Shown here piece after piece: positions 1 to 64,000 of a stretch of DNA of 64,000 nt. The stretch comes from Oxalobacteraceae bacterium AB_14 (lineage in GTDB: Bacteria; Pseudomonadota; Gammaproteobacteria; Burkholderiales; Burkholderiaceae_D). Under the pieces are notes generated by a model, which was given only the letters and a program-made list of their open reading frames with translations, was not told the origin of the DNA and made no database searches. Position numbers and translations under genes: made by a program. Numbering within the stretch: the stretch's first letter is position 1; every line of letters starts with the position of its first letter. The DNA lies in contig KB906724.1 in the NCBI GenBank assembly GCA_000381565.1, forward strand, positions 2,544,801 through 2,608,800, read 5' to 3'.

Positions 1-451
1 GCCGGACTGCCCGCCCGGCTGGTTCTACCAACCGACCATCCTCACCGGCGTCACGCCGCAGATGGCGATCATGCGCGAAGAATGCTTCGGCCCGGTGGCG
101 GCGATTTGCCGCGTGGCCGATTTCGACGAGGCGCTGCGGCTGGCCAACGATTCCGAATTCGGCCTGGGCGCGTCGGTCTTCACCACCGACCTGGCCGAGG
201 CCATGGAAGCGGCCAACCGGCTGGAGTCGGGCATGGTCTGGATCAACAATCCGCTGATCGACAACGATGCCCTGCCTTTCAGCGGCAGCAAGATGTCCGG
301 CCTGGGCTGCGAGCTGGGCCGGCAGGGACTGGACGCCTTCCGCCGCAGCAAGATGGTGATCCTCGATCACCGGCCGCGCATCCACGACTGGTGGCTGCCC
401 CGCCCGGACGCGGCGTTTTACCCGGCCCAAGCGGCCGCAACCGACGAATAA
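1..451 (+). CDS. Aldehyde dehydrogenase, C-terminal part (cut by window start)
   Basis: Reading from base 2, the frame is open from the window edge and gives about 149 residues ending in TAA. The segment GWFYQPTIL...MREECFGPV is the typical C-terminal part of NAD(P)-dependent aldehyde dehydrogenases: the EE(C/L)FGPV block, then the SEFGLGASVFT and GMVWINNP blocks. The catalytic cysteine and glutamate lie upstream, outside the window. The amidase starts 14 bases downstream, so the two are very likely co-transcribed. With the amine ligase and FAD oxidoreductase further on, its probable job is to oxidise an amino-aldehyde intermediate (PuuC-like role), but the substrate is inferred from neighbours only. 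Confidence 0.85.
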   Translation, partial: PDCPPGWFYQPTILTGVTPQMAIMREECFGPVAAICRVADFDEALRLANDSEFGLGASVFTTDLAEAMEAANRLESGMVWINNPLIDNDALPFSGSKMSGLGCELGRQGLDAFRRSKMVILDHRPRIHDWWLPRPDAAFYPAQAAATDE

Positions 452-465
452 AGACTGGATATTTC

Positions 466-1902
466 ATGCAACACGCAAACTACCTGCCCGCCACCGAACT
501 GCTGGCGCAATTCCGCACCGGAACGCTGGACCCGGCCGTCTACCTGGAAACGCTGATCGAAGCCGCGCATCGCCAACAAGCGACGGTGAACTGCGCCGCC
601 AGCCTGCACCTGGACGCGGCCCGGGCGATGGCGCTGGAAGCGCGCCGCCGTTACGCCGAAGGCACGGCCCGTCCGCTGGAAGGCGTGCCGGTCATCATCA
701 AGGAAGAGACCAGCGTCAAGGGCTGGCCGCGTCCGCTGGCCTCGCTGGTCTACCGCGACAAGATCGCCACCGAGAACCATCCCATCGTCGACAAGCTGCT
801 GGAGGCGGGCGCGATCCCGTACTTCCAGGCCACCAATCCGGAATTCTGCGTGCTCGGCCATACCTGGAGCAAGCTGTACGGCGTGACCGGCAATCCATGG
901 GCGACGGCGTATTCCTGCGGCGGTTCCAGCGGCGGTTCCGGCGCGGCGCTGGCGGCCGGCCTGGCGCCGCTGGCCACCGGCAGCGACATGGCCGGCTCGA
1001 TCCGCCTGCCGGCCTCGCTGTGCGGCGTGTACGGCTACAAGCCGCCGTTCGGCCGCCTGGCCTGCGCGCCCGGCGACGAATACATGGCGCAAGCAGTCGA
1101 AGGGCCGATGACGCGCACCTTCGACGACCTGGTGCTGATGCAAAACGTGCTGGGCGGCCCGCATCCGAACTCCTACACCACGTTGCCGTTCACGCCGCTG
1201 CCGACCGAATACGGCGACCTGCGCGGCATGCGCATCGCCTACAGCCCGGCGTTCGGCCACCCGGCGCTGGCGGATGACGTCCGCAGCAACATGATGACGG
1301 CGCTGGACGGCCTGCGCGAACGCGGCGCGGTGATCGAGGAGGTGGCGCTGAACTGGGACCTGGAGGAAATCAACAACGTGCTGCTGGAAGGCTTGCGCGC
1401 GCTGTTCGTGGACGAGTTCATGCGCGACATCCCGCGCGCCGAGGCGCACCAGCTGAACAGCTACACCGCCGACCTGTACGAAAAGGCCGGCGGACCGCGC
1501 GCCTCGATCATGCCGAGCGCCGCGCTGGGCCAGCGCCTGCAGCGCGGGATGCAGGAGAAAGTCTGGGGCAAGGGCTACAGCGCCTTTATCTGCGCCTCGA
1601 TGCTGACCACGGACTTGGCCGCCGACCAGGACCCGGTGGCCGAGCCGCTGCTCGCCATCAAGGGCCACCAGATCGACGCCTACCTGGGCTGGTGCCTGAC
1701 GCCGCCGTTCAACCTGCTCAACCGCTATCCGGTGATGGCGGTGCCGACCGGCCTGTCCGAGCTCGGCGTGCCGACCGGCATGCAGATCGTCGCCAACGCC
1801 TACGACGACGAGACGGTGTTCCGGGTCGGCGCCAACCACGCGCGGGCCGGCACCTCGAAACTGTTCATCGAACGCTTTCCCACCATGGGCCCGGCAGCTT
1901 GA
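466..1902 (+). CDS. Amidase-signature family hydrolase
   Basis: 478 residues, the usual size for the family. The Ser-cisSer-Lys triad is visible: Lys79 in GVPVIIKEE, cis-Ser154 in CGGSSGGSG and nucleophile Ser178 in GSDMAGSIR. The spacings 99 (Lys to Ser) and 24 (Ser to Ser) equal those of fatty acid amide hydrolase. The usual GSDxGGS oxyanion motif has Ala176 in place of the first Gly. ATG466 is chosen because it begins an N-terminus of normal family form just after the ALDH stop. In this operon it could cleave a gamma-glutamyl amide, the step done by PuuD in Escherichia coli, but another amide substrate is possible. Confidence 0.87.
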   Translation: MQHANYLPATELLAQFRTGTLDPAVYLETLIEAAHRQQATVNCAASLHLDAARAMALEARRRYAEGTARPLEGVPVIIKEETSVKGWPRPLASLVYRDKIATENHPIVDKLLEAGAIPYFQATNPEFCVLGHTWSKLYGVTGNPWATAYSCGGSSGGSGAALAAGLAPLATGSDMAGSIRLPASLCGVYGYKPPFGRLACAPGDEYMAQAVEGPMTRTFDDLVLMQNVLGGPHPNSYTTLPFTPLPTEYGDLRGMRIAYSPAFGHPALADDVRSNMMTALDGLRERGAVIEEVALNWDLEEINNVLLEGLRALFVDEFMRDIPRAEAHQLNSYTADLYEKAGGPRASIMPSAALGQRLQRGMQEKVWGKGYSAFICASMLTTDLAADQDPVAEPLLAIKGHQIDAYLGWCLTPPFNLLNRYPVMAVPTGLSELGVPTGMQIVANAYDDETVFRVGANHARAGTSKLFIERFPTMGPAA

Positions 1903-1957
1903 ACTGCTGTGGCATAATCGGCGCTCTGCGCCGCTCTTCGAACAGTCATTGAAACGT

Positions 1958-2683
1958 ATGAAAAAAAAAGAATCCCTCGCCCAGGTGGCGCCGGCCAGCG
2001 CCAGGGCCGCCGTCAAGCCTGCCGCCAAGCGGCGCGTTCCCCAGCAGGAGCGCGGCATCAAGACGATCGAGATCATCCTCAAGGCGGCCGGGCAGGAAAT
2101 CGCGCGCGGCGGCCTCGGCAAGCTCACCACCAAGCGCATCGCCGAGGCGGCGGGCCTGTCGGTGGGCGGCCTGTACGAATATTTCCCCAACAAGGAAGCG
2201 GTGGTGCATGCGCTGGCCAGCCAGTGGCTGCAACAGGTCAAGGACGCGGTGGCCGCCATCCATCCGTCCAAGACCGGCTGCACCGATCTGATTCGTTATC
2301 TCGGCATGGTCTACGCGGCCGTCAAGCCCTTGTACCAGCAGGTGCCGGGCGTGAGCGAGCTGATCACGTTGCTGTCCTCGGTGCCGGCGCTGAAGGCGCT
2401 GGAGCATGAGATCGACCTGCAGGTGAAAGCCTTGCTGACCGACGCCATCCAGTTCCTGGTGCCGTATGTCGACCAGGATCACTGCGGCGTCATGGCGCGC
2501 ACCATGACCATCCTCGACCACCATCTGCTGATCGAATCGATCATGCGCGATCCGGCGCATGCCGAGCTGTTCGAGAGCCACCGCCTGATCTGCCACCACG
2601 CGCTGGCCAGCCACATGATGCTGTTGAACGAACAGGGGCGCCTGGCCAAGCCTCGCCCTGAAGCGCCGCCCGACGTCACCTAA
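1958..2683 (+). CDS. TetR family transcriptional regulator
   Basis: 241 residues from ATG1958; a TTG at 1949 in the same frame is less likely. A basic, low-complexity tail of about 25 residues precedes a TetR N-terminal domain: IEIILKAAGQEIARGG...LTTKRIAEAAGLSVGGLYEYFPNKEAVV is the standard helix-turn-helix followed by the YxYFxxKE signature. The rest is an all-helical ligand and dimerisation domain without a recognisable ligand signature. It lies in line between the amidase and the amine ligase, so it is probably the local repressor of this catabolic unit. A run of nine A follows the ATG directly. Confidence 0.88.
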   Translation: MKKKESLAQVAPASARAAVKPAAKRRVPQQERGIKTIEIILKAAGQEIARGGLGKLTTKRIAEAAGLSVGGLYEYFPNKEAVVHALASQWLQQVKDAVAAIHPSKTGCTDLIRYLGMVYAAVKPLYQQVPGVSELITLLSSVPALKALEHEIDLQVKALLTDAIQFLVPYVDQDHCGVMARTMTILDHHLLIESIMRDPAHAELFESHRLICHHALASHMMLLNEQGRLAKPRPEAPPDVT

Positions 2684-2781
2684 GCCGGCTCTCCCACTTC
2701 CGTTTCATTCGTCCACCGGCGTGCGCGCCGGTGGTGTGCGCCTGCGCGTCCGCAGAGCCAACCGCATCGAGAGTACTACAC

Positions 2782-4128
2782 ATGACCCCGACTTTTTCCA
2801 AAGATACGCTGGCAGGCCAGCCCTATGCCCGCTTCCTCGTCACCGATATCGACGGCGTCAGCCGTGGCAAGCACCTGTCCGGCGAAAAGATCGCCAGCAT
2901 GCTGGATGACGGCGGCACCATCGCCAGCGCCGTGTTCGGCTGGGATATCCGGGACCAGCTGTATGAGCAGGTCAGCTTTACCGGTTTCCATACCGGCTTT
3001 CCCGACATCGGCCTGGTGCTGGACCCGGCCACCGCGCGCCAGCTGCCGTGGGATGACAACTGCTGGCTGATCCTCGGCGAACACACCCGCACCGACGGCA
3101 CGCCGCTGCCGATCTGCCCGCGCCAGGTGTTGAAGCGGGTGCTGGCCAGGGCCGACGCGCTTGGCTATTCGGCCCAGGTGGGCGCGGAATTCGAATGGTT
3201 CGTGCTGGACGAGACCGAAGTGTCGGTGCGCGCCAAAGGCTACCGCGACCTGCAAACCGCCACCCACGGCATGACCAACTACTCGCCGTTCCGCCTCGGC
3301 GCGCGGCAAGCCTTCGTGCGCGAGCTGTTCACCGGCCTGAACGCGATCGATGTGCCGCTGGAAGCGCTGCACACCGAAGCCGGACCCGGCAACTTCGAAG
3401 CGGCGATCCGCTACGGCGACGCCCTCAAGACCGCCGACCGCGCCGTGCTGTTCAAGGAATCGGTGCGCGAGATCGGCCGCCGCCACGGCCTGCTGAACAC
3501 CTTCATGGCCAAGTACTCGACCGACTACGCCGGCTGCGGCCAGCACCTGCACCAGAGCCTGTGGCGCGACGGCCGCAACTGCTTCCACGATGCGCGCGGC
3601 GAGCACGGCATGAGCGACACCATGCGCCACTTCATCGCCGGCCAGCTGCACTGCCTGCCGCACCTGCTGCCGATGCTGGCGCCGTTCATCAACAGCTACA
3701 AGCGGCTGGTGGACCATCACCTGGCCCCGGTCAAGCCGACCTGGGCGGTGGACAACCGCAACGCCGCGCTGCGGGTGATCCCCGGCGGCAGCCACAGCAT
3801 GCGGCTGGAGACGCGCACCGCCGGCGCCGACGCCAATCCCTATCTGGCGATCGCCGCCGCGCTGGCGTCCGGCCTGTACGGCATCGAGCACAAGCTGGCG
3901 CTGGAGTTGCCGCCGGTGGCCGGCGCCAACCGCGGCGCCGAGCAGGTCGAGCGCCTGCCGCGCACCTTGGCCGAGGCCACCGCCGCGATGGACCGCTCGC
4001 CGCTGGCGCGCGAGCTGATGGGCGAGGAATTCGTCCGCCATTTCGTCCAGACCCGGCAATGGGAAGTGGCGCAGTTCAACCAGAGCGTCACGGACTGGGA
4101 GCTGCAACGCTACCTGGAGCTTGCATGA
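2782..4128 (+). CDS. Glutamine synthetase family protein, probable gamma-glutamyl-amine ligase (PuuA-like)
   Basis: 448 residues. The glutamine synthetase catalytic domain is clear: GAEFEWFVLDE (metal-binding Glu), EAGPGNFEAAIRYGDAL, the ATP-site segment around NTFMAKYS and GCGQHLHQSLW, and the substrate block INSYKRL...WAVDNRNAALRVI. It lacks the adenylylation-loop tyrosine context of housekeeping GlnA and has the divergent N-terminus (RFLVTDIDGVSRGK) of PuuA and similar ligases. Such enzymes attach glutamate to an amine using ATP. Its stop overlaps the start of the FAD oxidoreductase (ATGA), the classic PuuA-PuuB pairing. The amine substrate (putrescine or another) cannot be read from sequence. 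Confidence 0.85.
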   Translation: MTPTFSKDTLAGQPYARFLVTDIDGVSRGKHLSGEKIASMLDDGGTIASAVFGWDIRDQLYEQVSFTGFHTGFPDIGLVLDPATARQLPWDDNCWLILGEHTRTDGTPLPICPRQVLKRVLARADALGYSAQVGAEFEWFVLDETEVSVRAKGYRDLQTATHGMTNYSPFRLGARQAFVRELFTGLNAIDVPLEALHTEAGPGNFEAAIRYGDALKTADRAVLFKESVREIGRRHGLLNTFMAKYSTDYAGCGQHLHQSLWRDGRNCFHDARGEHGMSDTMRHFIAGQLHCLPHLLPMLAPFINSYKRLVDHHLAPVKPTWAVDNRNAALRVIPGGSHSMRLETRTAGADANPYLAIAAALASGLYGIEHKLALELPPVAGANRGAEQVERLPRTLAEATAAMDRSPLARELMGEEFVRHFVQTRQWEVAQFNQSVTDWELQRYLELA

Positions 4129-5414
4129 GTACCGAGCGCATCCATTCGTACTACAACGCCACCGCCAACAGCACGGCGCGCTATCCGAAGCTGGCAGGCG
4201 AGGTGCGGGTCGATGTCGCCGTCATCGGCGGCGGCTTCACCGGCCTGGCCACGGCGCTGGAACTGGCGGAGCAGGGCAAGCGGGTCGCACTGGTCGAGGC
4301 GCACCGCATCGGCTGGGGCCAGTCCGGCCGCAACGGCGGGCAGGTCACGGGCAGCCTGTCGGGCGACGGCGCCATCCTGCGGCAGCTGACGCGCCAGGCC
4401 GGGCGCGAGGTGGCCGAGGACTTTGTCTGGAACCTGCGCTGGCGCGGGCAGGACATCATCCGCCAGCGCATCGCCAAGTACGGCATCGAGTGCGACCTGA
4501 AACTCGGCCACTTGCACGCCGCCTACAAGCCGGGCGACATGCATGCGATGTGCGCCACCTACGAAGAGCTGGTCCGGCGCGACATGGGCGACATGGTGGA
4601 ACTGGTCGAGGCGCGCGACATGGCCCGCTTCCTGGCCACGCCCCTGTACCACGGCGGCCTCTACAACCAGCGCAATCTGCACCTCCATCCGCTCAACCTG
4701 TGCCTGGGCGAGGCGCGCGCCCTGGCCGGCCTGGGCGGCTTGATCTTCGAACAATCGCCGGTGCTGGAGATCATCCACGGCGCCACGCCGGCGCTGCGGC
4801 TGGAGGGCGGGCGCATCGCCGCCGACCAGATCGTGCTGGCGGGCGACGTCAGCCACAAGTTGGAGCGGCGCAAGCTCGGCGGCATGATCTTCCCGGCCGC
4901 CGGCGGCATCGTCGCCACCGCGCCGCTGGGGGAGCTGGCGCGGCAGATCAATCCGCAGGACGTGGCGGTGTACGACAGCCGCTTCGTACTCGACTACTAC
5001 CGCACCACGGCCGACGGCCGGCTGCTGTTCGGCGGCGGCGCCAACTACTCGGGCCAGGCCTCGCGCGACATCGCGGCCGAGCTGCGGCCGTGCATCGAGC
5101 GCACCTTCCCGCAGCTGCGCGGGGTGGAGATCGACTACCAGTGGAGCTGCGACATGGGCATCGTCATCAACCGGATTCCACAGTTGGGCAAGTTGGCGCA
5201 CAATGTGTGGTACGCGCAAGGCTACTCGGGGCACGGCCTGGCCACTACGCACATCGTGGGCGAGGTCATGGCCAGGGCCATCGCCGGAACGATGGACCAG
5301 TTCGACGTGTTCCAGCGTTTCAGGCACATGCGGGCGCCGGTCGGCGACTGGTTGGGACGGCACATGTTGGCGCTGGGAATGTGGTATTTTCTGATGCTGG
5401 AACGGCTACGCTAG
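4125..5414 (+). CDS. FAD-dependent oxidoreductase, gamma-glutamylputrescine oxidase-like (DAO family)
   Basis: 429 residues beginning at the ATG that overlaps the preceding TGA. The N-terminus carries the FAD dinucleotide-binding motif DVAVIGGGFTGLATALELAE and an acidic strand end (VEAHRIGWGQSGRNGGQV), typical of the DadA/PuuB branch. The C-terminal YAQGYSGHGLATTHIVGEVMARAI block closes the FAD fold. Known relatives oxidise the carbon next to a secondary or glutamylated amine and release an aldehyde, which the upstream ALDH could then oxidise. It is the last gene of this rightward set; 113 bases separate it from the Cache-domain gene. Confidence 0.86.
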   Translation: MSTERIHSYYNATANSTARYPKLAGEVRVDVAVIGGGFTGLATALELAEQGKRVALVEAHRIGWGQSGRNGGQVTGSLSGDGAILRQLTRQAGREVAEDFVWNLRWRGQDIIRQRIAKYGIECDLKLGHLHAAYKPGDMHAMCATYEELVRRDMGDMVELVEARDMARFLATPLYHGGLYNQRNLHLHPLNLCLGEARALAGLGGLIFEQSPVLEIIHGATPALRLEGGRIAADQIVLAGDVSHKLERRKLGGMIFPAAGGIVATAPLGELARQINPQDVAVYDSRFVLDYYRTTADGRLLFGGGANYSGQASRDIAAELRPCIERTFPQLRGVEIDYQWSCDMGIVINRIPQLGKLAHNVWYAQGYSGHGLATTHIVGEVMARAIAGTMDQFDVFQRFRHMRAPVGDWLGRHMLALGMWYFLMLERLR

Positions 5415-5527
5415 GGCATCGCCAATAAGGGAAATCACGTAGCGGGAGAGCGGCCGGCCCCTATTGTAAAACTGATATAGTTCCATTCCGCCATTGCAGC
5501 GGCGATTTACTACTTTCGGAGACACAA

Positions 5528-5983
5528 ATGAAAAAGACTATCCTATCCTTGCTGTTGGCCACAACCGTGCTATCGTCCGTACCGGCGCTGGCTGCCGACG
5601 CATCCGCCGCCGCCGTGGCGATGGTGGACAAAGGCGCCAGCTACCTGCAGAAGAACGGCCAGGAGGCCCTGATCAAGGAAGTCAACAACAAGAATCCCGA
5701 GTTCGTCAACGAGCACACCTACCTGACCGTGCGGGCGATGGACGGCACCCAGCTGGCGCACCCGACCAACCCCAAACTGGTCGGCAAGAACATGGTGGTG
5801 CTGCCCGATGCCGATGGCAAGCTGTTCCGCAAGGAGATCATCGAAACGGCCAAGGCCAAAGGCAAGGGCTGGGTGGATTACCGCTACAACAATCCGGCCA
5901 CCGGCGAGATCGAGAAGAAGACGACCTACTTCGTCAAGCAGGGCGACATCATCCTGGAAGCCGGCATCTACAAAGGCAAGTAA
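5528..5983 (+). CDS. Secreted single-Cache-domain protein (copy 1 of 3)
   Basis: 151 residues: a clear signal peptide (KKTILSLLLATTVLSSVPALAA) and then one small Cache-like sensor fold, with the typical block TYLTVRAMDGTQLAHPTNPKLVGKN and an ending in DYRYNNPATGEIEKKTTYF. There is no transmembrane anchor and no signalling output domain, so it should be a free periplasmic binding protein. Two paralogues lie at 39661-40122 and 40171-40632 and share the length, the GWVDYxWxNP block and the short C-terminus ending near a glycine-isoleucine-tyrosine. It ends two bases before the convergent fcs stop. Function unknown; aromatic acid or aldehyde binding is a guess from context. Confidence 0.8.
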   Translation: MKKTILSLLLATTVLSSVPALAADASAAAVAMVDKGASYLQKNGQEALIKEVNNKNPEFVNEHTYLTVRAMDGTQLAHPTNPKLVGKNMVVLPDADGKLFRKEIIETAKAKGKGWVDYRYNNPATGEIEKKTTYFVKQGDIILEAGIYKGK

Positions 5984-5985
5984 GT

Positions 5986-7851
5986 TCAGGCGGCGGTCAA
6001 CACCGCCGCACTGGCTCCTTCATACATTGCCGCCACCAGCGCCGCGCGCCGTTCCAGCACCAGGCGCTGGTTGATCGACCCCTTGTCGGTCTGTTCGCCG
6101 GCCGTCACCGACGGCGCTTCCTCCAGCAGCTGCATGCGTTCGACGCGGGACGCCGATCCGGTCGCCACGGCGTTCAATTGCACCAGCAGTTGCCGGAAGT
6201 GGCTGCGCACCGGTGCGCTCGACAGGACCGCTGCGACATCCGCGTCGGCGCCCAGCCCGGACAGCAACTGGCACTGGTCCAGACGCGGGAACACCAGCAA
6301 GCCTATGCTGTCACGATCGATGCCGGCCACCACCACGTCCTGGATGTAGGGCGCGCCGGCGCTGATGACACGCGCCCGCAACGGCCCGACGCTGACGAAG
6401 GTGCCGCTGCTGAGCTTAAAGTCCTCGGCGATGCGGCCGTCGAACATCAAGCCCAGTTCCGGCCGCGCCGGATCGACGAAGCGCACCGCGTCGCCGCTGC
6501 GGTAGTAGCCTTCCTCGTCGAAGGCGTCGGCGGTCGCTTGCGGCGCGCGCCAATAGCCCGGCATGACGTGCGGGCCGCGGAAGCGCGCCTCGTACTTGCC
6601 TTCCACCTGCACCAGCTTGACCTCGCAGGCCGGCGCCGGCAGGCCGACGTAGCCGGCCATCATCACCGGGCCGGTGGTGAAGGTGCACGACGGCGCGGTC
6701 TCTGTCATGCCCAGTCCGGCCATGATGCGGATACGCTGGCCGCAGCGGTTTTCGCTGACGCGCTCCAGCGCATCCCAAGCGGCCTGCGACAGGCCGGCGC
6801 CGGCAAAGAAGAACAGCTCCATCTGCGAGAAGAAATGACGGCACAGCTCCGGGTCCTCGTCCAGCGCGGCCGTCAGCAGCTCCCAGCCCTTGGGCACATT
6901 GAAGAACACCGTCGGCGCGATCTCCTTCAGGTTGCGCACCGTGACGGCGAAATCGCGCGCGGTGGGCTTGCCGTCGTCGATGTAGTAGCTGCCGCCGTTG
7001 TACAGCGCGATGCCGACGTTGTGGCTGCCGCCGAAGGTGTGGCTCCAGGGCAGCCAGTCCAGCAGCACGGGCGGCTTGTCGCCGAAGGCCGGGAAGCTTT
7101 GCAGCAGCATCTGCTGGTTGGCGCACAACATGCGTTGGGTGGTGACCACCGCCTTGGGCAGCTTGGTTGATCCCGACGTGAACAGGAATTTGGCGATGCT
7201 GTGCGGGCCGACGGCGGCGTTGGCCGCGTCCACCGTGCGCGGCGCGGCCGCCAGCAACTGTGCCAGCGGCGTGCTGGCGCGGCCGGCGTCGCCGTGGTCG
7301 ATCACGATCTCGGCGTCGTCCGGCACCGCCGCCGCCAGCGCCGCCGCGCAGGCGCCGCCGTCGGTGGCGTAGATCATGCCGGGCGTCAGGTGGCGCACGA
7401 AGTGGGTCAGCTTGGCGTGGTCGGTGGCGGCGCCGGAAGCGGCCGGCGAGACCGGGCAATACGGTATGCCGGCGTACAGCGCGCCCAGCGCCAGCTGCAG
7501 GTGCTGCAGATCGTTACCGGACAAGATCATCAGCGGACGTTCGGCCGACAGGCCCCGGTCCAGCAAGGCCTGGCCGACGGCGCGCGCCTGTTCCAGCATC
7601 TGCCGGTAGCTGAGGTGCTGCCAGGCGCCGTCGGCGCCGCGCCGTGCGGCCAGCGTACGCTCGGGATGGCGCTCGGCGCCGCGCACCAGGCAATCGGTGA
7701 TGCGGTCGGGATAGGCGCCCAGCGCTTCCTCCGACGCCAGGCGCCAGGCGCCCTGGGCGTCGGACTCGATCCGCACCGGCGCGCCGCCGACGCGCACCGG
7801 GCGATAGCGTGACAGGTCCAGCGTCGCGGTGGTGGTAGGGAGCTGCGTCAT
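5986..7851 (-). CDS. fcs: Feruloyl-CoA synthetase
   Basis: 621 residues of the acyl-adenylate-forming family. The AMP-binding P-loop FTSGSTKLPKAV lies near residues 225-235, followed by the GLGMTETAP adenine-binding motif, the YYRSGDAVRF motif and a late hinge (DGRIAEDFKLSSGTFVSVGPLR). It activates ferulate, and usually p-coumarate and caffeate, with ATP and CoA. The start is set at 7851 because GGAGGAG lies six bases upstream; an ATG at 7866 overlaps the vdh stop and has no such site. Last gene of the leftward ech-vdh-fcs unit, the known cassette for conversion of hydroxycinnamates to vanillin or 4-hydroxybenzaldehyde. Confidence 0.92.
   Translation of the reverse strand: MTQLPTTTATLDLSRYRPVRVGGAPVRIESDAQGAWRLASEEALGAYPDRITDCLVRGAERHPERTLAARRGADGAWQHLSYRQMLEQARAVGQALLDRGLSAERPLMILSGNDLQHLQLALGALYAGIPYCPVSPAASGAATDHAKLTHFVRHLTPGMIYATDGGACAAALAAAVPDDAEIVIDHGDAGRASTPLAQLLAAAPRTVDAANAAVGPHSIAKFLFTSGSTKLPKAVVTTQRMLCANQQMLLQSFPAFGDKPPVLLDWLPWSHTFGGSHNVGIALYNGGSYYIDDGKPTARDFAVTVRNLKEIAPTVFFNVPKGWELLTAALDEDPELCRHFFSQMELFFFAGAGLSQAAWDALERVSENRCGQRIRIMAGLGMTETAPSCTFTTGPVMMAGYVGLPAPACEVKLVQVEGKYEARFRGPHVMPGYWRAPQATADAFDEEGYYRSGDAVRFVDPARPELGLMFDGRIAEDFKLSSGTFVSVGPLRARVISAGAPYIQDVVVAGIDRDSIGLLVFPRLDQCQLLSGLGADADVAAVLSSAPVRSHFRQLLVQLNAVATGSASRVERMQLLEEAPSVTAGEQTDKGSINQRLVLERRAALVAAMYEGASAAVLTAA
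5990..6009. terminator. Stem-loop between convergent Cache gene and fcs
   Basis: A perfect 8-bp stem (GCGGCGGT and ACCGCCGC) with a CAAC loop begins just after the Cache stop codon and lies within the last codons of fcs. No T-tract follows on either strand, so intrinsic termination is plausible but not shown. Confidence 0.35.
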
Positions 7852-7865
7852 TGCATGCTCCTCCA

Positions 7866-9320
7866 TCAGACCGGGTAGTGGCGGTGGCCGCTCTGGATGG
7901 TGATCCAGCGCAGGTCGGTGAATTCGGCGATGCCGGCCTTGCCGCCGAAGCGCCCGTAGCCGCTGGCCTTGACGCCGCCGAACGGCATCTGCGCTTCATC
8001 GGCCACGGTGGAGCTGTTGATGTGGCAGATGCCCGATTCGATGCGGCGCGCCAGTGCCAGCGCGCGCGCGATGTCGCGGCTGAAGACGGCGGCGGACAAG
8101 CCGTATTCGCTGGCGTTGGCCTCGGCCAGCGCCGCCTCGTCGCCATCGACGCGGATGATGCCGACGATGGGCCCGAACGACTCTTCCTGGTACACCAACA
8201 TGGCCGGCGTGATGTGGTCGATGATCGCCGGTTGCAGCAGGTTGCCTTCGCTGGCTGCGCTGCCGCAGACGATATGCGCGCCCTTGGCCTGGGCGTCGGC
8301 GATCATGGCGGCCACGCGGCTGGCCGCCGAGGCGTCCACCATGCCGCCCAATACCGCGCCTTCCTGGCCGGGTTTGCCGGCGGGCAGGCCGGCGGTCTTG
8401 ACGCGCAGTTTTTCGACGAAGGCGTCGGCGATCTTGTTGTCGACGATGATGCGGTCGGTCGACATGCAGATCTGGCCCTGGTTGAAGAAGGAGCCGAAGG
8501 CGGCCGCCTGCACCGCCTCATCGAGGTCGGCATCGTCCAGCACCAGCAGCGGATTCTTGCCGCCCAGTTCCAGCACCACCGGCTTCAGATGCTGCGCGGC
8601 CTGCTGGGCGATGATGCGTCCCACCTTGGTCGAACCGGTGAAGTTGATGCGCTTGACGGCCGGATTGGCGATCAGGCGCGCCACCACGGCGGCGGCGTCC
8701 TGCGGCGCGTTGCTGATGACGTTGACCACGCCGGCCGGGAAGCCGGCATCCTCGAACACTTTGCCGATCAGGCGGTGCACCGCGGGGCACACCTCGGACG
8801 ACTTGAGCACCACCGTATTGCCGCAGGCCAGAGGCGTGGCGATGGCGCGCGTACCCAGGATCACCGGCGCATTCCACGGCGCGATGCCCAGCACCACGCC
8901 GCAAGCCTGGCGCATGCCCATCGCCATCAGGCCCGGCACGTCGGACGGAATCACCTCGCCGGCGATCTGGGTGGTCAGCGAGGCCGCTTCGCGCAGCATG
9001 GAGGCCGCCAGCATCACGTTGAAGCCGTACCAGCCGGCCACGCCGCCGGCTTCGGCCACGCCGGCCGCGATGAACTCGGGCGCGCGGGCTTGCAGGCAGT
9101 CGGCTGCCTTGAGCAGCAGGCGGCGACGCTCGTTGGGCGCGGTGGCGGACCAGCCGGGGAAGGCCGCCTGCGCGGCGGCGACGGCGGCGTCGGCATCGTC
9201 CAGCGTGGCGGCGGCGGCCACCGAGGCGGTGTCGCCGGTGGCCGGGTTGAGGCGCTGGTAAGTGGCGCCGGTGGACGAGGCCTGGTCCAGGCCTCCGATC
9301 AGCAAACGGGCTTCAAGCAT
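7866..9320 (-). CDS. vdh: Vanillin dehydrogenase (aromatic aldehyde dehydrogenase)
   Basis: 484 residues, complete ALDH fold: catalytic Glu251 in LELGGKNP, catalytic Cys285 in NQGQICMS, Rossmann segment INFTGSTKVGR and C-terminal MPFGGVKASGYGRFG. It is placed between ech and fcs, where the known cassette carries vanillin dehydrogenase, which oxidises vanillin (and 4-hydroxybenzaldehyde) to the acid with NAD. Cytoplasmic, no signal peptide. Only 14 bases separate its stop from the fcs start, so the two are likely coupled. The vanillin assignment rests on family plus location; other benzaldehydes are likely substrates too. Confidence 0.88.
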   Translation of the reverse strand: MLEARLLIGGLDQASSTGATYQRLNPATGDTASVAAAATLDDADAAVAAAQAAFPGWSATAPNERRRLLLKAADCLQARAPEFIAAGVAEAGGVAGWYGFNVMLAASMLREAASLTTQIAGEVIPSDVPGLMAMGMRQACGVVLGIAPWNAPVILGTRAIATPLACGNTVVLKSSEVCPAVHRLIGKVFEDAGFPAGVVNVISNAPQDAAAVVARLIANPAVKRINFTGSTKVGRIIAQQAAQHLKPVVLELGGKNPLLVLDDADLDEAVQAAAFGSFFNQGQICMSTDRIIVDNKIADAFVEKLRVKTAGLPAGKPGQEGAVLGGMVDASAASRVAAMIADAQAKGAHIVCGSAASEGNLLQPAIIDHITPAMLVYQEESFGPIVGIIRVDGDEAALAEANASEYGLSAAVFSRDIARALALARRIESGICHINSSTVADEAQMPFGGVKASGYGRFGGKAGIAEFTDLRWITIQSGHRHYPV

Positions 9321-9355
9321 GGCGTATCTCCTGTGTTATTGGCGTGGTGTGCGTC

Positions 9356-10189
9356 TTATGCGCGCTTGTAGGTTTGCAGGCCTGGTTTGATGGTCTTATC
9401 GTCCAGGAACTGCTTGAGGCCCTGGGCGCGGCCTTTTTCCGGGTCGCGGTAGTTGGACTGGTCGACTTTGGCGTACAGGTAATCCTCGCTTTGCTCCCAG
9501 GTCAGTTCACGGCAGCGTTTGAAGCCATGCTTGGCGATGCGCAGCACGGTCGGCGCCTTGGCCAGCAGCTTTTCCGCCAGTTCGATGGTCGCTTCGCGCA
9601 GCTGCGCCAGCGGCACGCTCTTGTTCACCAGGCCCATGGCGGCCGCTTCCTTGCCGGTGAAGGTGTCGCCGGTCATGATGTAGTGTAGCGCCTGACGGTG
9701 GCCCATGGTGTCGGCGACCGCTTTGCTGACCAGATTACCGGGCGGGATGCCCCAGTTGATCTCCGACAGGCCGTACACCGCTTCGTCGGCGGAGATGGCC
9801 AGGTCGCAGGCGACCAGCGGCGAGAACGCGCCGCCGAAGCACCAGCCGTTGACCATGGCGATGGTCGGCTTGCTGTACATGCGCAGCAGCTTCCATTGCC
9901 ACTGCGAGCAGTCGCGGCGCAGCTTCTCCTGGAAGATCTCCGGCTTGCCGTCGTTTTCGCGGAAGTACTCCTTCAGGTCCATGCCGGCGGTCCAGCTGTC
10001 GCCGGCGCCGGTCAGCACCAGCACTTCGGCTTCCGGGTCCAGCTCCAGGGTTTCCAGCACGTCGATCATTTCGCGGTTCAGCGTCGGGCTCATGGCGTTG
10101 CGCTTTTCCGGACGGTTCAGGATCACCCAGGCGATGCCGCCGGTGATCTCGACTTTTACGGTGCTCCAGCGGTTGTTGTATTGGCTCAT
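9356..10189 (-). CDS. ech: p-Hydroxycinnamoyl-CoA hydratase/lyase
   Basis: 277 residues of the crotonase fold. Residues described as important in the Pseudomonas enzyme are present at the same numbers: Tyr75 (DLKEYF), Ser123 (FGGAFS), Glu143 (GLSEINWG) and Tyr239 (EDYLYA). The enzyme hydrates feruloyl-CoA and cleaves it to vanillin and acetyl-CoA. First gene of the leftward ech-vdh-fcs unit. Its upstream gap (10190-10308) holds a promoter and a palindrome shared with the divergent MarR gene, so induction by a hydroxycinnamoyl-CoA or free acid acting on that regulator is likely. Confidence 0.94.
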   Translation of the reverse strand: MSQYNNRWSTVKVEITGGIAWVILNRPEKRNAMSPTLNREMIDVLETLELDPEAEVLVLTGAGDSWTAGMDLKEYFRENDGKPEIFQEKLRRDCSQWQWKLLRMYSKPTIAMVNGWCFGGAFSPLVACDLAISADEAVYGLSEINWGIPPGNLVSKAVADTMGHRQALHYIMTGDTFTGKEAAAMGLVNKSVPLAQLREATIELAEKLLAKAPTVLRIAKHGFKRCRELTWEQSEDYLYAKVDQSNYRDPEKGRAQGLKQFLDDKTIKPGLQTYKRA

Positions 10190-10215
10190 CTCGGTCTCAC
10201 TTTATGTTAGGTTGA

Positions 10216-10232
10216 TATCAGGTTGCCTGATA
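10216..10232. promoter_or_regulatory. Palindromic operator between ech and marR
   Basis: TATCAGG-TTG-CCTGATA, a perfect inverted repeat with 7-bp arms and a 3-bp centre, the usual size for MarR-family sites. It lies directly at the predicted transcription start of the leftward promoter at 10243-10270, so binding should block ech-vdh-fcs transcription. Confidence 0.65.
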
Positions 10233-10242
10233 CGTGACTTAT

Positions 10243-10270
10243 AATATATGCTGCTTGGGCTGTAATGCAA
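10243..10270 (-). promoter_or_regulatory. Predicted sigma-70 promoter of ech-vdh-fcs
   Basis: On the minus strand TTGCAT, 16 bases, TATATT. The predicted start falls near 10236, just before the palindromic operator, which leaves an untranslated leader of about 45 bases to the ech ATG at 10189. Confidence 0.5.
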
Positions 10271-10308
10271 GCGCTTTTCGAACGCTTTCTTTTGAATTTT
10301 GGATCACG

Positions 10309-10764
10309 ATGAAAAAACCTCCTTCCGCCGCGCACGACAAGCCCACCGGCATCGCCTATCTGATCGGCCGCATCGACCATGTGCTGAGCCGGCGCCTGCG
10401 CGACAGCCTGGGTTTGCTGGGCATGACGGCGGCCCAGTACACGGCGCTGTCGGTGCTCGACACCCAGCAGCAGCTGTCGAACGCCCAGTTGGCCGAGCGC
10501 TCGATGATCTCGCCGCAATCGGCCAACGAGATGGTCAAGGCGATGGAGGCGCGCGGCTGGATCGTGCGCCAGGCCGACGCCAATCATGGCCGCATCATCC
10601 ATCTGCGCCTCAGTGCCGAGGGCAGCGCTTTGCTGCGCCAGGGCGATGCGGCGGTGGCGGAGCTGGAGCGCGCGATGCTGGCCGAACTGGACGCCGACCA
10701 GCGCGGCGATCTGCATGCGCAACTGCGCGTGCTGCTGCGCTCACTGAGCGCCATCGTGCTGTAA
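10309..10764 (+). CDS. MarR family regulator, probable repressor of the ferulate genes
   Basis: 151 residues; the start is ATG10309. The winged-helix domain is visible: MTAAQYTALSVLDTQQQLSNAQLAERSMISPQSANEMVKAMEARGWIVRQAD, then a wing with HGRIIHLRLSAEG. It is divergent from ech and separated from it by a gap containing a good palindrome, the arrangement of FerR/CouR-type repressors that respond to hydroxycinnamoyl-CoA. Its 3' end overlaps the convergent thiolase gene by 24 bases, so its last eight codons are read on both strands. Confidence 0.85.
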   Translation: MKKPPSAAHDKPTGIAYLIGRIDHVLSRRLRDSLGLLGMTAAQYTALSVLDTQQQLSNAQLAERSMISPQSANEMVKAMEARGWIVRQADANHGRIIHLRLSAEGSALLRQGDAAVAELERAMLAELDADQRGDLHAQLRVLLRSLSAIVL

Positions 10765-12024
10765 CTGCCGCCAGCGCGGGTTCTCCAGCAGCAGGGCGAT
10801 GCCCTGGCCGCCGCCGACGCAGGCCGCCGCCACGCCGTAGCGCTGGCGCCGCAGGTCGAGCGCGCGCGCCAGCGTGATGGTCAGGCGCACGCCGGTCGCC
10901 GCCAGCGGGTGGCCCAGCGCGATCGCGCCGCCGTGGATGTTGAGGCGGTCCCGGTCCAGCTTCAATTCACGCTCCACGGCGACGATCTGCGCGCCTTGCG
11001 CTTCATTGATTTCGAAAAGACCTATTTGCTGCAGGTTCAATCCGCAGCGGTCGAGCAGCAGGCGGATCGCCGGCGCGGGGCCGATGCCCATGACTTCGGG
11101 TGGCACGCCGACCACCGCCGCCGCCACGATGCGCGCCTGCGGCCGATGCCCGCCGTGCATGGCATAGGCGCCGGAAGCGACGATGGCGGCGGCCGCGCCG
11201 TCGGCCAGCGCGCAGCTGTTGCCGCCGGTTTGCACGCCGTGCGGATACAGCGGGCGCAAGGTGGCCAGCACCGACGGCGGGGAGATGCGCGGATGGGTGT
11301 CCTGCGCCAGCTCCGTCATCGGTCCGGACAGCCGGATGCGGCGGTCGGCACAATCGTCCAGCGTGAAGACCTCGTTGCCGACGGCGACGATCTCGCCGGC
11401 GTGGAAGCCGGCGGTCCTGGCGTCGAGCGCGCGGGCGTGCGACTGCGCGGCGAACTTGTCCACCTCGGCGCGCGTGATGCCGTAGCGGCGCGCCAGGTTC
11501 TCGGCGGTCTGCGGCATCGTGATCCCTGGCGCGGGATCGGTCAGCGCCTCCCACAGAAAATCCTCGAAGCCGACCGGCGCGCCCAATTTGAAGCCGCTGC
11601 GGTGGTTGAAGGCGGCGATCGGATTGCGCGTCATCGACTCGGTGCCCACGACCAGCACGGCGTCGGCGTAGCCCAGTGCGATCTGGTCGCCGGCCTGGCG
11701 GAACAACTCGAATCCGGTGCCGCAGATGCGCTGCACGTTCAGCGCCGGCACCGTCAGCGGCACGCCGGCATACAGGCCGATATGGCGGGGCAGCATGTAC
11801 TGGTAGCAGTCGCCTGGCGCCATGCTGCCGCTGATGACGGAGCCGATGTCGGTGGCCGGCACGCCGCTGCGTTTGAGGACCGCGCGCGCCGCCTTGATGC
11901 CGAGATCCGTGGGCGAAACCTGGCTGAAGGCGCCGCAGTAGTCGGCCAACGGCGTACGCAGGCCGTCGATCAGCCACAAGTCGTCGTAGCTGTGGAAGAA
12001 GCCTTGGTTGGCGGTTCTGCTCAT
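10741..12024 (-). CDS. Thiolase family protein (acetyl-CoA acetyltransferase-like)
   Basis: 427 residues. Nucleophile Cys101 sits in NVQRICGTGFE, the histidine in GGAIALGHPLAATG and the second cysteine in AACVGGGQGIALL. The usual NEAFA motif reads NEAQG, a conservative departure. The ATG at 12024 overlaps the esterase stop by four bases and begins a normal thiolase N-terminus after a short leader (DLWLIDGLRTPLADYCGAFS). Last gene of the nine-gene leftward run. A thiolase (aat) also accompanies fcs and ech in Pseudomonas; it may serve a beta-oxidative removal of the phenylpropanoid side chain. Substrate unknown. Confidence 0.85.
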   Translation of the reverse strand: MSRTANQGFFHSYDDLWLIDGLRTPLADYCGAFSQVSPTDLGIKAARAVLKRSGVPATDIGSVISGSMAPGDCYQYMLPRHIGLYAGVPLTVPALNVQRICGTGFELFRQAGDQIALGYADAVLVVGTESMTRNPIAAFNHRSGFKLGAPVGFEDFLWEALTDPAPGITMPQTAENLARRYGITRAEVDKFAAQSHARALDARTAGFHAGEIVAVGNEVFTLDDCADRRIRLSGPMTELAQDTHPRISPPSVLATLRPLYPHGVQTGGNSCALADGAAAAIVASGAYAMHGGHRPQARIVAAAVVGVPPEVMGIGPAPAIRLLLDRCGLNLQQIGLFEINEAQGAQIVAVERELKLDRDRLNIHGGAIALGHPLAATGVRLTITLARALDLRRQRYGVAAACVGGGQGIALLLENPRWRQLQHDGAQ

Positions 12025-13913
12025 GGCCAGTAGTTCGGGCGCAGCTGTCCGGTAGGACCGGCGTAGCCGTGGGCGAGGGCGAAGGCCTCCAGCGCCTGCG
12101 GCGCTTCGTAGCCGCCGAAGATCGACCACAGGAACATGCGGCCATACAGTTCACAGCGCTCGCGCGGGTCGCCGTGCAGCGCGGGGTCGCGCGCCAGCTC
12201 CGCCTTCAATGTGGCAAGGCTGTTCTCGTGGGCCACCATGCGGGTGCCGCCGTCGGCGCTGGTGTCGAACACCATTAGGCGCGCAGCGCTGGTATCGCCG
12301 CTCCAGCGCCGCCATTCAGGCAGCTCGCCGGCCGGGCCGCTGCCAGGTTCGCCGTGGCGGGCAAAGTGCGTCCAGTAGCCGGCCATGGCGTCGGAGACTT
12401 CCTTGCGGCCAGGCAGGTTGGTGGAAGTGAAGGAGCGGAATGGATCGAACTCGCCATCGAGGTCGCGCAGGACGAAGGCGACATCCAGCACGTGGGCGGC
12501 GCCCAGCAGCACGCGCGGCGCGATCAAGGGCACGGCGGGCTGTTCGTCCCAGTCGAAGCGGTAGGTCCACACGTCGCGGTGGCCCGACGCCACCATGGCG
12601 CTGGCCGGTTCCAGCGCGCCGGCGGCTTGCCACAGTGCGGACATGTAGGCCGCGTGGCGCTGATAGCGGGCGCGGTTGCGCATCAGCGGGATGCGGCCGA
12701 ACAGCATGCGCACGTAATCGGGATTGTTGGACATGAACAGCTTGTATTCGTCGCGGTTGGTGCCGATGATGACCGGCACCGCGTTATAGCGGCTACGGTC
12801 GGCGAACGCCTCGGCCAGCGGCATGGCCGGCAGCACGTGGCCGTCCTGGATCACGCAGGGCGCATCGTAGAAGCTGAGCGCTCCCGGTGTGATCGGCGCC
12901 AGCAGGGCTGCGGCGGGCAGGGCGCGCACGTAGTCGGCGATGTCGGCGGCCGGCATGGACGCGATCAGGGCCTTGGCGGCGGCGCGGTCGGCGGCGCGGC
13001 CGTCGCGCTGCAACCATAGGCACAGCAGCTCGCGCGAACTGAGGGCATGGCCGGGCAGGGCGTCGTCCGTGTAGTTGCGGGCTTGCGCCGGGGTGTAGCT
13101 GACCGCCAGCGGCGATTGCAGGATGGCGCGGTGGAACAGGCCCTTGGCCAATGGGGAGGCCAGCAGAGTGTAGGCATTCAGGCCGCCGGCCGATTCGCCG
13201 AACACGGTGACGTTATCGGGATCTCCGCCGAATGCGGCGATGTGCTGGCGCACCCATTGCAGCGCCGCGACCAGGTCCAGCGTGCCGAAGTTGCCGGAGC
13301 GGTCGGCGGGGCTGTCGTCGTCCTGCGCCAGTTCGTCGAGACTGAACCAGCCGAGGATGCCGAGCCGGTAGTTGGCCGATACCACCAGCACGCGGTCCTG
13401 GCCGGCCAGGTTGCGCAGCGTGGTGTAGGTTGCGGCGGTGCCGGCCGTGTTGGCGCCGCCGTGGATCCAGAACATCACAGGCAGCGCGGCGATGTGCGCC
13501 GCTTCAGCCGTCATCTGTGGCGCGAACACATTCAGCGTCAGGCAGTCTTCCGAGCCGGCCACCTGGCCCCACTGGCCGGGCGGCAGTTCCAGCGTGGCGC
13601 CGGCCAGTTGCGGCGCGGGCCCGCCGAAGGCCAACGCCTCACGCACGCCGGACCAGGGCTGCGGCGGGCGCGGCGCCTTCCAACGTAGCGGGCCAACCGG
13701 GGGCTGCGCATACGGCAGTCCAAGCCAAGTGTGGGTTTGGTGGCGGTCGGCGCGGCCCACCACGTAGCCCAGCGCGGTGTGGCGCAGCGAATCGGCGGCT
13801 GGAATTGCGGTCGTGGCGGGGCTGGCCGCGACGGTGGCGGATTTCCGACGGAGGCGCCACAGCAGGGCGCCCATCGCCAGGGCGACGGCGGCATAGAGCA
13901 GGATGTCAGGCAT
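12021..13913 (-). CDS. Type-B carboxylesterase, membrane-anchored N-terminus
   Basis: 630 residues. An N-terminal hydrophobic segment ([16 protein letters not shown], residues 4-19) followed by basic residues looks like an anchor or uncleaved signal. The alpha/beta-hydrolase part begins near residue 48, with oxyanion motif WIHGGA (150-154), EDCLTLNVF, and nucleophile Ser241 in VFGESAGG, all hallmarks of type-B carboxylesterases. It overlaps the chemoreceptor gene by 8 bases and the thiolase by 4, so it is firmly in this operon. In context it may free an aromatic alcohol or acid from an ester before oxidation, as AreA does for benzyl esters in Acinetobacter; the substrate is inferred. Confidence 0.84.
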
Positions 13914-15540
13914 GATTGAATTCCTCTTTTAGCGAGAGTGCGGGATGTGGCGGCGGCGGGGTGGCATGGCCGGCGCCGTCGTCGAGTTTGAAGGCATGCA
14001 CCAGCCGTGCCAGTTCGTCCGCTTGCTGGCGCATGCCGGCGGTGGCGCCGGTCGCTTGTTTGACCAGTTCCGCGTTCTGTTGCGTCACCAGCTCCATCGC
14101 TTGCAAGGCGGCGCCGGCCTGCTCGATGCCGGCTTGCTGCTGGACGCTGGCGGCGGCGATGCGGTCGATGATGACGCTGACCTGCTGCACGCTGTCGACC
14201 ACTTCGTTCATGGTGGCGCCGGCGCGCGCCACCAGCCGGTTGCCGGCTTCGACCTGCGTCACCGAATGGCCGATCAGCGTGCGGATCTCGCGCGCGGCGG
14301 TGGCGGAGCGTTGCGCCAGGTTGCGCACCTCGCCTGCTACGACGGCGAAGCCGCGCCCCTGTTCGCCGGCGCGGGCCGCTTCGACCGCCGCGTTCAGGGC
14401 CAGGATGTTGGTCTGGAAGGCGATGCCGTCGATGACGCCGATGATTTCGCCGATGCGGTGGGCCGATCCGGTGATGGAGTCCATCGTCAGGATCACTTCC
14501 GCCGCCACCTTGCCGCCGTCGCGCGCCACGGCGCTGGCGTTGGCGGCCAGTTCGGTGGCCTGGCGCGCATGGCCGGCGTTGTCGCGCACCGCGTCGGCCA
14601 GCTGCGCCACGCAGCCTGCGGTGGTGCGCAGCGATTTGCGCTGCTTGTCGCTGCGCCTCGTCAGGTCCTGGTGGCCGCCGGCGATTTCGCTGGCCGCTCC
14701 GGCGATATGGTCGGCGCCGCGCCGCACCTGGCCGACCATCGAGGCCAGTCCGGTGCGCATGCTGTGCATCGCGAATAGCAGGCTGGAAGCATCGCCGCCG
14801 CGCAGGCTGACATTCCCGGCCAGGTCGCCGGCGGCGGTGCGGCCGGCGATCTTGACCGCGTAGGCCGGCTCGCCGCCCAGCTGTTCGAGGATGCCGCGCG
14901 TCAGGCGCCAGCACAGCAGGCCGCCCAGCAGCAGGGCGCCCACGCTCAGCGCCAGTATCCAGGCGCGCGCGCCGGCGCCGGATGAGCGGCCCTGTGCGGC
15001 GGCCAGTTCGCTTTGGCGGGTCTCCAGCGCGACCAGCTGTTCCAGCGCAGTCATCCAGCGGGTCTGGACCGGCAGCAGGCGCTCGACCAGCACGGTGTAG
15101 ATCTGGTCCGATTCGCTGCGCATGGCCAGATCCATCGCTTGTGCGATCGGCGCCCGGGCCGCCGAATTTTGCTGGCCGATCTGCGCCAGCAAGGCCGATT
15201 CCTCGGCCGTCGCGCCATCGGCCAGCAGTTCGCGCAAGCGCTTTTCGGCGCCGGCGTAGCGCCTGGCCTGGTCCTGCATTCGCTCCGCTTCCGGCTGGAG
15301 GTAGGACAGGGAACCGATCAGCGCCATGTTGCGCAGCGCGATCATGCGTTCGTACACGGTGTCGCGCATTTGGGTGGCGAGCCGCGTCTTGACGTTGCCG
15401 ACCAGGGTGATCTGGTCGGTGCGCTGCTGCATCTGGTGCATGTGGACCAGGCCGAGCGCCACGACGGCGACCAGCAGCGCCAGGACCAGCCCGAAGCCGA
15501 GGCGCAGGCGCGCGCCGATGCTCATGTCGGAGGTGGCCAT
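13906..15540 (-). CDS. Methyl-accepting chemotaxis protein
   Basis: 544 residues from ATG15540, four bases after the RND stop. One transmembrane helix at about 11-32 ([19 protein letters not shown]), a helical periplasmic domain of the four-helix-bundle type (about 33-190), a second helix ([18 protein letters not shown]), a HAMP-like stretch, and the signalling hairpin [40 protein letters not shown]. The cytoplasmic tip is intact, so signalling to CheW/CheA is expected. Its position inside an aromatic catabolic operon suggests chemotaxis towards the substrate of that operon. Confidence 0.9.
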
Positions 15541-15544
15541 GGCG

Positions 15545-17974
15545 TCAGTGGATTCCGGCCACGGCGCGTTCCGGCGCCTGTGTCGCTTCATCCTGTTGCG
15601 CGGGCTTGGGCGGCATCAGGAAGTAGGCCAGCGCCGGCACCAGCACCAGCGCACCCACCATATTCCAAAGGAACATGAAGGCCAGCAGGATACCCATGTC
15701 GGCCTGGAATTTGATCGGCGAGAACAGCCAGGTGGCCACCGCCACGGCCAGCGTCACGCCGGTCAGGATCACCACCCGGCCGGTGAAGCGCAGCGCGTGC
15801 AGGTAGGCGTCGGACAGGCTGGCGCCGGCGCGCATGCGGGTCAGCATCACGCTCAGCACATACAGCGCGTAGTCCACGCCGATGCCGACGCCGAGCGCGA
15901 TCACCGGCAGCGTGGCGACCTTGACGCCCATGCCCAGCACCACCATCAGCACTTCGCACAGGATGGACGTGAGCACCAGCGGCAGGATGGCCACCAGCAC
16001 CGCGCGCCAGCTGCGGAAGGTGGCGTAGCACAGCAGGATCACCGCGCCGTAGACCCAGAACAGCATGTCGTGCATGGCCTGCTTGACGACGATGTTGGTG
16101 GCGGCCTCGATGCCGGCGCTGCCGGCGGCCAGCTGGAACTGCACATCCGGCGTGTTGTGGGCGGCGGCGTAGGCTTCGACCGCGTCGACCACGCGGGTCA
16201 ATGTGGCGGCCTTGTGGTCCTTCAGGTAGACGTACAGCGACAGCAGCGAGCAGCTCTGGTTGAACAGTTCGCGCGGGGCCCTGGTCTGCACCGCGCCGAG
16301 CGCGCCGGCATTCGGGATCAGGTCATACCATTTGAAGTTGCCTTCGTTGTAGCCGGTGGTGGCCAGCTTGCTCAACGCCGCCATCGAGTTGGTCGAGTCG
16401 ACGCCGGGCAGCTGTTCCAGCTGCCATGCCAGCTTGTCCACGCTGGCCAGCGTGGCATAGCGGGTGCACTGGTCGGGCGCGGTCTTGATCATCACCACCA
16501 GGATGTCGGAGCTGGCCGCGTAGTTGGCGACCATGAAGCCGTTGTCGCGGTTGTAGCGCGAATCGGCGCGCAGTTCCGGCGCCCCGGGATCGAGGTCGCC
16601 CACCTTCAGGTTAAGGCTGTACAGGTAGCCCAGGCCGCCCAGCAGCAGGCTGGCGGCCACCGTGATGGCGGCCCAGCGGCGCTGGGTGAAGCGGTCGAGG
16701 AAGGTCCACAACCAGGGCTGGGCCGCGCCATCGGCGCTGTCGGCTTGCAAGCTGCGCGCGGCGGCCGTGGCGCTGACGCCAGTGTACGACAGCAGCACCG
16801 GCAACAGCACCAGGTTGGTGAAGATCAGCACCGCCACGCCGATGCTGGCGATAATGGCGAGGTCCTGGATCACCTTGATCTGGATGCTGACCAGCACCGC
16901 GAAACCGACCGCGTCGCACAGCAGCGCGGTGAGGCCGGCGGCGAACAAGCGGCGGAAGGTGTAGCGCGCCGCCACCACGCGGTGCGTGCCGCGGCCCACG
17001 TCCTGCATGATGCCATTCATTTTCTGCGCGCCGTGGCTCATGCCAATGGCGAACACCAGGAAGGGCACCAGCACGGAATACGGATCGAGTTCGTAGCGCA
17101 GCGCGGCCAGCAAGCCGCATTGCCACAGCACCGCAACCAGTGAACACATGACCACCAGCGTGGTGCTGCGCCAGCAGCGTGTGTACCAGAACAGCACCGC
17201 GCCGGCGATGGCGATCGCCAGCAGGAAGAACATCAGCACCTGCTGCAGCCCCTCGATCAGGTCGCCGACGATCTTGGCGAAGCCGGTGATGTGGATACGC
17301 ACGCCTTCCTTCTGGTATTTGGCGCGGATCTGTTCCAGGCGTTCCGACATGGCGCCATAGTCTAGCGCCTGGCCGGTCTGGGGATTCTGCTCCAGCAGCG
17401 GCACGTAGACGATGCTGGACTTGAAGTCGGCCGCCACCAGCTGGCCGACTTCGCCGGAGCGGGCGACGTTGGCGCGCAATTGCGCCAAGGTGGCGGCCGA
17501 ACCGTCGTAACCGTCCGGGATGACGGTGCCGCCGTCCAGGCCTTCCTCGGTCACTGCTGCCCAGCGCGTGCTGGGCGTCCACAAGGACTTCATGAAGGGC
17601 CGGTCCACGCCCGGCAGCAGGAACACTTCGTCGTTCAGGCGCTGCAGGGTATCGAGGTAGGCGCGGTCGTAGATGGTGCCGCCGTTCGCTTCGACAGCGA
17701 TGCGCACCGAGTTGCCCAGCCCATTCAGGTCGGCCTTGTTGGCCAGGTAGTTGACCACGTAGGGATGGGCGCTGGGGATCATCTTCTCGAAGCTCGCATT
17801 GAGCTTGATGCGCGTGGCCTGGTAGCCCAGCACGATGGTCGCCAGCAGGCAAAGCAGGATGACCAGCGGCCGGTAATTGAACAGCGCGCGTTCCCCCAGG
17901 TTGCCGGAGCCGGTGTCGAAGTCCTGTAGCCGCCGTACTACCGGCTGTTGTTCCAAATCTTGATCTGTGTGCAT
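15545..17974 (-). CDS. RND/MMPL superfamily transporter
   Basis: 809 residues. It has the RND half-transporter plan twice: a transmembrane helix near residues 35-55, a periplasmic loop, then a bundle of helices (about 235-400); after a second single helix (about 440-460) and loop comes the second bundle (about 645-790). The [21 protein letters not shown] segment is the RND helix-4-type motif, with Asp for proton coupling. It follows DUF1302, DUF1329 and YCF48-like genes, a set that recurs in proteobacteria next to genes for hydrophobic substrates. Transport direction and substrate are not known; a role in moving lipophilic aromatic compounds across the envelope is inferred. Confidence 0.87.
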
Positions 17975-18010
17975 GATGTTCCAGCCATATTCGTGTGAAG
18001 GGGAAGGGCG

Positions 18011-19126
18011 CTAGCGCGGCGACGCCGGTGTGGCTACCCGGCGCAGGCCGCGCAGCCCGGCCACCACCAGCGCGCCGTCGCGGGCTTGCGCCACGGCGGC
18101 CAGCGGCAATGCGGGCGGCAGTGCGGCGCCTGCCTGCGGAGCGAAGCTGCGGCCCTGGTCGCGGCTGAACAGCACGTCGCCGCCCTGGCTGACCAGCACC
18201 AGCGTGCCGTCGGCCAGTTCGGCTCCGCCGGCCAGCGACGCCTGGACGCCGGTATCGACCTTGCTCCAGCTGGCGCCCTGGTCGCCGGACCAGTAGGCGT
18301 TGCCGCGCAAGCCGTAGGCGACCAGTGCGCCGCCGCGCGCGGCCAGCAGGCCGAAGTAGCTGCCCCTGTATGGGCTGGCGAGGGCGCTGAAGCTGGCTCC
18401 CTGGTCGGTGGAGCGCAGCAGCAGGCCCTGTTCGCCGGCCAGATAGAGCGCGCCGCCGGCGCCGCGCATGCCGTACAGGTGCAGGCCCTTGGGATTGGCG
18501 ACATGCTGCTGCCACGGTTGCCAGGTGGCGCCACCGTCGTCGGTCTTGAACAGCAGGTTGTAGGCGCCCAGCACGTAGCCGTTGCGGGCGTTGGCGAAGT
18601 GCAGGTCGAGGAAGGGCGTGTCAGGACCGTCCGCCACCAGGTGCCGGGCGTCGGCCAGGGCGCGCTCCCGCTCCTGGGGCGTGACCTCGGCGGCCGCCTT
18701 GAGCACCAGCGCGGCGGCCTGGATGCCATCGAGCTGCTTGCTCCAGGTGGCGCCGCCGTCGGCGCTGTGCAGCACCACGCCCTGGTGGCCGGCCGCCCAG
18801 CCTTGGTGGGCGTCGATGAACTGCACGGCCGTCAGGCTGACGCCGACCGGCACGCTGGCCTGGCGCCACGAGACGCCGGCATCATCCGAGTACAGGATGG
18901 TGCCGCGCTCGCCGACCGCCACCAGCCGCTGGCCGGCGGCGGCGATGGACAGCATGGCCGCGTTCAAGGCTTTGGGCGTGACCAGTGCCGGCTGCGTCAA
19001 CGCAGCAGGGATGACCGCGGCACCGGCGGCGCCTTCGGCCCAGGCCCCCGGCGCCAGCGCGCCGGACGCTGCGAACAGCGCCGCCAGCGCCGCGCGGCGG
19101 ACCGCGATTGGATTCAACTTGTTCAT
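18011..19126 (-). CDS. YCF48/BNR-repeat secreted protein
   Basis: 371 residues from ATG19126, which has AAGGGG six bases upstream; a GTG at 19141 is possible. A signal peptide (AALAALFAASGALAPGAWAEG) is followed by a beta-propeller built from BNR/Asp-box repeats: YSDDAGVSW, HSADGGATW, KTDDGGATW, RSTDQGASF, WSGDQGASW and FSRDQGRSF. Relatives are named after the photosystem II stability factor HCF136/YCF48, but in proteobacteria they occur beside MMPL transporters and DUF1302/DUF1329 proteins. Probably a periplasmic accessory of the transporter encoded 36 bases downstream. Confidence 0.84.
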   Translation of the reverse strand: MNKLNPIAVRRAALAALFAASGALAPGAWAEGAAGAAVIPAALTQPALVTPKALNAAMLSIAAAGQRLVAVGERGTILYSDDAGVSWRQASVPVGVSLTAVQFIDAHQGWAAGHQGVVLHSADGGATWSKQLDGIQAAALVLKAAAEVTPQERERALADARHLVADGPDTPFLDLHFANARNGYVLGAYNLLFKTDDGGATWQPWQQHVANPKGLHLYGMRGAGGALYLAGEQGLLLRSTDQGASFSALASPYRGSYFGLLAARGGALVAYGLRGNAYWSGDQGASWSKVDTGVQASLAGGAELADGTLVLVSQGGDVLFSRDQGRSFAPQAGAALPPALPLAAVAQARDGALVVAGLRGLRRVATPASPR

Positions 19127-19141
19127 CGAACGCCCCTTCAC

Positions 19142-20500
19142 TTAGCGCGAGCCCTGGTTGGCCAGTTCCTCGGGGCCGAAATAGCTGGCCGGCAGTCGAG
19201 GAATGGTCTTGTACTGGGTCGCCAGGTCGTTCGACGCCTCGTTCAGCAGGTAGGCGCCGGTCTGCACGTTATAGGTGCCCCACATGACGTTGCCCACCAC
19301 GGCCGGCAAGTCCGGCGCCAGCAGCGTCAGCGTGTAGTTGCCGCGCCAGATCTGGCCTTGCGCGTCGTAACCGTCGACCAGGATGATCTGCCAGGTGTCT
19401 TCGTCCAGGTAGTAGCGGCGTTTGGTGACCACGTGGCGTTTGCCGGGAATCAGGCTCGCTTCCACTTCCCACACCCGGTGCAGCTCCCAGCGCACCAGGT
19501 CCGGATTGAGGAACTGCGGTCCAACCAGGTCGCTGATCTTGGCCGAGGCGGCGCGGTTGTTGTTGTAGGGGATGTACATTTCCTTCTTGCCGACCAGCTT
19601 GAGCTCATGATGATCGATAGGCCCGAACAGCATGAACGCCTCGTCGAACAGGCCGATGCCGGAGGTGACCGAGTCCGGTGTGTCATAGGACACCGACGGC
19701 GCGCGCCGCACGCGGCGCTGGCCCACCAGGTACTGCCAGATCGCGCGCGGCTGGGCTTCGCTGATGCCGTCGTGGACCAGTATCCCTTCGCCGGCCTTGG
19801 AGGCAGGCGCGCGCGTGATCAGGCGGCCGAACTGGTAGATGCCGTCGAATTTTTCCAGGCTGCCGTCCTTGAAGTAGTACGGCCGCATGATGGTCTGTTC
19901 TGCCTCGGTGGCGGTGGCGCGCTTGCCGTCCGGCGTGACAATGGTGGTCCGCAACGGGAACACGGTGGTTTCGCCGGTCCAGGCCAGGCGGTGGTTCATC
20001 ATGGCCTCGTAGCCGGTCTTCGGAATCGGGAACGGGATGCCGCCGAACGCGCCTTTCACGCCGAAGCCACCGTCGATGGATTTGGCGCGGGTGGCGTTCT
20101 TGAAGGTGTTCTCATACACCCAGGCCGGCGCGCCGCCGGTGCGATGGGTGGGATAGACGTCGACCCGGTAGCTTGGATATTTTTTCAGCAGCGCCACCGT
20201 GGCCGCCGACAGCTTGGCCGCGTACTGGTCGACGTTCTTGCCGGTGATGGCCAGCGTCGGCTTCTCGGCGGCGAAGGGATCGGCGCGGAAGTCGCCCGCC
20301 TTGAAACCGGCCGGCACCTTGGTGTAGGCGCCGTCCCAGGCGGGAATGGTGGCGTCCTTGTTGCCGGCCTTTTCGGCGCCCAGCGGGGTCAATGTGGAAT
20401 GCAGTTTGGCTGCTTCGTCGGCGGTGACGGCGGCGCCGGCGTGCGGCAGGGTGAATGCCAGCATCAGCGCGGCGGCGGTGAGGTTCAGGGTCGTCTTCAT
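19142..20500 (-). CDS. DUF1329 family periplasmic protein
   Basis: 452 residues with a signal peptide (LNLTAAALMLAFTLPHAGAA). The full-length DUF1329 pattern is visible: AAKLHSTLTPLGAEKAGN near the N-terminus, then blocks such as FPIPKTGYEAMMNHR and NNRAASAKISDLVGPQFLNPDLVRWELHRVWEVEA. The fold is thought to resemble lipoprotein carriers of the LolA/LolB type, which would suit transfer of a hydrophobic molecule. It sits between DUF1302 (13 bases away) and the YCF48-like gene, whose alternative GTG start directly follows its stop. Molecular function is not established. Confidence 0.86.
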   Translation of the reverse strand: MKTTLNLTAAALMLAFTLPHAGAAVTADEAAKLHSTLTPLGAEKAGNKDATIPAWDGAYTKVPAGFKAGDFRADPFAAEKPTLAITGKNVDQYAAKLSAATVALLKKYPSYRVDVYPTHRTGGAPAWVYENTFKNATRAKSIDGGFGVKGAFGGIPFPIPKTGYEAMMNHRLAWTGETTVFPLRTTIVTPDGKRATATEAEQTIMRPYYFKDGSLEKFDGIYQFGRLITRAPASKAGEGILVHDGISEAQPRAIWQYLVGQRRVRRAPSVSYDTPDSVTSGIGLFDEAFMLFGPIDHHELKLVGKKEMYIPYNNNRAASAKISDLVGPQFLNPDLVRWELHRVWEVEASLIPGKRHVVTKRRYYLDEDTWQIILVDGYDAQGQIWRGNYTLTLLAPDLPAVVGNVMWGTYNVQTGAYLLNEASNDLATQYKTIPRLPASYFGPEELANQGSR

Positions 20501-20513
20501 TATAGTTTTGTCC

Positions 20514-22217
20514 TTAGAATGCGCGTTTGATGTTGAAGGAGATGTAGTCGCGGTCCGCCAGCGACTGGGCGAAGCTCAGGATGGGCGTGTTGGTGGCGGG
20601 ATTATTTTTCAGGAAGGTGCCTGCCGCGCCGAGGAAGCGCACGTAGCTGATCCCGAACTTCCAGTCCTGGTGGTAGGTGGCGTTGACGCCGATATTGAAG
20701 TCGCCCCCGTGCGAGCTGCCGCCGTTGAAGTTGAACACGGCGCGTGAGCGGCCGTCGATGTTGTAGCCGACGCCGATCGGGATCGACAGGTCGAGACCAT
20801 TGATCACCTGGTAGTAGGCCGGCTCGAAGATCATGCGCGCCGAGGTGGCGTCGCGCGTGGTGTTCGGATCGAGCGAGCCTTGCCAGGTGACGCTGGTGGC
20901 GCGGTTCCACGCCAGTTCGCCCAGCAGCGAAGCGCCCTGGAAGAACGGGTTGGTCGGCATGACGTAGATCGCCGACAGGTTGACGTGCGCCGTGTTGCCG
21001 ACCGCGTAGGCTGGATTGCCGCTGTTATCGGCGAACACGCCGGTGCCGGCACGCGACAGGAAGTTCGGCGTCGGGTCGCTGACCAGCGGCGTGTTGCGGC
21101 GAACCGAAACCTCGGCCGCCACGTTCGCGCCCAGCAGCACGGTGCTGGCGCTGGCGCCGAAGGTGCGGATGCCTTCCGCATACACGGCCTGCACGGTGGA
21201 CGGCGCGCCGGGCGGGAAGCCGGGCTTGAAGCCCAGGTAGAAGTAGGGCGTCTTGTCGTGATAGCGGGCCGCGTAGAAACCGTATTCGACGTCCGAGCCG
21301 GCCGGCGAGAACTTGATCTGCATGCCGCCCTGGCCCGAATTCCTGGCCTTCATGTCGGCGACGGTGTAGAAGGCCGGGGCGCCGCTGTTGGTCGGCGCCA
21401 CCAGGAAGGCGCTGCTGCCGGCGCCCGCTGCGTCGTAGGAACTGAGGTAGCTGCCGACGCCCGGGATCTGGGTCGGACGCCATTCGAACTGGTAGTAGCC
21501 GCCGATCGACACGCTTGGCAGCACCTGCAGCTGGCCCGAGACCTGGTTGACCGGCCGCAGGATCTCCTTGAACTGCGCGCCCGGCACGCTAAGCAGCTTG
21601 ACCAGGTCCACCGGTCCCTGCGCGTTGGCGATGCCGTTGGCGCCGAAGAACAGGCTTTCGCCGTATTGCAGCGTGTGGCGGCCGACGCGCACGGTGCCCG
21701 GCAGCTCGCCCAACGAACCCTTGGCGAAGACGAAGGCGTCCAGCAGTTCGGCGTTGCGGCCGTGGAGCAGGCGGGTGCCCTCGGCGAAGGTGTTGCCGGC
21801 CTTGCCGGTCAGTGTGACGGCGTTGCTGGAAGCGGAGGCGTTGTCATTGCTGCCGGTGTAGGAGCTGTCGTACCAGGCGGCGGCGCTGACGCGCATGCCG
21901 AGGTTGCGGGTGCCGGCGTCGAACTCGGTCAGCCAGTCGATGCGGCTTGAGACGATGCCCTTGCGGCGGAAGTTCTGGTTGCCGTCGTCGATGTTATAGC
22001 CGGTGAAGTCGCCGGCGCCGGACGAACGATAGCCGCCCGCCAGCAGGCGCGCGTCGGCGTCCTTGAGGCGGTAGGCGCTGCTGTACTTGAAGGTGTTGTT
22101 CCAGCTGATCTTGAAATCGGGATTGTCGGTCTCGAACTCGAAGGCGTGGGCGGCCGGCATGGCGGCCGCCACGGCCAATGCCAACAGGGTTGGGCTCAGG
22201 CGTTTGTTCGCTTGCAT
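20514..22217 (-). CDS. DUF1302 family outer-membrane protein
   Basis: 567 residues with a signal peptide ending AAHAFEFE. The sequence alternates as expected for an outer-membrane beta-barrel and ends in a phenylalanine after DRDYISFNIKRAF, the usual barrel sorting signal. Blocks such as NTFKYSSAYRLKD and VRVGRHTLQYGESLFFGANGIANAQGPVDL are characteristic of DUF1302. In known clusters DUF1302 and DUF1329 proteins are always adjacent, as here, and a substrate-entry or export channel role is proposed. It starts 62 bases after the SDR stop, with no obvious terminator or promoter in between, so it probably belongs to the same transcript. Confidence 0.87.
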   Translation of the reverse strand: MQANKRLSPTLLALAVAAAMPAAHAFEFETDNPDFKISWNNTFKYSSAYRLKDADARLLAGGYRSSGAGDFTGYNIDDGNQNFRRKGIVSSRIDWLTEFDAGTRNLGMRVSAAAWYDSSYTGSNDNASASSNAVTLTGKAGNTFAEGTRLLHGRNAELLDAFVFAKGSLGELPGTVRVGRHTLQYGESLFFGANGIANAQGPVDLVKLLSVPGAQFKEILRPVNQVSGQLQVLPSVSIGGYYQFEWRPTQIPGVGSYLSSYDAAGAGSSAFLVAPTNSGAPAFYTVADMKARNSGQGGMQIKFSPAGSDVEYGFYAARYHDKTPYFYLGFKPGFPPGAPSTVQAVYAEGIRTFGASASTVLLGANVAAEVSVRRNTPLVSDPTPNFLSRAGTGVFADNSGNPAYAVGNTAHVNLSAIYVMPTNPFFQGASLLGELAWNRATSVTWQGSLDPNTTRDATSARMIFEPAYYQVINGLDLSIPIGVGYNIDGRSRAVFNFNGGSSHGGDFNIGVNATYHQDWKFGISYVRFLGAAGTFLKNNPATNTPILSFAQSLADRDYISFNIKRAF

Positions 22218-22279
22218 TGTCAGTCTCCTGGTTATAGTTTTGGTTGGCCGCTAACGCGCGGCCGGGCGGATGGCAGGCA

Positions 22280-23047
22280 TCAGATAAAGGTCGAAGCCAG
22301 TCCTCCGTCGATGGGCAGGTTGACGCCGCTGATCCAGCGTGATTCGTCGCTGCACAGGAAGCTAATGACGGCGGCCACTTCGTCGGCATAGGCCGGGCGC
22401 TTCATGCGGTGGGCGTCGCGCTGCACGCGCTCCTCGCCGAGCATGGACACGAAGTCGCCCAGGATAGGCGTGAAGACGGGGCCGGGCGCCACGCTGTTCA
22501 TGCGTACCGAATGCTGCAGGAACCATTTCTGCGATTGGACGTAGGTCCAGACGATCAGCGCCTCCTTGAAATACTGGTAGCAGGTGTCGGCTGGAACCGG
22601 ATGCGCATCCAGCCAGGCCTGGCCTTCGGTAAAACCACGGACGGCGGCCAACTGCTTGTGCAGCGCCAGCCGCTCCGGCCATTCCGCGCCCAGGATGGAG
22701 GCGACGTTGACGATGGAGCCGCCGGCCGGCATGCGGGGCAGCACGGCTTCGGTCAGGTGGCGCAGGCCGAGATAGTTGACGCGGGCCAGCAGCGCCGGAT
22801 CGGCGGTGCCGGGCACGCCGGCGATATTGCACAGCGCGTCCACGCGCTGCGGCAGCTGGGCGACGGCGGCGTCGATGCTGGCGGGCTGGCCCAGGTCAAC
22901 GGAGATGAAACCGTCCAGCGTCAGGCCTGGCTCGGTGCGGTCCATGCCGATCACGGTGGCGCCTTCGAAGCGCGCCAGGCGCGCCACTTCGGCCCCGATG
23001 CCGGATGCGGCGCCGGTGACGACGATGGTCTTGTTACGTAGCTTCAT
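22280..23047 (-). CDS. Short-chain dehydrogenase, coniferyl-alcohol-dehydrogenase-like
   Basis: 255 residues, classical SDR: TGAASGIGAEV cofactor motif (residues 11-21), acidic end of beta-2 (GMDRTE) suggesting NAD preference, NVASILG with the catalytic serine, and a YxxxK pair in CYQYFKEAL. C-terminal ISGVNLPIDGG is typical. Length and motifs resemble coniferyl-alcohol dehydrogenase (CalA) and 3-alpha-hydroxysteroid dehydrogenases. It follows an aromatic ALDH by 35 bases, so alcohol and aldehyde oxidation are paired. Coniferyl alcohol is the favoured substrate because the ferulate genes are on the same stretch; a benzylic alcohol is the main alternative. Confidence 0.83.
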   Translation of the reverse strand: MKLRNKTIVVTGAASGIGAEVARLARFEGATVIGMDRTEPGLTLDGFISVDLGQPASIDAAVAQLPQRVDALCNIAGVPGTADPALLARVNYLGLRHLTEAVLPRMPAGGSIVNVASILGAEWPERLALHKQLAAVRGFTEGQAWLDAHPVPADTCYQYFKEALIVWTYVQSQKWFLQHSVRMNSVAPGPVFTPILGDFVSMLGEERVQRDAHRMKRPAYADEVAAVISFLCSDESRWISGVNLPIDGGLASTFI

Positions 23048-23082
23048 GTGGTCTCCTTGTTGGTATGGTCGTTGTATGCTCG

Positions 23083-24552
23083 TTAAAAGGGATAGCGCGG
23101 CGCTTCGGTTTTCACCGTCAGCCACTGCCATTGGGTGAACTCGTCCCAGTCGGAACTGCCGCCATGACGGCCGCCGTTGCCCGAGGTGCCGCCGCCGCCG
23201 AACGGCGCGTGCGCTTCGGCCAGCACCGTCTGGTCGTTGATGTGGGCGTGGCCGGCCGGCACGCGGTCGACGATGAACATGGCGCGCGCCAGCGTCGGCG
23301 TGATTACGCCCAGCGCCAGGCAGCCGGTGGTGGCCGAGGCCAGCGCGATGGCTTCCTGGTCGGTGTCGAACACGGTGACCGAGGCCACGGGGCCGAACAG
23401 CTCCTCCTCGAAGCAGCGCATGCCGGGGCGCACGCCGGTCAGCACGGTGGGCTGGTAGAACTGTTTCTCGTAGGTGCCGCCGGCCAGCAGCGTGGCGCCG
23501 GCGGCCACGCTGTCCTGCACGATGGCGTGCACGCGCTGCACCTGGCGCGCATTGATCAGCGGCCCAAGCGCCACCTTGCCGCTCATCGGGTCGCCCACCG
23601 GTAGATGTTGGGCTTTGGCCACCAGCCGTTCGATGACGGCGTCGGCGATGCCGCGCTGGAGCAGGATGCGGCCGGAGGCCATGCAGATCTGGCCCTGGTG
23701 CAGATAGGCGCCCCAGGCCACGGCGGAGGCGGCGAGCTCGGGATCGGCGTCGTCGAGGATGATCAGCGAGTTCTTGCCGCCCAGTTCCAGCGACATCTTC
23801 TTCAGGTTGCGGCCCGCCAGCTCGCCTACGCTGCGGCCCACCGCGGTCGAACCGGTGAAGGCGATCATGGCGATGTCGGGATGGCTGCACATCGCCTGTC
23901 CCGCTTCGGCGGCGCCGGGCAGCACGTGCAGCAGGCCTTTGGGCAGGCCGGCCGCCTCGAAGACGCGGGCGATCAGCACGCCGCCGCTGACCGGCGTTTG
24001 CAGGTCGGGCTTGTGAACCACGGCGTTGCCGGTGGCCAGCGCCGGCGCGATTGAGCGGATCGACAGGATCAGCGGAAAGTTGAACGGCGAGATCACGCCG
24101 ATCACGCCGTGCGGCACGCGCCGCGCGATGCTCATCTCGCCGCTGGCGGAGGCCAGCAGCTGGCCCTTGGGCTGGGTCAGCATCGCCGCCGCTTCCAGCA
24201 GGTGGGCGCCGGCTTCGCGCAGTTCCAGGTCGGCCTTGGGGCGGATCGCGCCGGTCTCGCGCACGATCCATGTCGCCAGCTCGTCGTGATGCTCGACGAC
24301 GATGGCAGCCGCGCGGCGGAAGATGGCGGCACGCTCCTTGTAGTCGCTGGCGGCCCACGCGGCCTGCGCGGCGCGTGCCTGGGTGGCGGCGCGCGCCACG
24401 TCGTCGGCGTTTGCCAGGCCTACGCGGCCCAGCTGTTCGCCGGTCGCGGGTTCGGCGAAGGTGTGGCTGCCGCCTTGGGCGGCGATCCAGTCGCCGTTGA
24501 AGATGTGGCTCTGCCAGATCGATGGGTGCAAAAGCGCGTTCGCGTTGGTCAT
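23083..24552 (-). CDS. Aromatic aldehyde dehydrogenase (benzaldehyde/coniferyl aldehyde dehydrogenase-like)
   Basis: 489 residues. Catalytic Glu256 lies in SLELGGKNS and Cys290 in HQGQICMASGR; the cofactor segment is AFTGSTAVGRSVGELAGRNLKK. The C-terminal FGGGGTSGNGGRHGG block and the closing WLTVKTEAPRYPF resemble XylC/AreC benzaldehyde dehydrogenases more than CalB. It is the promoter-proximal gene of the nine-gene leftward unit and is divergent from a sigma-54 activator of aromatic catabolism. In combination with the SDR it should turn an aromatic alcohol into the acid; coniferaldehyde to ferulate would link it directly to fcs. Confidence 0.86.
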   Translation of the reverse strand: MTNANALLHPSIWQSHIFNGDWIAAQGGSHTFAEPATGEQLGRVGLANADDVARAATQARAAQAAWAASDYKERAAIFRRAAAIVVEHHDELATWIVRETGAIRPKADLELREAGAHLLEAAAMLTQPKGQLLASASGEMSIARRVPHGVIGVISPFNFPLILSIRSIAPALATGNAVVHKPDLQTPVSGGVLIARVFEAAGLPKGLLHVLPGAAEAGQAMCSHPDIAMIAFTGSTAVGRSVGELAGRNLKKMSLELGGKNSLIILDDADPELAASAVAWGAYLHQGQICMASGRILLQRGIADAVIERLVAKAQHLPVGDPMSGKVALGPLINARQVQRVHAIVQDSVAAGATLLAGGTYEKQFYQPTVLTGVRPGMRCFEEELFGPVASVTVFDTDQEAIALASATTGCLALGVITPTLARAMFIVDRVPAGHAHINDQTVLAEAHAPFGGGGTSGNGGRHGGSSDWDEFTQWQWLTVKTEAPRYPF

Positions 24553-24644
24553 GCTGTCTCCTGTTGATGAAGGGTGGGTGGGGAAGTCAGCCTGCTAGCA
24601 CGCTAGTTGCATGAAGGTCTGCTTACCGCTCTTGCCTTAGCTAT

Positions 24645-24660
24645 TACAAGTTATGTGCCA
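24645..24660 (-). promoter_or_regulatory. Candidate sigma-54 (-24/-12) promoter for the nine-gene leftward unit
   Basis: On the minus strand TGGCAC, five bases, TTGTA. The -24 half is a perfect match to TGGCAC and the spacing is right; the -12 half has GT in place of the nearly invariant GC of TTGCA. The predicted start is near 24633, giving a leader of about 80 bases before the ALDH gene. The divergent sigma-54 activator gene and the upstream activator site make this the natural promoter, but the -12 mismatch lowers certainty. Confidence 0.5.
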
Positions 24661-24775
24661 GCTCTTTATGCGCTGTGCTTATTGCGGCGCACCATGCGGC
24701 GTCTACGCTGGGCGCCGGTGCCGCATTCGATGAAACGTCGCAGCGCAGCGCAGCAAAAAGAAGATGCGCCGGCGA

Positions 24776-24791
24776 TTGATGAAATGATCAA
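24776..24791. promoter_or_regulatory. XylR/DmpR-type upstream activator sequence
   Basis: TTGATGAAATGATCAA matches TTGATCAATTGATCAA, the type of site bound by DmpR/XylR activators, at 14 of 16 positions, with perfect outer TTGAT/ATCAA arms. It lies about 120 bases upstream of the candidate -24 element, a normal enhancer distance, and directly before the activator gene's own start. A weaker similar half site, CGATGAAACGTCG, is at 24728-24740. Confidence 0.6.
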
Positions 24792-24806
24792 ATGGGAGAA
24801 ATGCCG

Positions 24807-26660
24807 ATGTATGATTTGGTGAACGATGACGAAAGTAGAGACATGAGCAAACCCCCTCGCGTGTCGCTGGCGGAGATGTCGCGCGCCAGCAAGGTACTGG
24901 CGCAAGGCGACAGCCAGCATTTGAAAGCCGGCGCGGCGCCCACGCTGGAAGACTTGACGCAAAGCCTGCACTTCTCGCCCGGCGATGGCCGTATCTGGCT
25001 CAACGGCCAGCGCATGCAGCTGCTGCATATCTCGTCGTTGGGCGCGATGCGACGCGAACTGCTGGAGAGCATAGGTCCGGAACGCACGCGCGGCCTGCTG
25101 ACGCGGGTCGGCTACTCGGCCGGCGCGCGCGATGCGCAGCTGCTGCGCGAACGCTGGCCCGACGCCGAACCTGGCTCCTTGTTCGCGGCAGGGCCGCGCA
25201 TGCATTCGCTGGAAGGCGCGGTCAAGGTCGAACCGCTGCATTTCGAGTTCGACTTCGAGCGCGGCACCTACCACGGCGAATTCCTGTGGCACCATTCCAG
25301 CGAGGCCGAGGTGCATACCGCCGATTTCGGCGTCGGCACCGAGCCGGCGTGCTGGATGCAGACCGGCTACGCCATCGGCTACACCAGCGCGATGATAGGA
25401 CGGCTGACCGTCTACCGTGAGGTCGAGTGCACGGCGATGGGCCACAAACATTGCCGCCTGATCGGCAAGCCGGCCGACGAATGGGACAATGTGGAGGAAG
25501 ACCTGCGCTTCCTGAACGCGGAATCGTTCGTCAGCACCACCGCTTACGGCGGGCCGGGGCAGCATCAGCAGGCGGCTGTGCTGCCGGGTGATGATGGGCG
25601 TCCTTACGGGGACAAGGAGATGGTCGGCGTGTCATCGGCCTTCAACGCCGCCTGCCATATGCTCAAGCGCGTGGCGCCGACCGTCGCCACGGTGCTGTTC
25701 ACCGGCGAGTCGGGTGTCGGCAAGGAGTTGTTCGCCTACATGCTGCACCAGATCGGCGCCCGCAAGGAGCAGCCTTTTGTCGCTGTCAATTGCGCGGCGA
25801 TTCCCGAGACGCTGATCGAATCCGAACTGTTCGGCGTGGAGCGCGGCGCCTTCACCGGCGCCAGCCAGTCGCGGCCCGGCCGCTTCGAGCGCGCTTCCGG
25901 CGGCACGCTGTTCCTCGACGAGATAGGCACGCTTAGCCTGGTGGCGCAGGGCAAGCTGCTGCGCGCGCTACAGGAGGGCGAGATCGAACGGGTAGGGGGC
26001 GTGCGCAGCGTGAAGGTGGACGTGCGCCTGGTGGCCGCCACCAATGTCGATCTGCGCGAGGAGATCCGCCAGGGCCGCTTCCGCGAAGACCTGTTCTTCC
26101 GCCTGAACGTGTTCCCGATCCGCCTGCCGCCGCTGCGCGACCGGCGCGACGACATCCCGCTGTTGATGGGCTACTTCATGCGGCACTACGGCCAGAAGCA
26201 CCAGCGCCGCGTGACCGGCTTCACGGCGCGCGCGGTCGACGCGCTGCTCAACTACGACTTTCCGGGGAATATCCGCGAGCTGCAAAACCTGGTGGAGCGC
26301 GGCGTGATCTACGCCGACGAGGATGGTCCCATTGATTTGCCGCACCTGTTCACCAGCGGCGAGGAATCGCGGACCTCGTATTTTTCGCTGGCCCAGACCG
26401 GACGCCTGACCAGCCATGAAACAGCCTCACCACCGGCCGCGTCGCCGGCGGCGTCCGCCGGTTCGCTGCTCGACGTGCTGCCCGAGATGTTGCGGCAGGC
26501 GTCGGAACATGGGCAGGACTGGTCGCTGGACAATCTGGAAAGCACGCTGATACTGGCGGCGGTGAAGCGGGCCGACGGCAACCTGTCGGCGGCGGCGCGC
26601 GCGCTGGGCTTGACGCGGCCGCAGCTATCCTACCGGATGAAGAAACTGCAGCAGGGCTGA
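24807..26660 (+). CDS. Sigma-54-dependent activator of aromatic catabolism (XylR/DmpR/AreR type)
   Basis: 617 residues. Domains in order: an XylR-type N-terminal effector domain (about 25-140), a V4R domain (about 145-225, with the ECTAMGHKHCRLIGKP cysteine block), a short linker, an AAA+ domain with Walker A GESGVGKE (about 300-307), the sigma-54 contact loop GAFTGA (about 347-352) and Walker B GGTLFLDEI, and a FIS-type helix-turn-helix (NLSAAARALGLTRPQLSYRMKKL) at the end. ATG24807 is chosen because GGGAGAA lies six bases upstream; ATG24844 is a weaker option. Effectors bind the N-terminal domain directly in known members. It is divergent from the ALDH gene and almost certainly controls that operon. 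Confidence 0.92.
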   Translation: MYDLVNDDESRDMSKPPRVSLAEMSRASKVLAQGDSQHLKAGAAPTLEDLTQSLHFSPGDGRIWLNGQRMQLLHISSLGAMRRELLESIGPERTRGLLTRVGYSAGARDAQLLRERWPDAEPGSLFAAGPRMHSLEGAVKVEPLHFEFDFERGTYHGEFLWHHSSEAEVHTADFGVGTEPACWMQTGYAIGYTSAMIGRLTVYREVECTAMGHKHCRLIGKPADEWDNVEEDLRFLNAESFVSTTAYGGPGQHQQAAVLPGDDGRPYGDKEMVGVSSAFNAACHMLKRVAPTVATVLFTGESGVGKELFAYMLHQIGARKEQPFVAVNCAAIPETLIESELFGVERGAFTGASQSRPGRFERASGGTLFLDEIGTLSLVAQGKLLRALQEGEIERVGGVRSVKVDVRLVAATNVDLREEIRQGRFREDLFFRLNVFPIRLPPLRDRRDDIPLLMGYFMRHYGQKHQRRVTGFTARAVDALLNYDFPGNIRELQNLVERGVIYADEDGPIDLPHLFTSGEESRTSYFSLAQTGRLTSHETASPPAASPAASAGSLLDVLPEMLRQASEHGQDWSLDNLESTLILAAVKRADGNLSAAARALGLTRPQLSYRMKKLQQG

Positions 26661-26667
26661 AGCCCAG

Positions 26668-27159
26668 TCACTCCAGGTAGATCTTCTGCAGCAGCTTGAC
26701 CAGCTGCGCGCGCTCGGCATCGGTCAGCGCGGACGTCGCATCCACTTCCAGCTCGCTGGCGGTCTTTTCCGCCTTGGCGCACATGCTCAGGCCCGCGGGC
26801 GTCAGCGCCAGCGTCTGCGAGCGCCGGTCCAGCGGGCTGCGCTGGCGCAGCAGCAGCCCTCTCTCCTGCAGCTTGTCGAGCAGGATGGCGAGGTTGGGCG
26901 GCGATACGTTCACCGCATCCGACAGCCGTTTCTGGTTGATGTTGGGATTCGCCTTCAACAGGCTCAATACGCTGAAATCCACCGGCCGCAGCTCGTACTT
27001 CGCCATCCGCTTTTCAAACAAGGGCAGGATGTTGATGTAGGCGCGGCGGCAGTTATAGCCCACCAGGCCCAGGAGCATGCTCTGGTCCAGCGGCTGCTCC
27101 GCCGCCTCCTGGACGGCGTCGATCAATGTTGGTTTCTTTTTTTTGGGCTGCATGGTCAT
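26668..27159 (-). CDS. MarR family transcriptional regulator
   Basis: 163 residues. A lysine-rich N-terminus leads into a winged helix: ELRPVDFSVLSLLKANPNINQKRLSDAVNVSPPNLAILLDKLQERGLLLRQRSPLDRRSQTLALTPAG, where the DRR motif of the wing is standard for MarR. It is divergent from the binding-protein/esterase pair starting at 27288, and the gap holds a 13-bp palindrome over a -10-like sequence, so it probably represses that pair and itself. It is convergent with the sigma-54 activator gene, with seven bases between the stops. Ligand unknown; an aromatic acid released by the esterase is a reasonable guess. Confidence 0.84.
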   Translation of the reverse strand: MTMQPKKKKPTLIDAVQEAAEQPLDQSMLLGLVGYNCRRAYINILPLFEKRMAKYELRPVDFSVLSLLKANPNINQKRLSDAVNVSPPNLAILLDKLQERGLLLRQRSPLDRRSQTLALTPAGLSMCAKAEKTASELEVDATSALTDAERAQLVKLLQKIYLE

Positions 27160-27231
27160 GGTCCGATTCTAGCAAAGAAGCGCCGCCCCGGCCATCCTGC
27201 TGCTTGCAATGTCGCGAAAATGCGTATAGTC

Positions 27232-27244
27232 TATAATCATTATA
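27232..27244. promoter_or_regulatory. Palindrome at the MarR / binding-protein divergent promoter
   Basis: TATAAT-C-ATTATA, perfect 6-bp arms. The left arm is also an exact -10 consensus, so a bound regulator would cover the core promoter. AT-rich palindromes can arise by chance, so the operator role is tentative. Confidence 0.4.
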
Positions 27245-27287
27245 AAACATAACTAATTATCTCAACACCAACCATCGAGGAGACACG

Positions 27288-28448
27288 ATGAAACACCGCG
27301 CACCTATCGCCATACTTTCCACCGTACTGTTGGCGGGGCAGGCCCTGGCCCAGGAACCCCTCCGCATCGGCGTCATTGCCGCGCTCACCGGGCCGTTCGC
27401 CAACACCGGCAAGCCGTTCGAGGACGGCATCAAGACCTATATGCTGCAGTATGGCGACCAGGTGGCCGGCAGGAAGATCGAGATCATCTACCGCGACGAC
27501 GGCGGCACCAATGTCGACCAGTCCAAGCGGGCCGCCCAGGAGCTGATCACGCGGGATCACGTGAGCTTCCTGATCGGCTTCTCGCTGACGCCGAGCGCGA
27601 TGGCGGTAGCGCCCATCGCCACGCAAGCCAAGATGCCGATGATCGTCATGAACGCGGTCACCAACGGCATCACCGCCAAGTCGCCGTACATGCTGCGCAC
27701 CAGCATGACGATGCACCAGATGACCGGACCGTTCGGCGCCTGGACCGCGAAGAACAAGATCGGCAAGGTCTACACCCTGGTCAGCGACTACAGCACCGGC
27801 CTGGATGCGGAAGCGCGCTTCACCAAGGAGTTCAGCGCCGGCGGCGGCAAGGTGGTGGGCTCGGCGCGGGCGCCGCTGGCCAATCCCGACTATTCACCCT
27901 TCGTCCAGCGCATCAAGGATGAGAAGCCGGACGCGCTGTTCTTCTTCGCGCCCGGCGTCGAGGACGGCATCGGCCTGCTGAAGGCCTTCAGCGACAAGGG
28001 ACTGGACAAGGCGGGCATCAAATTCCTCGGCGTGGGCGACATGACCAGCGAAACCCCGACCCTGGAGGCGCTGGGCGACCGCGCGCTGGGCGCGGTGACG
28101 GTGCTGAACTACGCGCCCTCGCTGGACAACGACGCCAACAAGGCCTTCCTGAAATCCTACGCGCAGGCCGTTCCGGGCCGGCCGCCGGCCACATTCGTCA
28201 CGGTGGCGGCCTACGACACCATGGGCATGATCTACGAGACCGTCCGCAAACTCGGCGGCGCCGTCAACGGCGACAAGGCGATGCAGGTGCTGGCCGGGAT
28301 GAAGCGCGACAGTCCGCGTGGACCGATCAGCATCGACCCGGCCACGCGCGACATCGTGCAGAACATGTACATCCGCGAAGTGAAGAAGGTCAACGGCAAG
28401 CTGGTGAACGAACCGATCGCCGTGCTGCGCGACGTCAGCCCGAACTAA
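27288..28448 (+). CDS. Liv-type ABC transporter periplasmic binding protein (copy 1 of 3)
   Basis: 386 residues with a signal peptide ending GQALAQ and a type-1 periplasmic binding fold of the Leu/Ile/Val-binding group: IGVIAALTGPFANTGKPFEDGIK at the start, EIIYRDDGG, then SDYSTGLDAEARF in the second lobe and SPRGPISIDPATRDIVQNMYIREV near the end. Relatives bind branched amino acids, amides or aromatic acids. It starts 11 bases before the esterase lipoprotein, so the pair is likely one transcript: ester hydrolysis outside, capture of the released acid in the periplasm. No permease is adjacent; it may feed the livHMGF system at 36308-39654. Confidence 0.87.
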   Translation: MKHRAPIAILSTVLLAGQALAQEPLRIGVIAALTGPFANTGKPFEDGIKTYMLQYGDQVAGRKIEIIYRDDGGTNVDQSKRAAQELITRDHVSFLIGFSLTPSAMAVAPIATQAKMPMIVMNAVTNGITAKSPYMLRTSMTMHQMTGPFGAWTAKNKIGKVYTLVSDYSTGLDAEARFTKEFSAGGGKVVGSARAPLANPDYSPFVQRIKDEKPDALFFFAPGVEDGIGLLKAFSDKGLDKAGIKFLGVGDMTSETPTLEALGDRALGAVTVLNYAPSLDNDANKAFLKSYAQAVPGRPPATFVTVAAYDTMGMIYETVRKLGGAVNGDKAMQVLAGMKRDSPRGPISIDPATRDIVQNMYIREVKKVNGKLVNEPIAVLRDVSPN

Positions 28449-28459
28449 GGAGACTCCTC

Positions 28460-30187
28460 ATGATGAACGAACGACGTGTCTTGAACGGCGCGCCGCTGGC
28501 GGCGCTTTGCCTGTCGGCTGCGACCTTGAGCGCTTGTGGCGGAAATGGCGGCGCGGCTCCCGGCAAGTCGGTGACGCTGGCGCAGCTGTCGGCGGCCAGC
28601 GGCGCCAAGCTCTCCTCCTGCGCCGATTTGGCCAGCAAGATTGCCTATCCCAATACGACGATCGCCAGCGCTGCCCCGGTGGCTGCCGGCGTGCTGACGG
28701 TTGCCGGCAAGCCGGTGCCGGCGCATTGCCTGGTGAAGGGATCGATGTATTCGCGCACCGGCCCGATCGACGGCCAAAGCTATGCGATCGGTTTCGAGAT
28801 GCGCCTGCCGGTCGACTGGAACGGCCGCTTCTTCTACCAGGCCAACGGTGGCCTGGATGGCTCGGTGCTCACGGCGATCGGGGAGGTCGGCGGTGGCGGA
28901 CAGTTGGACAGCGCATTGAACCAGGGCTTTGCGGTGATCAGTTCCGATGCAGGCCACGGCGTGGCGACCCCGCTGTTCGGACTAGATCCGCAGGCGCGCC
29001 TGGATTATGGCTACCAGGCCTCGGGCAAGCTGGCGCCGATGGCCAAGAGCGTGATCCAGACCGCCTACGGCAAGGGTCCGGACCGGTCCTATTTCGGCGG
29101 CTGCTCCAACGGCGGCCGCCACACCATGGTGGCGGCGTCCCGCTACGGCGAGCAGTTCGACGGCTATCTGGTCGGCGATCCCGGCTTCCGTCTGCCGTTG
29201 GCGGCGATCGCCAACATCGCCGGCGGCCAGTCCTACGCGGCGCTGGCGACCACGCCGGGCGACCTGTCGACCGGCTTCACGGCGGCCGAACGCGCGCTGG
29301 TGTCGAATGCGGTGCTGGACAAATGCGATGCGCTCGATGGCGTGAAGGATGGATTGGTGCAGGATACCGGCGCCTGTCAGGCCGCCTTTAGCCTGGAGCG
29401 TGATGTCCCGTCCTGTGGAGCACAAGGCCGCGACGGCAGCTGTCTCAGCACCGCGCAGAAGACGGCAATCGGGCAGCTGTTCACGGGCGCCGTCACCAGC
29501 ACCAAGAGCAAGTTCTATTCAAGCTTCCCGTATGACGCGGGCCTGGGCACCGGCAACTGGGCGTTCTGGAAGTTCTTCAGTCCATTGCAGCTCGACTCGG
29601 GTGCGGTGGCGATGATCTGGAAGGTGCCGCCGGTGAACCCGGCAACCTTCAACGGCGCCAGCTTCGCGCTGACATCCAGCATCGACACGCTGCTGGCGCA
29701 GGTCGCGGCGACCGACGGTGCCTATACCGAAAGCGCGATGTCCTTCATGCTGCCGCCGCACCTGACCGACTACAGCACCATCAAGAACCGCGGCGCCAAG
29801 ATGATGCTGTACCACGGCACCAGCGATCCGATCTTCTCCAGCGACGACACCACGGCGTGGTACGACAATCTGCGCGCGGCCAACGGCGGCGACGCCTCCA
29901 GCTTTGCGCGCTTCTTCCGGGTACCGGGCATGAACCATTGTTCCGGCGGTCCGTCCACCGACCAATTCGACATGCTGACGCCATTGGTGAACTGGGTGGA
30001 GAAGGGCCAGGCGCCGGAACGGGTTGTGGCAAGCGCGCGTGGTCCGGGCAACGCCGGCGGCGCCAATGCCGACCTGCCGGCTTCATGGTCGCCGACACGC
30101 ACCCGGCCGCTGTGCCCCTATCCGCAGGTGGCGAAGTACAACGGCAGCGGCAGCATCGAGGACGCGGCCAGCTTCAGCTGCAAGTAG
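28460..30187 (+). CDS. Tannase/feruloyl esterase family lipoprotein
   Basis: 575 residues (a second ATG follows directly). The N-terminus has a lipobox LSAC with Cys26, so it should be a lipid-anchored envelope protein. The alpha/beta-hydrolase domain carries the nucleophile in GGCSNGG (Cys215-Ser216), the aspartate in YHGTSDPIF and the histidine in GMNHCSGG; the cysteine next to Ser and the cysteine next to His form the CS-D-HC disulphide motif of the tannase/feruloyl esterase family. It would split galloyl, feruloyl or similar esters at the cell surface. The partner binding protein upstream and the ferulate genes nearby support an aromatic ester substrate. Confidence 0.87.
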   Translation: MMNERRVLNGAPLAALCLSAATLSACGGNGGAAPGKSVTLAQLSAASGAKLSSCADLASKIAYPNTTIASAAPVAAGVLTVAGKPVPAHCLVKGSMYSRTGPIDGQSYAIGFEMRLPVDWNGRFFYQANGGLDGSVLTAIGEVGGGGQLDSALNQGFAVISSDAGHGVATPLFGLDPQARLDYGYQASGKLAPMAKSVIQTAYGKGPDRSYFGGCSNGGRHTMVAASRYGEQFDGYLVGDPGFRLPLAAIANIAGGQSYAALATTPGDLSTGFTAAERALVSNAVLDKCDALDGVKDGLVQDTGACQAAFSLERDVPSCGAQGRDGSCLSTAQKTAIGQLFTGAVTSTKSKFYSSFPYDAGLGTGNWAFWKFFSPLQLDSGAVAMIWKVPPVNPATFNGASFALTSSIDTLLAQVAATDGAYTESAMSFMLPPHLTDYSTIKNRGAKMMLYHGTSDPIFSSDDTTAWYDNLRAANGGDASSFARFFRVPGMNHCSGGPSTDQFDMLTPLVNWVEKGQAPERVVASARGPGNAGGANADLPASWSPTRTRPLCPYPQVAKYNGSGSIEDAASFSCK

Positions 30188-30200
30188 CAGGGCGGGCGGC

Positions 30201-31376
30201 TTACTTGCCTGGGTCTTTCTGGTTGGTGAACTGGTCGAATTCGACGTTATAGAATTCGTTGCCGACCTTTTCGACCTTGCGCACGTAGACCGTCTGCACG
30301 ATGTCGCGGGTTTGCGGATCGATGCTGATTGGTCCGCGCGGGCTGTTGAGCTGCATGGTCTTCAGGATGGCCATCGCCTGGTCGCCGTCGATCTTGCCGT
30401 TCAATTTGCGCGTCACCTCGTAGATCGCCGCCATGCCGTCATACGCCGCCACGGCCATGAAGTTAGGACGTCCCGCGCCCGGATTGGCCGCCGCAAAACT
30501 CTTCAGGAAGGCGCTGTTCTCCGGCGACTTGTGCGCGGCCGAATAGTGGAAGGTGGTGATCACGCCCAGCGTGGCGTCGCCCATGGCCGGCAGCACGTGG
30601 TCGTCGGTCAGGTCGCCGGTGGCGATGACCTTGATGCCCGCCGCGGCCAGCCCGCGCTCGCGGTAGCCCTTCATGAAGGCGATGCCTTGCTCTCCGGCCG
30701 GAACGAAGATGAACACCGCGTCCGGCTTGGCGTCCTTGATGCGCTGGATGTAGGGCGCGAATTCCGGATTGCGCAGCGGGACGCGGATCGCTTCCGTCAC
30801 CGCGCCGCCGCCTTTGACCAGCTCATTCCTGAACGCCGTTTCGGCATCGATGCCGGGGCCGTAGTCCGCCACCAGCGTCACCACTTTCTTGATGTTGTTC
30901 TTCGCGGCCCATGTCGCCATCGGCGCGGAGATCTGCGGCAGCGTCATCGAAAAGCGCGCGATGTAGTTGGACTTGGTGGTGATGACGGACGTGGCGGCGT
31001 TCATGATGATCATCGGCTTCTTGGCCTGCTCGGCGACAGGGGCCACCGCCAGCGCTTCCGGCGTCAGGCCGAAGCCGGCCAGGAAGTCGACCTTGTCGCG
31101 CACCACCAGCTCCTGCGCCAGCCGCTTGGCGATTTCGGGCGCGGGACCGGTGGTGTCCTTGTAGATGATCTCGATCTTCTTGCCGGCCACCGTGGCGCCG
31201 TTCTGCGCCATCCACGCCTTGATGCCGCCCTCCATCTGCTTGCCGTAGTCGGCGAAGGGGCCGGAGAAGGCGGCGATCACGCCGATCTTGATGGTGTCCT
31301 GGGCCTGCGCCAGCGGCATCGCCGACCAGGCGGTGGTGGCGAGTGTCGCGATTGCTACAAAATTTTTCAACGTCAT
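30201..31376 (-). CDS. Liv-type ABC transporter periplasmic binding protein (copy 2 of 3)
   Basis: 391 residues from ATG31376, which is preceded by CAGGAGAC; the longer open frame upstream is rejected. Signal peptide ends LAQAQ. Binding-fold blocks: IGVIAAFSGPFADYGKQMEGGIKAWM, EIIYKDTTGPAPE, VADYGPGIDAETAF and SPRGPISIDPQTRDIVQTVYVRKVEKVGNEFYNVEFDQF. The C-terminal FYNVEFDQ block is shared with the copy at 43390 (FYNIEFDQ) and absent from the copy at 27288, so copies 2 and 3 are the closer pair. It is divergent from the porin gene, and the PcaR-type operator at 31511-31544 lies in the gap. Confidence 0.87.
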   Translation of the reverse strand: MTLKNFVAIATLATTAWSAMPLAQAQDTIKIGVIAAFSGPFADYGKQMEGGIKAWMAQNGATVAGKKIEIIYKDTTGPAPEIAKRLAQELVVRDKVDFLAGFGLTPEALAVAPVAEQAKKPMIIMNAATSVITTKSNYIARFSMTLPQISAPMATWAAKNNIKKVVTLVADYGPGIDAETAFRNELVKGGGAVTEAIRVPLRNPEFAPYIQRIKDAKPDAVFIFVPAGEQGIAFMKGYRERGLAAAGIKVIATGDLTDDHVLPAMGDATLGVITTFHYSAAHKSPENSAFLKSFAAANPGAGRPNFMAVAAYDGMAAIYEVTRKLNGKIDGDQAMAILKTMQLNSPRGPISIDPQTRDIVQTVYVRKVEKVGNEFYNVEFDQFTNQKDPGK

Positions 31377-31472
31377 GCTGGTCTCCTGTGCGTTTCTGTT
31401 TTCTCTATGAAGATTGGCCCGGCGCGGCGGGTGGATGCGGCGGCGGGACTCAATTTTGCCACGCGGCGTTGG

Positions 31473-31501
31473 TTGACAGCGCCGCGCTTCCTGCATAGTA
31501 T
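31473..31501 (+). promoter_or_regulatory. Predicted sigma-70 promoter of the porin gene
   Basis: TTGACA (exact -35), 17 bases, TAGTAT. The start would fall near 31508, immediately before the PcaR-type operator at 31511-31544, the same layout as at the pcaI promoter. Confidence 0.6.
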
Positions 31502-31510
31502 CCAATCTAT

Positions 31511-31544
31511 GTGCGATTAACAACCTATTGTTCGATAATCGCAC
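31511..31544 (+). promoter_or_regulatory. PcaR-type operator upstream of the porin
   Basis: GTGCGATTA at 31511-31519 and GTTCGATAATCGCAC at 31530-31544, arranged as an inverted pair. The 15-base box is, as I recall it, identical to the PcaR site reported for Pseudomonas putida pcaIJ. Two further copies with the same 19-base offset are at 33661-33694 and 40699-40732. Confidence 0.72.
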
Positions 31545-31584
31545 ATCATTAAAATCACGTATTCAATAACAACAGGAGACTGGA

Positions 31585-32676
31585 ATGAAGAACGCAATCC
31601 GATGCGCTGCGGCGCTGCTGGCTGGGGTCAGCGCATCCGGCGCCATGGCGCAAAGCAGCGTCACGGTGTACGGCCTGGTAGACACAGGCCTGGTTCATAC
31701 GACCAACGCCAACGCCGCCGGCGCCAGCATCACCAAGATGCCGTCGCTGACCGGTTCCTTCCCGTCGCGGCTGGGCTTCCGCGGCAGCGAGGACCTGGGC
31801 GACGGCCTGCAGGCCGTGTTCACGCTGGAAATGGGATTGTCGATGGATACCGGCACCATGGGGCAGGGCAACCGCCTGTTCGGCCGCCAGGCGTCGGTGG
31901 GCTTGAAGGGCGCGTTCGGCACGGTGACGCTGGGCCGCCAGATCAACATGACCTATATCGCTGCGATGAAGGGCGATGTGCTGGGCCCTAACCTGTTCGC
32001 GATCGGCAGCATCGATTCATACCTGCCGAACGCGCGCAGCGACAACGCCATCGGCTATCTGGGCAACTTCAATAATTTCGTGGTTGGCGCCACCTACAGC
32101 AGCGGGCGCGATGCGTCGGCCGCTGGCGGTCCCGCCGCCACCGGCTGCCCTGGCGAGGTGGCGGGAAATTCCAAGGCCTGCCGCCAGATCACCGGCATGG
32201 TCGGCTACGAGACGCCCGAATATGGCCTGAACACGTCCTACGACATCTTGTACGGCAATGTCGGCGCGGCCGGCGGCCTGACCAGCAGCGACAACAGCGA
32301 CAAGCGCATCACCGTCAACGGTTATGCCAAGGTGGGGGCGGCCAAGATCGGTGGCGGTTTAGTCGACCGCACCACGCGCGCGGTCACCGGTGTGACCGAG
32401 TCGGACCTGTACTTCCTGGGAGTGAGCTATCCGGTGACGCCGCTGTCCACGCTGGATGTGCAGGTGGCGCGCCGCGACATCAAGAACAGCAGCGCGGATG
32501 TCAACATGGTGGTGGCCCGCCTGACCTACTACCTGTCGAAGCGCACCGCCGTGTATGGTGCGCTGGGCCGCATGCAGAACTCCGGCGCGTCGGCAGTGGC
32601 GCTGGACGCCGGCGGCACCGTCGGCGCGGGCCTGACGCAGAACGGCGTCATGGCCGGCCTGCGCCACAGCTTCTAA
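31585..32676 (+). CDS. Gram-negative porin
   Basis: 363 residues. Signal peptide ends SGAMAQ, followed directly by SSVTVYGLVDTGL, the first strand of betaproteobacterial trimeric porins. Further hallmarks are SRLGFRGSEDLGDGLQAVFTLEMGL, the LFGRQASVGLKGAFGTVTLGRQ block and a terminal phenylalanine (GLRHSF). It would let small anionic solutes through the outer membrane. The PcaR-type operator just downstream of its promoter suggests that it is induced with the beta-ketoadipate genes and serves uptake of aromatic acids. Confidence 0.92.
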   Translation: MKNAIRCAAALLAGVSASGAMAQSSVTVYGLVDTGLVHTTNANAAGASITKMPSLTGSFPSRLGFRGSEDLGDGLQAVFTLEMGLSMDTGTMGQGNRLFGRQASVGLKGAFGTVTLGRQINMTYIAAMKGDVLGPNLFAIGSIDSYLPNARSDNAIGYLGNFNNFVVGATYSSGRDASAAGGPAATGCPGEVAGNSKACRQITGMVGYETPEYGLNTSYDILYGNVGAAGGLTSSDNSDKRITVNGYAKVGAAKIGGGLVDRTTRAVTGVTESDLYFLGVSYPVTPLSTLDVQVARRDIKNSSADVNMVVARLTYYLSKRTAVYGALGRMQNSGASAVALDAGGTVGAGLTQNGVMAGLRHSF

Positions 32677-32685
32677 AGAAAGCGC

Positions 32686-32735
32686 TTCAAAATGAGCGTG
32701 GCAAGGCGCCGCAACGACGCCACGGTCATTTTGAA
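32686..32735. terminator. Long bidirectional stem-loop between porin and pcaR
   Basis: Arms 32686-32702 and 32719-32735 (TTCAAAATGAGCGTGGC against GCCACGGTCATTTTGAA) pair at 16 of 17 positions around a 16-base loop. It lies between the convergent porin and IclR-family genes. The AT-rich base of the stem supplies the A/T tracts needed for termination in both directions. Confidence 0.7.
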
Positions 32736-32741
32736 CGGTTT

Positions 32742-33581
32742 CTAAGGGAGGAGTATCGAGAGTTCCTGGGCCCCGCGCAACAGCACGGGCAGGAACTCTT
32801 TTTCCAGCTGCTTGACGCTGACGCGCGATGCTTGCGCTCCCACGTTCAGCGCCGCCAGCACCGTGCCGGACGCGCCGCGCACCGGCACCGCGATCGAGCG
32901 CAGACCCAGTTCCAGTTCCTCGTCGTTGACGGCGTAGCCGGCCTGGCGCACGCCGGCCAGGATCTCGCGCAGGCGCTTCTGGTTGACCACCGTGTTTTCG
33001 GTCATCGGCCGCAGCGCGGTGCGGGCCAGGTACTGGTCCAGCTCCGCCGGCGGCAGGTGCGCCAGCATCACGCGGCCCAGCGAGGTGCAGTAGGCGGGCA
33101 GGCGGCTGCCGGTGTTGAGCGCCACCGACATCACGCGCGAGGTGGCGGCGCGCGCCACGTAGAGCACTTCGTCGTCGTCCAGCACCGCCAGCGAGCTCGA
33201 TTCGTTCAGCGCGCGGCTGATGTTGTTCAGGTAGGGTTGGGCCGACACCGTCAACGGCGTTGACGACAGGTAGGAATAACCCAGCGTCAGCACCTTGGGA
33301 CGCAGCGAAAAATTGTTCAATTCCGCATCCACATAACCCAGCTCGCGCAGCGTATGCAGGCAGCGCCGCACGGCGGCGCGCGGAATGCCGGTTTTCTGGC
33401 TGATGTTGGCGATGGTCTGCGGCTTGCGGGAATCGCTGAAGGCGCGCACCACGGCCAGGCCGCGCGCCAGCGACGTCATGAAACTGGGATCGGTCAGCGC
33501 GTCGATCTGTTCGGAGATGGTTGGTTCGTGCTCCGGCACAGCCTGGGCGACGCTGGTTTTAGGTTTGGTGGTCTTGGACAT
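32742..33581 (-). CDS. pcaR: IclR family regulator of beta-ketoadipate genes (PcaR)
   Basis: 279 residues. After a polar leader of about 30 residues comes DPSFMTSLARGLAVVRAFSDSRKPQTIANISQKTGIPRAAVRRCLHTLRELGY, the IclR winged helix in the form specific to the PcaR/PcaU/PobR group. The effector domain contains RVMSVALNTGSRLPAYCTSLGRVMLAHLP and ends with the YAVNDEELELGLRSIAVPV block. Divergent from pcaIJF, with operator and promoter in the 135-base gap. PcaR of Pseudomonas activates pcaIJ in response to beta-ketoadipate; the same is expected here, extended to the porin and a Cache gene by shared operators. Confidence 0.88.
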   Translation of the reverse strand: MSKTTKPKTSVAQAVPEHEPTISEQIDALTDPSFMTSLARGLAVVRAFSDSRKPQTIANISQKTGIPRAAVRRCLHTLRELGYVDAELNNFSLRPKVLTLGYSYLSSTPLTVSAQPYLNNISRALNESSSLAVLDDDEVLYVARAATSRVMSVALNTGSRLPAYCTSLGRVMLAHLPPAELDQYLARTALRPMTENTVVNQKRLREILAGVRQAGYAVNDEELELGLRSIAVPVRGASGTVLAALNVGAQASRVSVKQLEKEFLPVLLRGAQELSILLP

Positions 33582-33626
33582 GGCGTGATTTTAATGCAGT
33601 AGGCTAGTTCGATAGGTGTTTTTTTG

Positions 33627-33656
33627 TTGACCGTGGCGGGATTACGTTGCTACACT
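33627..33656 (+). promoter_or_regulatory. Predicted sigma-70 promoter of pcaIJF
   Basis: TTGACC, 18 bases, TACACT. The operator at 33661-33694 follows directly. An extra half box, GTTCGATA, lies upstream at 33607-33614 and may serve pcaR autoregulation. Confidence 0.5.
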
Positions 33657-33660
33657 GGGT

Positions 33661-33694
33661 GTGCGGTAATCAATCATTAGTTCGATTATCGCAC
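33661..33694 (+). promoter_or_regulatory. PcaR-type operator upstream of pcaI
   Basis: GTGCGGTAATC at 33661-33671 pairs with GATTATCGCAC at 33684-33694 (10 of 11 positions). The second half includes GTTCGATTATCGCAC, one base different from the porin copy. The distance from the first to the second box is 19 bases, as at the other two sites. Confidence 0.72.
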
Positions 33695-33716
33695 ACCGAA
33701 CCTAAAAGGCAGGCAT

Positions 33717-34382
33717 ATGATCGACAAAACATTTGCATCACTGGAGGGCGCCGTGGCTGACATCCACGACGGCGCGACGGTCATGATCGGCGGCTTCGGC
33801 AACGCCGGCATGCCGTCCGCGCTGATCGACGCGCTGATCGAGCAGGGCGCGCGCGACCTCACCATCGTCAACAACAACGCCGGCAACGGCGAAACGGGAC
33901 TGGCCGCGCTGCTCAAGGCCAAGCGGGTGCGCAAGATCATCTGCTCCTTCCCGCGCCAGGCCGACTCCCATCATTTCGACGCGTTGTACCGCGCCGGCGA
34001 GATCGAGCTGGAACTGACCCCGCAAGGCAACCTGGCGGAACGCATCCGCGCCGCCGGCGCCGGCATCGGCGGTTTCTTCTCGCCGACCGGCTACGGCACG
34101 CTGCTGGCCGAGGGCAAGGAGACGCGCCTGATCGACGGCCGCCACTATGTGCTGGAATCGCCGATCCATGCGGACTTCGCGCTGATCAAGGCGCTGCGCG
34201 GCGACCGCTGGGGCAACCTGGTGTACCGCAAGACGGCGCGCAACTTCGGTCCCATCATGGCGATGGCGGCCAAGACCACCATCGCCCAGGTGCGGCAGGT
34301 GGTGGCGCTGGGCGAGCTCGATCCCGAAGCGATCATCACCCCCGGCATCTTTGTCCAGCGTGTAGTGCAGGAGGCGGTATGA
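33717..34382 (+). CDS. pcaI: 3-Oxoadipate CoA-transferase subunit A
   Basis: 221 residues, the usual size. Family I CoA-transferase alpha subunit: VMIGGFGNAGMPSALIDALIEQGARDLTIVNNNAGNG, then GFFSPTGYGTLLAEGKETR and FALIKALRGDRWGNLVYRKTARNF. With PcaJ it moves CoA from succinyl-CoA to 3-oxoadipate. Its stop overlaps the pcaJ start (ATGA), as expected for equimolar subunits. First gene of pcaIJF, which is followed by livHMGF. Confidence 0.95.
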   Translation: MIDKTFASLEGAVADIHDGATVMIGGFGNAGMPSALIDALIEQGARDLTIVNNNAGNGETGLAALLKAKRVRKIICSFPRQADSHHFDALYRAGEIELELTPQGNLAERIRAAGAGIGGFFSPTGYGTLLAEGKETRLIDGRHYVLESPIHADFALIKALRGDRWGNLVYRKTARNFGPIMAMAAKTTIAQVRQVVALGELDPEAIITPGIFVQRVVQEAV

Positions 34383-35023
34383 CAAACAGATACACCCGCG
34401 ACCAGATGGCGGCCCGCGTGGCGCAGGACATTCCCGAAGGCGCCTACGTCAACCTGGGCATCGGCCTGCCGACCAAGGTGGCCGACCACCTGCCGGCCGA
34501 GCGCGAAGTATTCCTGCACAGCGAGAACGGCCTGCTGGGCATGGGCCCGGCGCCGGCGCCCGGCGAGGAAGACGAAGACCTGATCAATGCCGGCAAGCAG
34601 CCGGTGACGCTGCTGACCGGTGGCGCCTACTTCCACCACGGCGATTCCTTCGCCATGATGCGCGGCGGCCACCTGGACGTGTGCGTGCTGGGCGCCTTCC
34701 AGGTGGCGGCCAACGGCGACCTGGCCAATTGGCACACCGGCGCCCCGGATGCGATACCTGCCGTCGGCGGAGCGATGGACCTGGCGATCGGCGCCAAGCA
34801 GGTGTTCGTCATGATGGAACACCAGACCAAGACCGGTGAAAGCAAAATCGTCAGCCAGTGCAGCTATCCGCTGACGGGGGTCGCCTGCGTCAACCGCATC
34901 TACACCGACCTGGCGGTGCTGGACGTGACGCCGGCCGGCCTGGCGGTGCGCGAGATGGCGCCGGGATTGAGTTTTGAACAGCTGCAAGCGGCCACCGGTG
35001 CGCCTTTGCTGCCGCTGAAATAA
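34379..35023 (+). CDS. pcaJ: 3-Oxoadipate CoA-transferase subunit B
   Basis: 214 residues. The beta-subunit hallmarks are YVNLGIGLPTKVADHLP and the active-site glutamate in LHSENGLLGMGP. Later blocks are GAFQVAANGDLANW and GGAMDLAIGAKQVFVMMEHQTKTGESKIV. It supplies the catalytic Glu that carries the CoA thioester. Eleven bases separate it from pcaF; all three pcaIJF genes are on one transcript by spacing. Confidence 0.95.
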   Translation: MTNRYTRDQMAARVAQDIPEGAYVNLGIGLPTKVADHLPAEREVFLHSENGLLGMGPAPAPGEEDEDLINAGKQPVTLLTGGAYFHHGDSFAMMRGGHLDVCVLGAFQVAANGDLANWHTGAPDAIPAVGGAMDLAIGAKQVFVMMEHQTKTGESKIVSQCSYPLTGVACVNRIYTDLAVLDVTPAGLAVREMAPGLSFEQLQAATGAPLLPLK

Positions 35024-35034
35024 GAGGAGACAAA

Positions 35035-36237
35035 ATGAACGAAGCATATATCTGCGACGCCGTGCGCACACCGATCGGCCGCTACGGCGGCGCGCTGAAG
35101 GACATGCGCGCCGACGACCTGGGCGCGCTGCCGCTGCGGGAACTGATGCGCCGCAATCCCGACGTGCAGTGGGACCAGGTGGATGACGTGATCTACGGCT
35201 GCGCCAACCAGGCCGGCGAAGACAATCGCAACGTGGCGCGCATGTCGGCGCTGCTGGCCGGACTGCCGCAGGAGGTGCCGGGTTCCACCGTCAACCGCCT
35301 GTGCGGCTCCGGCATGGACGCCATCGGCACGGCGGCGCGGGCGATCCAGGCGGGCGACGCCTGCCTGATGATCGCCGGCGGCGTGGAATCGATGACGCGC
35401 GCGCCTTTTGTCATGGGCAAGCCCGATGCGGCGTTCTCGCGCAACGCGGCGTTGCAGGACACGACGATGGGCTGGCGCTTCATCAACAAGGCGCTGAAGG
35501 AAGCCTACGGCGTCGAGACCATGCCGGAGACGGCGGAAAACGTCGCCCAGGACTATGGCGTCAGCCGCGCCGACCAGGATGCGTTTGCGCTGGCGAGCCA
35601 GAACAAGACCGCCATCGCCATCACCGAAGGCATCTTCGAGCGCGAGATCGTGCCGGTGTCGCTGCCGCAGCGGAAAGGCGATCCTCTGGTGTTCGCGCAG
35701 GACGAGCATCCGCGCGCCACCACCATCGAGGCGCTGGCCAGGTTGAAAGGCGTGGTGCGGCCCGAGGGCAGCGTCACCGCCGGCAATGCCTCCGGCATCA
35801 ACGACGGCGCCTGCGCGCTGCTGATCGCCAGCGGCGAAGCGGCCAAGCGGCACGGCCTGAAACCGTTGGCCCGCATCGTCGGCATGGCGACGGCCGGCGT
35901 GGCGCCGCGCGTGATGGGCATCGGCCCGGTGCCTGCGGTGCAAAAGCTGCTGCGCCAGACTGGCCTGACGCTGGAGCAGATGGACGTCATCGAATTGAAT
36001 GAAGCCTTCGCCGCGCAAGGTCTGGCCGTGCTGCGCCAGCTCGGCCTGCGGGACGACGATGCGCGCATCAATCCCAACGGCGGCGCCATCGCGCTGGGAC
36101 ATCCGCTGGGCATGAGCGGCGCGCGGCTGGTGACCACCGCGACCTACCAGCTGCATCGCAGCGGCGGCCGCTATGCGCTGTGCACCATGTGCATAGGCGT
36201 GGGGCAGGGCATTGCGATGATTGTCGAAAGAGTGTGA
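35035..36237 (+). CDS. pcaF: 3-Oxoadipyl-CoA thiolase
   Basis: 400 residues. Nucleophile cysteine in NRLCGSGMDAIGTAARAI, the NEAFAAQGL motif, histidine in GGAIALGHPLGMSGAR and second cysteine in CTMCIGVGQGIA: a full degradative thiolase. The N-terminus EAYICDAVRTPIGRYGGALKDMRADDLGALPL is the PcaF/PaaJ form. It cleaves 3-oxoadipyl-CoA to succinyl-CoA and acetyl-CoA, the last step of the protocatechuate route. The next gene, livH, begins 70 bases later. Confidence 0.95.
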   Translation: MNEAYICDAVRTPIGRYGGALKDMRADDLGALPLRELMRRNPDVQWDQVDDVIYGCANQAGEDNRNVARMSALLAGLPQEVPGSTVNRLCGSGMDAIGTAARAIQAGDACLMIAGGVESMTRAPFVMGKPDAAFSRNAALQDTTMGWRFINKALKEAYGVETMPETAENVAQDYGVSRADQDAFALASQNKTAIAITEGIFEREIVPVSLPQRKGDPLVFAQDEHPRATTIEALARLKGVVRPEGSVTAGNASGINDGACALLIASGEAAKRHGLKPLARIVGMATAGVAPRVMGIGPVPAVQKLLRQTGLTLEQMDVIELNEAFAAQGLAVLRQLGLRDDDARINPNGGAIALGHPLGMSGARLVTTATYQLHRSGGRYALCTMCIGVGQGIAMIVERV

Positions 36238-36275
36238 TTCAATGTGGTTTGTAGAGCAGTTGTGGAGACAAAAAA

Positions 36276-36314
36276 ATGTATAAAACAATTCAAACCAGGA
36301 GGCGGAAATGCTAG
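36276..36314 (+). CDS. Possible 12-residue leader peptide overlapping livH
   Basis: ATG36276 is preceded by GGAGAC at about seven bases and opens a 12-codon frame (MYKTIQTRRRKC) ending in TAG at 36312-36314, seven bases inside livH. Its Arg codons AGG AGG are also the livH ribosome binding site. It could couple translation to livH; it may equally be chance. Confidence 0.3.
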   Translation: MYKTIQTRRRKC

Positions 36315-37174
36315 CCAATTTCGCCGGTGTGCTGTTCGACGGCATCGCCTACGGCAGCCTGCTGTTCCTCATCAGCGTCGGCCTGTCGGTCACGATGGGC
36401 ATGATGAACTTTATTAACCTGGCCCACGGCGCCTTTGCCATGTTGGGCGGCTATGTCAGCGTGACGGTGCTGTCGCGGCTCGGCGTGCCGTTCCTGGCTT
36501 CGCTGCCGCTGGCCTTCCTGGCCTCCGCCGCGGCCGGGCTGGTGCTGGAGCGCTTGCTGTACCGCCGCCTTTACCGCGCCAGCCATCTGGATCAGGTGCT
36601 GTTTTCGATCGGCCTGACCTTCATGTCGGTGGCCGGTGCGACCTGGCTGTTTGGGCCGTCGCAGCAGCCGGTCACGCTGCCGGACTGGCTGCGGGGACAG
36701 GTGTCGCTGTTCGGCCTTGAGGTGGGCGCGTATCGATTGTTCCTGATCGGGGTGGTGGTGCTGGTCACGCTGGCGTTGGGACTGCTGATCGAGCGCACGC
36801 GCTTCGGTGCGCAGATCCGCGCCTCGGTGGACAATCAGACCGCGTCCGCCGGCCTGGGCATCAACGTCGGCCTGGTGTTCAGCCTGACCTTCGCGCTCGG
36901 TTCCGGCCTGGCCGGCCTGGGCGGAGGCCTGGGTATCGACGTGTTGGGACTGGACCCGACCTTCCCGATCAAGTACATGGTCTACTTCCTGCTGGTGGTC
37001 GCCGTGGGCGGCGCCGGCACCATCAAGGGGCCGCTGCTGGCGGCGCTGTTACTGGGCGTGTTCGACGTGGCGGGCAAATACTATGTGCCGCAGATCGGCG
37101 CCTTCGTCATCTATGGCTTGATGGTGGTGCTGCTGATCCTGTTCCCGGCAGGCCTGATCAGGAGGAAAGCATGA
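36308..37174 (+). CDS. livH: Branched-chain amino acid-type ABC transporter permease (LivH)
   Basis: 288 residues, about eight hydrophobic segments. The N-terminus GVLFDGIAYGSLLFLISVGLSVTMGMMNFINLAHGAFAMLGGY and the conserved cytoplasmic loop FGAQIRASVDNQTASAGLGINV are LivH hallmarks. Strong AGGAGG six bases before ATG36308. It follows pcaF by 70 bases and overlaps livM (ATGA). With no amino-acid genes near and several aromatic regulators around, uptake of an aromatic or dicarboxylic acid is more likely than leucine, as reported for some Liv-like systems in aromatic degraders; this is inference. Confidence 0.9.
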   Translation: MLANFAGVLFDGIAYGSLLFLISVGLSVTMGMMNFINLAHGAFAMLGGYVSVTVLSRLGVPFLASLPLAFLASAAAGLVLERLLYRRLYRASHLDQVLFSIGLTFMSVAGATWLFGPSQQPVTLPDWLRGQVSLFGLEVGAYRLFLIGVVVLVTLALGLLIERTRFGAQIRASVDNQTASAGLGINVGLVFSLTFALGSGLAGLGGGLGIDVLGLDPTFPIKYMVYFLLVVAVGGAGTIKGPLLAALLLGVFDVAGKYYVPQIGAFVIYGLMVVLLILFPAGLIRRKA

Positions 37175-38205
37175 ACGCCTTCGCCGAAGCTGAAGTCAAA
37201 CCGGCGCCCGTCGCCGTCAACAAGGTGCAGAGCATGAGCCTTCTCCGTTTGCCCGACGACCGCTGGTCGCCGCTTGAAATCGCCTTCTGGCTGCTGCCGG
37301 TGGCAGCGTATTTCGCCTTCCCCGGCTATCTGGTCTTGATCAGCCAGATCATGATCGTCGGCCTGTTCGCGCTGTCGCTGGATTTGATGCTGGGCTACGC
37401 CGGCATCGTCTCGCTGGGCCACGCGGCCTTCTTCGGCCTGGGCGCCTACACGGCCGGACTGCTGTCGGTGCATGGCTGGAGCGAGCCGTTTAGCGGCCTG
37501 CTGGCCGGCGCCGTGGTGGCTGGCCTGTTCGGCTTCGCCATGTCCTTCCTGGTGGTGCGCGGCCAGGACCTGACGCGCCTGATGGTCACGCTGGGCATAG
37601 GCCTGATGCTGTTCGAGGCGGCCAACAAGGCGTCCTTCCTCACCGGCGGCGTGGATGGCTTGTCCGGCATGATGGTCGGTAAATTGTTCGGCGCCTTCGA
37701 GTTCGATTTGAACGGCAACGTGGCCTACTGCTACAGCTTCGCCGTGCTGTTCATCGTGTTCGTGGTGCTGCGCCGGGTGGTGAAGTCGCCGTTCGGCCTG
37801 AGCCTGGTCGGCATCCGCGAGGGCGCGCGCCGCATGCCCGCGCTGGGCGTGGACGTCAACCGCCGCCTGGTGGCTGTGTTCACGCTGGCCGCCACGGTGG
37901 CCGGCCTGGCGGGCGCGCTGCTGGCCCAGACCACCCAGTTCGTCGGTCTCGATTCGCTGGGCTTCCCGCGTTCGGCCGAGCTGTTGATCATGCTGGTGCT
38001 GGGCGGGACGGGCCGTTTGTACGGCGCGCTGGTCGGCGCCGCCGTATTCATGCTGGCGCAGGATTACATCGCCGGCCTTAATCCGGCCTACTGGCAGTTC
38101 TATATCGGCCTGCTGTTGATGGTGATCGTGCTGTTCGCGCGCGGCGGCATCCTGGGCGGGCTGGAAAAAATGGCGTCGCGTTTCAAACGAAAGGAGCAGG
38201 CATGA
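37171..38205 (+). CDS. livM: Branched-chain amino acid-type ABC transporter permease (LivM)
   Basis: 344 residues. A soluble leader of about 40 residues is followed by about nine membrane segments, including SLDLMLGYAGIVSLGHAAFFGLGAYTAGL (the LivM signature) and the ATPase-contact loop SPFGLSLVGIREGARRMPALGVDV. It overlaps both neighbours by four bases, so it is translated with LivH and LivG. It forms the membrane channel with LivH. Confidence 0.9.
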   Translation: MNAFAEAEVKPAPVAVNKVQSMSLLRLPDDRWSPLEIAFWLLPVAAYFAFPGYLVLISQIMIVGLFALSLDLMLGYAGIVSLGHAAFFGLGAYTAGLLSVHGWSEPFSGLLAGAVVAGLFGFAMSFLVVRGQDLTRLMVTLGIGLMLFEAANKASFLTGGVDGLSGMMVGKLFGAFEFDLNGNVAYCYSFAVLFIVFVVLRRVVKSPFGLSLVGIREGARRMPALGVDVNRRLVAVFTLAATVAGLAGALLAQTTQFVGLDSLGFPRSAELLIMLVLGGTGRLYGALVGAAVFMLAQDYIAGLNPAYWQFYIGLLLMVIVLFARGGILGGLEKMASRFKRKEQA

Positions 38206-38960
38206 GCCAGCACATTACACTGCGCACCGAAGGCCTGACCAAGCGCTGGGGGCCGTTCGTCGCCAACAGCGATGTGAGCCTGACCTTTGAACCGGGCGCG
38301 CGCCATGCGCTGATCGGCCCCAATGGCGCCGGCAAGACCACCTTCATCAATCTGCTGACCGGCGGCTTCATGCCCAGCAGCGGCAAGGTCTACCTCGGCG
38401 GCGAGGACATCACCCACCTGCCGCAGCACCAGCGGGTGCGGCGCGGCATGACGCGCACCTTCCAGCTCAACACCCTGTTCGCCGGCATGACGGTGCTGGA
38501 ATCGGTGGCGCTGGCGATCTGCGAGCGGCGCGGCCTGCAATCGGTCTGGTACAAGACGGTGGCCAGGCACGCCGACGTGATCGACGAGGCGATGGCCTTG
38601 CTGGCCACGCTCAAGCTCACGGACCAGGCCAACAGCGTCACGCGCAGCATGGCTTACGGCAAGCAGCGGCTGGTGGAAATCGCACTGGCGCTGGCCACCA
38701 GGCCGCGCATCCTGCTGCTGGACGAACCGGCCGCCGGCATTCCGCAGGCGGAGAGCAAGGAGCTGTTCGAAGTACTGGCGCAGCTGCCGCGCGATGTGAC
38801 GGTGCTGTTCATCGAGCACGATATGGGACTGGTTTTCCGCTTCGCCGACCGCATCACGGTGCTGGTGGGCGGCAAGGTGCTGACCGAGGGCACGCCGGCG
38901 GAGATCGCGGCCGACCCGCGCGTCAAGGAAGTCTATCTGGGGGAGGCCGAACATGGCTGA
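38202..38960 (+). CDS. livG: ABC transporter ATP-binding protein (LivG)
   Basis: 252 residues. Walker A GPNGAGKTT, Walker B ILLLDEPAAG, H-loop EHDMGLVF, and the LivG-type long insertion MTRTFQLNTLFAGMTVLESVALAI. The ABC signature reads SMAYGKQRLVEIALAL rather than LSGGQ, which is the normal LivG form. It overlaps livF by eight bases. Energises transport together with LivF. Confidence 0.92.
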   Translation: MSQHITLRTEGLTKRWGPFVANSDVSLTFEPGARHALIGPNGAGKTTFINLLTGGFMPSSGKVYLGGEDITHLPQHQRVRRGMTRTFQLNTLFAGMTVLESVALAICERRGLQSVWYKTVARHADVIDEAMALLATLKLTDQANSVTRSMAYGKQRLVEIALALATRPRILLLDEPAAGIPQAESKELFEVLAQLPRDVTVLFIEHDMGLVFRFADRITVLVGGKVLTEGTPAEIAADPRVKEVYLGEAEHG

Positions 38961-39654
38961 ATTACTGGCGCTCGATAAAGTCACCGCCGGCTATGGCGAG
39001 TCCATCGTGCTGGAAGATGTGTCGTTTGCACTGAACGAGGGCGACAGCCTGGCGCTGTTGGGCCGCAACGGCGTCGGCAAAACCAGCCTGCTGGTGACGC
39101 TGATGGGATTGACGCGGCTGCACGGCGGCGGCATCCGCTGGGCCGGGAGCGACATCGCGCGCATGCCCACGCACCGGCGCTCGCGCGCGGGCCTGGGCTG
39201 GGTGCCGCAGGAGCGGTTCATGTTCCCTTCGCTGACGGTGGAGGAGCATCTGACGGTGGTGGCGCGGCCCGGCCGCTGGAACCTGCAAAAGGTCTACGAG
39301 ATATTCCCGCGCCTGCAGGAACGCCGCGCCAACATGGGCAACCAGTTGTCCGGCGGCGAGCAGCAGATGGTGGCGATCGCCCGCGCGCTGATGACCAATC
39401 CGCGCATCCTGCTGCTGGACGAACCGATGGAGGGCCTGGCGCCCATCATCGTGCAGGAACTGGTGCGGGTGATACGGCGGCTGGTGCAGGAGGAGGGCAT
39501 GTCGGTGATCGTGGTCGAGCAGCATGCGCGGCTGGCGTTGTCGCTGACCCAGCGCGCGATTGTGCTCGATCGCGGCCGCATTGTGCACGACTCGGACAGC
39601 GCCAGCCTGCTGGCCGACGGCGACAAGCTGGATCGCCTGGTCGCCGTGGCCTGA
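38953..39654 (+). CDS. livF: ABC transporter ATP-binding protein (LivF)
   Basis: 233 residues. Walker A GRNGVGKTS, signature LSGGEQQMVAIARAL, Walker B ILLLDEPMEGLAP and H-loop EQHARLAL. The GWVPQERFMFPSLTVEEHL segment is LivF-like. Last gene of the pcaIJF-livHMGF stretch and convergent with a Cache gene (seven bases between the stops). No binding protein is encoded here, so LivHMGF must use one or more of the proteins at 27288, 30201 and 43390. Confidence 0.92.
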   Translation: MAELLALDKVTAGYGESIVLEDVSFALNEGDSLALLGRNGVGKTSLLVTLMGLTRLHGGGIRWAGSDIARMPTHRRSRAGLGWVPQERFMFPSLTVEEHLTVVARPGRWNLQKVYEIFPRLQERRANMGNQLSGGEQQMVAIARALMTNPRILLLDEPMEGLAPIIVQELVRVIRRLVQEEGMSVIVVEQHARLALSLTQRAIVLDRGRIVHDSDSASLLADGDKLDRLVAVA

Positions 39655-39660
39655 GGCGGT

Positions 39661-40122
39661 TTATTTAGGCTTGTAGATGCCGGCGCCGACGGTGTATTTA
39701 TCCTCGGCCTGGCGGATATACGAGGTTTTGTCCTCAAGCGCCTTGGTGACGGGATTGACCCAGACGTAATCGACCCAGCCGGGTTTCTTCGACTGGGCGA
39801 TATCCCGCATATCCTGCACGAACTTCTTGCCGTTGGCGTCCTTCAACTGCGACATGTCCTTGCCGTTCATCTTGGGCGTGGCGGCGTGGCAGACCATCAT
39901 CATCTGCGCGTCCTGCACGAACACGTACAGGTCGCCCTGCATAAAGCCGCCCTTGGGATCGGCGAAGTCCTTGCACGCCTGTTCTATCCCTTTTTTCTGG
40001 ATGTTCGCGACGGCCTTGTCGACCAGGGCGATGGCGTCGGCCTTGGTGGCGTTTTGCGCGAGGACGGGCAGGGCAGGCATAAGCAGCATGGCGGTCAGGC
40101 CGGCGATGGCGTAGCGTTTCAT
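39661..40122 (-). CDS. Secreted single-Cache-domain protein (copy 2 of 3)
   Basis: 153 residues. Signal peptide ends ALPVLAQ. The mature part is one Cache-like domain: DKAVANIQKKGIEQACKDFADPKGGFMQGDLYVFVQDAQMMMVCHA, then MNGKDMSQLKDANGKKFVQDM and GWVDYVWVNPVTK. It carries a cysteine pair (EQACKDF and VCHA) that copy 1 lacks. It is 48 bases downstream of copy 3 on the same strand and shares its architecture, so it arose by tandem duplication. No output domain is present; it probably binds a small molecule in the periplasm. Confidence 0.8.
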   Translation of the reverse strand: MKRYAIAGLTAMLLMPALPVLAQNATKADAIALVDKAVANIQKKGIEQACKDFADPKGGFMQGDLYVFVQDAQMMMVCHAATPKMNGKDMSQLKDANGKKFVQDMRDIAQSKKPGWVDYVWVNPVTKALEDKTSYIRQAEDKYTVGAGIYKPK

Positions 40123-40170
40123 GGAGTCTCCTGTTGTGGTGGCGACATCTGGCGTGTCGCCACCAGCTTA

Positions 40171-40632
40171 CTACTTTTTGTCGTAGATGCCGACGCTGAC
40201 CATGTATTTATCGTCCACCTTGCGCACGAAGGCGGACTTCGGCTCAAGCGCCTTGGACGCCGGATTGGGCCAGACATAGTCCACCCAGCCGGGTTTTCCG
40301 GACTGGGCGACCTTCTTCATCTCCTGAGTGAAGTATTTGCCGTTGGAGTCTTTCAGTTCTGTCATGTCCTTGCCGTTCATTTTCGGCAGCAGGGGATGGC
40401 AGACCATCTTGCATTGCATGTCCTGCACCACGACATACACCTCGCCCTGGATATAGCCTTGCCTGGGATCGGCAAACTCCTTGCAGGCCTCGTCGACGCC
40501 TTTTTTCTGGATGTTGGCCGCCGCCTTGTCTGCCAGTTCGATGGCGGCGGTCTTGGCGGCGTTTTGCGCGAAGGCTGGCAGGGTGGGGATAAGCAGCATG
40601 GCGGTCAGGCCTGCGAGGGCGTAGCGTTTCAT
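40171..40632 (-). CDS. Secreted single-Cache-domain protein (copy 3 of 3)
   Basis: 153 residues from ATG40632, preceded by CAGGAGAC. Signal peptide ends TLPAFAQ. Very similar to copy 2: DKAAANIQKKGVDEACKEFADPRQGYIQGEVYVVVQDMQCKMVCHP, MNGKDMTELKDSNGKYFTQEM, GWVDYVWPNP. Three cysteines are present. It is the promoter-proximal gene of the pair; 67 bases upstream lies a PcaR-type operator (40699-40732), which suggests induction with the beta-ketoadipate pathway. Function unknown: a binding protein that presents an aromatic ligand to a receptor or transporter is one possibility. Confidence 0.8.
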   Translation of the reverse strand: MKRYALAGLTAMLLIPTLPAFAQNAAKTAAIELADKAAANIQKKGVDEACKEFADPRQGYIQGEVYVVVQDMQCKMVCHPLLPKMNGKDMTELKDSNGKYFTQEMKKVAQSGKPGWVDYVWPNPASKALEPKSAFVRKVDDKYMVSVGIYDKK

Positions 40633-40698
40633 AGAGTCTCCTGTTGTAGTCATGGGCTCACCCGGATGCCGGGCGGCAGTCCATGATACCTCAGGATT

Positions 40699-40732
40699 GT
40701 GCGATTAAAACACTATTGTGCGGTGATCGAAC
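40699..40732 (-). promoter_or_regulatory. PcaR-type operator upstream of the Cache gene pair
   Basis: GTGCGATTA at 40699-40707 and GTGCGGTGATCGAAC at 40718-40732, which on the minus strand reads GTTCGATCACCGCAC. On the plus strand the element aligns end to end with the porin operator, and the 19-base offset between boxes is conserved. Only the Cache pair (leftward) has its start nearby; the MarR gene ends at 40740. Confidence 0.6.
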
Positions 40733-40739
40733 GGATATT

Positions 40740-41234
40740 TCAGCTTTCCTCGCGGACGCCGGGCACGGTTCTGCTCAGCGGTGCGCGGCTTTGTTCGTTG
40801 TTTTCCTGTACCAGCTTGGTCAGGAGCTCCATGAATTTCAGCTGTTCCGGGCCGCTGAGTGGCGCCAGCAGCCGGCGCCGCAAGCGCTGCGAGCCCGGGA
40901 TCAGATCGGCCAGCAGCTGTTCGCCGGCTCCGGTGATGGTCAGGGCGCGCTGGCGGCGGTTGGTTGGAATCACGGTGCGGTTCAACAGTCCCTTTTCCTC
41001 CAGCCGTGCGCATACGGTGGCGCCGGTGGAGGTGTCGATACCGCTGATTGCCGACAGCGATACCTGATCGATGCCGGCATGGCTTTCCAGGTTGCGCAGC
41101 ATCGCGTACTGCACCGGCGTCAATTCTTCGCCCATTTCGTCGTAAAAAATCGACACCGAGATTTGCTGTGCGCGGCGTAGCAAGTGGCCTGGGTGTTCGT
41201 ACAGATTGGTCAATTGGCTCTCTGTTTGTGGCAT
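40740..41234 (-). CDS. MarR family regulator, probable repressor of vanAB
   Basis: 164 residues. Winged helix: ELTPVQYAMLRNLESHAGIDQVSLSAISGIDTSTGATVCARLEEKGLLNRTVIPTNRRQRALTITGAGEQ, with the wing in MarR form (NRRQRALTIT). It is divergent from vanA; the 137-base gap holds a perfect 16-bp palindrome over the predicted vanA start. Vanillate regulators in Pseudomonas and Acinetobacter are GntR proteins (VanR), so a MarR protein in this place is a different solution. The ligand is probably vanillate, by position only. Confidence 0.83.
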   Translation of the reverse strand: MPQTESQLTNLYEHPGHLLRRAQQISVSIFYDEMGEELTPVQYAMLRNLESHAGIDQVSLSAISGIDTSTGATVCARLEEKGLLNRTVIPTNRRQRALTITGAGEQLLADLIPGSQRLRRRLLAPLSGPEQLKFMELLTKLVQENNEQSRAPLSRTVPGVREES

Positions 41235-41291
41235 GGCGTGCTCTCTGCTTGCGCGGTGTGGTGCAGCATAAAAAAGAATTCGTCCCGGCGG

Positions 41292-41319
41292 TTTACTTCG
41301 TCGGTTTACGGTCTATACT
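41292..41319 (+). promoter_or_regulatory. Predicted sigma-70 promoter of vanAB
   Basis: TTTACT, 16 bases, TATACT. The predicted start near 41326 coincides with the left edge of the palindromic operator. Confidence 0.5.
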
Positions 41320-41326
41320 TTACAAC

Positions 41327-41342
41327 ATTCAGTGCACTGAAT
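41327..41342. promoter_or_regulatory. Palindromic operator upstream of vanA
   Basis: ATTCAGTGCACTGAAT, a perfect 16-bp palindrome without spacer, at the predicted +1 of vanAB and 30 bases before the start codon. Its size and place suit a dimeric MarR-type repressor, most likely the one encoded divergently. Confidence 0.68.
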
Positions 41343-41371
41343 ATAAACTGAAAATGGAACAAGGAGACAAG

Positions 41372-42403
41372 ATGTACCCAAAAAATACCTGGTATGTGGC
41401 CTGCACGCCGGATGAAATCGATGGCAAGCCGCTGGGGCGGCAGATCTGCGGCGAGAAGATCGTGTTTTATCGCGGCGCGGAGGGCAAGGTGGCGGCGGTG
41501 GAGGACTTTTGTCCGCACCGCGGCGCGCCGCTGTCGCTGGGCTTTGTCCGCGACGGCCAGCTGGTGTGCGGCTATCACGGCCTGGAGATGGGCTGCGACG
41601 GCAAGGTGGTCAGCATGCCGGGCCAGCGCGTGCGCGGCTTCCCCTGCATCCGCAGCTATCCGGTGGAGGAGCGCTACGGCTTTATCTGGGTCTGGACCGG
41701 CGAGCGCGAACTGGCCGATCCGGCGCTGATCCATCATCTGGAATGGGCGGACAATCCCGCCTGGGCCTACGGCGGCGGCCTGTATCACATCAACTGCGAA
41801 TACCGCCTGATGATCGACAACCTGATGGACCTGACGCATGAGACCTATGTGCACGCATCAAGCATCGGCCAGAAGGAGATCGATGAGGCGCCGGTCAGCA
41901 CCAGGGTCGAAGGCGAGGAGGTGATCACCAGCCGCTATATGGAGAACATCATGGCGCCGCCGTTCTGGCGCGCGGCCTTGCGCGGCAACGGCCTGGCCGA
42001 CGACGTGCCGGTGGACCGCTGGCAGATCTGCCGCTTTACGGCGCCCAGCCATGTGATGATCGAGGTCGGCGTGGCGCATGCCGGCAAGGGCGGATACGAC
42101 GCCGCGCCGGAGCACAAGGCGTCCAGTATCGTGGTCGATTTCATTACGCCTGAAACCGAGACCTCGCACTGGTACTTCTGGGGTATGGCCCGCAACTTCA
42201 AGCCGGAAGACCGGGAGTTGACCGATACCATCCGCACCGGCCAGGGCAAGATCTTCGGCGAGGATAGGGAGATGCTGGAGCTGCAGCAGGCCAACATCCT
42301 GCGCCACCCTGAGCGCAAGCTGCTGATGTTGAACATCGACGCCGGCGGTGTGCAGTCGCGCCGCGTGCTGGACCAGTGGCTGGAGAAGGAGCGGCGCGTA
42401 TGA
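41372..42403 (+). CDS. vanA: Vanillate O-demethylase oxygenase subunit
   Basis: 343 residues from ATG41372 (AAGGAGAC upstream). Rieske [2Fe-2S] ligands Cys47, His49, Cys66 and His69 (CPHRGAP...CGYHG). Mononuclear iron ligands Asp153, His156 and His161 in LMDLTHETYVH. This is the VanA-type ring-hydroxylating oxygenase fold that removes the methyl group of vanillate as formaldehyde, giving protocatechuate. The stop overlaps the vanB start (ATGA). It joins the ferulate genes (which yield vanillate) to the pca genes. Confidence 0.94.
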   Translation: MYPKNTWYVACTPDEIDGKPLGRQICGEKIVFYRGAEGKVAAVEDFCPHRGAPLSLGFVRDGQLVCGYHGLEMGCDGKVVSMPGQRVRGFPCIRSYPVEERYGFIWVWTGERELADPALIHHLEWADNPAWAYGGGLYHINCEYRLMIDNLMDLTHETYVHASSIGQKEIDEAPVSTRVEGEEVITSRYMENIMAPPFWRAALRGNGLADDVPVDRWQICRFTAPSHVMIEVGVAHAGKGGYDAAPEHKASSIVVDFITPETETSHWYFWGMARNFKPEDRELTDTIRTGQGKIFGEDREMLELQQANILRHPERKLLMLNIDAGGVQSRRVLDQWLEKERRV

Positions 42404-43362
42404 GCACCGGACTGCTGCAAGTGCGGGTAGAACACTGCCAACTGGAGGCCGAGGATATCCGCAGCTATGAACTGGTCAGTGCCGATGGCTCGCCGCTGCC
42501 GCCTTTCACGGCGGGCGCGCACATCGACGTTCACGTTGGGGCAGGCCTGGTGCGGCAGTACTCGCTGTGCAATCCGCCGCAGGAACGGCATCGCTATGTG
42601 ATCGGCGTGCTGCGCGACCCGTCGTCACGCGGCGGCTCCCGGGCCATGCACGACGAAGTGCAGGCCGGCGCCACGCTGCAGATCAGCGCACCGAAGAACC
42701 ACTTTCCGCTGGCCGACGCCGGGCGCAGCCTGCTGCTGGCTGGCGGTATCGGCGTCACGCCCATCCTGGCGATGGCCGAAGCGTTGTCGGCTCGCGGCGC
42801 CGCGTTCGAGATGCACTACTGTGCGCGCTCGCCCGAGCGCACCGCGTTCCGTGAGCGCATTGTGGCCGCGCCGTTCGCGCAGCAGGTGCACTTCCACTAC
42901 GACGGCGGCGACGCAGCGCAAAAGCTGGACCTGCCGGCGCTGCTGGCGCAACTGGACCGCAAGACCCACATCTACCTGTGCGGGCCGGCCGGATTCATCG
43001 ACCATGTCAAGGCCACGGCCAAGGCGCAGCTATGGCCGCAGGAGCAGCTGCACCTCGAATACTTCGGCGCCGCCGCGCAGTCCACCGGCGGCGACCAGCC
43101 GTTCGAGGTGAAGCTGGCCTCCAGCGGCAAGGTCTACGCCATCCCCGCCGACAGCACCGTGCTGCGCGTTTTGACCGATGCCGGCGTGTTCATCCCCGCT
43201 TCCTGCGAGCAGGGCGTGTGCGGCACCTGCCTGACGCGCGTGCTGGACGGCGTGCCGGACCACCGTGACTTGTATCTGGACGAATCGGAACAAGCCGCCA
43301 ACGACCAGTTCACCCCTTGTTGTTCACGTTCCAAAACCGGCACGCTGTTGCTGGACTTATAA
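42400..43362 (+). CDS. vanB: Vanillate O-demethylase reductase subunit
   Basis: 320 residues. Order of domains: flavin-binding barrel (about 1-100, YSLCNPPQERHRYVIGVLRD), NAD-binding domain (LLLAGGIGVTPILAMAEAL; later HIYLCGPAGFIDHV) and C-terminal plant-type [2Fe-2S] ferredoxin with CEQGVCGTC and a last cysteine in FTPCCS. This is the class IA reductase plan of VanB. It passes electrons from NADH to VanA. A binding-protein gene follows after 27 bases. Confidence 0.94.
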   Translation: MSTGLLQVRVEHCQLEAEDIRSYELVSADGSPLPPFTAGAHIDVHVGAGLVRQYSLCNPPQERHRYVIGVLRDPSSRGGSRAMHDEVQAGATLQISAPKNHFPLADAGRSLLLAGGIGVTPILAMAEALSARGAAFEMHYCARSPERTAFRERIVAAPFAQQVHFHYDGGDAAQKLDLPALLAQLDRKTHIYLCGPAGFIDHVKATAKAQLWPQEQLHLEYFGAAAQSTGGDQPFEVKLASSGKVYAIPADSTVLRVLTDAGVFIPASCEQGVCGTCLTRVLDGVPDHRDLYLDESEQAANDQFTPCCSRSKTGTLLLDL

Positions 43363-43389
43363 ATAAAGTTATAAACCGAAGGAGACACC

Positions 43390-44577
43390 ATGCCAGTCCA
43401 TATCAATCACCAACGCCGGCAGTTGTTGCTGGGCGCCGCCGCCTTGTCGGCCGGCGCACTGCCCAATGTCGCCACTGCCGCCGCCGAGCCGCTGAAAGTC
43501 GGCCTGATCGTGCCGATGTCAGGCCCGTTCGCTTCCACCGGCCGCCAGATCGAGGCGGCGGTCAAGCTGTTCATGCGGCAGAACGGCGCCAGCGTCGCCG
43601 GCCGCCAGATCGAGATCATCCTCAAGGACGACGGTGGCGTGGCCCCGGACGTGACCAAGCGGCTGGCGCAGGAACTGGTTTCGCGCGACAAGGTGCAGGT
43701 GCTGGCCGGCTTCGGCCTGACGCCACTGGCCTTCGCCGCCGCGCCGGTTGCCACCCAGGCCAAGGTGCCGATGATCGTGATGGCCGCCGCCGCGTCGGCG
43801 GTGCCGCAACGCTCCCCCTACATCGTGCGTACCGGCTTCACGCTGGCGCAGGTGACGGCGCCGATGGCGCAATGGGCGGCCAGGAACAAGATCAAGAGCG
43901 CGGTGACGCTGGTCAGCGACTACGGTCCAGGGCTGGATGCGGAAAAGGTGTTCGTCAAAGGTTTGCTCGAAGGCGGCGGCAAGGTGGTCGACAGCCTGCG
44001 TGCGCCCCTGCGCAATCCGGACTATGCGCCGTTCCTGGCACGGGTGCGCGACTTGAAGCCGGACGCGCTGTTCGTGTTCGTGCCCTCGGGCGAGGGCGCC
44101 GCAGTGCTCAAGCAGTTCACCGAGCGCGGTCTGGCCGCCGCCGGCATACGGTTGATCTGCACCGGCGATGTGCTGGACGACGACCTGATGGCCAGTATCG
44201 GTCCTGCAGCAGCAGGTGTGGTCAGCAGCCATCATTATTCGGCGGCCCACCCGTCGGCCGAGAACAAGGCCTACGTGGAAGCCTTCGCCAAGGCCAACCC
44301 CGGCATGCGCCCCAACTTCCATTCGGTCGGCGCCTACGACGGCATGCACATGCTGTATCAGGCGCTCAAGCAGACCAACGGCGACAGCGATGGCGACAAG
44401 CTGCTGGCGGCGATGAAGGGAATGGCGTGGACCAGCGTGCGCGGCCCGGTCAGCATCGACGCCGCCAGCCGCGACATTGTGCAGACCGTGTACATCCGCA
44501 AGGCCGAAGCCAGCGCGGGTTCCTTCTACAACATCGAGTTCGACCAGGCCGACAAGGTGCGCGACCCGGGCGTGTAG
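43390..44577 (+). CDS. Liv-type ABC transporter periplasmic binding protein (copy 3 of 3)
   Basis: 395 residues. The signal region has a twin arginine (QRRQLLLGAAALSAGALP), so Tat export is possible, unlike copies 1 and 2. Binding fold: VGLIVPMSGPFASTGRQIEAAVKLFM, EIILKDDGG, VSDYGPGLDAEKVF, and SVRGPVSIDAASRDIVQTVYIRKAEASAGSFYNIEFDQ. Encoded directly behind vanAB, so vanillate or a related methoxylated acid is the natural candidate ligand. It ends seven bases before the convergent stop of the PcaC-PcaD fusion gene. Confidence 0.87.
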   Translation: MPVHINHQRRQLLLGAAALSAGALPNVATAAAEPLKVGLIVPMSGPFASTGRQIEAAVKLFMRQNGASVAGRQIEIILKDDGGVAPDVTKRLAQELVSRDKVQVLAGFGLTPLAFAAAPVATQAKVPMIVMAAAASAVPQRSPYIVRTGFTLAQVTAPMAQWAARNKIKSAVTLVSDYGPGLDAEKVFVKGLLEGGGKVVDSLRAPLRNPDYAPFLARVRDLKPDALFVFVPSGEGAAVLKQFTERGLAAAGIRLICTGDVLDDDLMASIGPAAAGVVSSHHYSAAHPSAENKAYVEAFAKANPGMRPNFHSVGAYDGMHMLYQALKQTNGDSDGDKLLAAMKGMAWTSVRGPVSIDAASRDIVQTVYIRKAEASAGSFYNIEFDQADKVRDPGV

Positions 44578-44584
44578 CGTAGCT

Positions 44585-45847
44585 TTACAAGCCGGCGAGG
44601 AAGCCGGCGACGGCCGACGCGAACAACGCCGGCTGTTCGACAGCCCCCAGGTGCGACGCGTTGGGCAGCACAAGCAGCGTGGCGCCCTGGATGGCTTGTT
44701 GCACGGTCTCCGACATGCCGACCGGTGTGCCCTGGTCCAGTTCACCGGCAATGACCAGCGTCGGTACGGCGATGGCGCCCAGTCGTTCCGTGGTGTCGAT
44801 CATGCCGACCGCATTGCAGCAGCCCATATAGCCGGTGCTGTCGGTGCTGAGCAGACGGCGACGGAAGCGTGCGACCGTGGCCGCATGGCCGGCGCGGAAG
44901 GCGTCGTGGAAATAGCGTCCCATCACCGCGTCGGCAATCGCCGCGATGCCTTGTTCGCGCACGGTGACGATGCGCTGCTGCCAGGCTTCGCGCGCCGCTT
45001 CGGGATAGCGGGAGGTGGTATTGCCCAGCACCAGGGCGCGCACCAGCGACGGATGGCGCAGCGCCAGCTCCTGGCCGACCATGCCGCCCATCGACAGGCC
45101 CACCCACACCACCGGGCCGGTATCGAGTTCGCGCAGCAGCGCAGCAGCGTCGTCGGCCAGGTCGGCCATGCTGTAGAAGCCTTGCGGCGCGGCCGAGCCG
45201 CCATGGCCGCGGTGGTCGTAGGCGATCACGCGGCAGTCCTCCGACAGCTGGTTGGCCAGGTCGTCCCACATCGTCAGGTCGCAGCCCAGGGCGTGACTCA
45301 GCACCAGCGTGTGACGCGGAGCCTTGCCGTTGCGCGGCGCGCGCACCGTGTAGTGCAGCGCAGGTTGGCCGTTGCTGCGGCCCTCGCGGCCGATGCCGGG
45401 GTGGCTGGCGGCGGCCGGCGCCATCGGCTCCAGCGTGTAGCCGACCTGCGGCCCGACCTCGCGCAGGATCGCCAGCGCATGCGCGAAGGCGGTGTTGGCG
45501 GCCGGGACGCCGGCGTAGATCGCCGACTGCATCAGCACTTCCTTCAGTTCGTCCGGCGACAGGCGGTTTGACACGTCGCCCAGCAGCGCGGCGCGCACGT
45601 GCAGCTCGTATTCTTCCCAGCGTCCCAGCGCGATGGTGGTGGCGAGGACCATGGCGCGCCGGGTTTTCCGCTCCAGGCCAGGGCGGCCCCAGATCTCGTT
45701 CCACGCAAAGCGCGTGATCATGTTCTGGAACTCTGCGTTGAAGCTGTTGGCGCTGGCGAGGGATTTGTCCACCCAGGCGTCGCCGAGGACGGCGCGGCGG
45801 TTGTTCAGTCCACGCTCGAAGTCGTGGTCGATGGGATCGAAGCTCAT
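44585..45847 (-). CDS. Fused 4-carboxymuconolactone decarboxylase / 3-oxoadipate enol-lactonase (PcaC-PcaD)
   Basis: 420 residues in two parts. Residues 1-133 are PcaC: FNAEFQNMITRFAWNEIWGRPGLERKTRRAMVLAT...AIYAGVPAANTAF. A proline/alanine-rich linker (about 134-162) leads to the PcaD alpha/beta hydrolase, with VLSHALGCDLTMWD, DHRGHGGS, nucleophile Ser252 in GLSMGGMVGQ, and ASHLGAVEQP supplying the histidine. The two activities are consecutive in the protocatechuate route, so fusion passes the unstable lactone on directly. In actinobacterial PcaL, as I recall, the order is PcaD first; here PcaC is first. The start overlaps the pcaB stop by four bases. Confidence 0.9.
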   Translation of the reverse strand: MSFDPIDHDFERGLNNRRAVLGDAWVDKSLASANSFNAEFQNMITRFAWNEIWGRPGLERKTRRAMVLATTIALGRWEEYELHVRAALLGDVSNRLSPDELKEVLMQSAIYAGVPAANTAFAHALAILREVGPQVGYTLEPMAPAAASHPGIGREGRSNGQPALHYTVRAPRNGKAPRHTLVLSHALGCDLTMWDDLANQLSEDCRVIAYDHRGHGGSAAPQGFYSMADLADDAAALLRELDTGPVVWVGLSMGGMVGQELALRHPSLVRALVLGNTTSRYPEAAREAWQQRIVTVREQGIAAIADAVMGRYFHDAFRAGHAATVARFRRRLLSTDSTGYMGCCNAVGMIDTTERLGAIAVPTLVIAGELDQGTPVGMSETVQQAIQGATLLVLPNASHLGAVEQPALFASAVAGFLAGL

Positions 45848-47247
45848 GTGGATGCCTTGTGATGAAATGGGGTGGAGTTCAGTGCGGCGAAGTCCTGGCG
45901 CAGGCCTTGCAGCTGCTGCAGCGCCAGGCGCCGGGCAGGGCCGGCGGCGGTGGCCGGATCGAAGAGCGACGCCAGCGCGGCCTGGTCGACCTGTGTGCGC
46001 AGGTGCTCGTCGGCTTGCACCGCTTCGGCCAGTACCTCGTCCAGATTGCGTCCACTGGCGAGAGTCTCGGCACTCATTTCTTCCAGCAGGCTGTGGGCCG
46101 CCGGGCGGCCGATGGCGCCGGCCAGCCAGGCCGACGCTGCCTCTGCGAACACTAGTCCCTGCAAGGCGTCGATATTGCGCAGCATGCGCGCGTGATCAAC
46201 CTGCAGGCCGGCGAAGGCATCGTTCAGCGCCTGCAGCGCGCCGTGGGCGCTGAGGAACAGGCCTGGCCATTCGGCGAGTTCGGCCTGCCAGTTACCCAGG
46301 CCGCGTTCATGCTGTTGTCCCATGCTGGCCAACAGCGCCGCGGCGTGCTGCGGTGTGCGCGTGGCGGCGGCCAGCGCGATCATGGCCGATACCGGGTTGC
46401 GTTTGTGCGGCATGGCGGAAGATCCGCCACGGCCGTTGCCGGATGGCTCGGCCAGTTCGGCGATTTCTCCTTGCGCCATCAGGCTGATGTCGGTGGCGAT
46501 CTTGCCCATGCTGCCGGTCAGTACCGCCACTTCCAATCCCAGCCGGACCCACTCGTCGCGCTGTGTGTGCCAGGCCGCATCCGCCAGTTTCAGGCCCAGA
46601 TCGGCGGCCACCAGCGCCGCCACGGCTGCGCCTTGTTCGCCCATCACGGCCAGGGTGCCGACCGCGCCGCCCAGTTGCAGTTGCAGGGCGCGCGCGGCGC
46701 ACTCGCGCAGGCGCGCGCGCGCCCGCACCAGCGGCGCCAGCCAGCCGGCGATCTTGAAGCCGAAACTGCTCACCTGCGCCGGCTGCATCAGCGTGCGCGC
46801 CAGCACCGGCGTTGCCGCGTGCTGCTCAGCCAGTTGCAGCAGGCGCCCGGTCAGGTCGTGCAGGCCATCGTCCAGCAGTTGCAGCGCGTCGCGCGTGGCC
46901 AGCACCATGGCGGTGTCGATCACGTCCTGGCTGGTGCTGCCCCAATGGACGCGCGCCGCCGCCTCGGCGTCGTACAGCGCCACGGTGCGCGTCAGTTCAC
47001 GCACCAGCGGGATGGCCAGGCTGCCGGCGCGCCGGCCGGCGCTGACGATGGCCGGAATGTCGTACAGCTGCGCGTTGCAGACGCCGGCGATGGCGCGCGC
47101 CGACTCGGGCGGCAGCAGGCCTTGCCGGGACTGGGCTTGCGCCAAGGCCTGCTCGAAACGCAGCATGGCCTGCACGATCGCGGCGTCGTCGAAGACGGCG
47201 ATCATGTCCGGCGTGGTGAGAAAACTGTCGAAGATGGATACGCTCAA
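45844..47247 (-). CDS. pcaB: 3-Carboxy-cis,cis-muconate cycloisomerase
   Basis: 467 residues of the fumarase/aspartase superfamily. The signature GSSAMPHKRNP is at 275-285, with earlier conserved blocks VHWGSTSQDVIDTA and LARTLMQPAQV. It converts 3-carboxymuconate, the product of PcaHG, to 4-carboxymuconolactone, the substrate of the adjacent fusion enzyme. It starts 18 bases after the pcaG stop and overlaps the fusion gene (ATGA). Confidence 0.94.
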   Translation of the reverse strand: MSVSIFDSFLTTPDMIAVFDDAAIVQAMLRFEQALAQAQSRQGLLPPESARAIAGVCNAQLYDIPAIVSAGRRAGSLAIPLVRELTRTVALYDAEAAARVHWGSTSQDVIDTAMVLATRDALQLLDDGLHDLTGRLLQLAEQHAATPVLARTLMQPAQVSSFGFKIAGWLAPLVRARARLRECAARALQLQLGGAVGTLAVMGEQGAAVAALVAADLGLKLADAAWHTQRDEWVRLGLEVAVLTGSMGKIATDISLMAQGEIAELAEPSGNGRGGSSAMPHKRNPVSAMIALAAATRTPQHAAALLASMGQQHERGLGNWQAELAEWPGLFLSAHGALQALNDAFAGLQVDHARMLRNIDALQGLVFAEAASAWLAGAIGRPAAHSLLEEMSAETLASGRNLDEVLAEAVQADEHLRTQVDQAALASLFDPATAAGPARRLALQQLQGLRQDFAALNSTPFHHKAST

Positions 47248-47265
47248 GAGAACTCCGCTGGCAGG

Positions 47266-47787
47266 TCAGGCATAGTCGAAGAACACGGTCTCTTTTTCGG
47301 ACTGCATCCAGATGTCCCAATGATAGACCCCCGGCGCCGTCTTGCGGGCGATTAGCGTGGGTCGGCGCGTGGCCGGCACCTGCTGCAGTATCGCCGACTT
47401 GGCCAGGCCTGCATCGTCGTCGAGGAATACGGCGGTGAACTGGTGCTTGACCAGGCCGCGCGCGAACACGGTGATGAATGTGGCCGGCGTGCCGCTGGCC
47501 GGCGCCGCGCACTGGGACAAGCGCAGGCTGAATTCTCCCTGCTCGCCACTGGGCACGCGGCGGAAGCCGGGCAGCGCCTGCGCCGCTTCCGCGCCGGCGG
47601 CTTCCGGTTGCCAGGCTTCGATCTGGGCGTCGTTGATCGGCGTGCCGTCGCCGTCGTAGATGATGCCGCTGATGGTGATGGTGGCGGCGGTGGTTTCCAG
47701 CTGGTCGGCGGCGCTGGCGTCGACCGCCCACTGCCAGGCTGCATGCGAGAACGGTCCGATGGTCTGCGCGGTGGTGATGTGGCTCAT
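47266..47787 (-). CDS. pcaG: Protocatechuate 3,4-dioxygenase alpha subunit
   Basis: 173 residues from ATG47787, preceded by AAGGAGC. The intradiol dioxygenase core is present (TAATITISGIIYDGDGTPINDAQIEAWQ, HQFTAVFLDDD), but the iron-ligand residues are missing, as is normal for the alpha chain. QTIGPFSHAAWQWA is the PcaG N-terminal signature. It pairs with PcaH to form the active site; 13 bases separate the two genes. Confidence 0.93.
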   Translation of the reverse strand: MSHITTAQTIGPFSHAAWQWAVDASAADQLETTAATITISGIIYDGDGTPINDAQIEAWQPEAAGAEAAQALPGFRRVPSGEQGEFSLRLSQCAAPASGTPATFITVFARGLVKHQFTAVFLDDDAGLAKSAILQQVPATRRPTLIARKTAPGVYHWDIWMQSEKETVFFDYA

Positions 47788-47800
47788 GCGGATAGCTCCT

Positions 47801-48493
47801 TTAAATGCCCATGGGCGTGGCGTCGCGGCCGCGCAGCACGATATCGAATTCATAGCCCAGCATCTTGTCGCTGTCGGTGTGTTCCAGGCTGTAGCGGGAA
47901 ATCAGGCGCTGGCGCGCGGCCAGGTCCGGGATGCTCTGGAAAATCGGATCGTAGTCGAACAGGGGATCGCTGGGGAAGTACATCTGCGTGACCAGGCGCT
48001 GCGCATACACGTTGCCGAACAGGGAGAAGTGGATGTGCGCCGGGCGCCAGGCCTTGTCGTGATTGCCCCATGGGTAGGGGCCGGGCTTGATGGTGACGAA
48101 GCGGTAGCGGCCATCGTCGTCGGTCATCATCTTGCCGATGCCGTAGAAGTTCGGATCGAGCGGGGCGTCGTGCTGGTCCTTCTTGTGCCAGTAGCGGCCG
48201 GCCGAATTGCACTGCCAGACTTCCAGCAGCGAATTGCGTACCGGCTTGCCGTCCTCGTCGACCACGCGGCCGGTGACGACGATCTTCTCGCCCAGCGGTG
48301 CGCCGTGGCCGTGCGCCGTCAGGTCCATATCGTTCGGCAGCAGGATGCGCGGCGACGCGATCACGTTGTCCTGCACCGGCTGGTCGGCGTGGATGCGCAG
48401 CAGCGGCTGGGTGGGGCCGCGCTTGAGCGTGGACTTGTAGGGCGGGTAGATCAGTTCCGGGTAGACGCCGGACGGGATGACATCGAAGTTCAA
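47801..48493 (-). CDS. pcaH: Protocatechuate 3,4-dioxygenase beta subunit
   Basis: 230 residues. All four iron ligands are present with the spacing of the Pseudomonas enzyme (39, 13, 2): Tyr101 (GRYWHK), Tyr140 (GPYPW), His153 and His155 (PAHIHF). Cleaves protocatechuate between C3 and C4 with oxygen. The start is taken as TTG48493, which has AGGAGA exactly six bases upstream; an in-frame ATG at 48535 would add 14 residues but has no ribosome binding site. First gene of the leftward pcaHGB-CD unit, divergent from an IclR regulator. Confidence 0.92.
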   Translation of the reverse strand: MNFDVIPSGVYPELIYPPYKSTLKRGPTQPLLRIHADQPVQDNVIASPRILLPNDMDLTAHGHGAPLGEKIVVTGRVVDEDGKPVRNSLLEVWQCNSAGRYWHKKDQHDAPLDPNFYGIGKMMTDDDGRYRFVTIKPGPYPWGNHDKAWRPAHIHFSLFGNVYAQRLVTQMYFPSDPLFDYDPIFQSIPDLAARQRLISRYSLEHTDSDKMLGYEFDIVLRGRDATPMGI

Positions 48494-48499
48494 GGCTGG

Positions 48500-48505
48500 T
48501 CTCCT
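48500..48505 (-). promoter_or_regulatory. Ribosome binding site that sets the pcaH TTG start
   Basis: AGGAGA on the minus strand, six bases before TTG48493. The upstream ATG48535 is preceded by a pyrimidine-rich stretch without Shine-Dalgarno match. Confidence 0.6.
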
Positions 48506-48591
48506 GATGGTTGTTGTCGTTTGAGTGGAGACCATGGTAGGGAAGGCGGCGCCGCGTCACAATACGTGCCGGGCGGGTGATATCCGCTATC

Positions 48592-48618
48592 CGCACAATT
48601 TGTGCGATACTCGCACAA
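48592..48618. promoter_or_regulatory. Three-repeat IclR (PcaU/PobR-type) operator between pcaH and the regulator
   Basis: CGCACAA at 48592-48598 and TTGTGCG at 48600-48606 form a perfect palindrome around one T. A third copy, CGCACAA, follows in direct orientation at 48612-48618. A palindrome plus one direct repeat is the arrangement described for PcaU and PobR in Acinetobacter. Confidence 0.7.
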
Positions 48619-48637
48619 ATCACTCAATTTCTTCCTT

Positions 48638-49411
48638 ATGACCGCAGAAGACGACGTCCCGGCCCAGCGCGACCTGGTGGCCGGCCTGGAAAAAGGTTTG
48701 CTGGTGATCGCCGCCTTCGACCAGGAACGCAGCCGCCTGAGCATCGCCGAAGTCGCCGAGCGCACCGGCCTGACACGGGCGGCGGCGCGCCGCTACCTGA
48801 TCACGCTCACGCATCTGGGCTATATGCGGCATGAGAACAAGCTGTTCGCGCTGACGCCCATGGTGCTGCGGCTCGGCCAGTCGTACCTGCATTCGGCGCG
48901 CCTGCCGCGCATCGTGCAGCCGCTGTTGTACCGGCTGGCCTACGCGCTGGGCGAGGCGGCGTCGGTCGGCGTGCTCGATCACGATCAACTGGTGTGCGTG
49001 GCGGCGGTCAGCGCCGGGCAGCTGGTGTCGGTCACGCTGCAGCCGGGCACCCGCGTGCCGGCCTACTGCACCGCCAACGGCCGCGTGCTGCTGGCGCACC
49101 TGCCGCAGCCGCAGATCGACGCCTTCCTCGAACGCGCGCAGCCGGAGCGGAACACCGAGCACACCATCGTCGGCAAGGAGCGCCTGGCGCTGGAGATCGC
49201 CCGCGCCCGCGCGCAAGGCTACGCGCTGGTGGACCAGGAGCTGGAACTGGGCTTGCGCACCATAGCGGTGCCGCTGAAGAATTTCCGGGGCGAGGTGGTG
49301 GCGGCGATGAACATCAGCGTCCACGCCGGGCGCATGCCGCGCGAGCAGATGGTCGAGCGCTGCCTGCCGGCGCTGATCAAGATCCAGGTCGAGCTGAACG
49401 CCTTGCTGTAG
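48638..49411 (+). CDS. IclR family regulator of the protocatechuate genes (PcaU-like)
   Basis: 257 residues from ATG48638; a GTG at 48602 in frame lies inside the operator and is unlikely. DLVAGLEKGLLVIAAFDQERSRLSIAEVAERTGLTRAAARRYLITLTHLGY is the IclR winged helix of the PcaR/PcaU/PobR group. The effector domain holds QLVSVTLQPGTRVPAYCTANGRVLLAHLP and YALVDQELELGLRTIAVPL. It shares this plan with PcaR at 32742, so the window has two related regulators for the lower and upper parts of one pathway. It is divergent from pcaHGB-CD and probably responds to protocatechuate, as PcaU does. No clear ribosome binding site precedes the ATG. Confidence 0.87.
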   Translation: MTAEDDVPAQRDLVAGLEKGLLVIAAFDQERSRLSIAEVAERTGLTRAAARRYLITLTHLGYMRHENKLFALTPMVLRLGQSYLHSARLPRIVQPLLYRLAYALGEAASVGVLDHDQLVCVAAVSAGQLVSVTLQPGTRVPAYCTANGRVLLAHLPQPQIDAFLERAQPERNTEHTIVGKERLALEIARARAQGYALVDQELELGLRTIAVPLKNFRGEVVAAMNISVHAGRMPREQMVERCLPALIKIQVELNALL

Positions 49412-49424
49412 GAAGCCGCGCGCT

Positions 49425-50306
49425 TCAGCCGCCGCGGAAGGCCTTGGGCGTCAGGCCCATGCGCTTCTTGAACAGACGGCTGAAGTAGGCCGGGTCCTGG
49501 AACCCCAGCTCGTAGGCGATGCTGGCGATGCTGGCCGGAAGATAGGTCAGCTTGCGGCAGGCTTCCAGCATCAGGCGGTCCTGGGTGATGTCGAACGCCG
49601 ATTTGCCGGATAGCTTGAGACACAGGCGATTGAGCCGCGTCGGCGTGGCCCGCAGCGCTTCGGCGTACTGGCCAACCTGCCATTGCTCCTTGTAGCGCCG
49701 TTCCACTTCCGCGCGAAAGCGGCTGAACAATTCAAAATCGCTGCGGCCCGACTGGTCGGCCAGGCGGCGTTCCGCATGCAGCCGCACCAGCAGTAGCAAG
49801 GCGCTGCGCGCCAGCCACTCCAACATCAGATTGTGGCCGTACTGCGGCCACGACGCCTCCGTGAGCAGGTTTTGCAGCAGCGATTCCAGGCGCGCGTGCA
49901 GCGCCGGCTGGCCCGAGAGATCGATCGCCAGGGGCTCCACAAATAGCGAGGAATACAGGTCGCCGTGGCCCGCGTACATCACGTTCTGGTCCACCGTCAG
50001 CACATAGCCGTGCGCCTCCGCCGAGAAGTCGAAGCCATGCACGACGGACGGATGGATGGTGATGACGGTCGGCGCGCGGCATTCCCAGACGGCGCCGTCG
50101 ACGCTGGCGCGGACCTCGCCGCCGTAGAGGAAAAGTACCTGAAACAGTCCGCTATGCGTGTGCTTGTCGATATGCCAGTGGTGTACCCGGCTGCGGGTTT
50201 CTATCAGCTCGATGTGCACGAATTCCGCGTTTTCTCCCCGTGCCTGCTCGCCGTACAGGCCAAATTGCGGAACGTCGGGGAGGGCTGGTCGGGCGGTGCG
50301 GGGCAT
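49425..50306 (-). CDS. AraC family regulator, probable activator of pobA
   Basis: 293 residues. An N-terminal cupin-like sensor (HHWHIDKHTHSGLFQVLFLYGGEVRASVDGAVWECRAPTVITIHPSVVHGF) is followed by two helix-turn-helix units at the C-terminus, the second being ASIASIAYELGFQDPAYFSRLFKKRMGLTPKAFR. It is divergent from pobA, with 125 bases between the starts. AraC-type regulators (PobC/PobR) of 4-hydroxybenzoate hydroxylase are known from Pseudomonas and rhizobia, and 4-hydroxybenzoate is the expected effector. Confidence 0.87.
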   Translation of the reverse strand: MPRTARPALPDVPQFGLYGEQARGENAEFVHIELIETRSRVHHWHIDKHTHSGLFQVLFLYGGEVRASVDGAVWECRAPTVITIHPSVVHGFDFSAEAHGYVLTVDQNVMYAGHGDLYSSLFVEPLAIDLSGQPALHARLESLLQNLLTEASWPQYGHNLMLEWLARSALLLLVRLHAERRLADQSGRSDFELFSRFRAEVERRYKEQWQVGQYAEALRATPTRLNRLCLKLSGKSAFDITQDRLMLEACRKLTYLPASIASIAYELGFQDPAYFSRLFKKRMGLTPKAFRGG

Positions 50307-50413
50307 GGAGGGGCGTGTCGTTCAAAAGAATGGGGTGTCGAAATAGTACAAGCTTTAGGAAGTTTCATCCATTTTTTTTACAAGGCCCCGGCGCTACGAT
50401 GGCGGCACACTAA

Positions 50414-51598
<1,185 letters not shown>

Positions 51599-51692
51599 GG
51601 GGGCACGCCATTCGTGCGAAAATGCCGGAGTTAATAGTCGCTTAATAAATGCTGCAATACACTGCGACTCTCACTCACTTCGGCACAATGCA

Positions 51693-52616
51693 ATGAAAAC
51701 GACGATATCGTGCGCGCTGCTGTCACTTGGCCTGCTGCTGGCCGCAACCCTGCCGTCCGCCCATGCGGCCGACTACGGCGTACGGCAGACCTGGACGCTG
51801 GACCAGGCAGGCCGCTGGGACTATCTGGAGGTCGATCCGGTGCGCCATCGTCTGTTCCTGACGCGTGGCGATCGCGTGCAGGTGCTCGATCTGCCGTCGG
51901 GGATAGTGGCTGGCCAGGTCAGCGGCCTGCAAAGCGCGCACGGCATGGCGTTTGCGCAAAAGCTCAAGCTGGGCTTTGCCAGCAGCGGCGGCGGCAACAG
52001 CATCGTCGTCTTCGACCTGGCGACGCTGCCAATCCGCCGGGAAGTGTAGGTGTCGGGCGCCAATCCCGACGCCATCCGGTTCGACGACGGTAGCGGCAAG
52101 CTCTATGCCTTCAACGGCAAAACCAACAACATCTCGGTGTTCGACGCTGCCACGATGGCGTTGAAGGCGACCATCGCGGTCGGCGGCAAGCCGGAATTCG
52201 CGGTTACCGACGGCAAGCGCATCTACGTCAACATCGTGGACAAGGGCGAGCTCGCGGTGATCGACATCGCCGGCGACCGCCAGGTTGCGCGCTGGCCGTT
52301 GGGCGGTTGCGAGGAACCAACCGGCCTGGCGCTCGATGCCGCACACCAGCGGCTGTTCTCGGCCTGCCAGAACGGCGTGCTGGCGATCACCGACGCCAGC
52401 AACGGCAAGGCGGTGGCGCGCGCCGCCATCGGCCAGCATTTCGATGCGGTGGTGTTCGACGCCGCCAGCGCCAACGTGTTTTCCTCCAACGGCGACGGCA
52501 CGCTCAGTGTCATCCACCAGGACGACGCCGACCATTACGCCAAGGCGGTGACGCTGTAAACCGAGAAGGGCGCGCGCACCATGGCCATGGGCCTGCTATT
52601 GGTGGAAGACGATCCG
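51693..52616 (+). pseudogene. YncE-like beta-propeller protein, broken by in-frame stops and truncated
   Basis: Signal peptide (LGLLLAATLPSAHAADYG), then YVTN/YncE-type propeller repeats (YDYLEVDP-like WDYLEVDPVRHRLFLTRGDRVQVLDL, FDDGSGKLYAFNGKTNNISVFDAATM, VNIVDKGELAVIDIAG). The frame is interrupted by TAG at 52047-52049 and again by TAA at 52557-52559; translation of the same frame across both stops keeps the homology (after the second stop TEKGARTMAM). The usual C-terminal blades are missing: the frame runs straight into a response-regulator start. The gene is therefore dead, unless the stops are sequencing errors. Confidence 0.75.
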
Positions 52617-52848
52617 ATGATCGGTGAGAGCATGCTCGAAGCGCTGCGCGGCGAACGCTACGCGGTCGACTGGGTGCGCGACGGCGTGGCTGCCGAGCTG
52701 TCGATGCGGCAGGATATCTACGACCTGCTGGTGCTGGACCTGGGCCTGCCGCAGCGGCTGGGGATGGATGTGCTGAGGCGCCTGCGCGCGCAGGGCGGCC
52801 AGACGCCGGTGTTGATCGTCACCGAGCGCGATGCCGGTGCTGGTCCAG
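52587..52848 (+). pseudogene. Response regulator receiver domain, truncated remnant
   Basis: GLLLVEDDPMIGESMLEALRGERYAVDWVRDG and DLLVLDLGLPQRLGMDVLRRL are the first two thirds of an OmpR-type receiver, including the acidic pair and the phospho-acceptor Asp. After VLIVTERDA the homology stops; the conserved lysine region and the whole DNA-binding domain are gone, and the DNA continues in another frame as histidine-kinase sequence. The N-terminus is joined in frame to the YncE-like remnant. A deletion on each side is the simplest reading. Confidence 0.72.
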
Positions 52849-53824
52849 GTATGGGACCGCGAAGGCCGGCCGGCGTACGTGTCCGAACCATCGCAGGCCT
52901 TGCCGCGGCAGTCGTTGTCGGGCTACCGCAGCATCACTTATAAAGGGGAGCGCTGGCGCGTGTACAGCGAATCCCGGTCCGATTACTTTATGCAGATCGC
53001 CCAGCCATTCAAGGTGCGGCAACCCATCGCGGCCAAAATGGCGCTGCGCATCGTGCCACCCTTGCTGCTGCTGCTGCTGCTGTTGCCGGCGCTGGCGGCG
53101 CTGATCTGGGTCGTGGCGGGCATGGCGCTGCGGCCGTTGGAGCAGGTGGCGCAGGCGGTGCATGGCCGCTCGCCCGGCGTGCCGCAGCCGCTGGAGACTG
53201 GCGGCACGCCGCCCGAACTGCTGGCCATCGTGGTTGCGTTGAACGGCTTGCTGGAAAAGATAGACAGTGCGATGGCGGCGCAGCGCAGCGTCATCGCCGA
53301 TGCCGCGCATGAACTGCGCTCGCCGCTGACCGTGCTCAAATTTGCAGCTGCAACTGGCCGAGCGGGCCGATAGCGACGGGCAGCGCAACGTCGTCTTCCA
53401 ACGATTGCACGAGCGGCTGGACCGCTCGACCCATCTGGTGCACCAGCTGTTGACATTGGCGCGCCACGAGCAGCATCAGGCGTTGCCCACGCTGGTGCCG
53501 GCTCATGCCGACGGCTTGTCGGTCATGCTCAGCAATCTGGTCTACAATGCGGTGCGCTACACGCAGCGGGGCGGACAAGTGGACGTGAGCGCCGGGGTGG
53601 AAGGCGGCAGGGCATATCTGCGGGTGGCCGATAGCGGTCCCGGCGTGCCGGAGGCGGAGCGCGGGCGCCTGTTCGACCGCTTCTATCGCCCGGATGGAAA
53701 CGCCGTTTGGGGTTGCGGGTTGGGCTTGTCCATCGCCAGGAACGTGGTCGATGGCCACGGCGCCGCGGTCGAGTTGTCCAGCAATGGCGGGGCAGGTTTG
53801 GTGGTAAGTGTTTATTTTAAATGA
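52831..53824 (+). pseudogene. Sensor histidine kinase, frameshifted and internally deleted remnant
   Basis: The first part (52831-53373) encodes a periplasmic end, a transmembrane helix rich in Leu (a CTG repeat near 53065), a HAMP-like region and the phospho-acceptor motif ADAAHELRSPLTVLK. Near 53340 one extra base (AAATTT) shifts the frame; the second part (53342-53824) continues LQLQLAERA and carries the N-box NLVYNAVRYT, G1 VADSGPGVPEAER and G2 GCGLGLSIARNVV. About 50-60 residues normally between the two are missing after LARHEQHQALP, and the N-terminal half is cut. QseC/TctE-type kinase by appearance; not functional as read. Confidence 0.75.
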
Positions 53825-53834
53825 GGATAGGGAA

Positions 53835-54281
53835 ATGCCGACGATACGCCAACTGCACCGCTACCTGGGTGTGTTCTTCACACCGGCCATAGTGTTCTTC
53901 GCTTTTTCTGGCGCGCTGCAGACCTTCAATCTGCATAAGGGCGCGCACCGCGGTGATCCGCCGACCTATCCGTGGATCGCGGCAATGGCGTCGCTGCATC
54001 AGGATCAGGAATTGTACGAAGCGCCTGCGCCGAAGCCGCAGGCCAGCAAGCCGGCGCCTGCCGCGCCGGCTGAAAACGCCAAACCGAAACCGGAAGCCAA
54101 ACCGGCGGAAGAACATTCCAGCATGCCGCTGAAGCTGTTCGTGGTGGCCCTGGCGATAGGCTTGTGCGCATCGTCGCTGGCAGGACTGTATATCGCGTTC
54201 AGCAATCCGCGGGTGCGTCTGCCGGTTGGCCTGACGCTGGCCGCGGGCATGCTGCTGCCGGCTATTTTGCTGCTGGTTTAG
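53835..54281 (+). CDS. Small PepSY-type membrane protein
   Basis: 148 residues. The first helix RQLHRYLGVFFTPAIVFFAFSGALQTF is the PepSY-associated transmembrane motif. A proline/alanine/lysine-rich periplasmic stretch (about residues 60-95) follows, then two more helices (LKLFVVALAIGLCASSLAGLYIAF and LPVGLTLAAGMLLPAILLLV). ATG53835 with GGATAGGGA upstream is preferred to an earlier ATG. It ends with a four-base overlap against the convergent gene. Function unknown; it may once have gone with the decayed two-component genes. Confidence 0.7.
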   Translation: MPTIRQLHRYLGVFFTPAIVFFAFSGALQTFNLHKGAHRGDPPTYPWIAAMASLHQDQELYEAPAPKPQASKPAPAAPAENAKPKPEAKPAEEHSSMPLKLFVVALAIGLCASSLAGLYIAFSNPRVRLPVGLTLAAGMLLPAILLLV

Positions 54282-55387
54282 GGCAGCAACAGCGAATGCT
54301 GGCTGGCGGTGTGGAAGTCGCGCCAGACCCGGTTGATGGCGCTGTCTTCGTGGGCGGCGTACAGGCCACAATAGGGATACAGTTCATCGACCGCCGCGCG
54401 CGATGCGGCCACCAGCGCCAGTGAGCTGGCCTGCAGCGCCTCCATGTCGCCGGCAGTCAGCGGCGTGCCGTTTTCCACCATCGCCCAGCTGCGATCGAGC
54501 ACGTCGTAGAAGTGCGCGCGTGCGTCTGCGTGGGCCAACTCCTTGTTGCGCAGCAGTGCGGCGACTTCGGGGACCTCCAGCAGCGGCAGGTTCTTGAGGG
54601 CGTGACGGCGGCGGCCGATGCAGGGCCGCGCCAGCTGCATGAAATGGCTCGCCATGCCGGCCACATTGGCCGCCAGCGTGACGAAGGCCAGCGAATAGAA
54701 CGGGAAGCGATACAGCGGGCCATCGGCGGTGGCGGCGGCGGGGCTGATCGTAAAGCCGTATTCCTTGCTCACCCATGCGCCGTCGATGCGGTAGCTGTGC
54801 GAGGCGCTGGCGCGCATGCCGATGCTGGCCCAGGAGGGCACGATCTGCACCAGTTCCGCCGGCACCAGGAAAGCGCGGATGCGCGGCGCGCCTTGTTCGT
54901 CCAGCAGCGGCCGGCCGTGCTCGCGCAGGATGGCGTTCAGGGTGAAGTGGGTGGCGATCGGCGCGCCGCTGGCGTAATCCCAGCGGCCGGTGATGCGGAA
55001 GCCTGCGGCTTCCCCATCGCCATCCTGGTCGGCGTAGCCGCTCGGCGCGCCGCTGCCACCCAGGCAAACACGCTTGCAGCCGATGATGTCGCGCGCCAGC
55101 GCCGGCGGCAAAAAGCCGGCGAACCATGCCGCGCCAGCGCACAGCGTGAGCACCCAGCCCATGCTGCCGTCGACGGCGGCCACCGCTTCCTCCAGCCGCA
55201 CCGCTTGCGGCAAAGGCAGCTCGGCGCCGCCGCTGGCGCGCGGCGCCAGCATTCTGAGCCAGCCGCGCCGGTGCAGCAAGGCTTGCTGGATCGGGTGCAG
55301 GAAGCGGGCGGCATCGGCCATGGCCGCATAGCGTTCGATGCGGCGGGCGTCGCGCGCGAGGAGGGGAGAAACGGCGGTCAGGGGCAT
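54278..55387 (-). CDS. Acyl-CoA-dehydrogenase-like flavoprotein
   Basis: 369 residues from ATG55387; a start at 55444 is possible. N-terminal helical part (ERYAAMADAARFLHPIQQALLHRRGWLRMLAPRASGGAELPLPQAVRLEEAVAAVDGSMGWVLTLCAG) and a middle barrel (GGSGAPSGYADQDGDGEAAGFRITGRWDYASGAPIATHFTLNA) have the plan of the acyl-CoA dehydrogenase / group D flavin monooxygenase superfamily. The catalytic glutamate of true dehydrogenases is not obvious, and the AELPLPQAVRLEEAVA block is as in DszC/HpaB-like monooxygenases. Stands alone, with no reductase or CoA ligase adjacent. Substrate unknown. Confidence 0.72.
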   Translation of the reverse strand: MPLTAVSPLLARDARRIERYAAMADAARFLHPIQQALLHRRGWLRMLAPRASGGAELPLPQAVRLEEAVAAVDGSMGWVLTLCAGAAWFAGFLPPALARDIIGCKRVCLGGSGAPSGYADQDGDGEAAGFRITGRWDYASGAPIATHFTLNAILREHGRPLLDEQGAPRIRAFLVPAELVQIVPSWASIGMRASASHSYRIDGAWVSKEYGFTISPAAATADGPLYRFPFYSLAFVTLAANVAGMASHFMQLARPCIGRRRHALKNLPLLEVPEVAALLRNKELAHADARAHFYDVLDRSWAMVENGTPLTAGDMEALQASSLALVAASRAAVDELYPYCGLYAAHEDSAINRVWRDFHTASQHSLLLP

Positions 55388-55542
55388 GCGGGATCTTGGG
55401 TCGGTAGCAAACCCCGCTATTTTCGCATCATTGGGCGCTCCCATGCCATTTCGGTATGTTTGCGGCAAAAAAAATGATTGGTTAAGCTGGCATCGTTCGT
55501 CGTAGCATGGTGGCGAACAAGCCCCCACTTTATGAAAGACAG

Positions 55543-56472
55543 ATGATGTCAGCAATTAAACTCGCGATCGTCGGCGTCGGCAAGATCGTCCACGACCAGC
55601 ACCTGCCCGCCATCGCGGCCAACGCCGATTTCCAGCTGGTGGCCTCGGCCAGCCGGCACAACACCGTCGACGGCCTGCCGGGGTTCACGTCCATCGAGGC
55701 GATGCTGGCGGCCGAGCCCGGGATCGACGCCGTGTCACTGTGCATGCCGCCGCAGTACCGCTACCAGGCGGCCCGCGTGGCGCTGGCCGCCGGCAAGCAC
55801 GTGTTCCTGGAAAAACCGCCGGGTGCGACGCTGTCCGAAGTTGCCGACCTGGAGGCGCTGGCCGCAGCCAAGGGACTGACGCTGTTCACCAGCTGGCACT
55901 CGCGCTACGCGCCGGCGGTGCAGCCGGCCAAAGCCTACCTGGCGGCTCACGCGCCGACCTCCATGCAGGTCAACTGGAAGGAAGACGTGCGCCAGTGGCA
56001 CCCGAACCAGGAATGGATCTGGCAGGCCGGCGGCCTGGGTGTGTTCGATCCGGGCATCAATGCGCTGTCCATCGTCACCGAGATCCTGCCTTCGCTGATC
56101 TTCCTGAACCGCGCCACGCTGGAATTCCCCGGGAACCGCGACGCGCCCATCGCCGCCGAGCTGCAATTCCAGGATGGCGCCGGGGTGCCGGTGCACGCCG
56201 TGTTCGACTGGCGCCAGACCGGCAAGCAAAGCTGGGACATCGTGGTCCAGACGGCCGATGGCGAACTGAAACTGAGCGACGGTGGCGCGCGCCTCTGGGT
56301 GCATGGCGTCGAACAGCCGCTGGACAAGGAAGCCGAGTACCCGTCGCTGTACCGCCGCTTCGCCGCCTTGGTCAGGGAAGGCCGCTCGGACGTCGACGTG
56401 GCGCCGCTGCGCCACGTGGCCGACGCCTTCATGCTCGGGCAACGCAAGGTGGTCGACGCCTTCCACGACTGA
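55543..56472 (+). CDS. Gfo/Idh/MocA family oxidoreductase, galactose/arabinose 1-dehydrogenase-like
   Basis: 309 residues (a second ATG follows directly at 55546). N-terminal Rossmann fold KLAIVGVGKIVHDQHLPAIAA, then the catalytic EKPPGATL motif (Lys of EKP) and SWHSRYAPAV. NWKEDVRQWHPNQEWIWQAGGLGVFDPGINALSI is characteristic of D-galactose/L-arabinose 1-dehydrogenases, which oxidise the sugar at C1 with NAD(P) to the lactone. No lactonase or dehydratase genes lie next to it, so the sugar pathway must be completed elsewhere. Six bases separate its stop from the convergent ABC permease stop. Confidence 0.8.
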   Translation: MMSAIKLAIVGVGKIVHDQHLPAIAANADFQLVASASRHNTVDGLPGFTSIEAMLAAEPGIDAVSLCMPPQYRYQAARVALAAGKHVFLEKPPGATLSEVADLEALAAAKGLTLFTSWHSRYAPAVQPAKAYLAAHAPTSMQVNWKEDVRQWHPNQEWIWQAGGLGVFDPGINALSIVTEILPSLIFLNRATLEFPGNRDAPIAAELQFQDGAGVPVHAVFDWRQTGKQSWDIVVQTADGELKLSDGGARLWVHGVEQPLDKEAEYPSLYRRFAALVREGRSDVDVAPLRHVADAFMLGQRKVVDAFHD

Positions 56473-56478
56473 CGCCGC

Positions 56479-57618
56479 TCAGGCCATCTGCCCGATGGTC
56501 TTGCGGAAGCGCCGCAGCGACAGCGCGAACAGTACCGCGCCGATCGCCGCCAGCGCCAGCATCTGCGGCCAGATCACGCCGAAGCCGGCGCCCCGGTACA
56601 GGATGGCCTGGGCGGCCGCCACGAAGTGCGTGGTCGGCGCCGCCAGCATGATGTCCTGCACCAGCACCGGCATGCTTTCGCGCGGCGTCGAACCGCCCGA
56701 CAGCAACTGCAGCGGCAGCAGCACCAGCACCAGCAGCATGCCAAATTGCGGCATGCTGCGCGCCAGCGTGGCGAGGAAGATCCCCATCGACGTGGTGGCG
56801 AACAGGTGCAGCGCCGTCACCAGCACGAACAACGCGATCGAACCGGTGATCGGCACGTGCAGCGCCCCCTGCACGATGAACAGCAGCGACGCCAGGGCCG
56901 CCAGCACCACCACCGATCCCATCGACCACACCTTGGCCAGCATGATTTCCATCGGCGTCACCGGCATCACCAGCAGGTGCTCGATGGTGCCGTGTTCGCG
57001 CTCGCGTATCAGCGCGGCGCCGGTCAGGATGATGGACAGCATGGTGACGTTGTTGATGATCTCCATCAGCGATCCAAACCACGACTGCTCCAGGTTGGGA
57101 TTGAAGCGCATGCGCAGGTCCAGCGCGACCGGCGGGGCGGCCGCTTCCTGCTGGCGGCGCAGGAAATCGCCCACCTCGGCGCCGACGATCTGCTGGATGT
57201 AGCCGTTGCCGGTGAAGGCCTGGCTCATGCGCGTGGCGTCGATGTTGAGCTGTATCGACGGTGCCCGGCCGGCCAGCGTGTCGCGCTGGTAGCCGGGCGG
57301 GATGGCCAGCACGAAGGTGTAGTTGCCGCTGTCCAGGCCAGCGTCGGCCTGGGCGGCGCTCACCAGCGACGGCGTGCGGAAGTGCGGCGGATAGAAGCCG
57401 GCCGCGATCCGCGCCGACAAGGGCGAACCATCCAGGTCGACGATGGCGATGGCGGCGTTGTGCAGGCTTTCCGGCATCGCCGTGGCGGCCACGTAGATCG
57501 ACAGCGAGAAGGTGTAGACGATCAGCACCAGCATGGCCGGGTCGCGCAGCAGGCTCCACAGCTCCTTGATGCCGAGCCGGTAGATGTGCGCCACGCGCGT
57601 GTGGAGTGAGATGCGCAT
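56479..57618 (-). CDS. ABC-2 type transporter permease
   Basis: 379 residues. An N-terminal membrane helix (LLRDPAMLVLIVYTFSLSIYVAATA), a periplasmic domain of about 150 residues, and a C-terminal bundle of five to six helices including the REREHGTIEHLLVMPVTPMEIMLAKV loop, which is the ABC-2 signature. Last gene of the leftward efflux operon, two bases after the RbbA-like stop. It should dimerise with the permease half of the RbbA-like protein. Confidence 0.87.
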   Translation of the reverse strand: MRISLHTRVAHIYRLGIKELWSLLRDPAMLVLIVYTFSLSIYVAATAMPESLHNAAIAIVDLDGSPLSARIAAGFYPPHFRTPSLVSAAQADAGLDSGNYTFVLAIPPGYQRDTLAGRAPSIQLNIDATRMSQAFTGNGYIQQIVGAEVGDFLRRQQEAAAPPVALDLRMRFNPNLEQSWFGSLMEIINNVTMLSIILTGAALIREREHGTIEHLLVMPVTPMEIMLAKVWSMGSVVVLAALASLLFIVQGALHVPITGSIALFVLVTALHLFATTSMGIFLATLARSMPQFGMLLVLVLLPLQLLSGGSTPRESMPVLVQDIMLAAPTTHFVAAAQAILYRGAGFGVIWPQMLALAAIGAVLFALSLRRFRKTIGQMA

Positions 57619-57620
57619 GC

Positions 57621-60356
57621 TCAGCGCTCCTGTTTGTCGAGCAGCAGCGCCGACAAGGTGAGGATCACCGGCACCGCCAGCAGCAGCGGCCACAATGAGC
57701 CGCCCAGTTCGCCCAGCCCGAGCGCCTTGTTGAACACGCCCCGGCTGATGGTCAGGAAATGGGTGGCCGGGTAGATGCGGCCGATCAGCGCGCCGATGCC
57801 GCTCAGGCCGGACACCGGATTGAGCAGCCCGGCGAACTGCACGCAGGGGATGATGGTGCCTATCATGGTCACGAACAGCGCGGCGATCTGGCTGCGGGTG
57901 AAGGTCGATACCAGCAGGCCCAGGCCGGTGGCGCAGATCACATACACCAACGCGGCCAAGCTCAGCGCCAGCAGGCTGCCTTTGACGGGCAAGCCGAACA
58001 CGGTGGCCGCCAGCACGGTCAGCAGCGCGAAGTTCAGCATGCCCAGCGCGACGTAGGGCACCTGCTTGCCGAGCAAGAATTCCAGCCGCGTCACCGGCGT
58101 CACGTACAGGTTGAGGATGGAGCCCAGTTCCTTCTCGCGCACCACCGACAGCGCGCTGAGCATCGCCGGGATCATCATCAGCAGCATCGGGATCACGGCC
58201 GGGATCATGGCCGGCAGGCTCTTGACGTCGGGGTTGTAGCGGTAGCGCGTTTCCAGCGTGCCGGAACCGGCCAGCTTCATGCCCAGCCGGTGCTGCGCCA
58301 TGTCGGCCAGCCAGCCCATGTGCATGGCTTGCACGTAGCCGCGCGTGGTCTCGGCCCGCATCGGCATGGCGCCGTCGACCCAGGCGCCCACCGTCACCGG
58401 CGCGCCGCGTTGCAGGTCGCGGCCGAAGCCGGGCGGGATCTCGATCGCCAGCGCCAGTTCGCCGCTGCGCATGCGGCGGTCCAGGTCGTCGTAGTCGGCC
58501 AGCGGCGCGCGCTCGATGAAGTAGCGCGAGCCGGACAGGTTGAGCGCATAGTTTTGACTCAGGCCGCTCTGGTCGCGGTCGAGCACCGCGTAGGACAGGT
58601 TCTCGACGTCCATGTTGATGCCGTAGCCGATGATGAACATCAGGATCGCCGTGCCCAGCAGCGCGAGCGTGGCGCGCACCGGGTCGCGGCGCAGTTCCAG
58701 CGTTTCGCGCAGCGTGTAGCTGTAGGCGCGTTGCAGGCTGCGGCGCCAGCCGGCGCGCGGCGCGGCGGCCACCGCCGGCGGCGCCGGCGCTGCGGGCGGC
58801 GGCGCCACGTTGCCGGCCGCTTGCTCCAGGTAGGAGATGAAGGCCTGCTCCAGCGTGGCGACGCCGCGCATCGCCGGCAGCTCGGCCGGCGCGGCGCTGA
58901 CCAGCACGCGGCCCGCGTGCATCAGCGAGATGCGGTCGCAGCGCTCGGCCTCGTTCATGAAGTGGGTCGAGATGAAGATGGTGACCTGGTCGTTGCGGGC
59001 CAGGTCTATCATCAGGCGCCAGAACATATCGCGCGCCACCGGGTCGACGCCGGAGGTCGGTTCGTCGAGGATCAGCAGTTCCGGCTTGTGCACCATGGCC
59101 ACCGCCAGCGACAGGCGCTGGCGCACCCCCAATGGCAGTTTTTCCGGCAGCGTGTCGAGCGCGCCGGCCAGGCCGAAGCGCTGCGCCATGTCGGCCACGC
59201 GGCCGGCGATCTCGGCCTCCGGCACGCTGAACATGCGCGCGTGCAGCACCAGGTTTTGGTGCACCGTCAGCTCGCCATACAGCGAGAACGCCTGCGACAT
59301 GTAGCCGACGCGGCGGCGGGTCGCCATGTCGCCGGCATCGACCGCGCGGCCGAACAGCAGCGCGCTGCCCTCGGTGGCCGGCAGCAGGCCGGTCAGCATT
59401 TTCATCGTGGTCGACTTGCCGCAGCCGTTGGAGCCGAGGAAGCCGAAGATCTCGCCGCGGCGGATGCGGAAGTCCACATGGTCGACCGCGGTGAAGTCGC
59501 CGAACACCATCGTCAAGCCCTGCGCCTCGATGGCGATGCTGTCGTTGCCCTCGGCCGGCTGGAACGGCGGCACCGTCACCGCCTGGTGGTCGCCGCGCTT
59601 CTCGGCCGGCAGCAGCGCGATGAAGGCTTGCTCCAGCGTCGTCGTGGCGGTGCGCGCGCGCAGTTCCTGCGGCGTGCCGGTGGCCAGCACCTGGCCGTCG
59701 TCCATCGCCACCAGCCAGTCGAAGCGGTCGGCTTCCTCCATGTAGGCGGTGGCCACCACCACGCTCATGGCGGGGCGCTGGCTGCGGATGTGGGCGATCA
59801 GGTCCCAGAACTGCGCGCGCGACAGCGGATCGACGCCGGTGGTCGGTTCGTCCAGGATCAGCAGGTCGGGGTCGTGGATCAGCGCGCAGCACAGGCCCAG
59901 CTTCTGCTTCATGCCGCCGGACAGCTTGCCGGCCGGCCGCTGCAGGAACGGCGCCAGGCCGGTGCCGGCGGTCAGTTCGTCGATGCGGCGGCGGCGGCTG
60001 GCGGCGTCGTGGCCGAACAGGCGGCCGAAGAATTGCAGGTTCTCTTCCACCGACAGGGTGGGATACAGGTTGCGGCCCAGCCCCTGCGGCATGTAGGCGA
60101 TGCGCGGGCAGACGGCGTCGCGGTGGCGCTTGCTGCGCATGTCGCCGCCCAGCACCGTCACGCTGCCTTGCTGCACCGCGCGGGCGCCGGCCACCAGCGA
60201 CAGCAGGCTGGATTTGCCGACGCCGTCCGGGCCGATCAGGCCGATCATGCAGCCGGCCGGCAGGTCCAGGTCGATGGCGCGCAGCGCGCGGGTGTCGCCG
60301 TATTGCAGTGCCACGCCGCGCAGGCCGGCAACGCCGGCCGCCGCGGTCTCGCTCAT
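57621..60356 (-). CDS. rbbA: RbbA-type fused ABC transporter (two ATPase domains plus permease)
   Basis: 911 residues. First ATPase domain: Walker [10 protein letters not shown], signature LSGGMKQKL, Walker [11 protein letters not shown]. Second: [21 protein letters not shown] and [11 protein letters not shown] proline/alanine linker (about residue 510-535) leads to an ABC-2 permease ([14 protein letters not shown]...; [28 protein letters not shown]). This plan is that of Escherichia coli RbbA/YhiH, reported as ribosome-associated but also next to a YhiI-type adaptor, as here. Starts at the ATG overlapping the adaptor stop. With adaptor and outer-membrane channel it should form a tripartite exporter; the substrate is unknown. 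Confidence 0.88.
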
Positions 60357-61426
60357 TGCGGCACCTTGATTTCCAGCTTGGCGGGCCACGGTGTCTTGGC
60401 GTCAAGCTGCACCCAGGCCACGCCGGGCAGGCCGGTCTTGACCAGCTTCATGTGCTTTTGCAGCAGCGCCGGATCGATCTGCGCCTTGACGCGGAACATC
60501 AGCTTCTGGCGTTCGCTGGCCGTTTCCACGGTCTTGGGCGTGAACTGCGCGGTGCTGGCGACAAAGGACACGCGCGCCGGCAGCACATACTGCGGCGCGG
60601 CGTCGAGCACCACGCGCACCGGCGCGCCCAGCGCCAGCTTGCCGGCCGCCTGCTCCGGCACGAAGAAGGTCATGTAGACGTCGGCCAGGTCGACCAGGTT
60701 GAGCACCTTGCCGCCGCTGCCCAGCACTTCGCCGGGCTGGGCGATGCGGTACTGCACCCGGCCGGCGCGCGGCGCGGTCAGCGCGCTGTCGGCCAGGTCG
60801 ACGTCGATGCGGTCGACCGTGGCCTGGGCCGCCGTCACCGAGGCGCGGGCGCCACCGGCCTGGGTGCGCGCGGCGTCGATGCCGCTGCGGGCCGCGTCGG
60901 CCTGCGCCCTGGCGGCGCGGATCACGGCGCTGACGGAGCGCACGCGGCTGCGGTCGTCGTCCAGTTCCTGTTCCGACGAGGCGCCTTCCAGCACCAGGGT
61001 TTCGGAGCGCTTGAGGCGGCGCTGGGCCGCGTCGAGTTCGCTTTCGCGCTGCACCACCAGCGCTTGCGCGGCCTGGTAGTCGCTCTGGCGCACGGCGATC
61101 ATGGCGTCGGCGCTGGCGACGGCGGTCTGCGCCTGTGCCTGGCGCGCCACGGCTTCGTCGCGCTGGGCTTGCAGCGAGGTCGATTGCATGTGGGCCAGCA
61201 CCTGGCCGGCGCTCACGAAGTCGCCTTCGTTGACGGCGATGTCTTGCAGCCGTCCGGGCAGCTTGGCGGCGACGTCGATTTCGGTCGCCTCGATGCGGCC
61301 GTTGCCGCTGGCGAATTCGGGGCCGGGACCGGCCGGATGCAGTCGTTGCCAGGCGTAGACTGCGCCGGCCACCAGGGCCAGGGCGACGGCGGCGGCGCCG
61401 AGTTTGCGTGTCAGGTCAGGAGTCAT
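60353..61426 (-). CDS. HlyD-family periplasmic adaptor (YhiI-like)
   Basis: 357 residues. An N-terminal anchor helix ([18 protein letters not shown]), a lipoyl-like half motif ([38 protein letters not shown]), a long alpha-helical hairpin with coiled coil (about 85-205), the second lipoyl half ([22 protein letters not shown]) and a beta-barrel end. The hairpin contacts the outer-membrane channel and the barrel the ABC permeases. It overlaps its neighbours by four bases on each side. Confidence 0.9.
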
Positions 61427-62898
61427 GTGCGGGGTCGGGGCAGGTAGGGGAAGGCGGCCAGCGGCGGGGCGGCGACGACCGGGTCGCCGCCGAGCGCGCT
61501 GTACAGGGCGATGCCTGCGCCCAGCAGGGCGCGGCGCAGCTGGATCAATTGTTGTTCGGCGCTGAGCAGGTCGCGCTGGGCGTCGAGCACGTCGAGGAAG
61601 GCGGCGGCGCCGCTGTCGTAGCGCAGCTGCGACAGGCGGGCGCGTTCGCGCTGGACGAGCAGGGCGCGTTCGGCGATGCCCACTTGCTGGCCCAGCCAGG
61701 CTTGCGCCGACAGCGCGTCGGCGACGTCGCGGAAAGCGCCCTGGATGGTTTTTTCGTAGTTGGCGACGGCGCTGTCGCGGCGCGCCTCGGTCAGGCTCAG
61801 GTTCTGGCGCCGGCGGCCGCCGTCGAACAACGGCAGCGTGATGCTGGGGGCGAAGGTCCACGAGCGGCTGCCGCCGGCGAACAGGCCGCCCAGTTCCGCG
61901 CTGGCGGTGCCCAGCGCGGCGGTCAGGCTCACTTGCGGGAAGAAGGCGGCGCGCGCCGCGCCGATGCTGGCGTTGGCGGACTGCAGCTGGTGCTCGGCGG
62001 CGACGATGTCGGCGCGCCGTTCCAGCAGCGCGGACGGCAGGCCGGGGGGCAGCGCTGGCAAGGTTTCGGCCAGAGGGCCGGCTTCGGCGTCCAGCGGCGC
62101 CAGCGCGGCGGGGCTGCCGACCAGCAGTTGCAGCGCATGGCGTTTGCGGTCGCGTTCCTGTTCCAGCTGGCTGGTGAGCGCCTGCGCCTGCAGCAGCAGG
62201 GTTTCGACCTGCGTCAGGTTCAGGCGCGAGGTGGAACCCACCGCCACCCGGCGCGAGTAGATGCGGTAGCTTTCCTGGCGGGTGGCCAGGGTGCGGCGCG
62301 CCAGCGCGATGCGCTGGTCGATTTCGCGCACGTCGAAATAGCCCTCGGCCACGTGGGTGATCAGCGACATGGTGATGGCGCGGCGGGCGGCGTCGCTGGC
62401 CAGGTAGTCTTGCAGGGCGGCGTCGCGCAGGCTGGCCAGGCGGCCCCACAGGTCGATCTCCCAGGCGCTCACGCCCAGCCCGGCCTGGTACTGGCTGGTG
62501 ATCGTTTCGTGGCGGGTCAGGCTGAGGTCGGCCGGCACCTGTTGACGCTGGCCGCTGGCCTGGGCCGCCAGCAACGGCAGGCGGGCGGCGCGTTCGATGC
62601 CGTATGCGGCGCGCGCCTGCTCCACCCGCAGGGCGGCGATGCGCAGGTCGCGGTTCTGTGCCAGCGCTTCGACGATCAGCGCCTGCAGCGCCGGCGCTGA
62701 AAAATAGCCGCGCCATTCGGGCAGCGCGGCGGCGGCCGTGGCGGCGTTGGCGGGCGCGGCGTAGGCGGCGGCCACCGGCAGCGGCGGCCGGGCATAGTGG
62801 GGCGTCAGCGAATCGCAACCCGGCAACAGCAGTGACGCGGCGAGCGCCGCCGCGGTGACGGCGGCGCGCGGCCCGGCGAACGGCGCAGGCTGGAACAT
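61423..62898 (-). CDS. Outer-membrane efflux lipoprotein (TolC/OprM-type)
   Basis: 491 residues from ATG62898 (AAGGAG upstream). Lipobox LLPGC near residue 29. Two repeats of the outer-membrane factor fold, with hallmarks AWEIDLWGRL, FFPQVSLTAALGTASAELGGLF and TFAPSITLPLFDGGRRRQNLSL, place it in the NodT subfamily. It forms the outer-membrane exit channel of the exporter. First gene of the operon; the upstream region has an FNR-type box and a -10 element at the right distance. Confidence 0.92.
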   Translation of the reverse strand: MFQPAPFAGPRAAVTAAALAASLLLPGCDSLTPHYARPPLPVAAAYAAPANAATAAAALPEWRGYFSAPALQALIVEALAQNRDLRIAALRVEQARAAYGIERAARLPLLAAQASGQRQQVPADLSLTRHETITSQYQAGLGVSAWEIDLWGRLASLRDAALQDYLASDAARRAITMSLITHVAEGYFDVREIDQRIALARRTLATRQESYRIYSRRVAVGSTSRLNLTQVETLLLQAQALTSQLEQERDRKRHALQLLVGSPAALAPLDAEAGPLAETLPALPPGLPSALLERRADIVAAEHQLQSANASIGAARAAFFPQVSLTAALGTASAELGGLFAGGSRSWTFAPSITLPLFDGGRRRQNLSLTEARRDSAVANYEKTIQGAFRDVADALSAQAWLGQQVGIAERALLVQRERARLSQLRYDSGAAAFLDVLDAQRDLLSAEQQLIQLRRALLGAGIALYSALGGDPVVAAPPLAAFPYLPRPRT

Positions 62899-62926
62899 GG
62901 TGAAACTCCTTGTGAAGTGTGGGGGC

Positions 62927-62969
62927 CGACAGTCAAGCGGCGAACGCAGTGTACGGCGACAGTCAAGCG
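62927..62969. repeat. Two direct 13-bp repeats 30 bases apart
   Basis: CGACAGTCAAGCG occurs at 62927-62939 and 62957-62969. A 30-base period (about three helical turns) around the predicted start suits a second regulator binding on one DNA face. A small duplication is the alternative. Confidence 0.55.
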
Positions 62970-62990
62970 TGTGTAATTGATGTAGATCAA
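62948..62990 (-). promoter_or_regulatory. Predicted FNR-dependent promoter of the efflux operon
   Basis: TTGATGTAGATCAA at 62977-62990 has the exact TTGAT-N4-ATCAA form of an FNR/ANR box. On the minus strand TACACT lies at 62953-62948, which puts the start near 62941-62942 and the box centre at about -42, the class II activator distance. The leader to the ATG at 62898 is about 44 bases. Confidence 0.6.
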
Positions 62991-63040
62991 AAATCAACAA
63001 ATGGACGGTGGCAGGCGGAAGGCAAAGTGGCCCGTCGTCG

Positions 63041-63127
63041 TTCCCGCGAAAGCGGGAATCCATGTTGAGTTTGCCCGGCTAGCGTGCTGTGCAAAATTGC
63101 CCATCGTCATTCCCGCTTTCGCGGGAA
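63041..63127. repeat. Pair of inverted dRS3-like palindromes
   Basis: TTCCCGC-GAAA-GCGGGAA at 63041-63058 and TTCCCGC-TTTC-GCGGGAA at 63110-63127 are the same palindrome in opposite orientation, 51 bases apart, with related flanks (cgtcgt/cgtcat on the outside). They resemble Neisseria dRS3 elements (ATTCCC-N8-GGGAAT). They can fold singly or with each other, and may serve as terminator for either neighbouring gene. Confidence 0.7.
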
Positions 63128-63159
63128 CGACTACGCTTGAGCCGGCGGCGTCTCCGTCC

Positions 63160-63171
63160 GGGGGGGGGGGG
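63160..63171. repeat. Run of twelve G
   Basis: Twelve consecutive G bases lie four bases beyond the stop codon of the phosphotransacylase gene. A tract of this length is prone to slippage and also to sequencing error. Confidence 0.7.
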
Positions 63172-63175
63172 CGGG

Positions 63176-64000
63176 CTACGGCCGCTGTTGCCGGTAGCGA
63201 TGGGCCAGCATCAGCGCCAGTGCCGCCGAGGCGGTGCGGGCGGCGGCGTCGTCGGCGCGGCTGGTCAGGGCGATCGGCACGGCCGCGCCCAGCACCACGC
63301 CGCAGACGGCGGCGCCGGCCAGGTATTCGAGCTGCTTGGCCAGCAGGTTGCCGGCTTCGAGATCGGGCGCGATCAGGATGTCGGCGTGGCCGGCCACCTG
63401 GGAGACGATGCCCTTGGCGCGCGCCGCCATCGGCGAGATGGCGTTGTCGAAGGCCAGCGGGCCGTCCAGCAGCGCGCCGCTGATCTGGCCGCGCTCGGCC
63501 ATCTTGCACAGGGCCGCCGCGTCCAGCGTGGACGGGATTTTCGGCGTCACCGTTTCCACCGCCGACAGGATGGCGACCTTGGGTTCGGCCGTGCCCAGCG
63601 CGTGCGCCAGCTCGATGGCGTTCTGCACGATGTCGACCTTGTGCTCCAGCGTGGGCTGGATGTTGAGCGCGCCGTCCGAAATCAGCAGCACCTTGTCGTA
63701 CAGCGGCACTTCGATGCGGAACACGTGCGACAGGCGGCGCGCGGTGCGCAGCGCCGGCGTCTCCAGCACGGCGGACATCAGCTCATCGGTATGCAGGCTG
63801 CCTTTCATCAGCATCTCCACCTCGCCGGCGCCGGCCATGGCGGCGGCGCGCGCGGCCGCCGCATGGCTGTGCGGGACATCGACCAGTTCGACGCCTTCGA
63901 GCGACAGGCCGCCGCTCTCGGCCAGCGCCCGCAGGCGCTGCCGCGGGCCGACCAGCACCGGCACGATCAGGCCATGTTTGGCGGCGTCGAGCGCGCCGCG
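63176..64000 (-). CDS. Phosphate acetyl/butyryltransferase (N-terminus beyond window)
   Basis: The frame is open to the window edge, giving at least 275 residues ending in TAG. DAAKHGLIVPVLVGPRQRL near the start, GEVEMLMKGSLHTDELMSAVL, HVFRIEVPLYDKVLLISDGALNIQPTLEHKVDIVQNAIELA and the late QVAGHADILIAPDLEAGNLLAKQLEYLAGA are the phosphotransacetylase/phosphotransbutyrylase family. It converts an acyl-CoA and phosphate to acyl phosphate and CoA. Whether it is the short stand-alone type or the C-terminal half of an enoyl-CoA-hydratase fusion cannot be seen here. Confidence 0.86.
   Translation of the reverse strand, partial: RGALDAAKHGLIVPVLVGPRQRLRALAESGGLSLEGVELVDVPHSHAAAARAAAMAGAGEVEMLMKGSLHTDELMSAVLETPALRTARRLSHVFRIEVPLYDKVLLISDGALNIQPTLEHKVDIVQNAIELAHALGTAEPKVAILSAVETVTPKIPSTLDAAALCKMAERGQISGALLDGPLAFDNAISPMAARAKGIVSQVAGHADILIAPDLEAGNLLAKQLEYLAGAAVCGVVLGAAVPIALTSRADDAAARTASAALALMLAHRYRQQRP

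Follow-up and report, generated by a model that had tools for sequence, protein, structure and literature searches.

In the soil bacterium Oxalobacteraceae bacterium AB_14, nine genes that follow one another on the minus strand and are faced by an activator gene have about an even chance of forming a sigma-54-controlled operon that takes up a coniferyl-type substrate and carries out its first oxidation; the substrate would reach the cell at least in part as a hydrophobic ester. The features on which this reading draws are given here with their positions in the window, i.e., the whole stretch of 64,000 nucleotides that was analysed.

24792..26660 (+), XylR/DmpR/MobR-type sigma-54 activator facing the unit; XylR_N, V4R, Sigma54_activat, HTH_8
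24776..24791 (-), putative DmpR/XylR-type upstream site TTGATCATTTCATCAA; conserved island, 14 aligned loci
24646..24660 (-), predicted -24/-12 sigma-54 promoter TGGCACATAACTTGT upstream of ALDH; from position, orientation and conservation
23083..24552 (-), aldehyde dehydrogenase (ALDH); PF00171, 491.8 bits; coniferaldehyde-type by context
22280..23047 (-), SDR of the coniferyl-alcohol dehydrogenase family; NF009092, 414.6 bits, cut-off 242
20514..22217 (-), AmeA-type DUF1302 outer-membrane barrel; PF06980
19142..20500 (-), AmeB-type DUF1329 periplasmic LolA-like carrier; PF07044
18011..19126 (-), AmeC-type YCF48-like periplasmic protein; PF14870 (PSII_BNR); alternative GTG start 19141
15545..17974 (-), AmeD-type RND/MMPL inner-membrane transporter; PF03176
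13906..15540 (-), chemoreceptor (MCP) with 4HB_MCP sensor, between AmeD and the esterase; PF12729, PF00015
12021..13913 (-), COesterase with N-terminal anchor; PF00135, 298 bits; PDB esterases
10741..12024 (-), thiolase; PF00108/PF02803
10234..10764 (+), MarR-type regulator between the two operons; PF12802/PF01047; conserved in the compared loci
5986..10189 (-), ferulate block (ech, vdh and fcs), named by family and context; order conserved
9356-10189 (-), ech; Pfam ECH_1
7866-9320 (-), vdh; Pfam Aldedh
5986-7866 (-), fcs; Pfam AMP-binding

All nine families assigned in the preliminary description were found again with Pfam and NCBIfam, all of them on the minus strand, and the largest intergenic gap is indeed 62 bases, at the SDR/DUF1302 junction. 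Overlaps of 4-8 bases had been attributed to several genes; if the likelier MCP start (15540) is taken, the RND/MCP junction is a gap of 4 bases and just two junctions overlap, MCP/esterase (8 bases) and esterase/thiolase (4 bases). The likeliest starts of SDR and thiolase are 23047 and 12024, respectively. The order was followed in 80 named loci from several families, fetched with AmeD as bait. SDR precedes the Ame cassette in 34 of them, and among these tblastn detects the regulator in 27 and ALDH in 25, counts that are partly cut off since each locus stretches no more than 8 kb beyond the match; in eight Pseudomonas loci, SDR lies directly beside the regulator and ALDH is absent. Within the genus, the esterase is present in 18 of 74 genomes, all of which are among the 19 that have SDR (Fisher p 2.6e-16, not a clean probability given the relatedness of the genomes and the linkage of the genes). 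Judged from gene order, the arrangement is not a product of chance, and the widespread core is SDR plus AmeABCD, usually with the regulator and ALDH.

The survey of the nine genes in other genomes found this core to be widespread and MCP and thiolase to be variable, and for this reason the idea that the nine genes are one conserved module was rejected. What stands of the complete nine-gene module proposed at the outset is a single unit with the oxidation pair, the Ame set and the activator; thiolase follows the ferulate block, with which it co-varies across the compared loci, and the chemoreceptor, by its distribution, is an optional member. The latter has both a signalling domain (PF00015) and a ligand-binding domain (PF12729), shows a dN/dS of 0.15-0.30 and has orthologs in four of the 18 genus genomes possessing the esterase, its own genome included. 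For its sensor, the sequence search of the PDB gave no more than a weak match (4e-4) and no answer as to the ligand.

The XylR-type activator said to face the unit was confirmed as a divergent gene with the Pfam domains of its class (XylR_N, V4R, AAA+ and Fis-type HTH), and its sensor domain matches the structures of PoxR, CapR and MopR (4e-59 to 2e-49). The divergent region contains both a -24/-12 promoter match and an upstream palindrome. The latter, TTGATCATTTCATCAA, shows few substitutions across 14 aligned loci, window included, and shares its core with the AphR motif as given in the available text of PMC6449761; only one clear site of this kind is found in the window, whereas paired sites 29-42 nt apart are expected of the XylR/DmpR class. 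TGGCACATAACTTGT is the sole exact promoter match in the window, but 0.5 such matches are expected by chance in 64 kb and the 11 one-mismatch hits equal the chance number (10.45), so match frequency alone was rejected as evidence for a sigma-54 site. The strict -24/-12 pattern occurs in 31 of the 51 loci with a regulator and is absent from 20 (27 of 44 once seven duplicate loci are removed). By position, orientation and conservation, a sigma-54 promoter is predicted, and likely, to drive the unit.

The DUF1302-DUF1329-YCF48-MMPL set was recovered by Pfam, with DUF1302, DUF1329, YCF48/COG4447 and RND adjacent and in the order of AmeABCD. It had been called recurrent but poorly understood: recurrent it is, but it is not wholly undescribed, the name AmeABCD dating from 2018 (PMC6394551) and a regulon study from 2019. 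The best NCBIfam model for AmeD is HAE3 (TIGR00921), at 143.5 bits and below the cut-off of 351.9. The AmeA model is of moderate confidence only (pLDDT 73.4); its best VIA matches are Occ channels, among them OpdK with vanillate, and it resembles BenF-like 3jty with Z 21.6, but the export barrel AlgE (20.2) is merely 1.4 Z under the best Occ match, and Foldseek alone places OmpF-type general porins on top. TolC-like folds are absent among the 50 AmeA matches listed by VIA or Foldseek, which excludes nothing. The AmeB model (pLDDT 85.5) matches LolA3 (9tp6, Z 20.5) and the DUF1329 protein 4z48 (Z 18.4), while DUF1329 has no PDB sequence relatives at E 1.

The esterase is a type-B carboxylesterase, with Ser, Glu and His in GESAGG, GTNRDE and GAAH contexts when aligned with 8wdm, residues that we take to play the usual triad roles. 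It continues the reading frame of the RND protein AmeD, as a fusion to the C-terminus of the latter, in 12 of the 18 genus genomes with an esterase; two of these 12 are single-contig assemblies, and the same fusion is found in Janthinobacterium sp. PC23-8. The preliminary description missed this fusion and undervalued the esterase. In the window, the chemoreceptor separates AmeD from the esterase, which carries its own N-terminal anchor, predicted to leave the enzyme in the cytoplasm. None of the 13 fused proteins has a hydrophobic segment in the AmeD-esterase linker. Four of the six unfused esterases retain a hydrophobic segment at the N-terminus with 2-5 basic residues after it, from which a cytoplasmic esterase is predicted, and the other two have no anchor.

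An esterase lies after ameD or is fused to it in 17 of the 34 SDR-bearing loci vs. 3 of the 46 others. In other families, a different esterase (Abhydrolase_3) follows ameD, and a hydrophobic N-terminus is absent in 12 of the 12 examined; by the hydropathy used to call signal peptides, these 12 score 0.25-1.39 and exported proteins 1.64-2.01, with the cytoplasmic control SDR, at 1.51, close to the latter. A search of the class (369 genomes, E 1e-200) gave five matches, own genome included, none of them fused, and in a draw from the family 24 of 240 genomes matched at E 1e-200, with three fusions, all in this genus. The AmeD tree requires four changes between fused and split states, at least three of them on well-supported branches, and the genes stayed linked throughout. 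The junction DNA of the fused locus L112 is the AmeD tail joined to the esterase past its anchor, as a deletion from a state like that of L107 would give. Among the matches listed from the open-licence PMC literature, no RND-carboxylesterase fusion was evident and "coniferyl alcohol" was absent from related papers; no open-licence PMC paper combined "coniferyl alcohol dehydrogenase" with DUF1302/DUF1329.

Export is the role for which RND proteins are mostly known. This general background favours an alternative that we consider unlikely, namely that AmeABCD is an efflux or tolerance pump clearing toxic coniferaldehyde, coniferyl alcohol or esters out of the membrane during operation of the pathway, with the inner-face esterase detoxifying cargo or preventing futile re-entry. 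Deletion of AmeABCD made cells less tolerant of monoterpenes and increased their accumulation of Nile Red (PMC6394551), and in the regulon study the four genes were assigned a role in withstanding toxic aromatics (PMC6449761). However, the outer-membrane component models as a porin/Occ-like barrel, an inner-face esterase on an exporter would presumably free its cargo on the wrong side, and Ame-type genes were required for growth on Tween 20 (PMC10866462).

It is improbable that the link between esterase and RND protein is incidental, the membrane-located hydrolase acting on a by-product or on a lactone or acyl group that has nothing to do with the transported cargo, and the operon serving free aryl alcohols, whose entry may be by diffusion. 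In favour of this, no recognised esterase is present in the run after ameD in 17 of the 34 SDR-bearing loci, 13 of these Pseudomonas, and five genomes (L018, L020-L023) carry regulator, ALDH and SDR, the 20 kb retrieved showing no hit to Ame; both observations also count against the uptake reading. In addition, RB-TnSeq in Novosphingobium revealed no transporter required for pinoresinol, according to the available text of PMC12607616. Against this stand the two distinct alpha/beta-hydrolase families that fill the place after ameD and the persistent linkage through repeated fused/split changes.

The proposed aromatic alcohol/aldehyde oxidation pair is supported by NF009092 and PF00171. SDR passes the cut-off of the former, the coniferyl-alcohol dehydrogenase model (414.6 bits vs. 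242), and is, as judged from the sequence, a candidate for a CalA-type oxidation of coniferyl alcohol; it has no PDB sequence relatives at E 1e-20, and for ALDH none of the 25 NCBIfam models among the matches listed attains its cut-off. The ferulate operon claimed next door is likewise supported, with ech, vdh and fcs and a MarR gene identified by Pfam. The three genes adjoin the unit in the window and in L027-L029, L033 and L034; in L052 and L060 they occur downstream at a distance of a few kb, as do ech and fcs in L038. This neighbourhood and the NF009092 match leave little probability to another aryl or terpenoid alcohol (e.g., dihydroconiferyl, cinnamyl or perillyl alcohol) as the substrate, with the ferulate operon incidental, even though family names do not prove a substrate, the ferulate genes are absent from the fetched stretch of the fused relatives L114-L116, and another protein named CalA (PP_2426) turned out to be a vanillin reductase (PMC7054097).

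According to the reading of uptake and oxidation, the activator would sense an aromatic effector and fire the -24/-12 promoter. The substrate would cross the outer membrane through AmeA, whose predicted barrel resembles Occ uptake channels, and the LolA-fold AmeB, together with AmeC, would carry it to AmeD. AmeD would then hand the cargo to the esterase on the cytoplasmic side of the inner membrane, where the enzyme is predicted to be held either as the C-terminal domain of AmeD, as in the 12 genus genomes, or by its short N-terminal anchor, as in the window, and hydrolysis would trap the cargo. From the released alcohol, SDR and ALDH would form a ferulate-type acid by oxidation, to be degraded by the products of the next operon, and in a few lineages the chemoreceptor gene in the middle of the unit may confer attraction to the substrate. 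Acylated monolignols of plants are the source of the candidate cargoes, which are coniferyl ferulate, p-coumarate or acetate. The import part of the "sense-move-import-oxidise" module first proposed stays conditional, the closest studied AmeABCD being described as an exporter (PMC6394551).

A broader and more tentative proposal, which we regard as somewhat doubtful, is that an HAE3-like RND subfamily imports hydrophobic esters by transport-coupled hydrolysis, from an Occ-like outer-membrane channel through a LolA-like carrier and the RND protein to a cytoplasmic esterase that forms one polypeptide with the RND protein. In some lineages the gene for the chemoreceptor would sit between the RND and esterase halves, which would have become fused more than once when that gene was lost. 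A natural RND-hydrolase fusion suggests where the cargo should end up, offers a clean test and may reveal which way a poorly understood pump family works. The direction of AmeABCD-type cassettes is unsettled, and they sit beside monoterpene, phenanthrene, phenol and polysorbate pathways. If import is true, cassettes labelled as "efflux" may serve the uptake of hydrophobic carbon sources, with relevance to lignin conversion and biodegradation.

Among known systems, the nanopod/phenanthrene proteins of Delftia Cs1-4 belong to the same envelope families and lie beside aromatic-hydrocarbon degradation (PMC3110197, PMC3958437), and a "Nanopod" cluster of a benzene culture has DUF1329, YCF48 and MMPL (PMC13101534); these systems differ in being linked to vesicles or nanopods, and the available texts describe neither an alcohol dehydrogenase nor an esterase fusion. 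The AphR/AphS/AphT operons of Betaproteobacteria share DUF1302/PF07044/COG1033/COG4447, an XylR/DmpR-group regulator and a motif with the TTGATCATTTGATCA core; the regulon study predicts that regulators of this group and others control the four Ame genes, and its predicted targets in Burkholderia sp. 383 include an esterase/lipase and ALDH. They differ in their phenol/biphenyl context and their assignment to solvent stress, and the available text describes no coniferyl dehydrogenase or fusion (PMC6449761). In Pseudomonas putida, PP_0765, PP_0766, PP_2018 and PP_2019, a similar set of DUF1302, DUF1329, periplasmic protein and pump, are required if the cells are to grow on the ester Tween 20, and a transport system was proposed for them; these genes lie at two separate places, with no linked aromatic pathway described in the available text (PMC10866462). 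AmeABCD of Castellaniella defragrans has DUF1302, DUF1329, COG4447/YCF48 and an HAE3-type RND protein in the same order and beside a degradation pathway, but it serves monoterpenes, was concluded to export, and is presented in the available text with no mention of an esterase fusion (PMC6394551). Compared with it, the unit in the window adds SDR/ALDH, a sigma-54 activator and an esterase that is fused to AmeD in relatives.

The preliminary description had placed nine genes in a row on one strand, and this observation is sound: the families were assigned with Pfam and NCBIfam, the intergenic gaps range from 4 to 62 bases, and at two junctions the genes overlap (by 8 and 4 bases), with the start of the SDR (coniferyl-alcohol dehydrogenase family) gene taken as 23047.

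10741-24552, minus strand: nine-gene unit (ALDH, SDR, DUF1302 or AmeA, DUF1329 or AmeB, YCF48-like or AmeC, MMPL/RND or AmeD, chemoreceptor or MCP, COesterase, thiolase)
24792-26660: regulator gene (XylR/DmpR-type sigma-54 activator), divergent from the unit

The SDR passed the NCBIfam coniferyl-alcohol dehydrogenase model (414.6 bits against a cut-off of 242) and is, by such models, the sole specific enzyme call among the genes of the unit; the ALDH did not reach the cut-off of any of the 25 NCBIfam models shown. The genome itself (7.03 Mb, 9 contigs) has three further DUF1302 matches, around which the loci L024, L025 and L026 hold three more DUF1302/DUF1329/YCF48/RND cassettes; their AmeD is 38-62% identical, and a search for the SDR gave no match there. 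The cassette of L025 has a different gene order and precedes the window by about 6-12 kb.

For comparison with other genomes, a fused AmeD alignment served as bait and the best 80 loci among the matches listed were kept. The SDR stands upstream of the Ame cassette in 34 of them, belonging to Pseudomonas, Comamonadaceae and relatives, Derxia and Oxalobacteraceae; the regulator accompanies it in 27 and the ALDH in 25, as counted within a flank of 8 kb by which some loci are cut. In eight Pseudomonas loci the SDR adjoins the regulator, without ALDH, and in locus L038 an MDR dehydrogenase follows ameD, the SDR not being found there. Five Oxalobacteraceae genomes (L018, L020-L023) carry regulator-ALDH-SDR with no Ame match within the 20 kb fetched; at the place expected for the cassette, after ALDH-SDR, L021 has a Phenol_MetA_deg outer-membrane protein (14123-15073, the one protein tested), and L020, L022 and L023 have ORFs of similar size. 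A chemoreceptor in the co-directional run after ameD occurs in 6/34 SDR-bearing loci versus 3/46 others. The thiolase is found beside ech-vdh-fcs, the ferulate block; with this block present it is absent in L027 and L117 and a remnant in L034/L110 (Massilia sp. Root351, down to a short match at L110:4853-5038), and in L030/L119 its copy is reversed, beside an fcs homologue.

Among 74 genomes of the genus, own genome included, the window's esterase is found in 18 and the SDR in 19, all 18 lying within the 19. Esterase and AmeD form a single open frame of about 1350-1410 aa in 12 of the 18, two of them single-contig genomes, and Janthinobacterium sp. PC23-8 provides a thirteenth fusion. The six unfused cases comprise four with the MCP between the two genes (window, L107, L108, L110) and two without it, L109 and L111, the latter from a genome with 6% contamination listed. 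Within the best 80 loci AmeD is fused to the esterase in 7, split from it by the MCP in one (L034) and unfused in 72, several records being common to both counts. The linkers of the fused proteins contain no hydrophobic segment (13/13), and the C-terminal end of RND proteins is cytoplasmic; of the 12 segments expected, 10 were recovered by simple hydropathy. In the window, L107, L110 and L111 the unfused esterase starts with a hydrophobic segment and 2-5 basic residues after it, which predicts an N-out/C-in orientation; in L108 and L109 it lacks this segment. From linkers, RND topology and anchors, the esterase is predicted to be cytoplasmic in all forms seen and membrane-adjacent in most. Both esterase (dN/dS 0.15-0.24) and MCP (0.15-0.30; six pairs each) are under purifying selection.

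On the AmeD tree (24 rows, 19 labelled fused or split) four changes are needed, and well-supported branches force at least three of them; as few were required in 75 and 88 of 500 label shuffles, so that the labels are hardly clustered. The fused L112 is sister to the MCP-split L107, and its junction resembles a deletion of MCP plus anchor. Among the 18 genomes, orthologs of the MCP sensor (80% or more) occur only in the four split ones, the next best match being 54% (best match per genome). We infer repeated fusion through MCP loss within this clade.

Of the best 80, 17/34 SDR-bearing loci versus 3/46 others have an esterase behind ameD or fused to it, a comparison which leans to SDR loci, since the exemplars come mostly from them and the co-directional run alone was read; two of the three others are short contigs (about 5 kb) that lack the upstream part. 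Eight of the 17 are of the COesterase kind and nine Abhydrolase_3, while 13 of the 17 SDR-bearing loci without esterase are from Pseudomonas. None of 12 Abhydrolase_3 esterases examined has a hydrophobic N-terminus by hydropathy, a measure by which the cytoplasmic control SDR came close to exported proteins. L054 has the order ameD-MCP-esterase as in the window, but its esterase is from a different family and its MCP is composed of other domains. That two distinct alpha/beta-hydrolase families occupy this one place suggests an ester as the probable Ame cargo. In L059 and L063, ameD and esterase are separated by a gene for a Peripla_BP_6-type binding protein (10388-11500 and 10417-11505, respectively).

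Beside the regulator the window holds further genes:

27288-28448: Peripla_BP_6 gene, adjoining the tannase-family gene
28460-30187, plus strand: Tannase/feruloyl-esterase family protein with a lipobox-like LSAC at the N-terminus
30201-31379, minus strand: second Peripla_BP_6 binding protein
31585-32676, plus strand: Porin_4 gene

L112 and L117 likewise have homologues of the first two flanking the regulator. The tannase-family protein is possibly an outer supplier of hydroxycinnamates.

The called start of the regulator is separated by 239 bases from that of the ALDH, and this interval contains, on the strand of the operon, TGGCACATAACTTGT and, 115 bases upstream of it, TTGATCATTTCATCAA. An exact -24/-12 match is not rare, 0.5 being expected by chance in 64 kb, and the weight of this putative promoter is in its place, orientation and conservation. 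The strict pattern recurs in the same region in 31/51 regulator-bearing loci (27/44 once seven twice-held loci are removed) and is absent in 20/51, many from Comamonadaceae and some from Pseudomonas. Promoter and upstream palindrome are both conserved islands in an alignment of the 14 nearest-group loci including the window, with L117 deviating from the other rows at the promoter. In an alignment of the regulator's sensor domain with PoxR, CapR and MopR, the phenol-binding His and Trp and the zinc-site residues appear conserved.

The AmeA model is a beta-barrel (pLDDT 73.4, 82 residues under 50). VIA placed Occ/OprD-type channels first: a BenF-like porin (Z 21.6, 321 residues aligned at 3.5 A) and OpdK with vanillate (Z 21.1), with AlgE (Z 20.2) also matched; Foldseek alone placed OmpF-type porins first, with low TM-scores. 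Residues 161-450 of AmeB adopt a LolA-type fold (Z 20.5). The modelled folds would suit the shuttling of lipophilic molecules, without giving direction. Because of the esterase's position, import is favoured at this locus with moderate confidence. The novelty is not the nine-gene row but an RND transporter and a predicted cytoplasmic carboxylesterase made as one polypeptide in close relatives, within a coniferyl-type catabolic operon.

As regards known systems, the palindrome core in the window equals an AphR site quoted in PMC6449761; in that study AphR-type sites are paired, usually 100-200 bases before -24/-12 promoters; only one clear site is seen in the window. The same study assigns the gene set to solvent stress. 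AmeABCD of C. defragrans was judged an exporter from growth and from Nile Red results (PMC6394551). In P. putida, genes belonging to these families are required for growth on Tween 20 (PMC10866462), and a similar cluster has been linked to putative benzene transport (PMC13101534).
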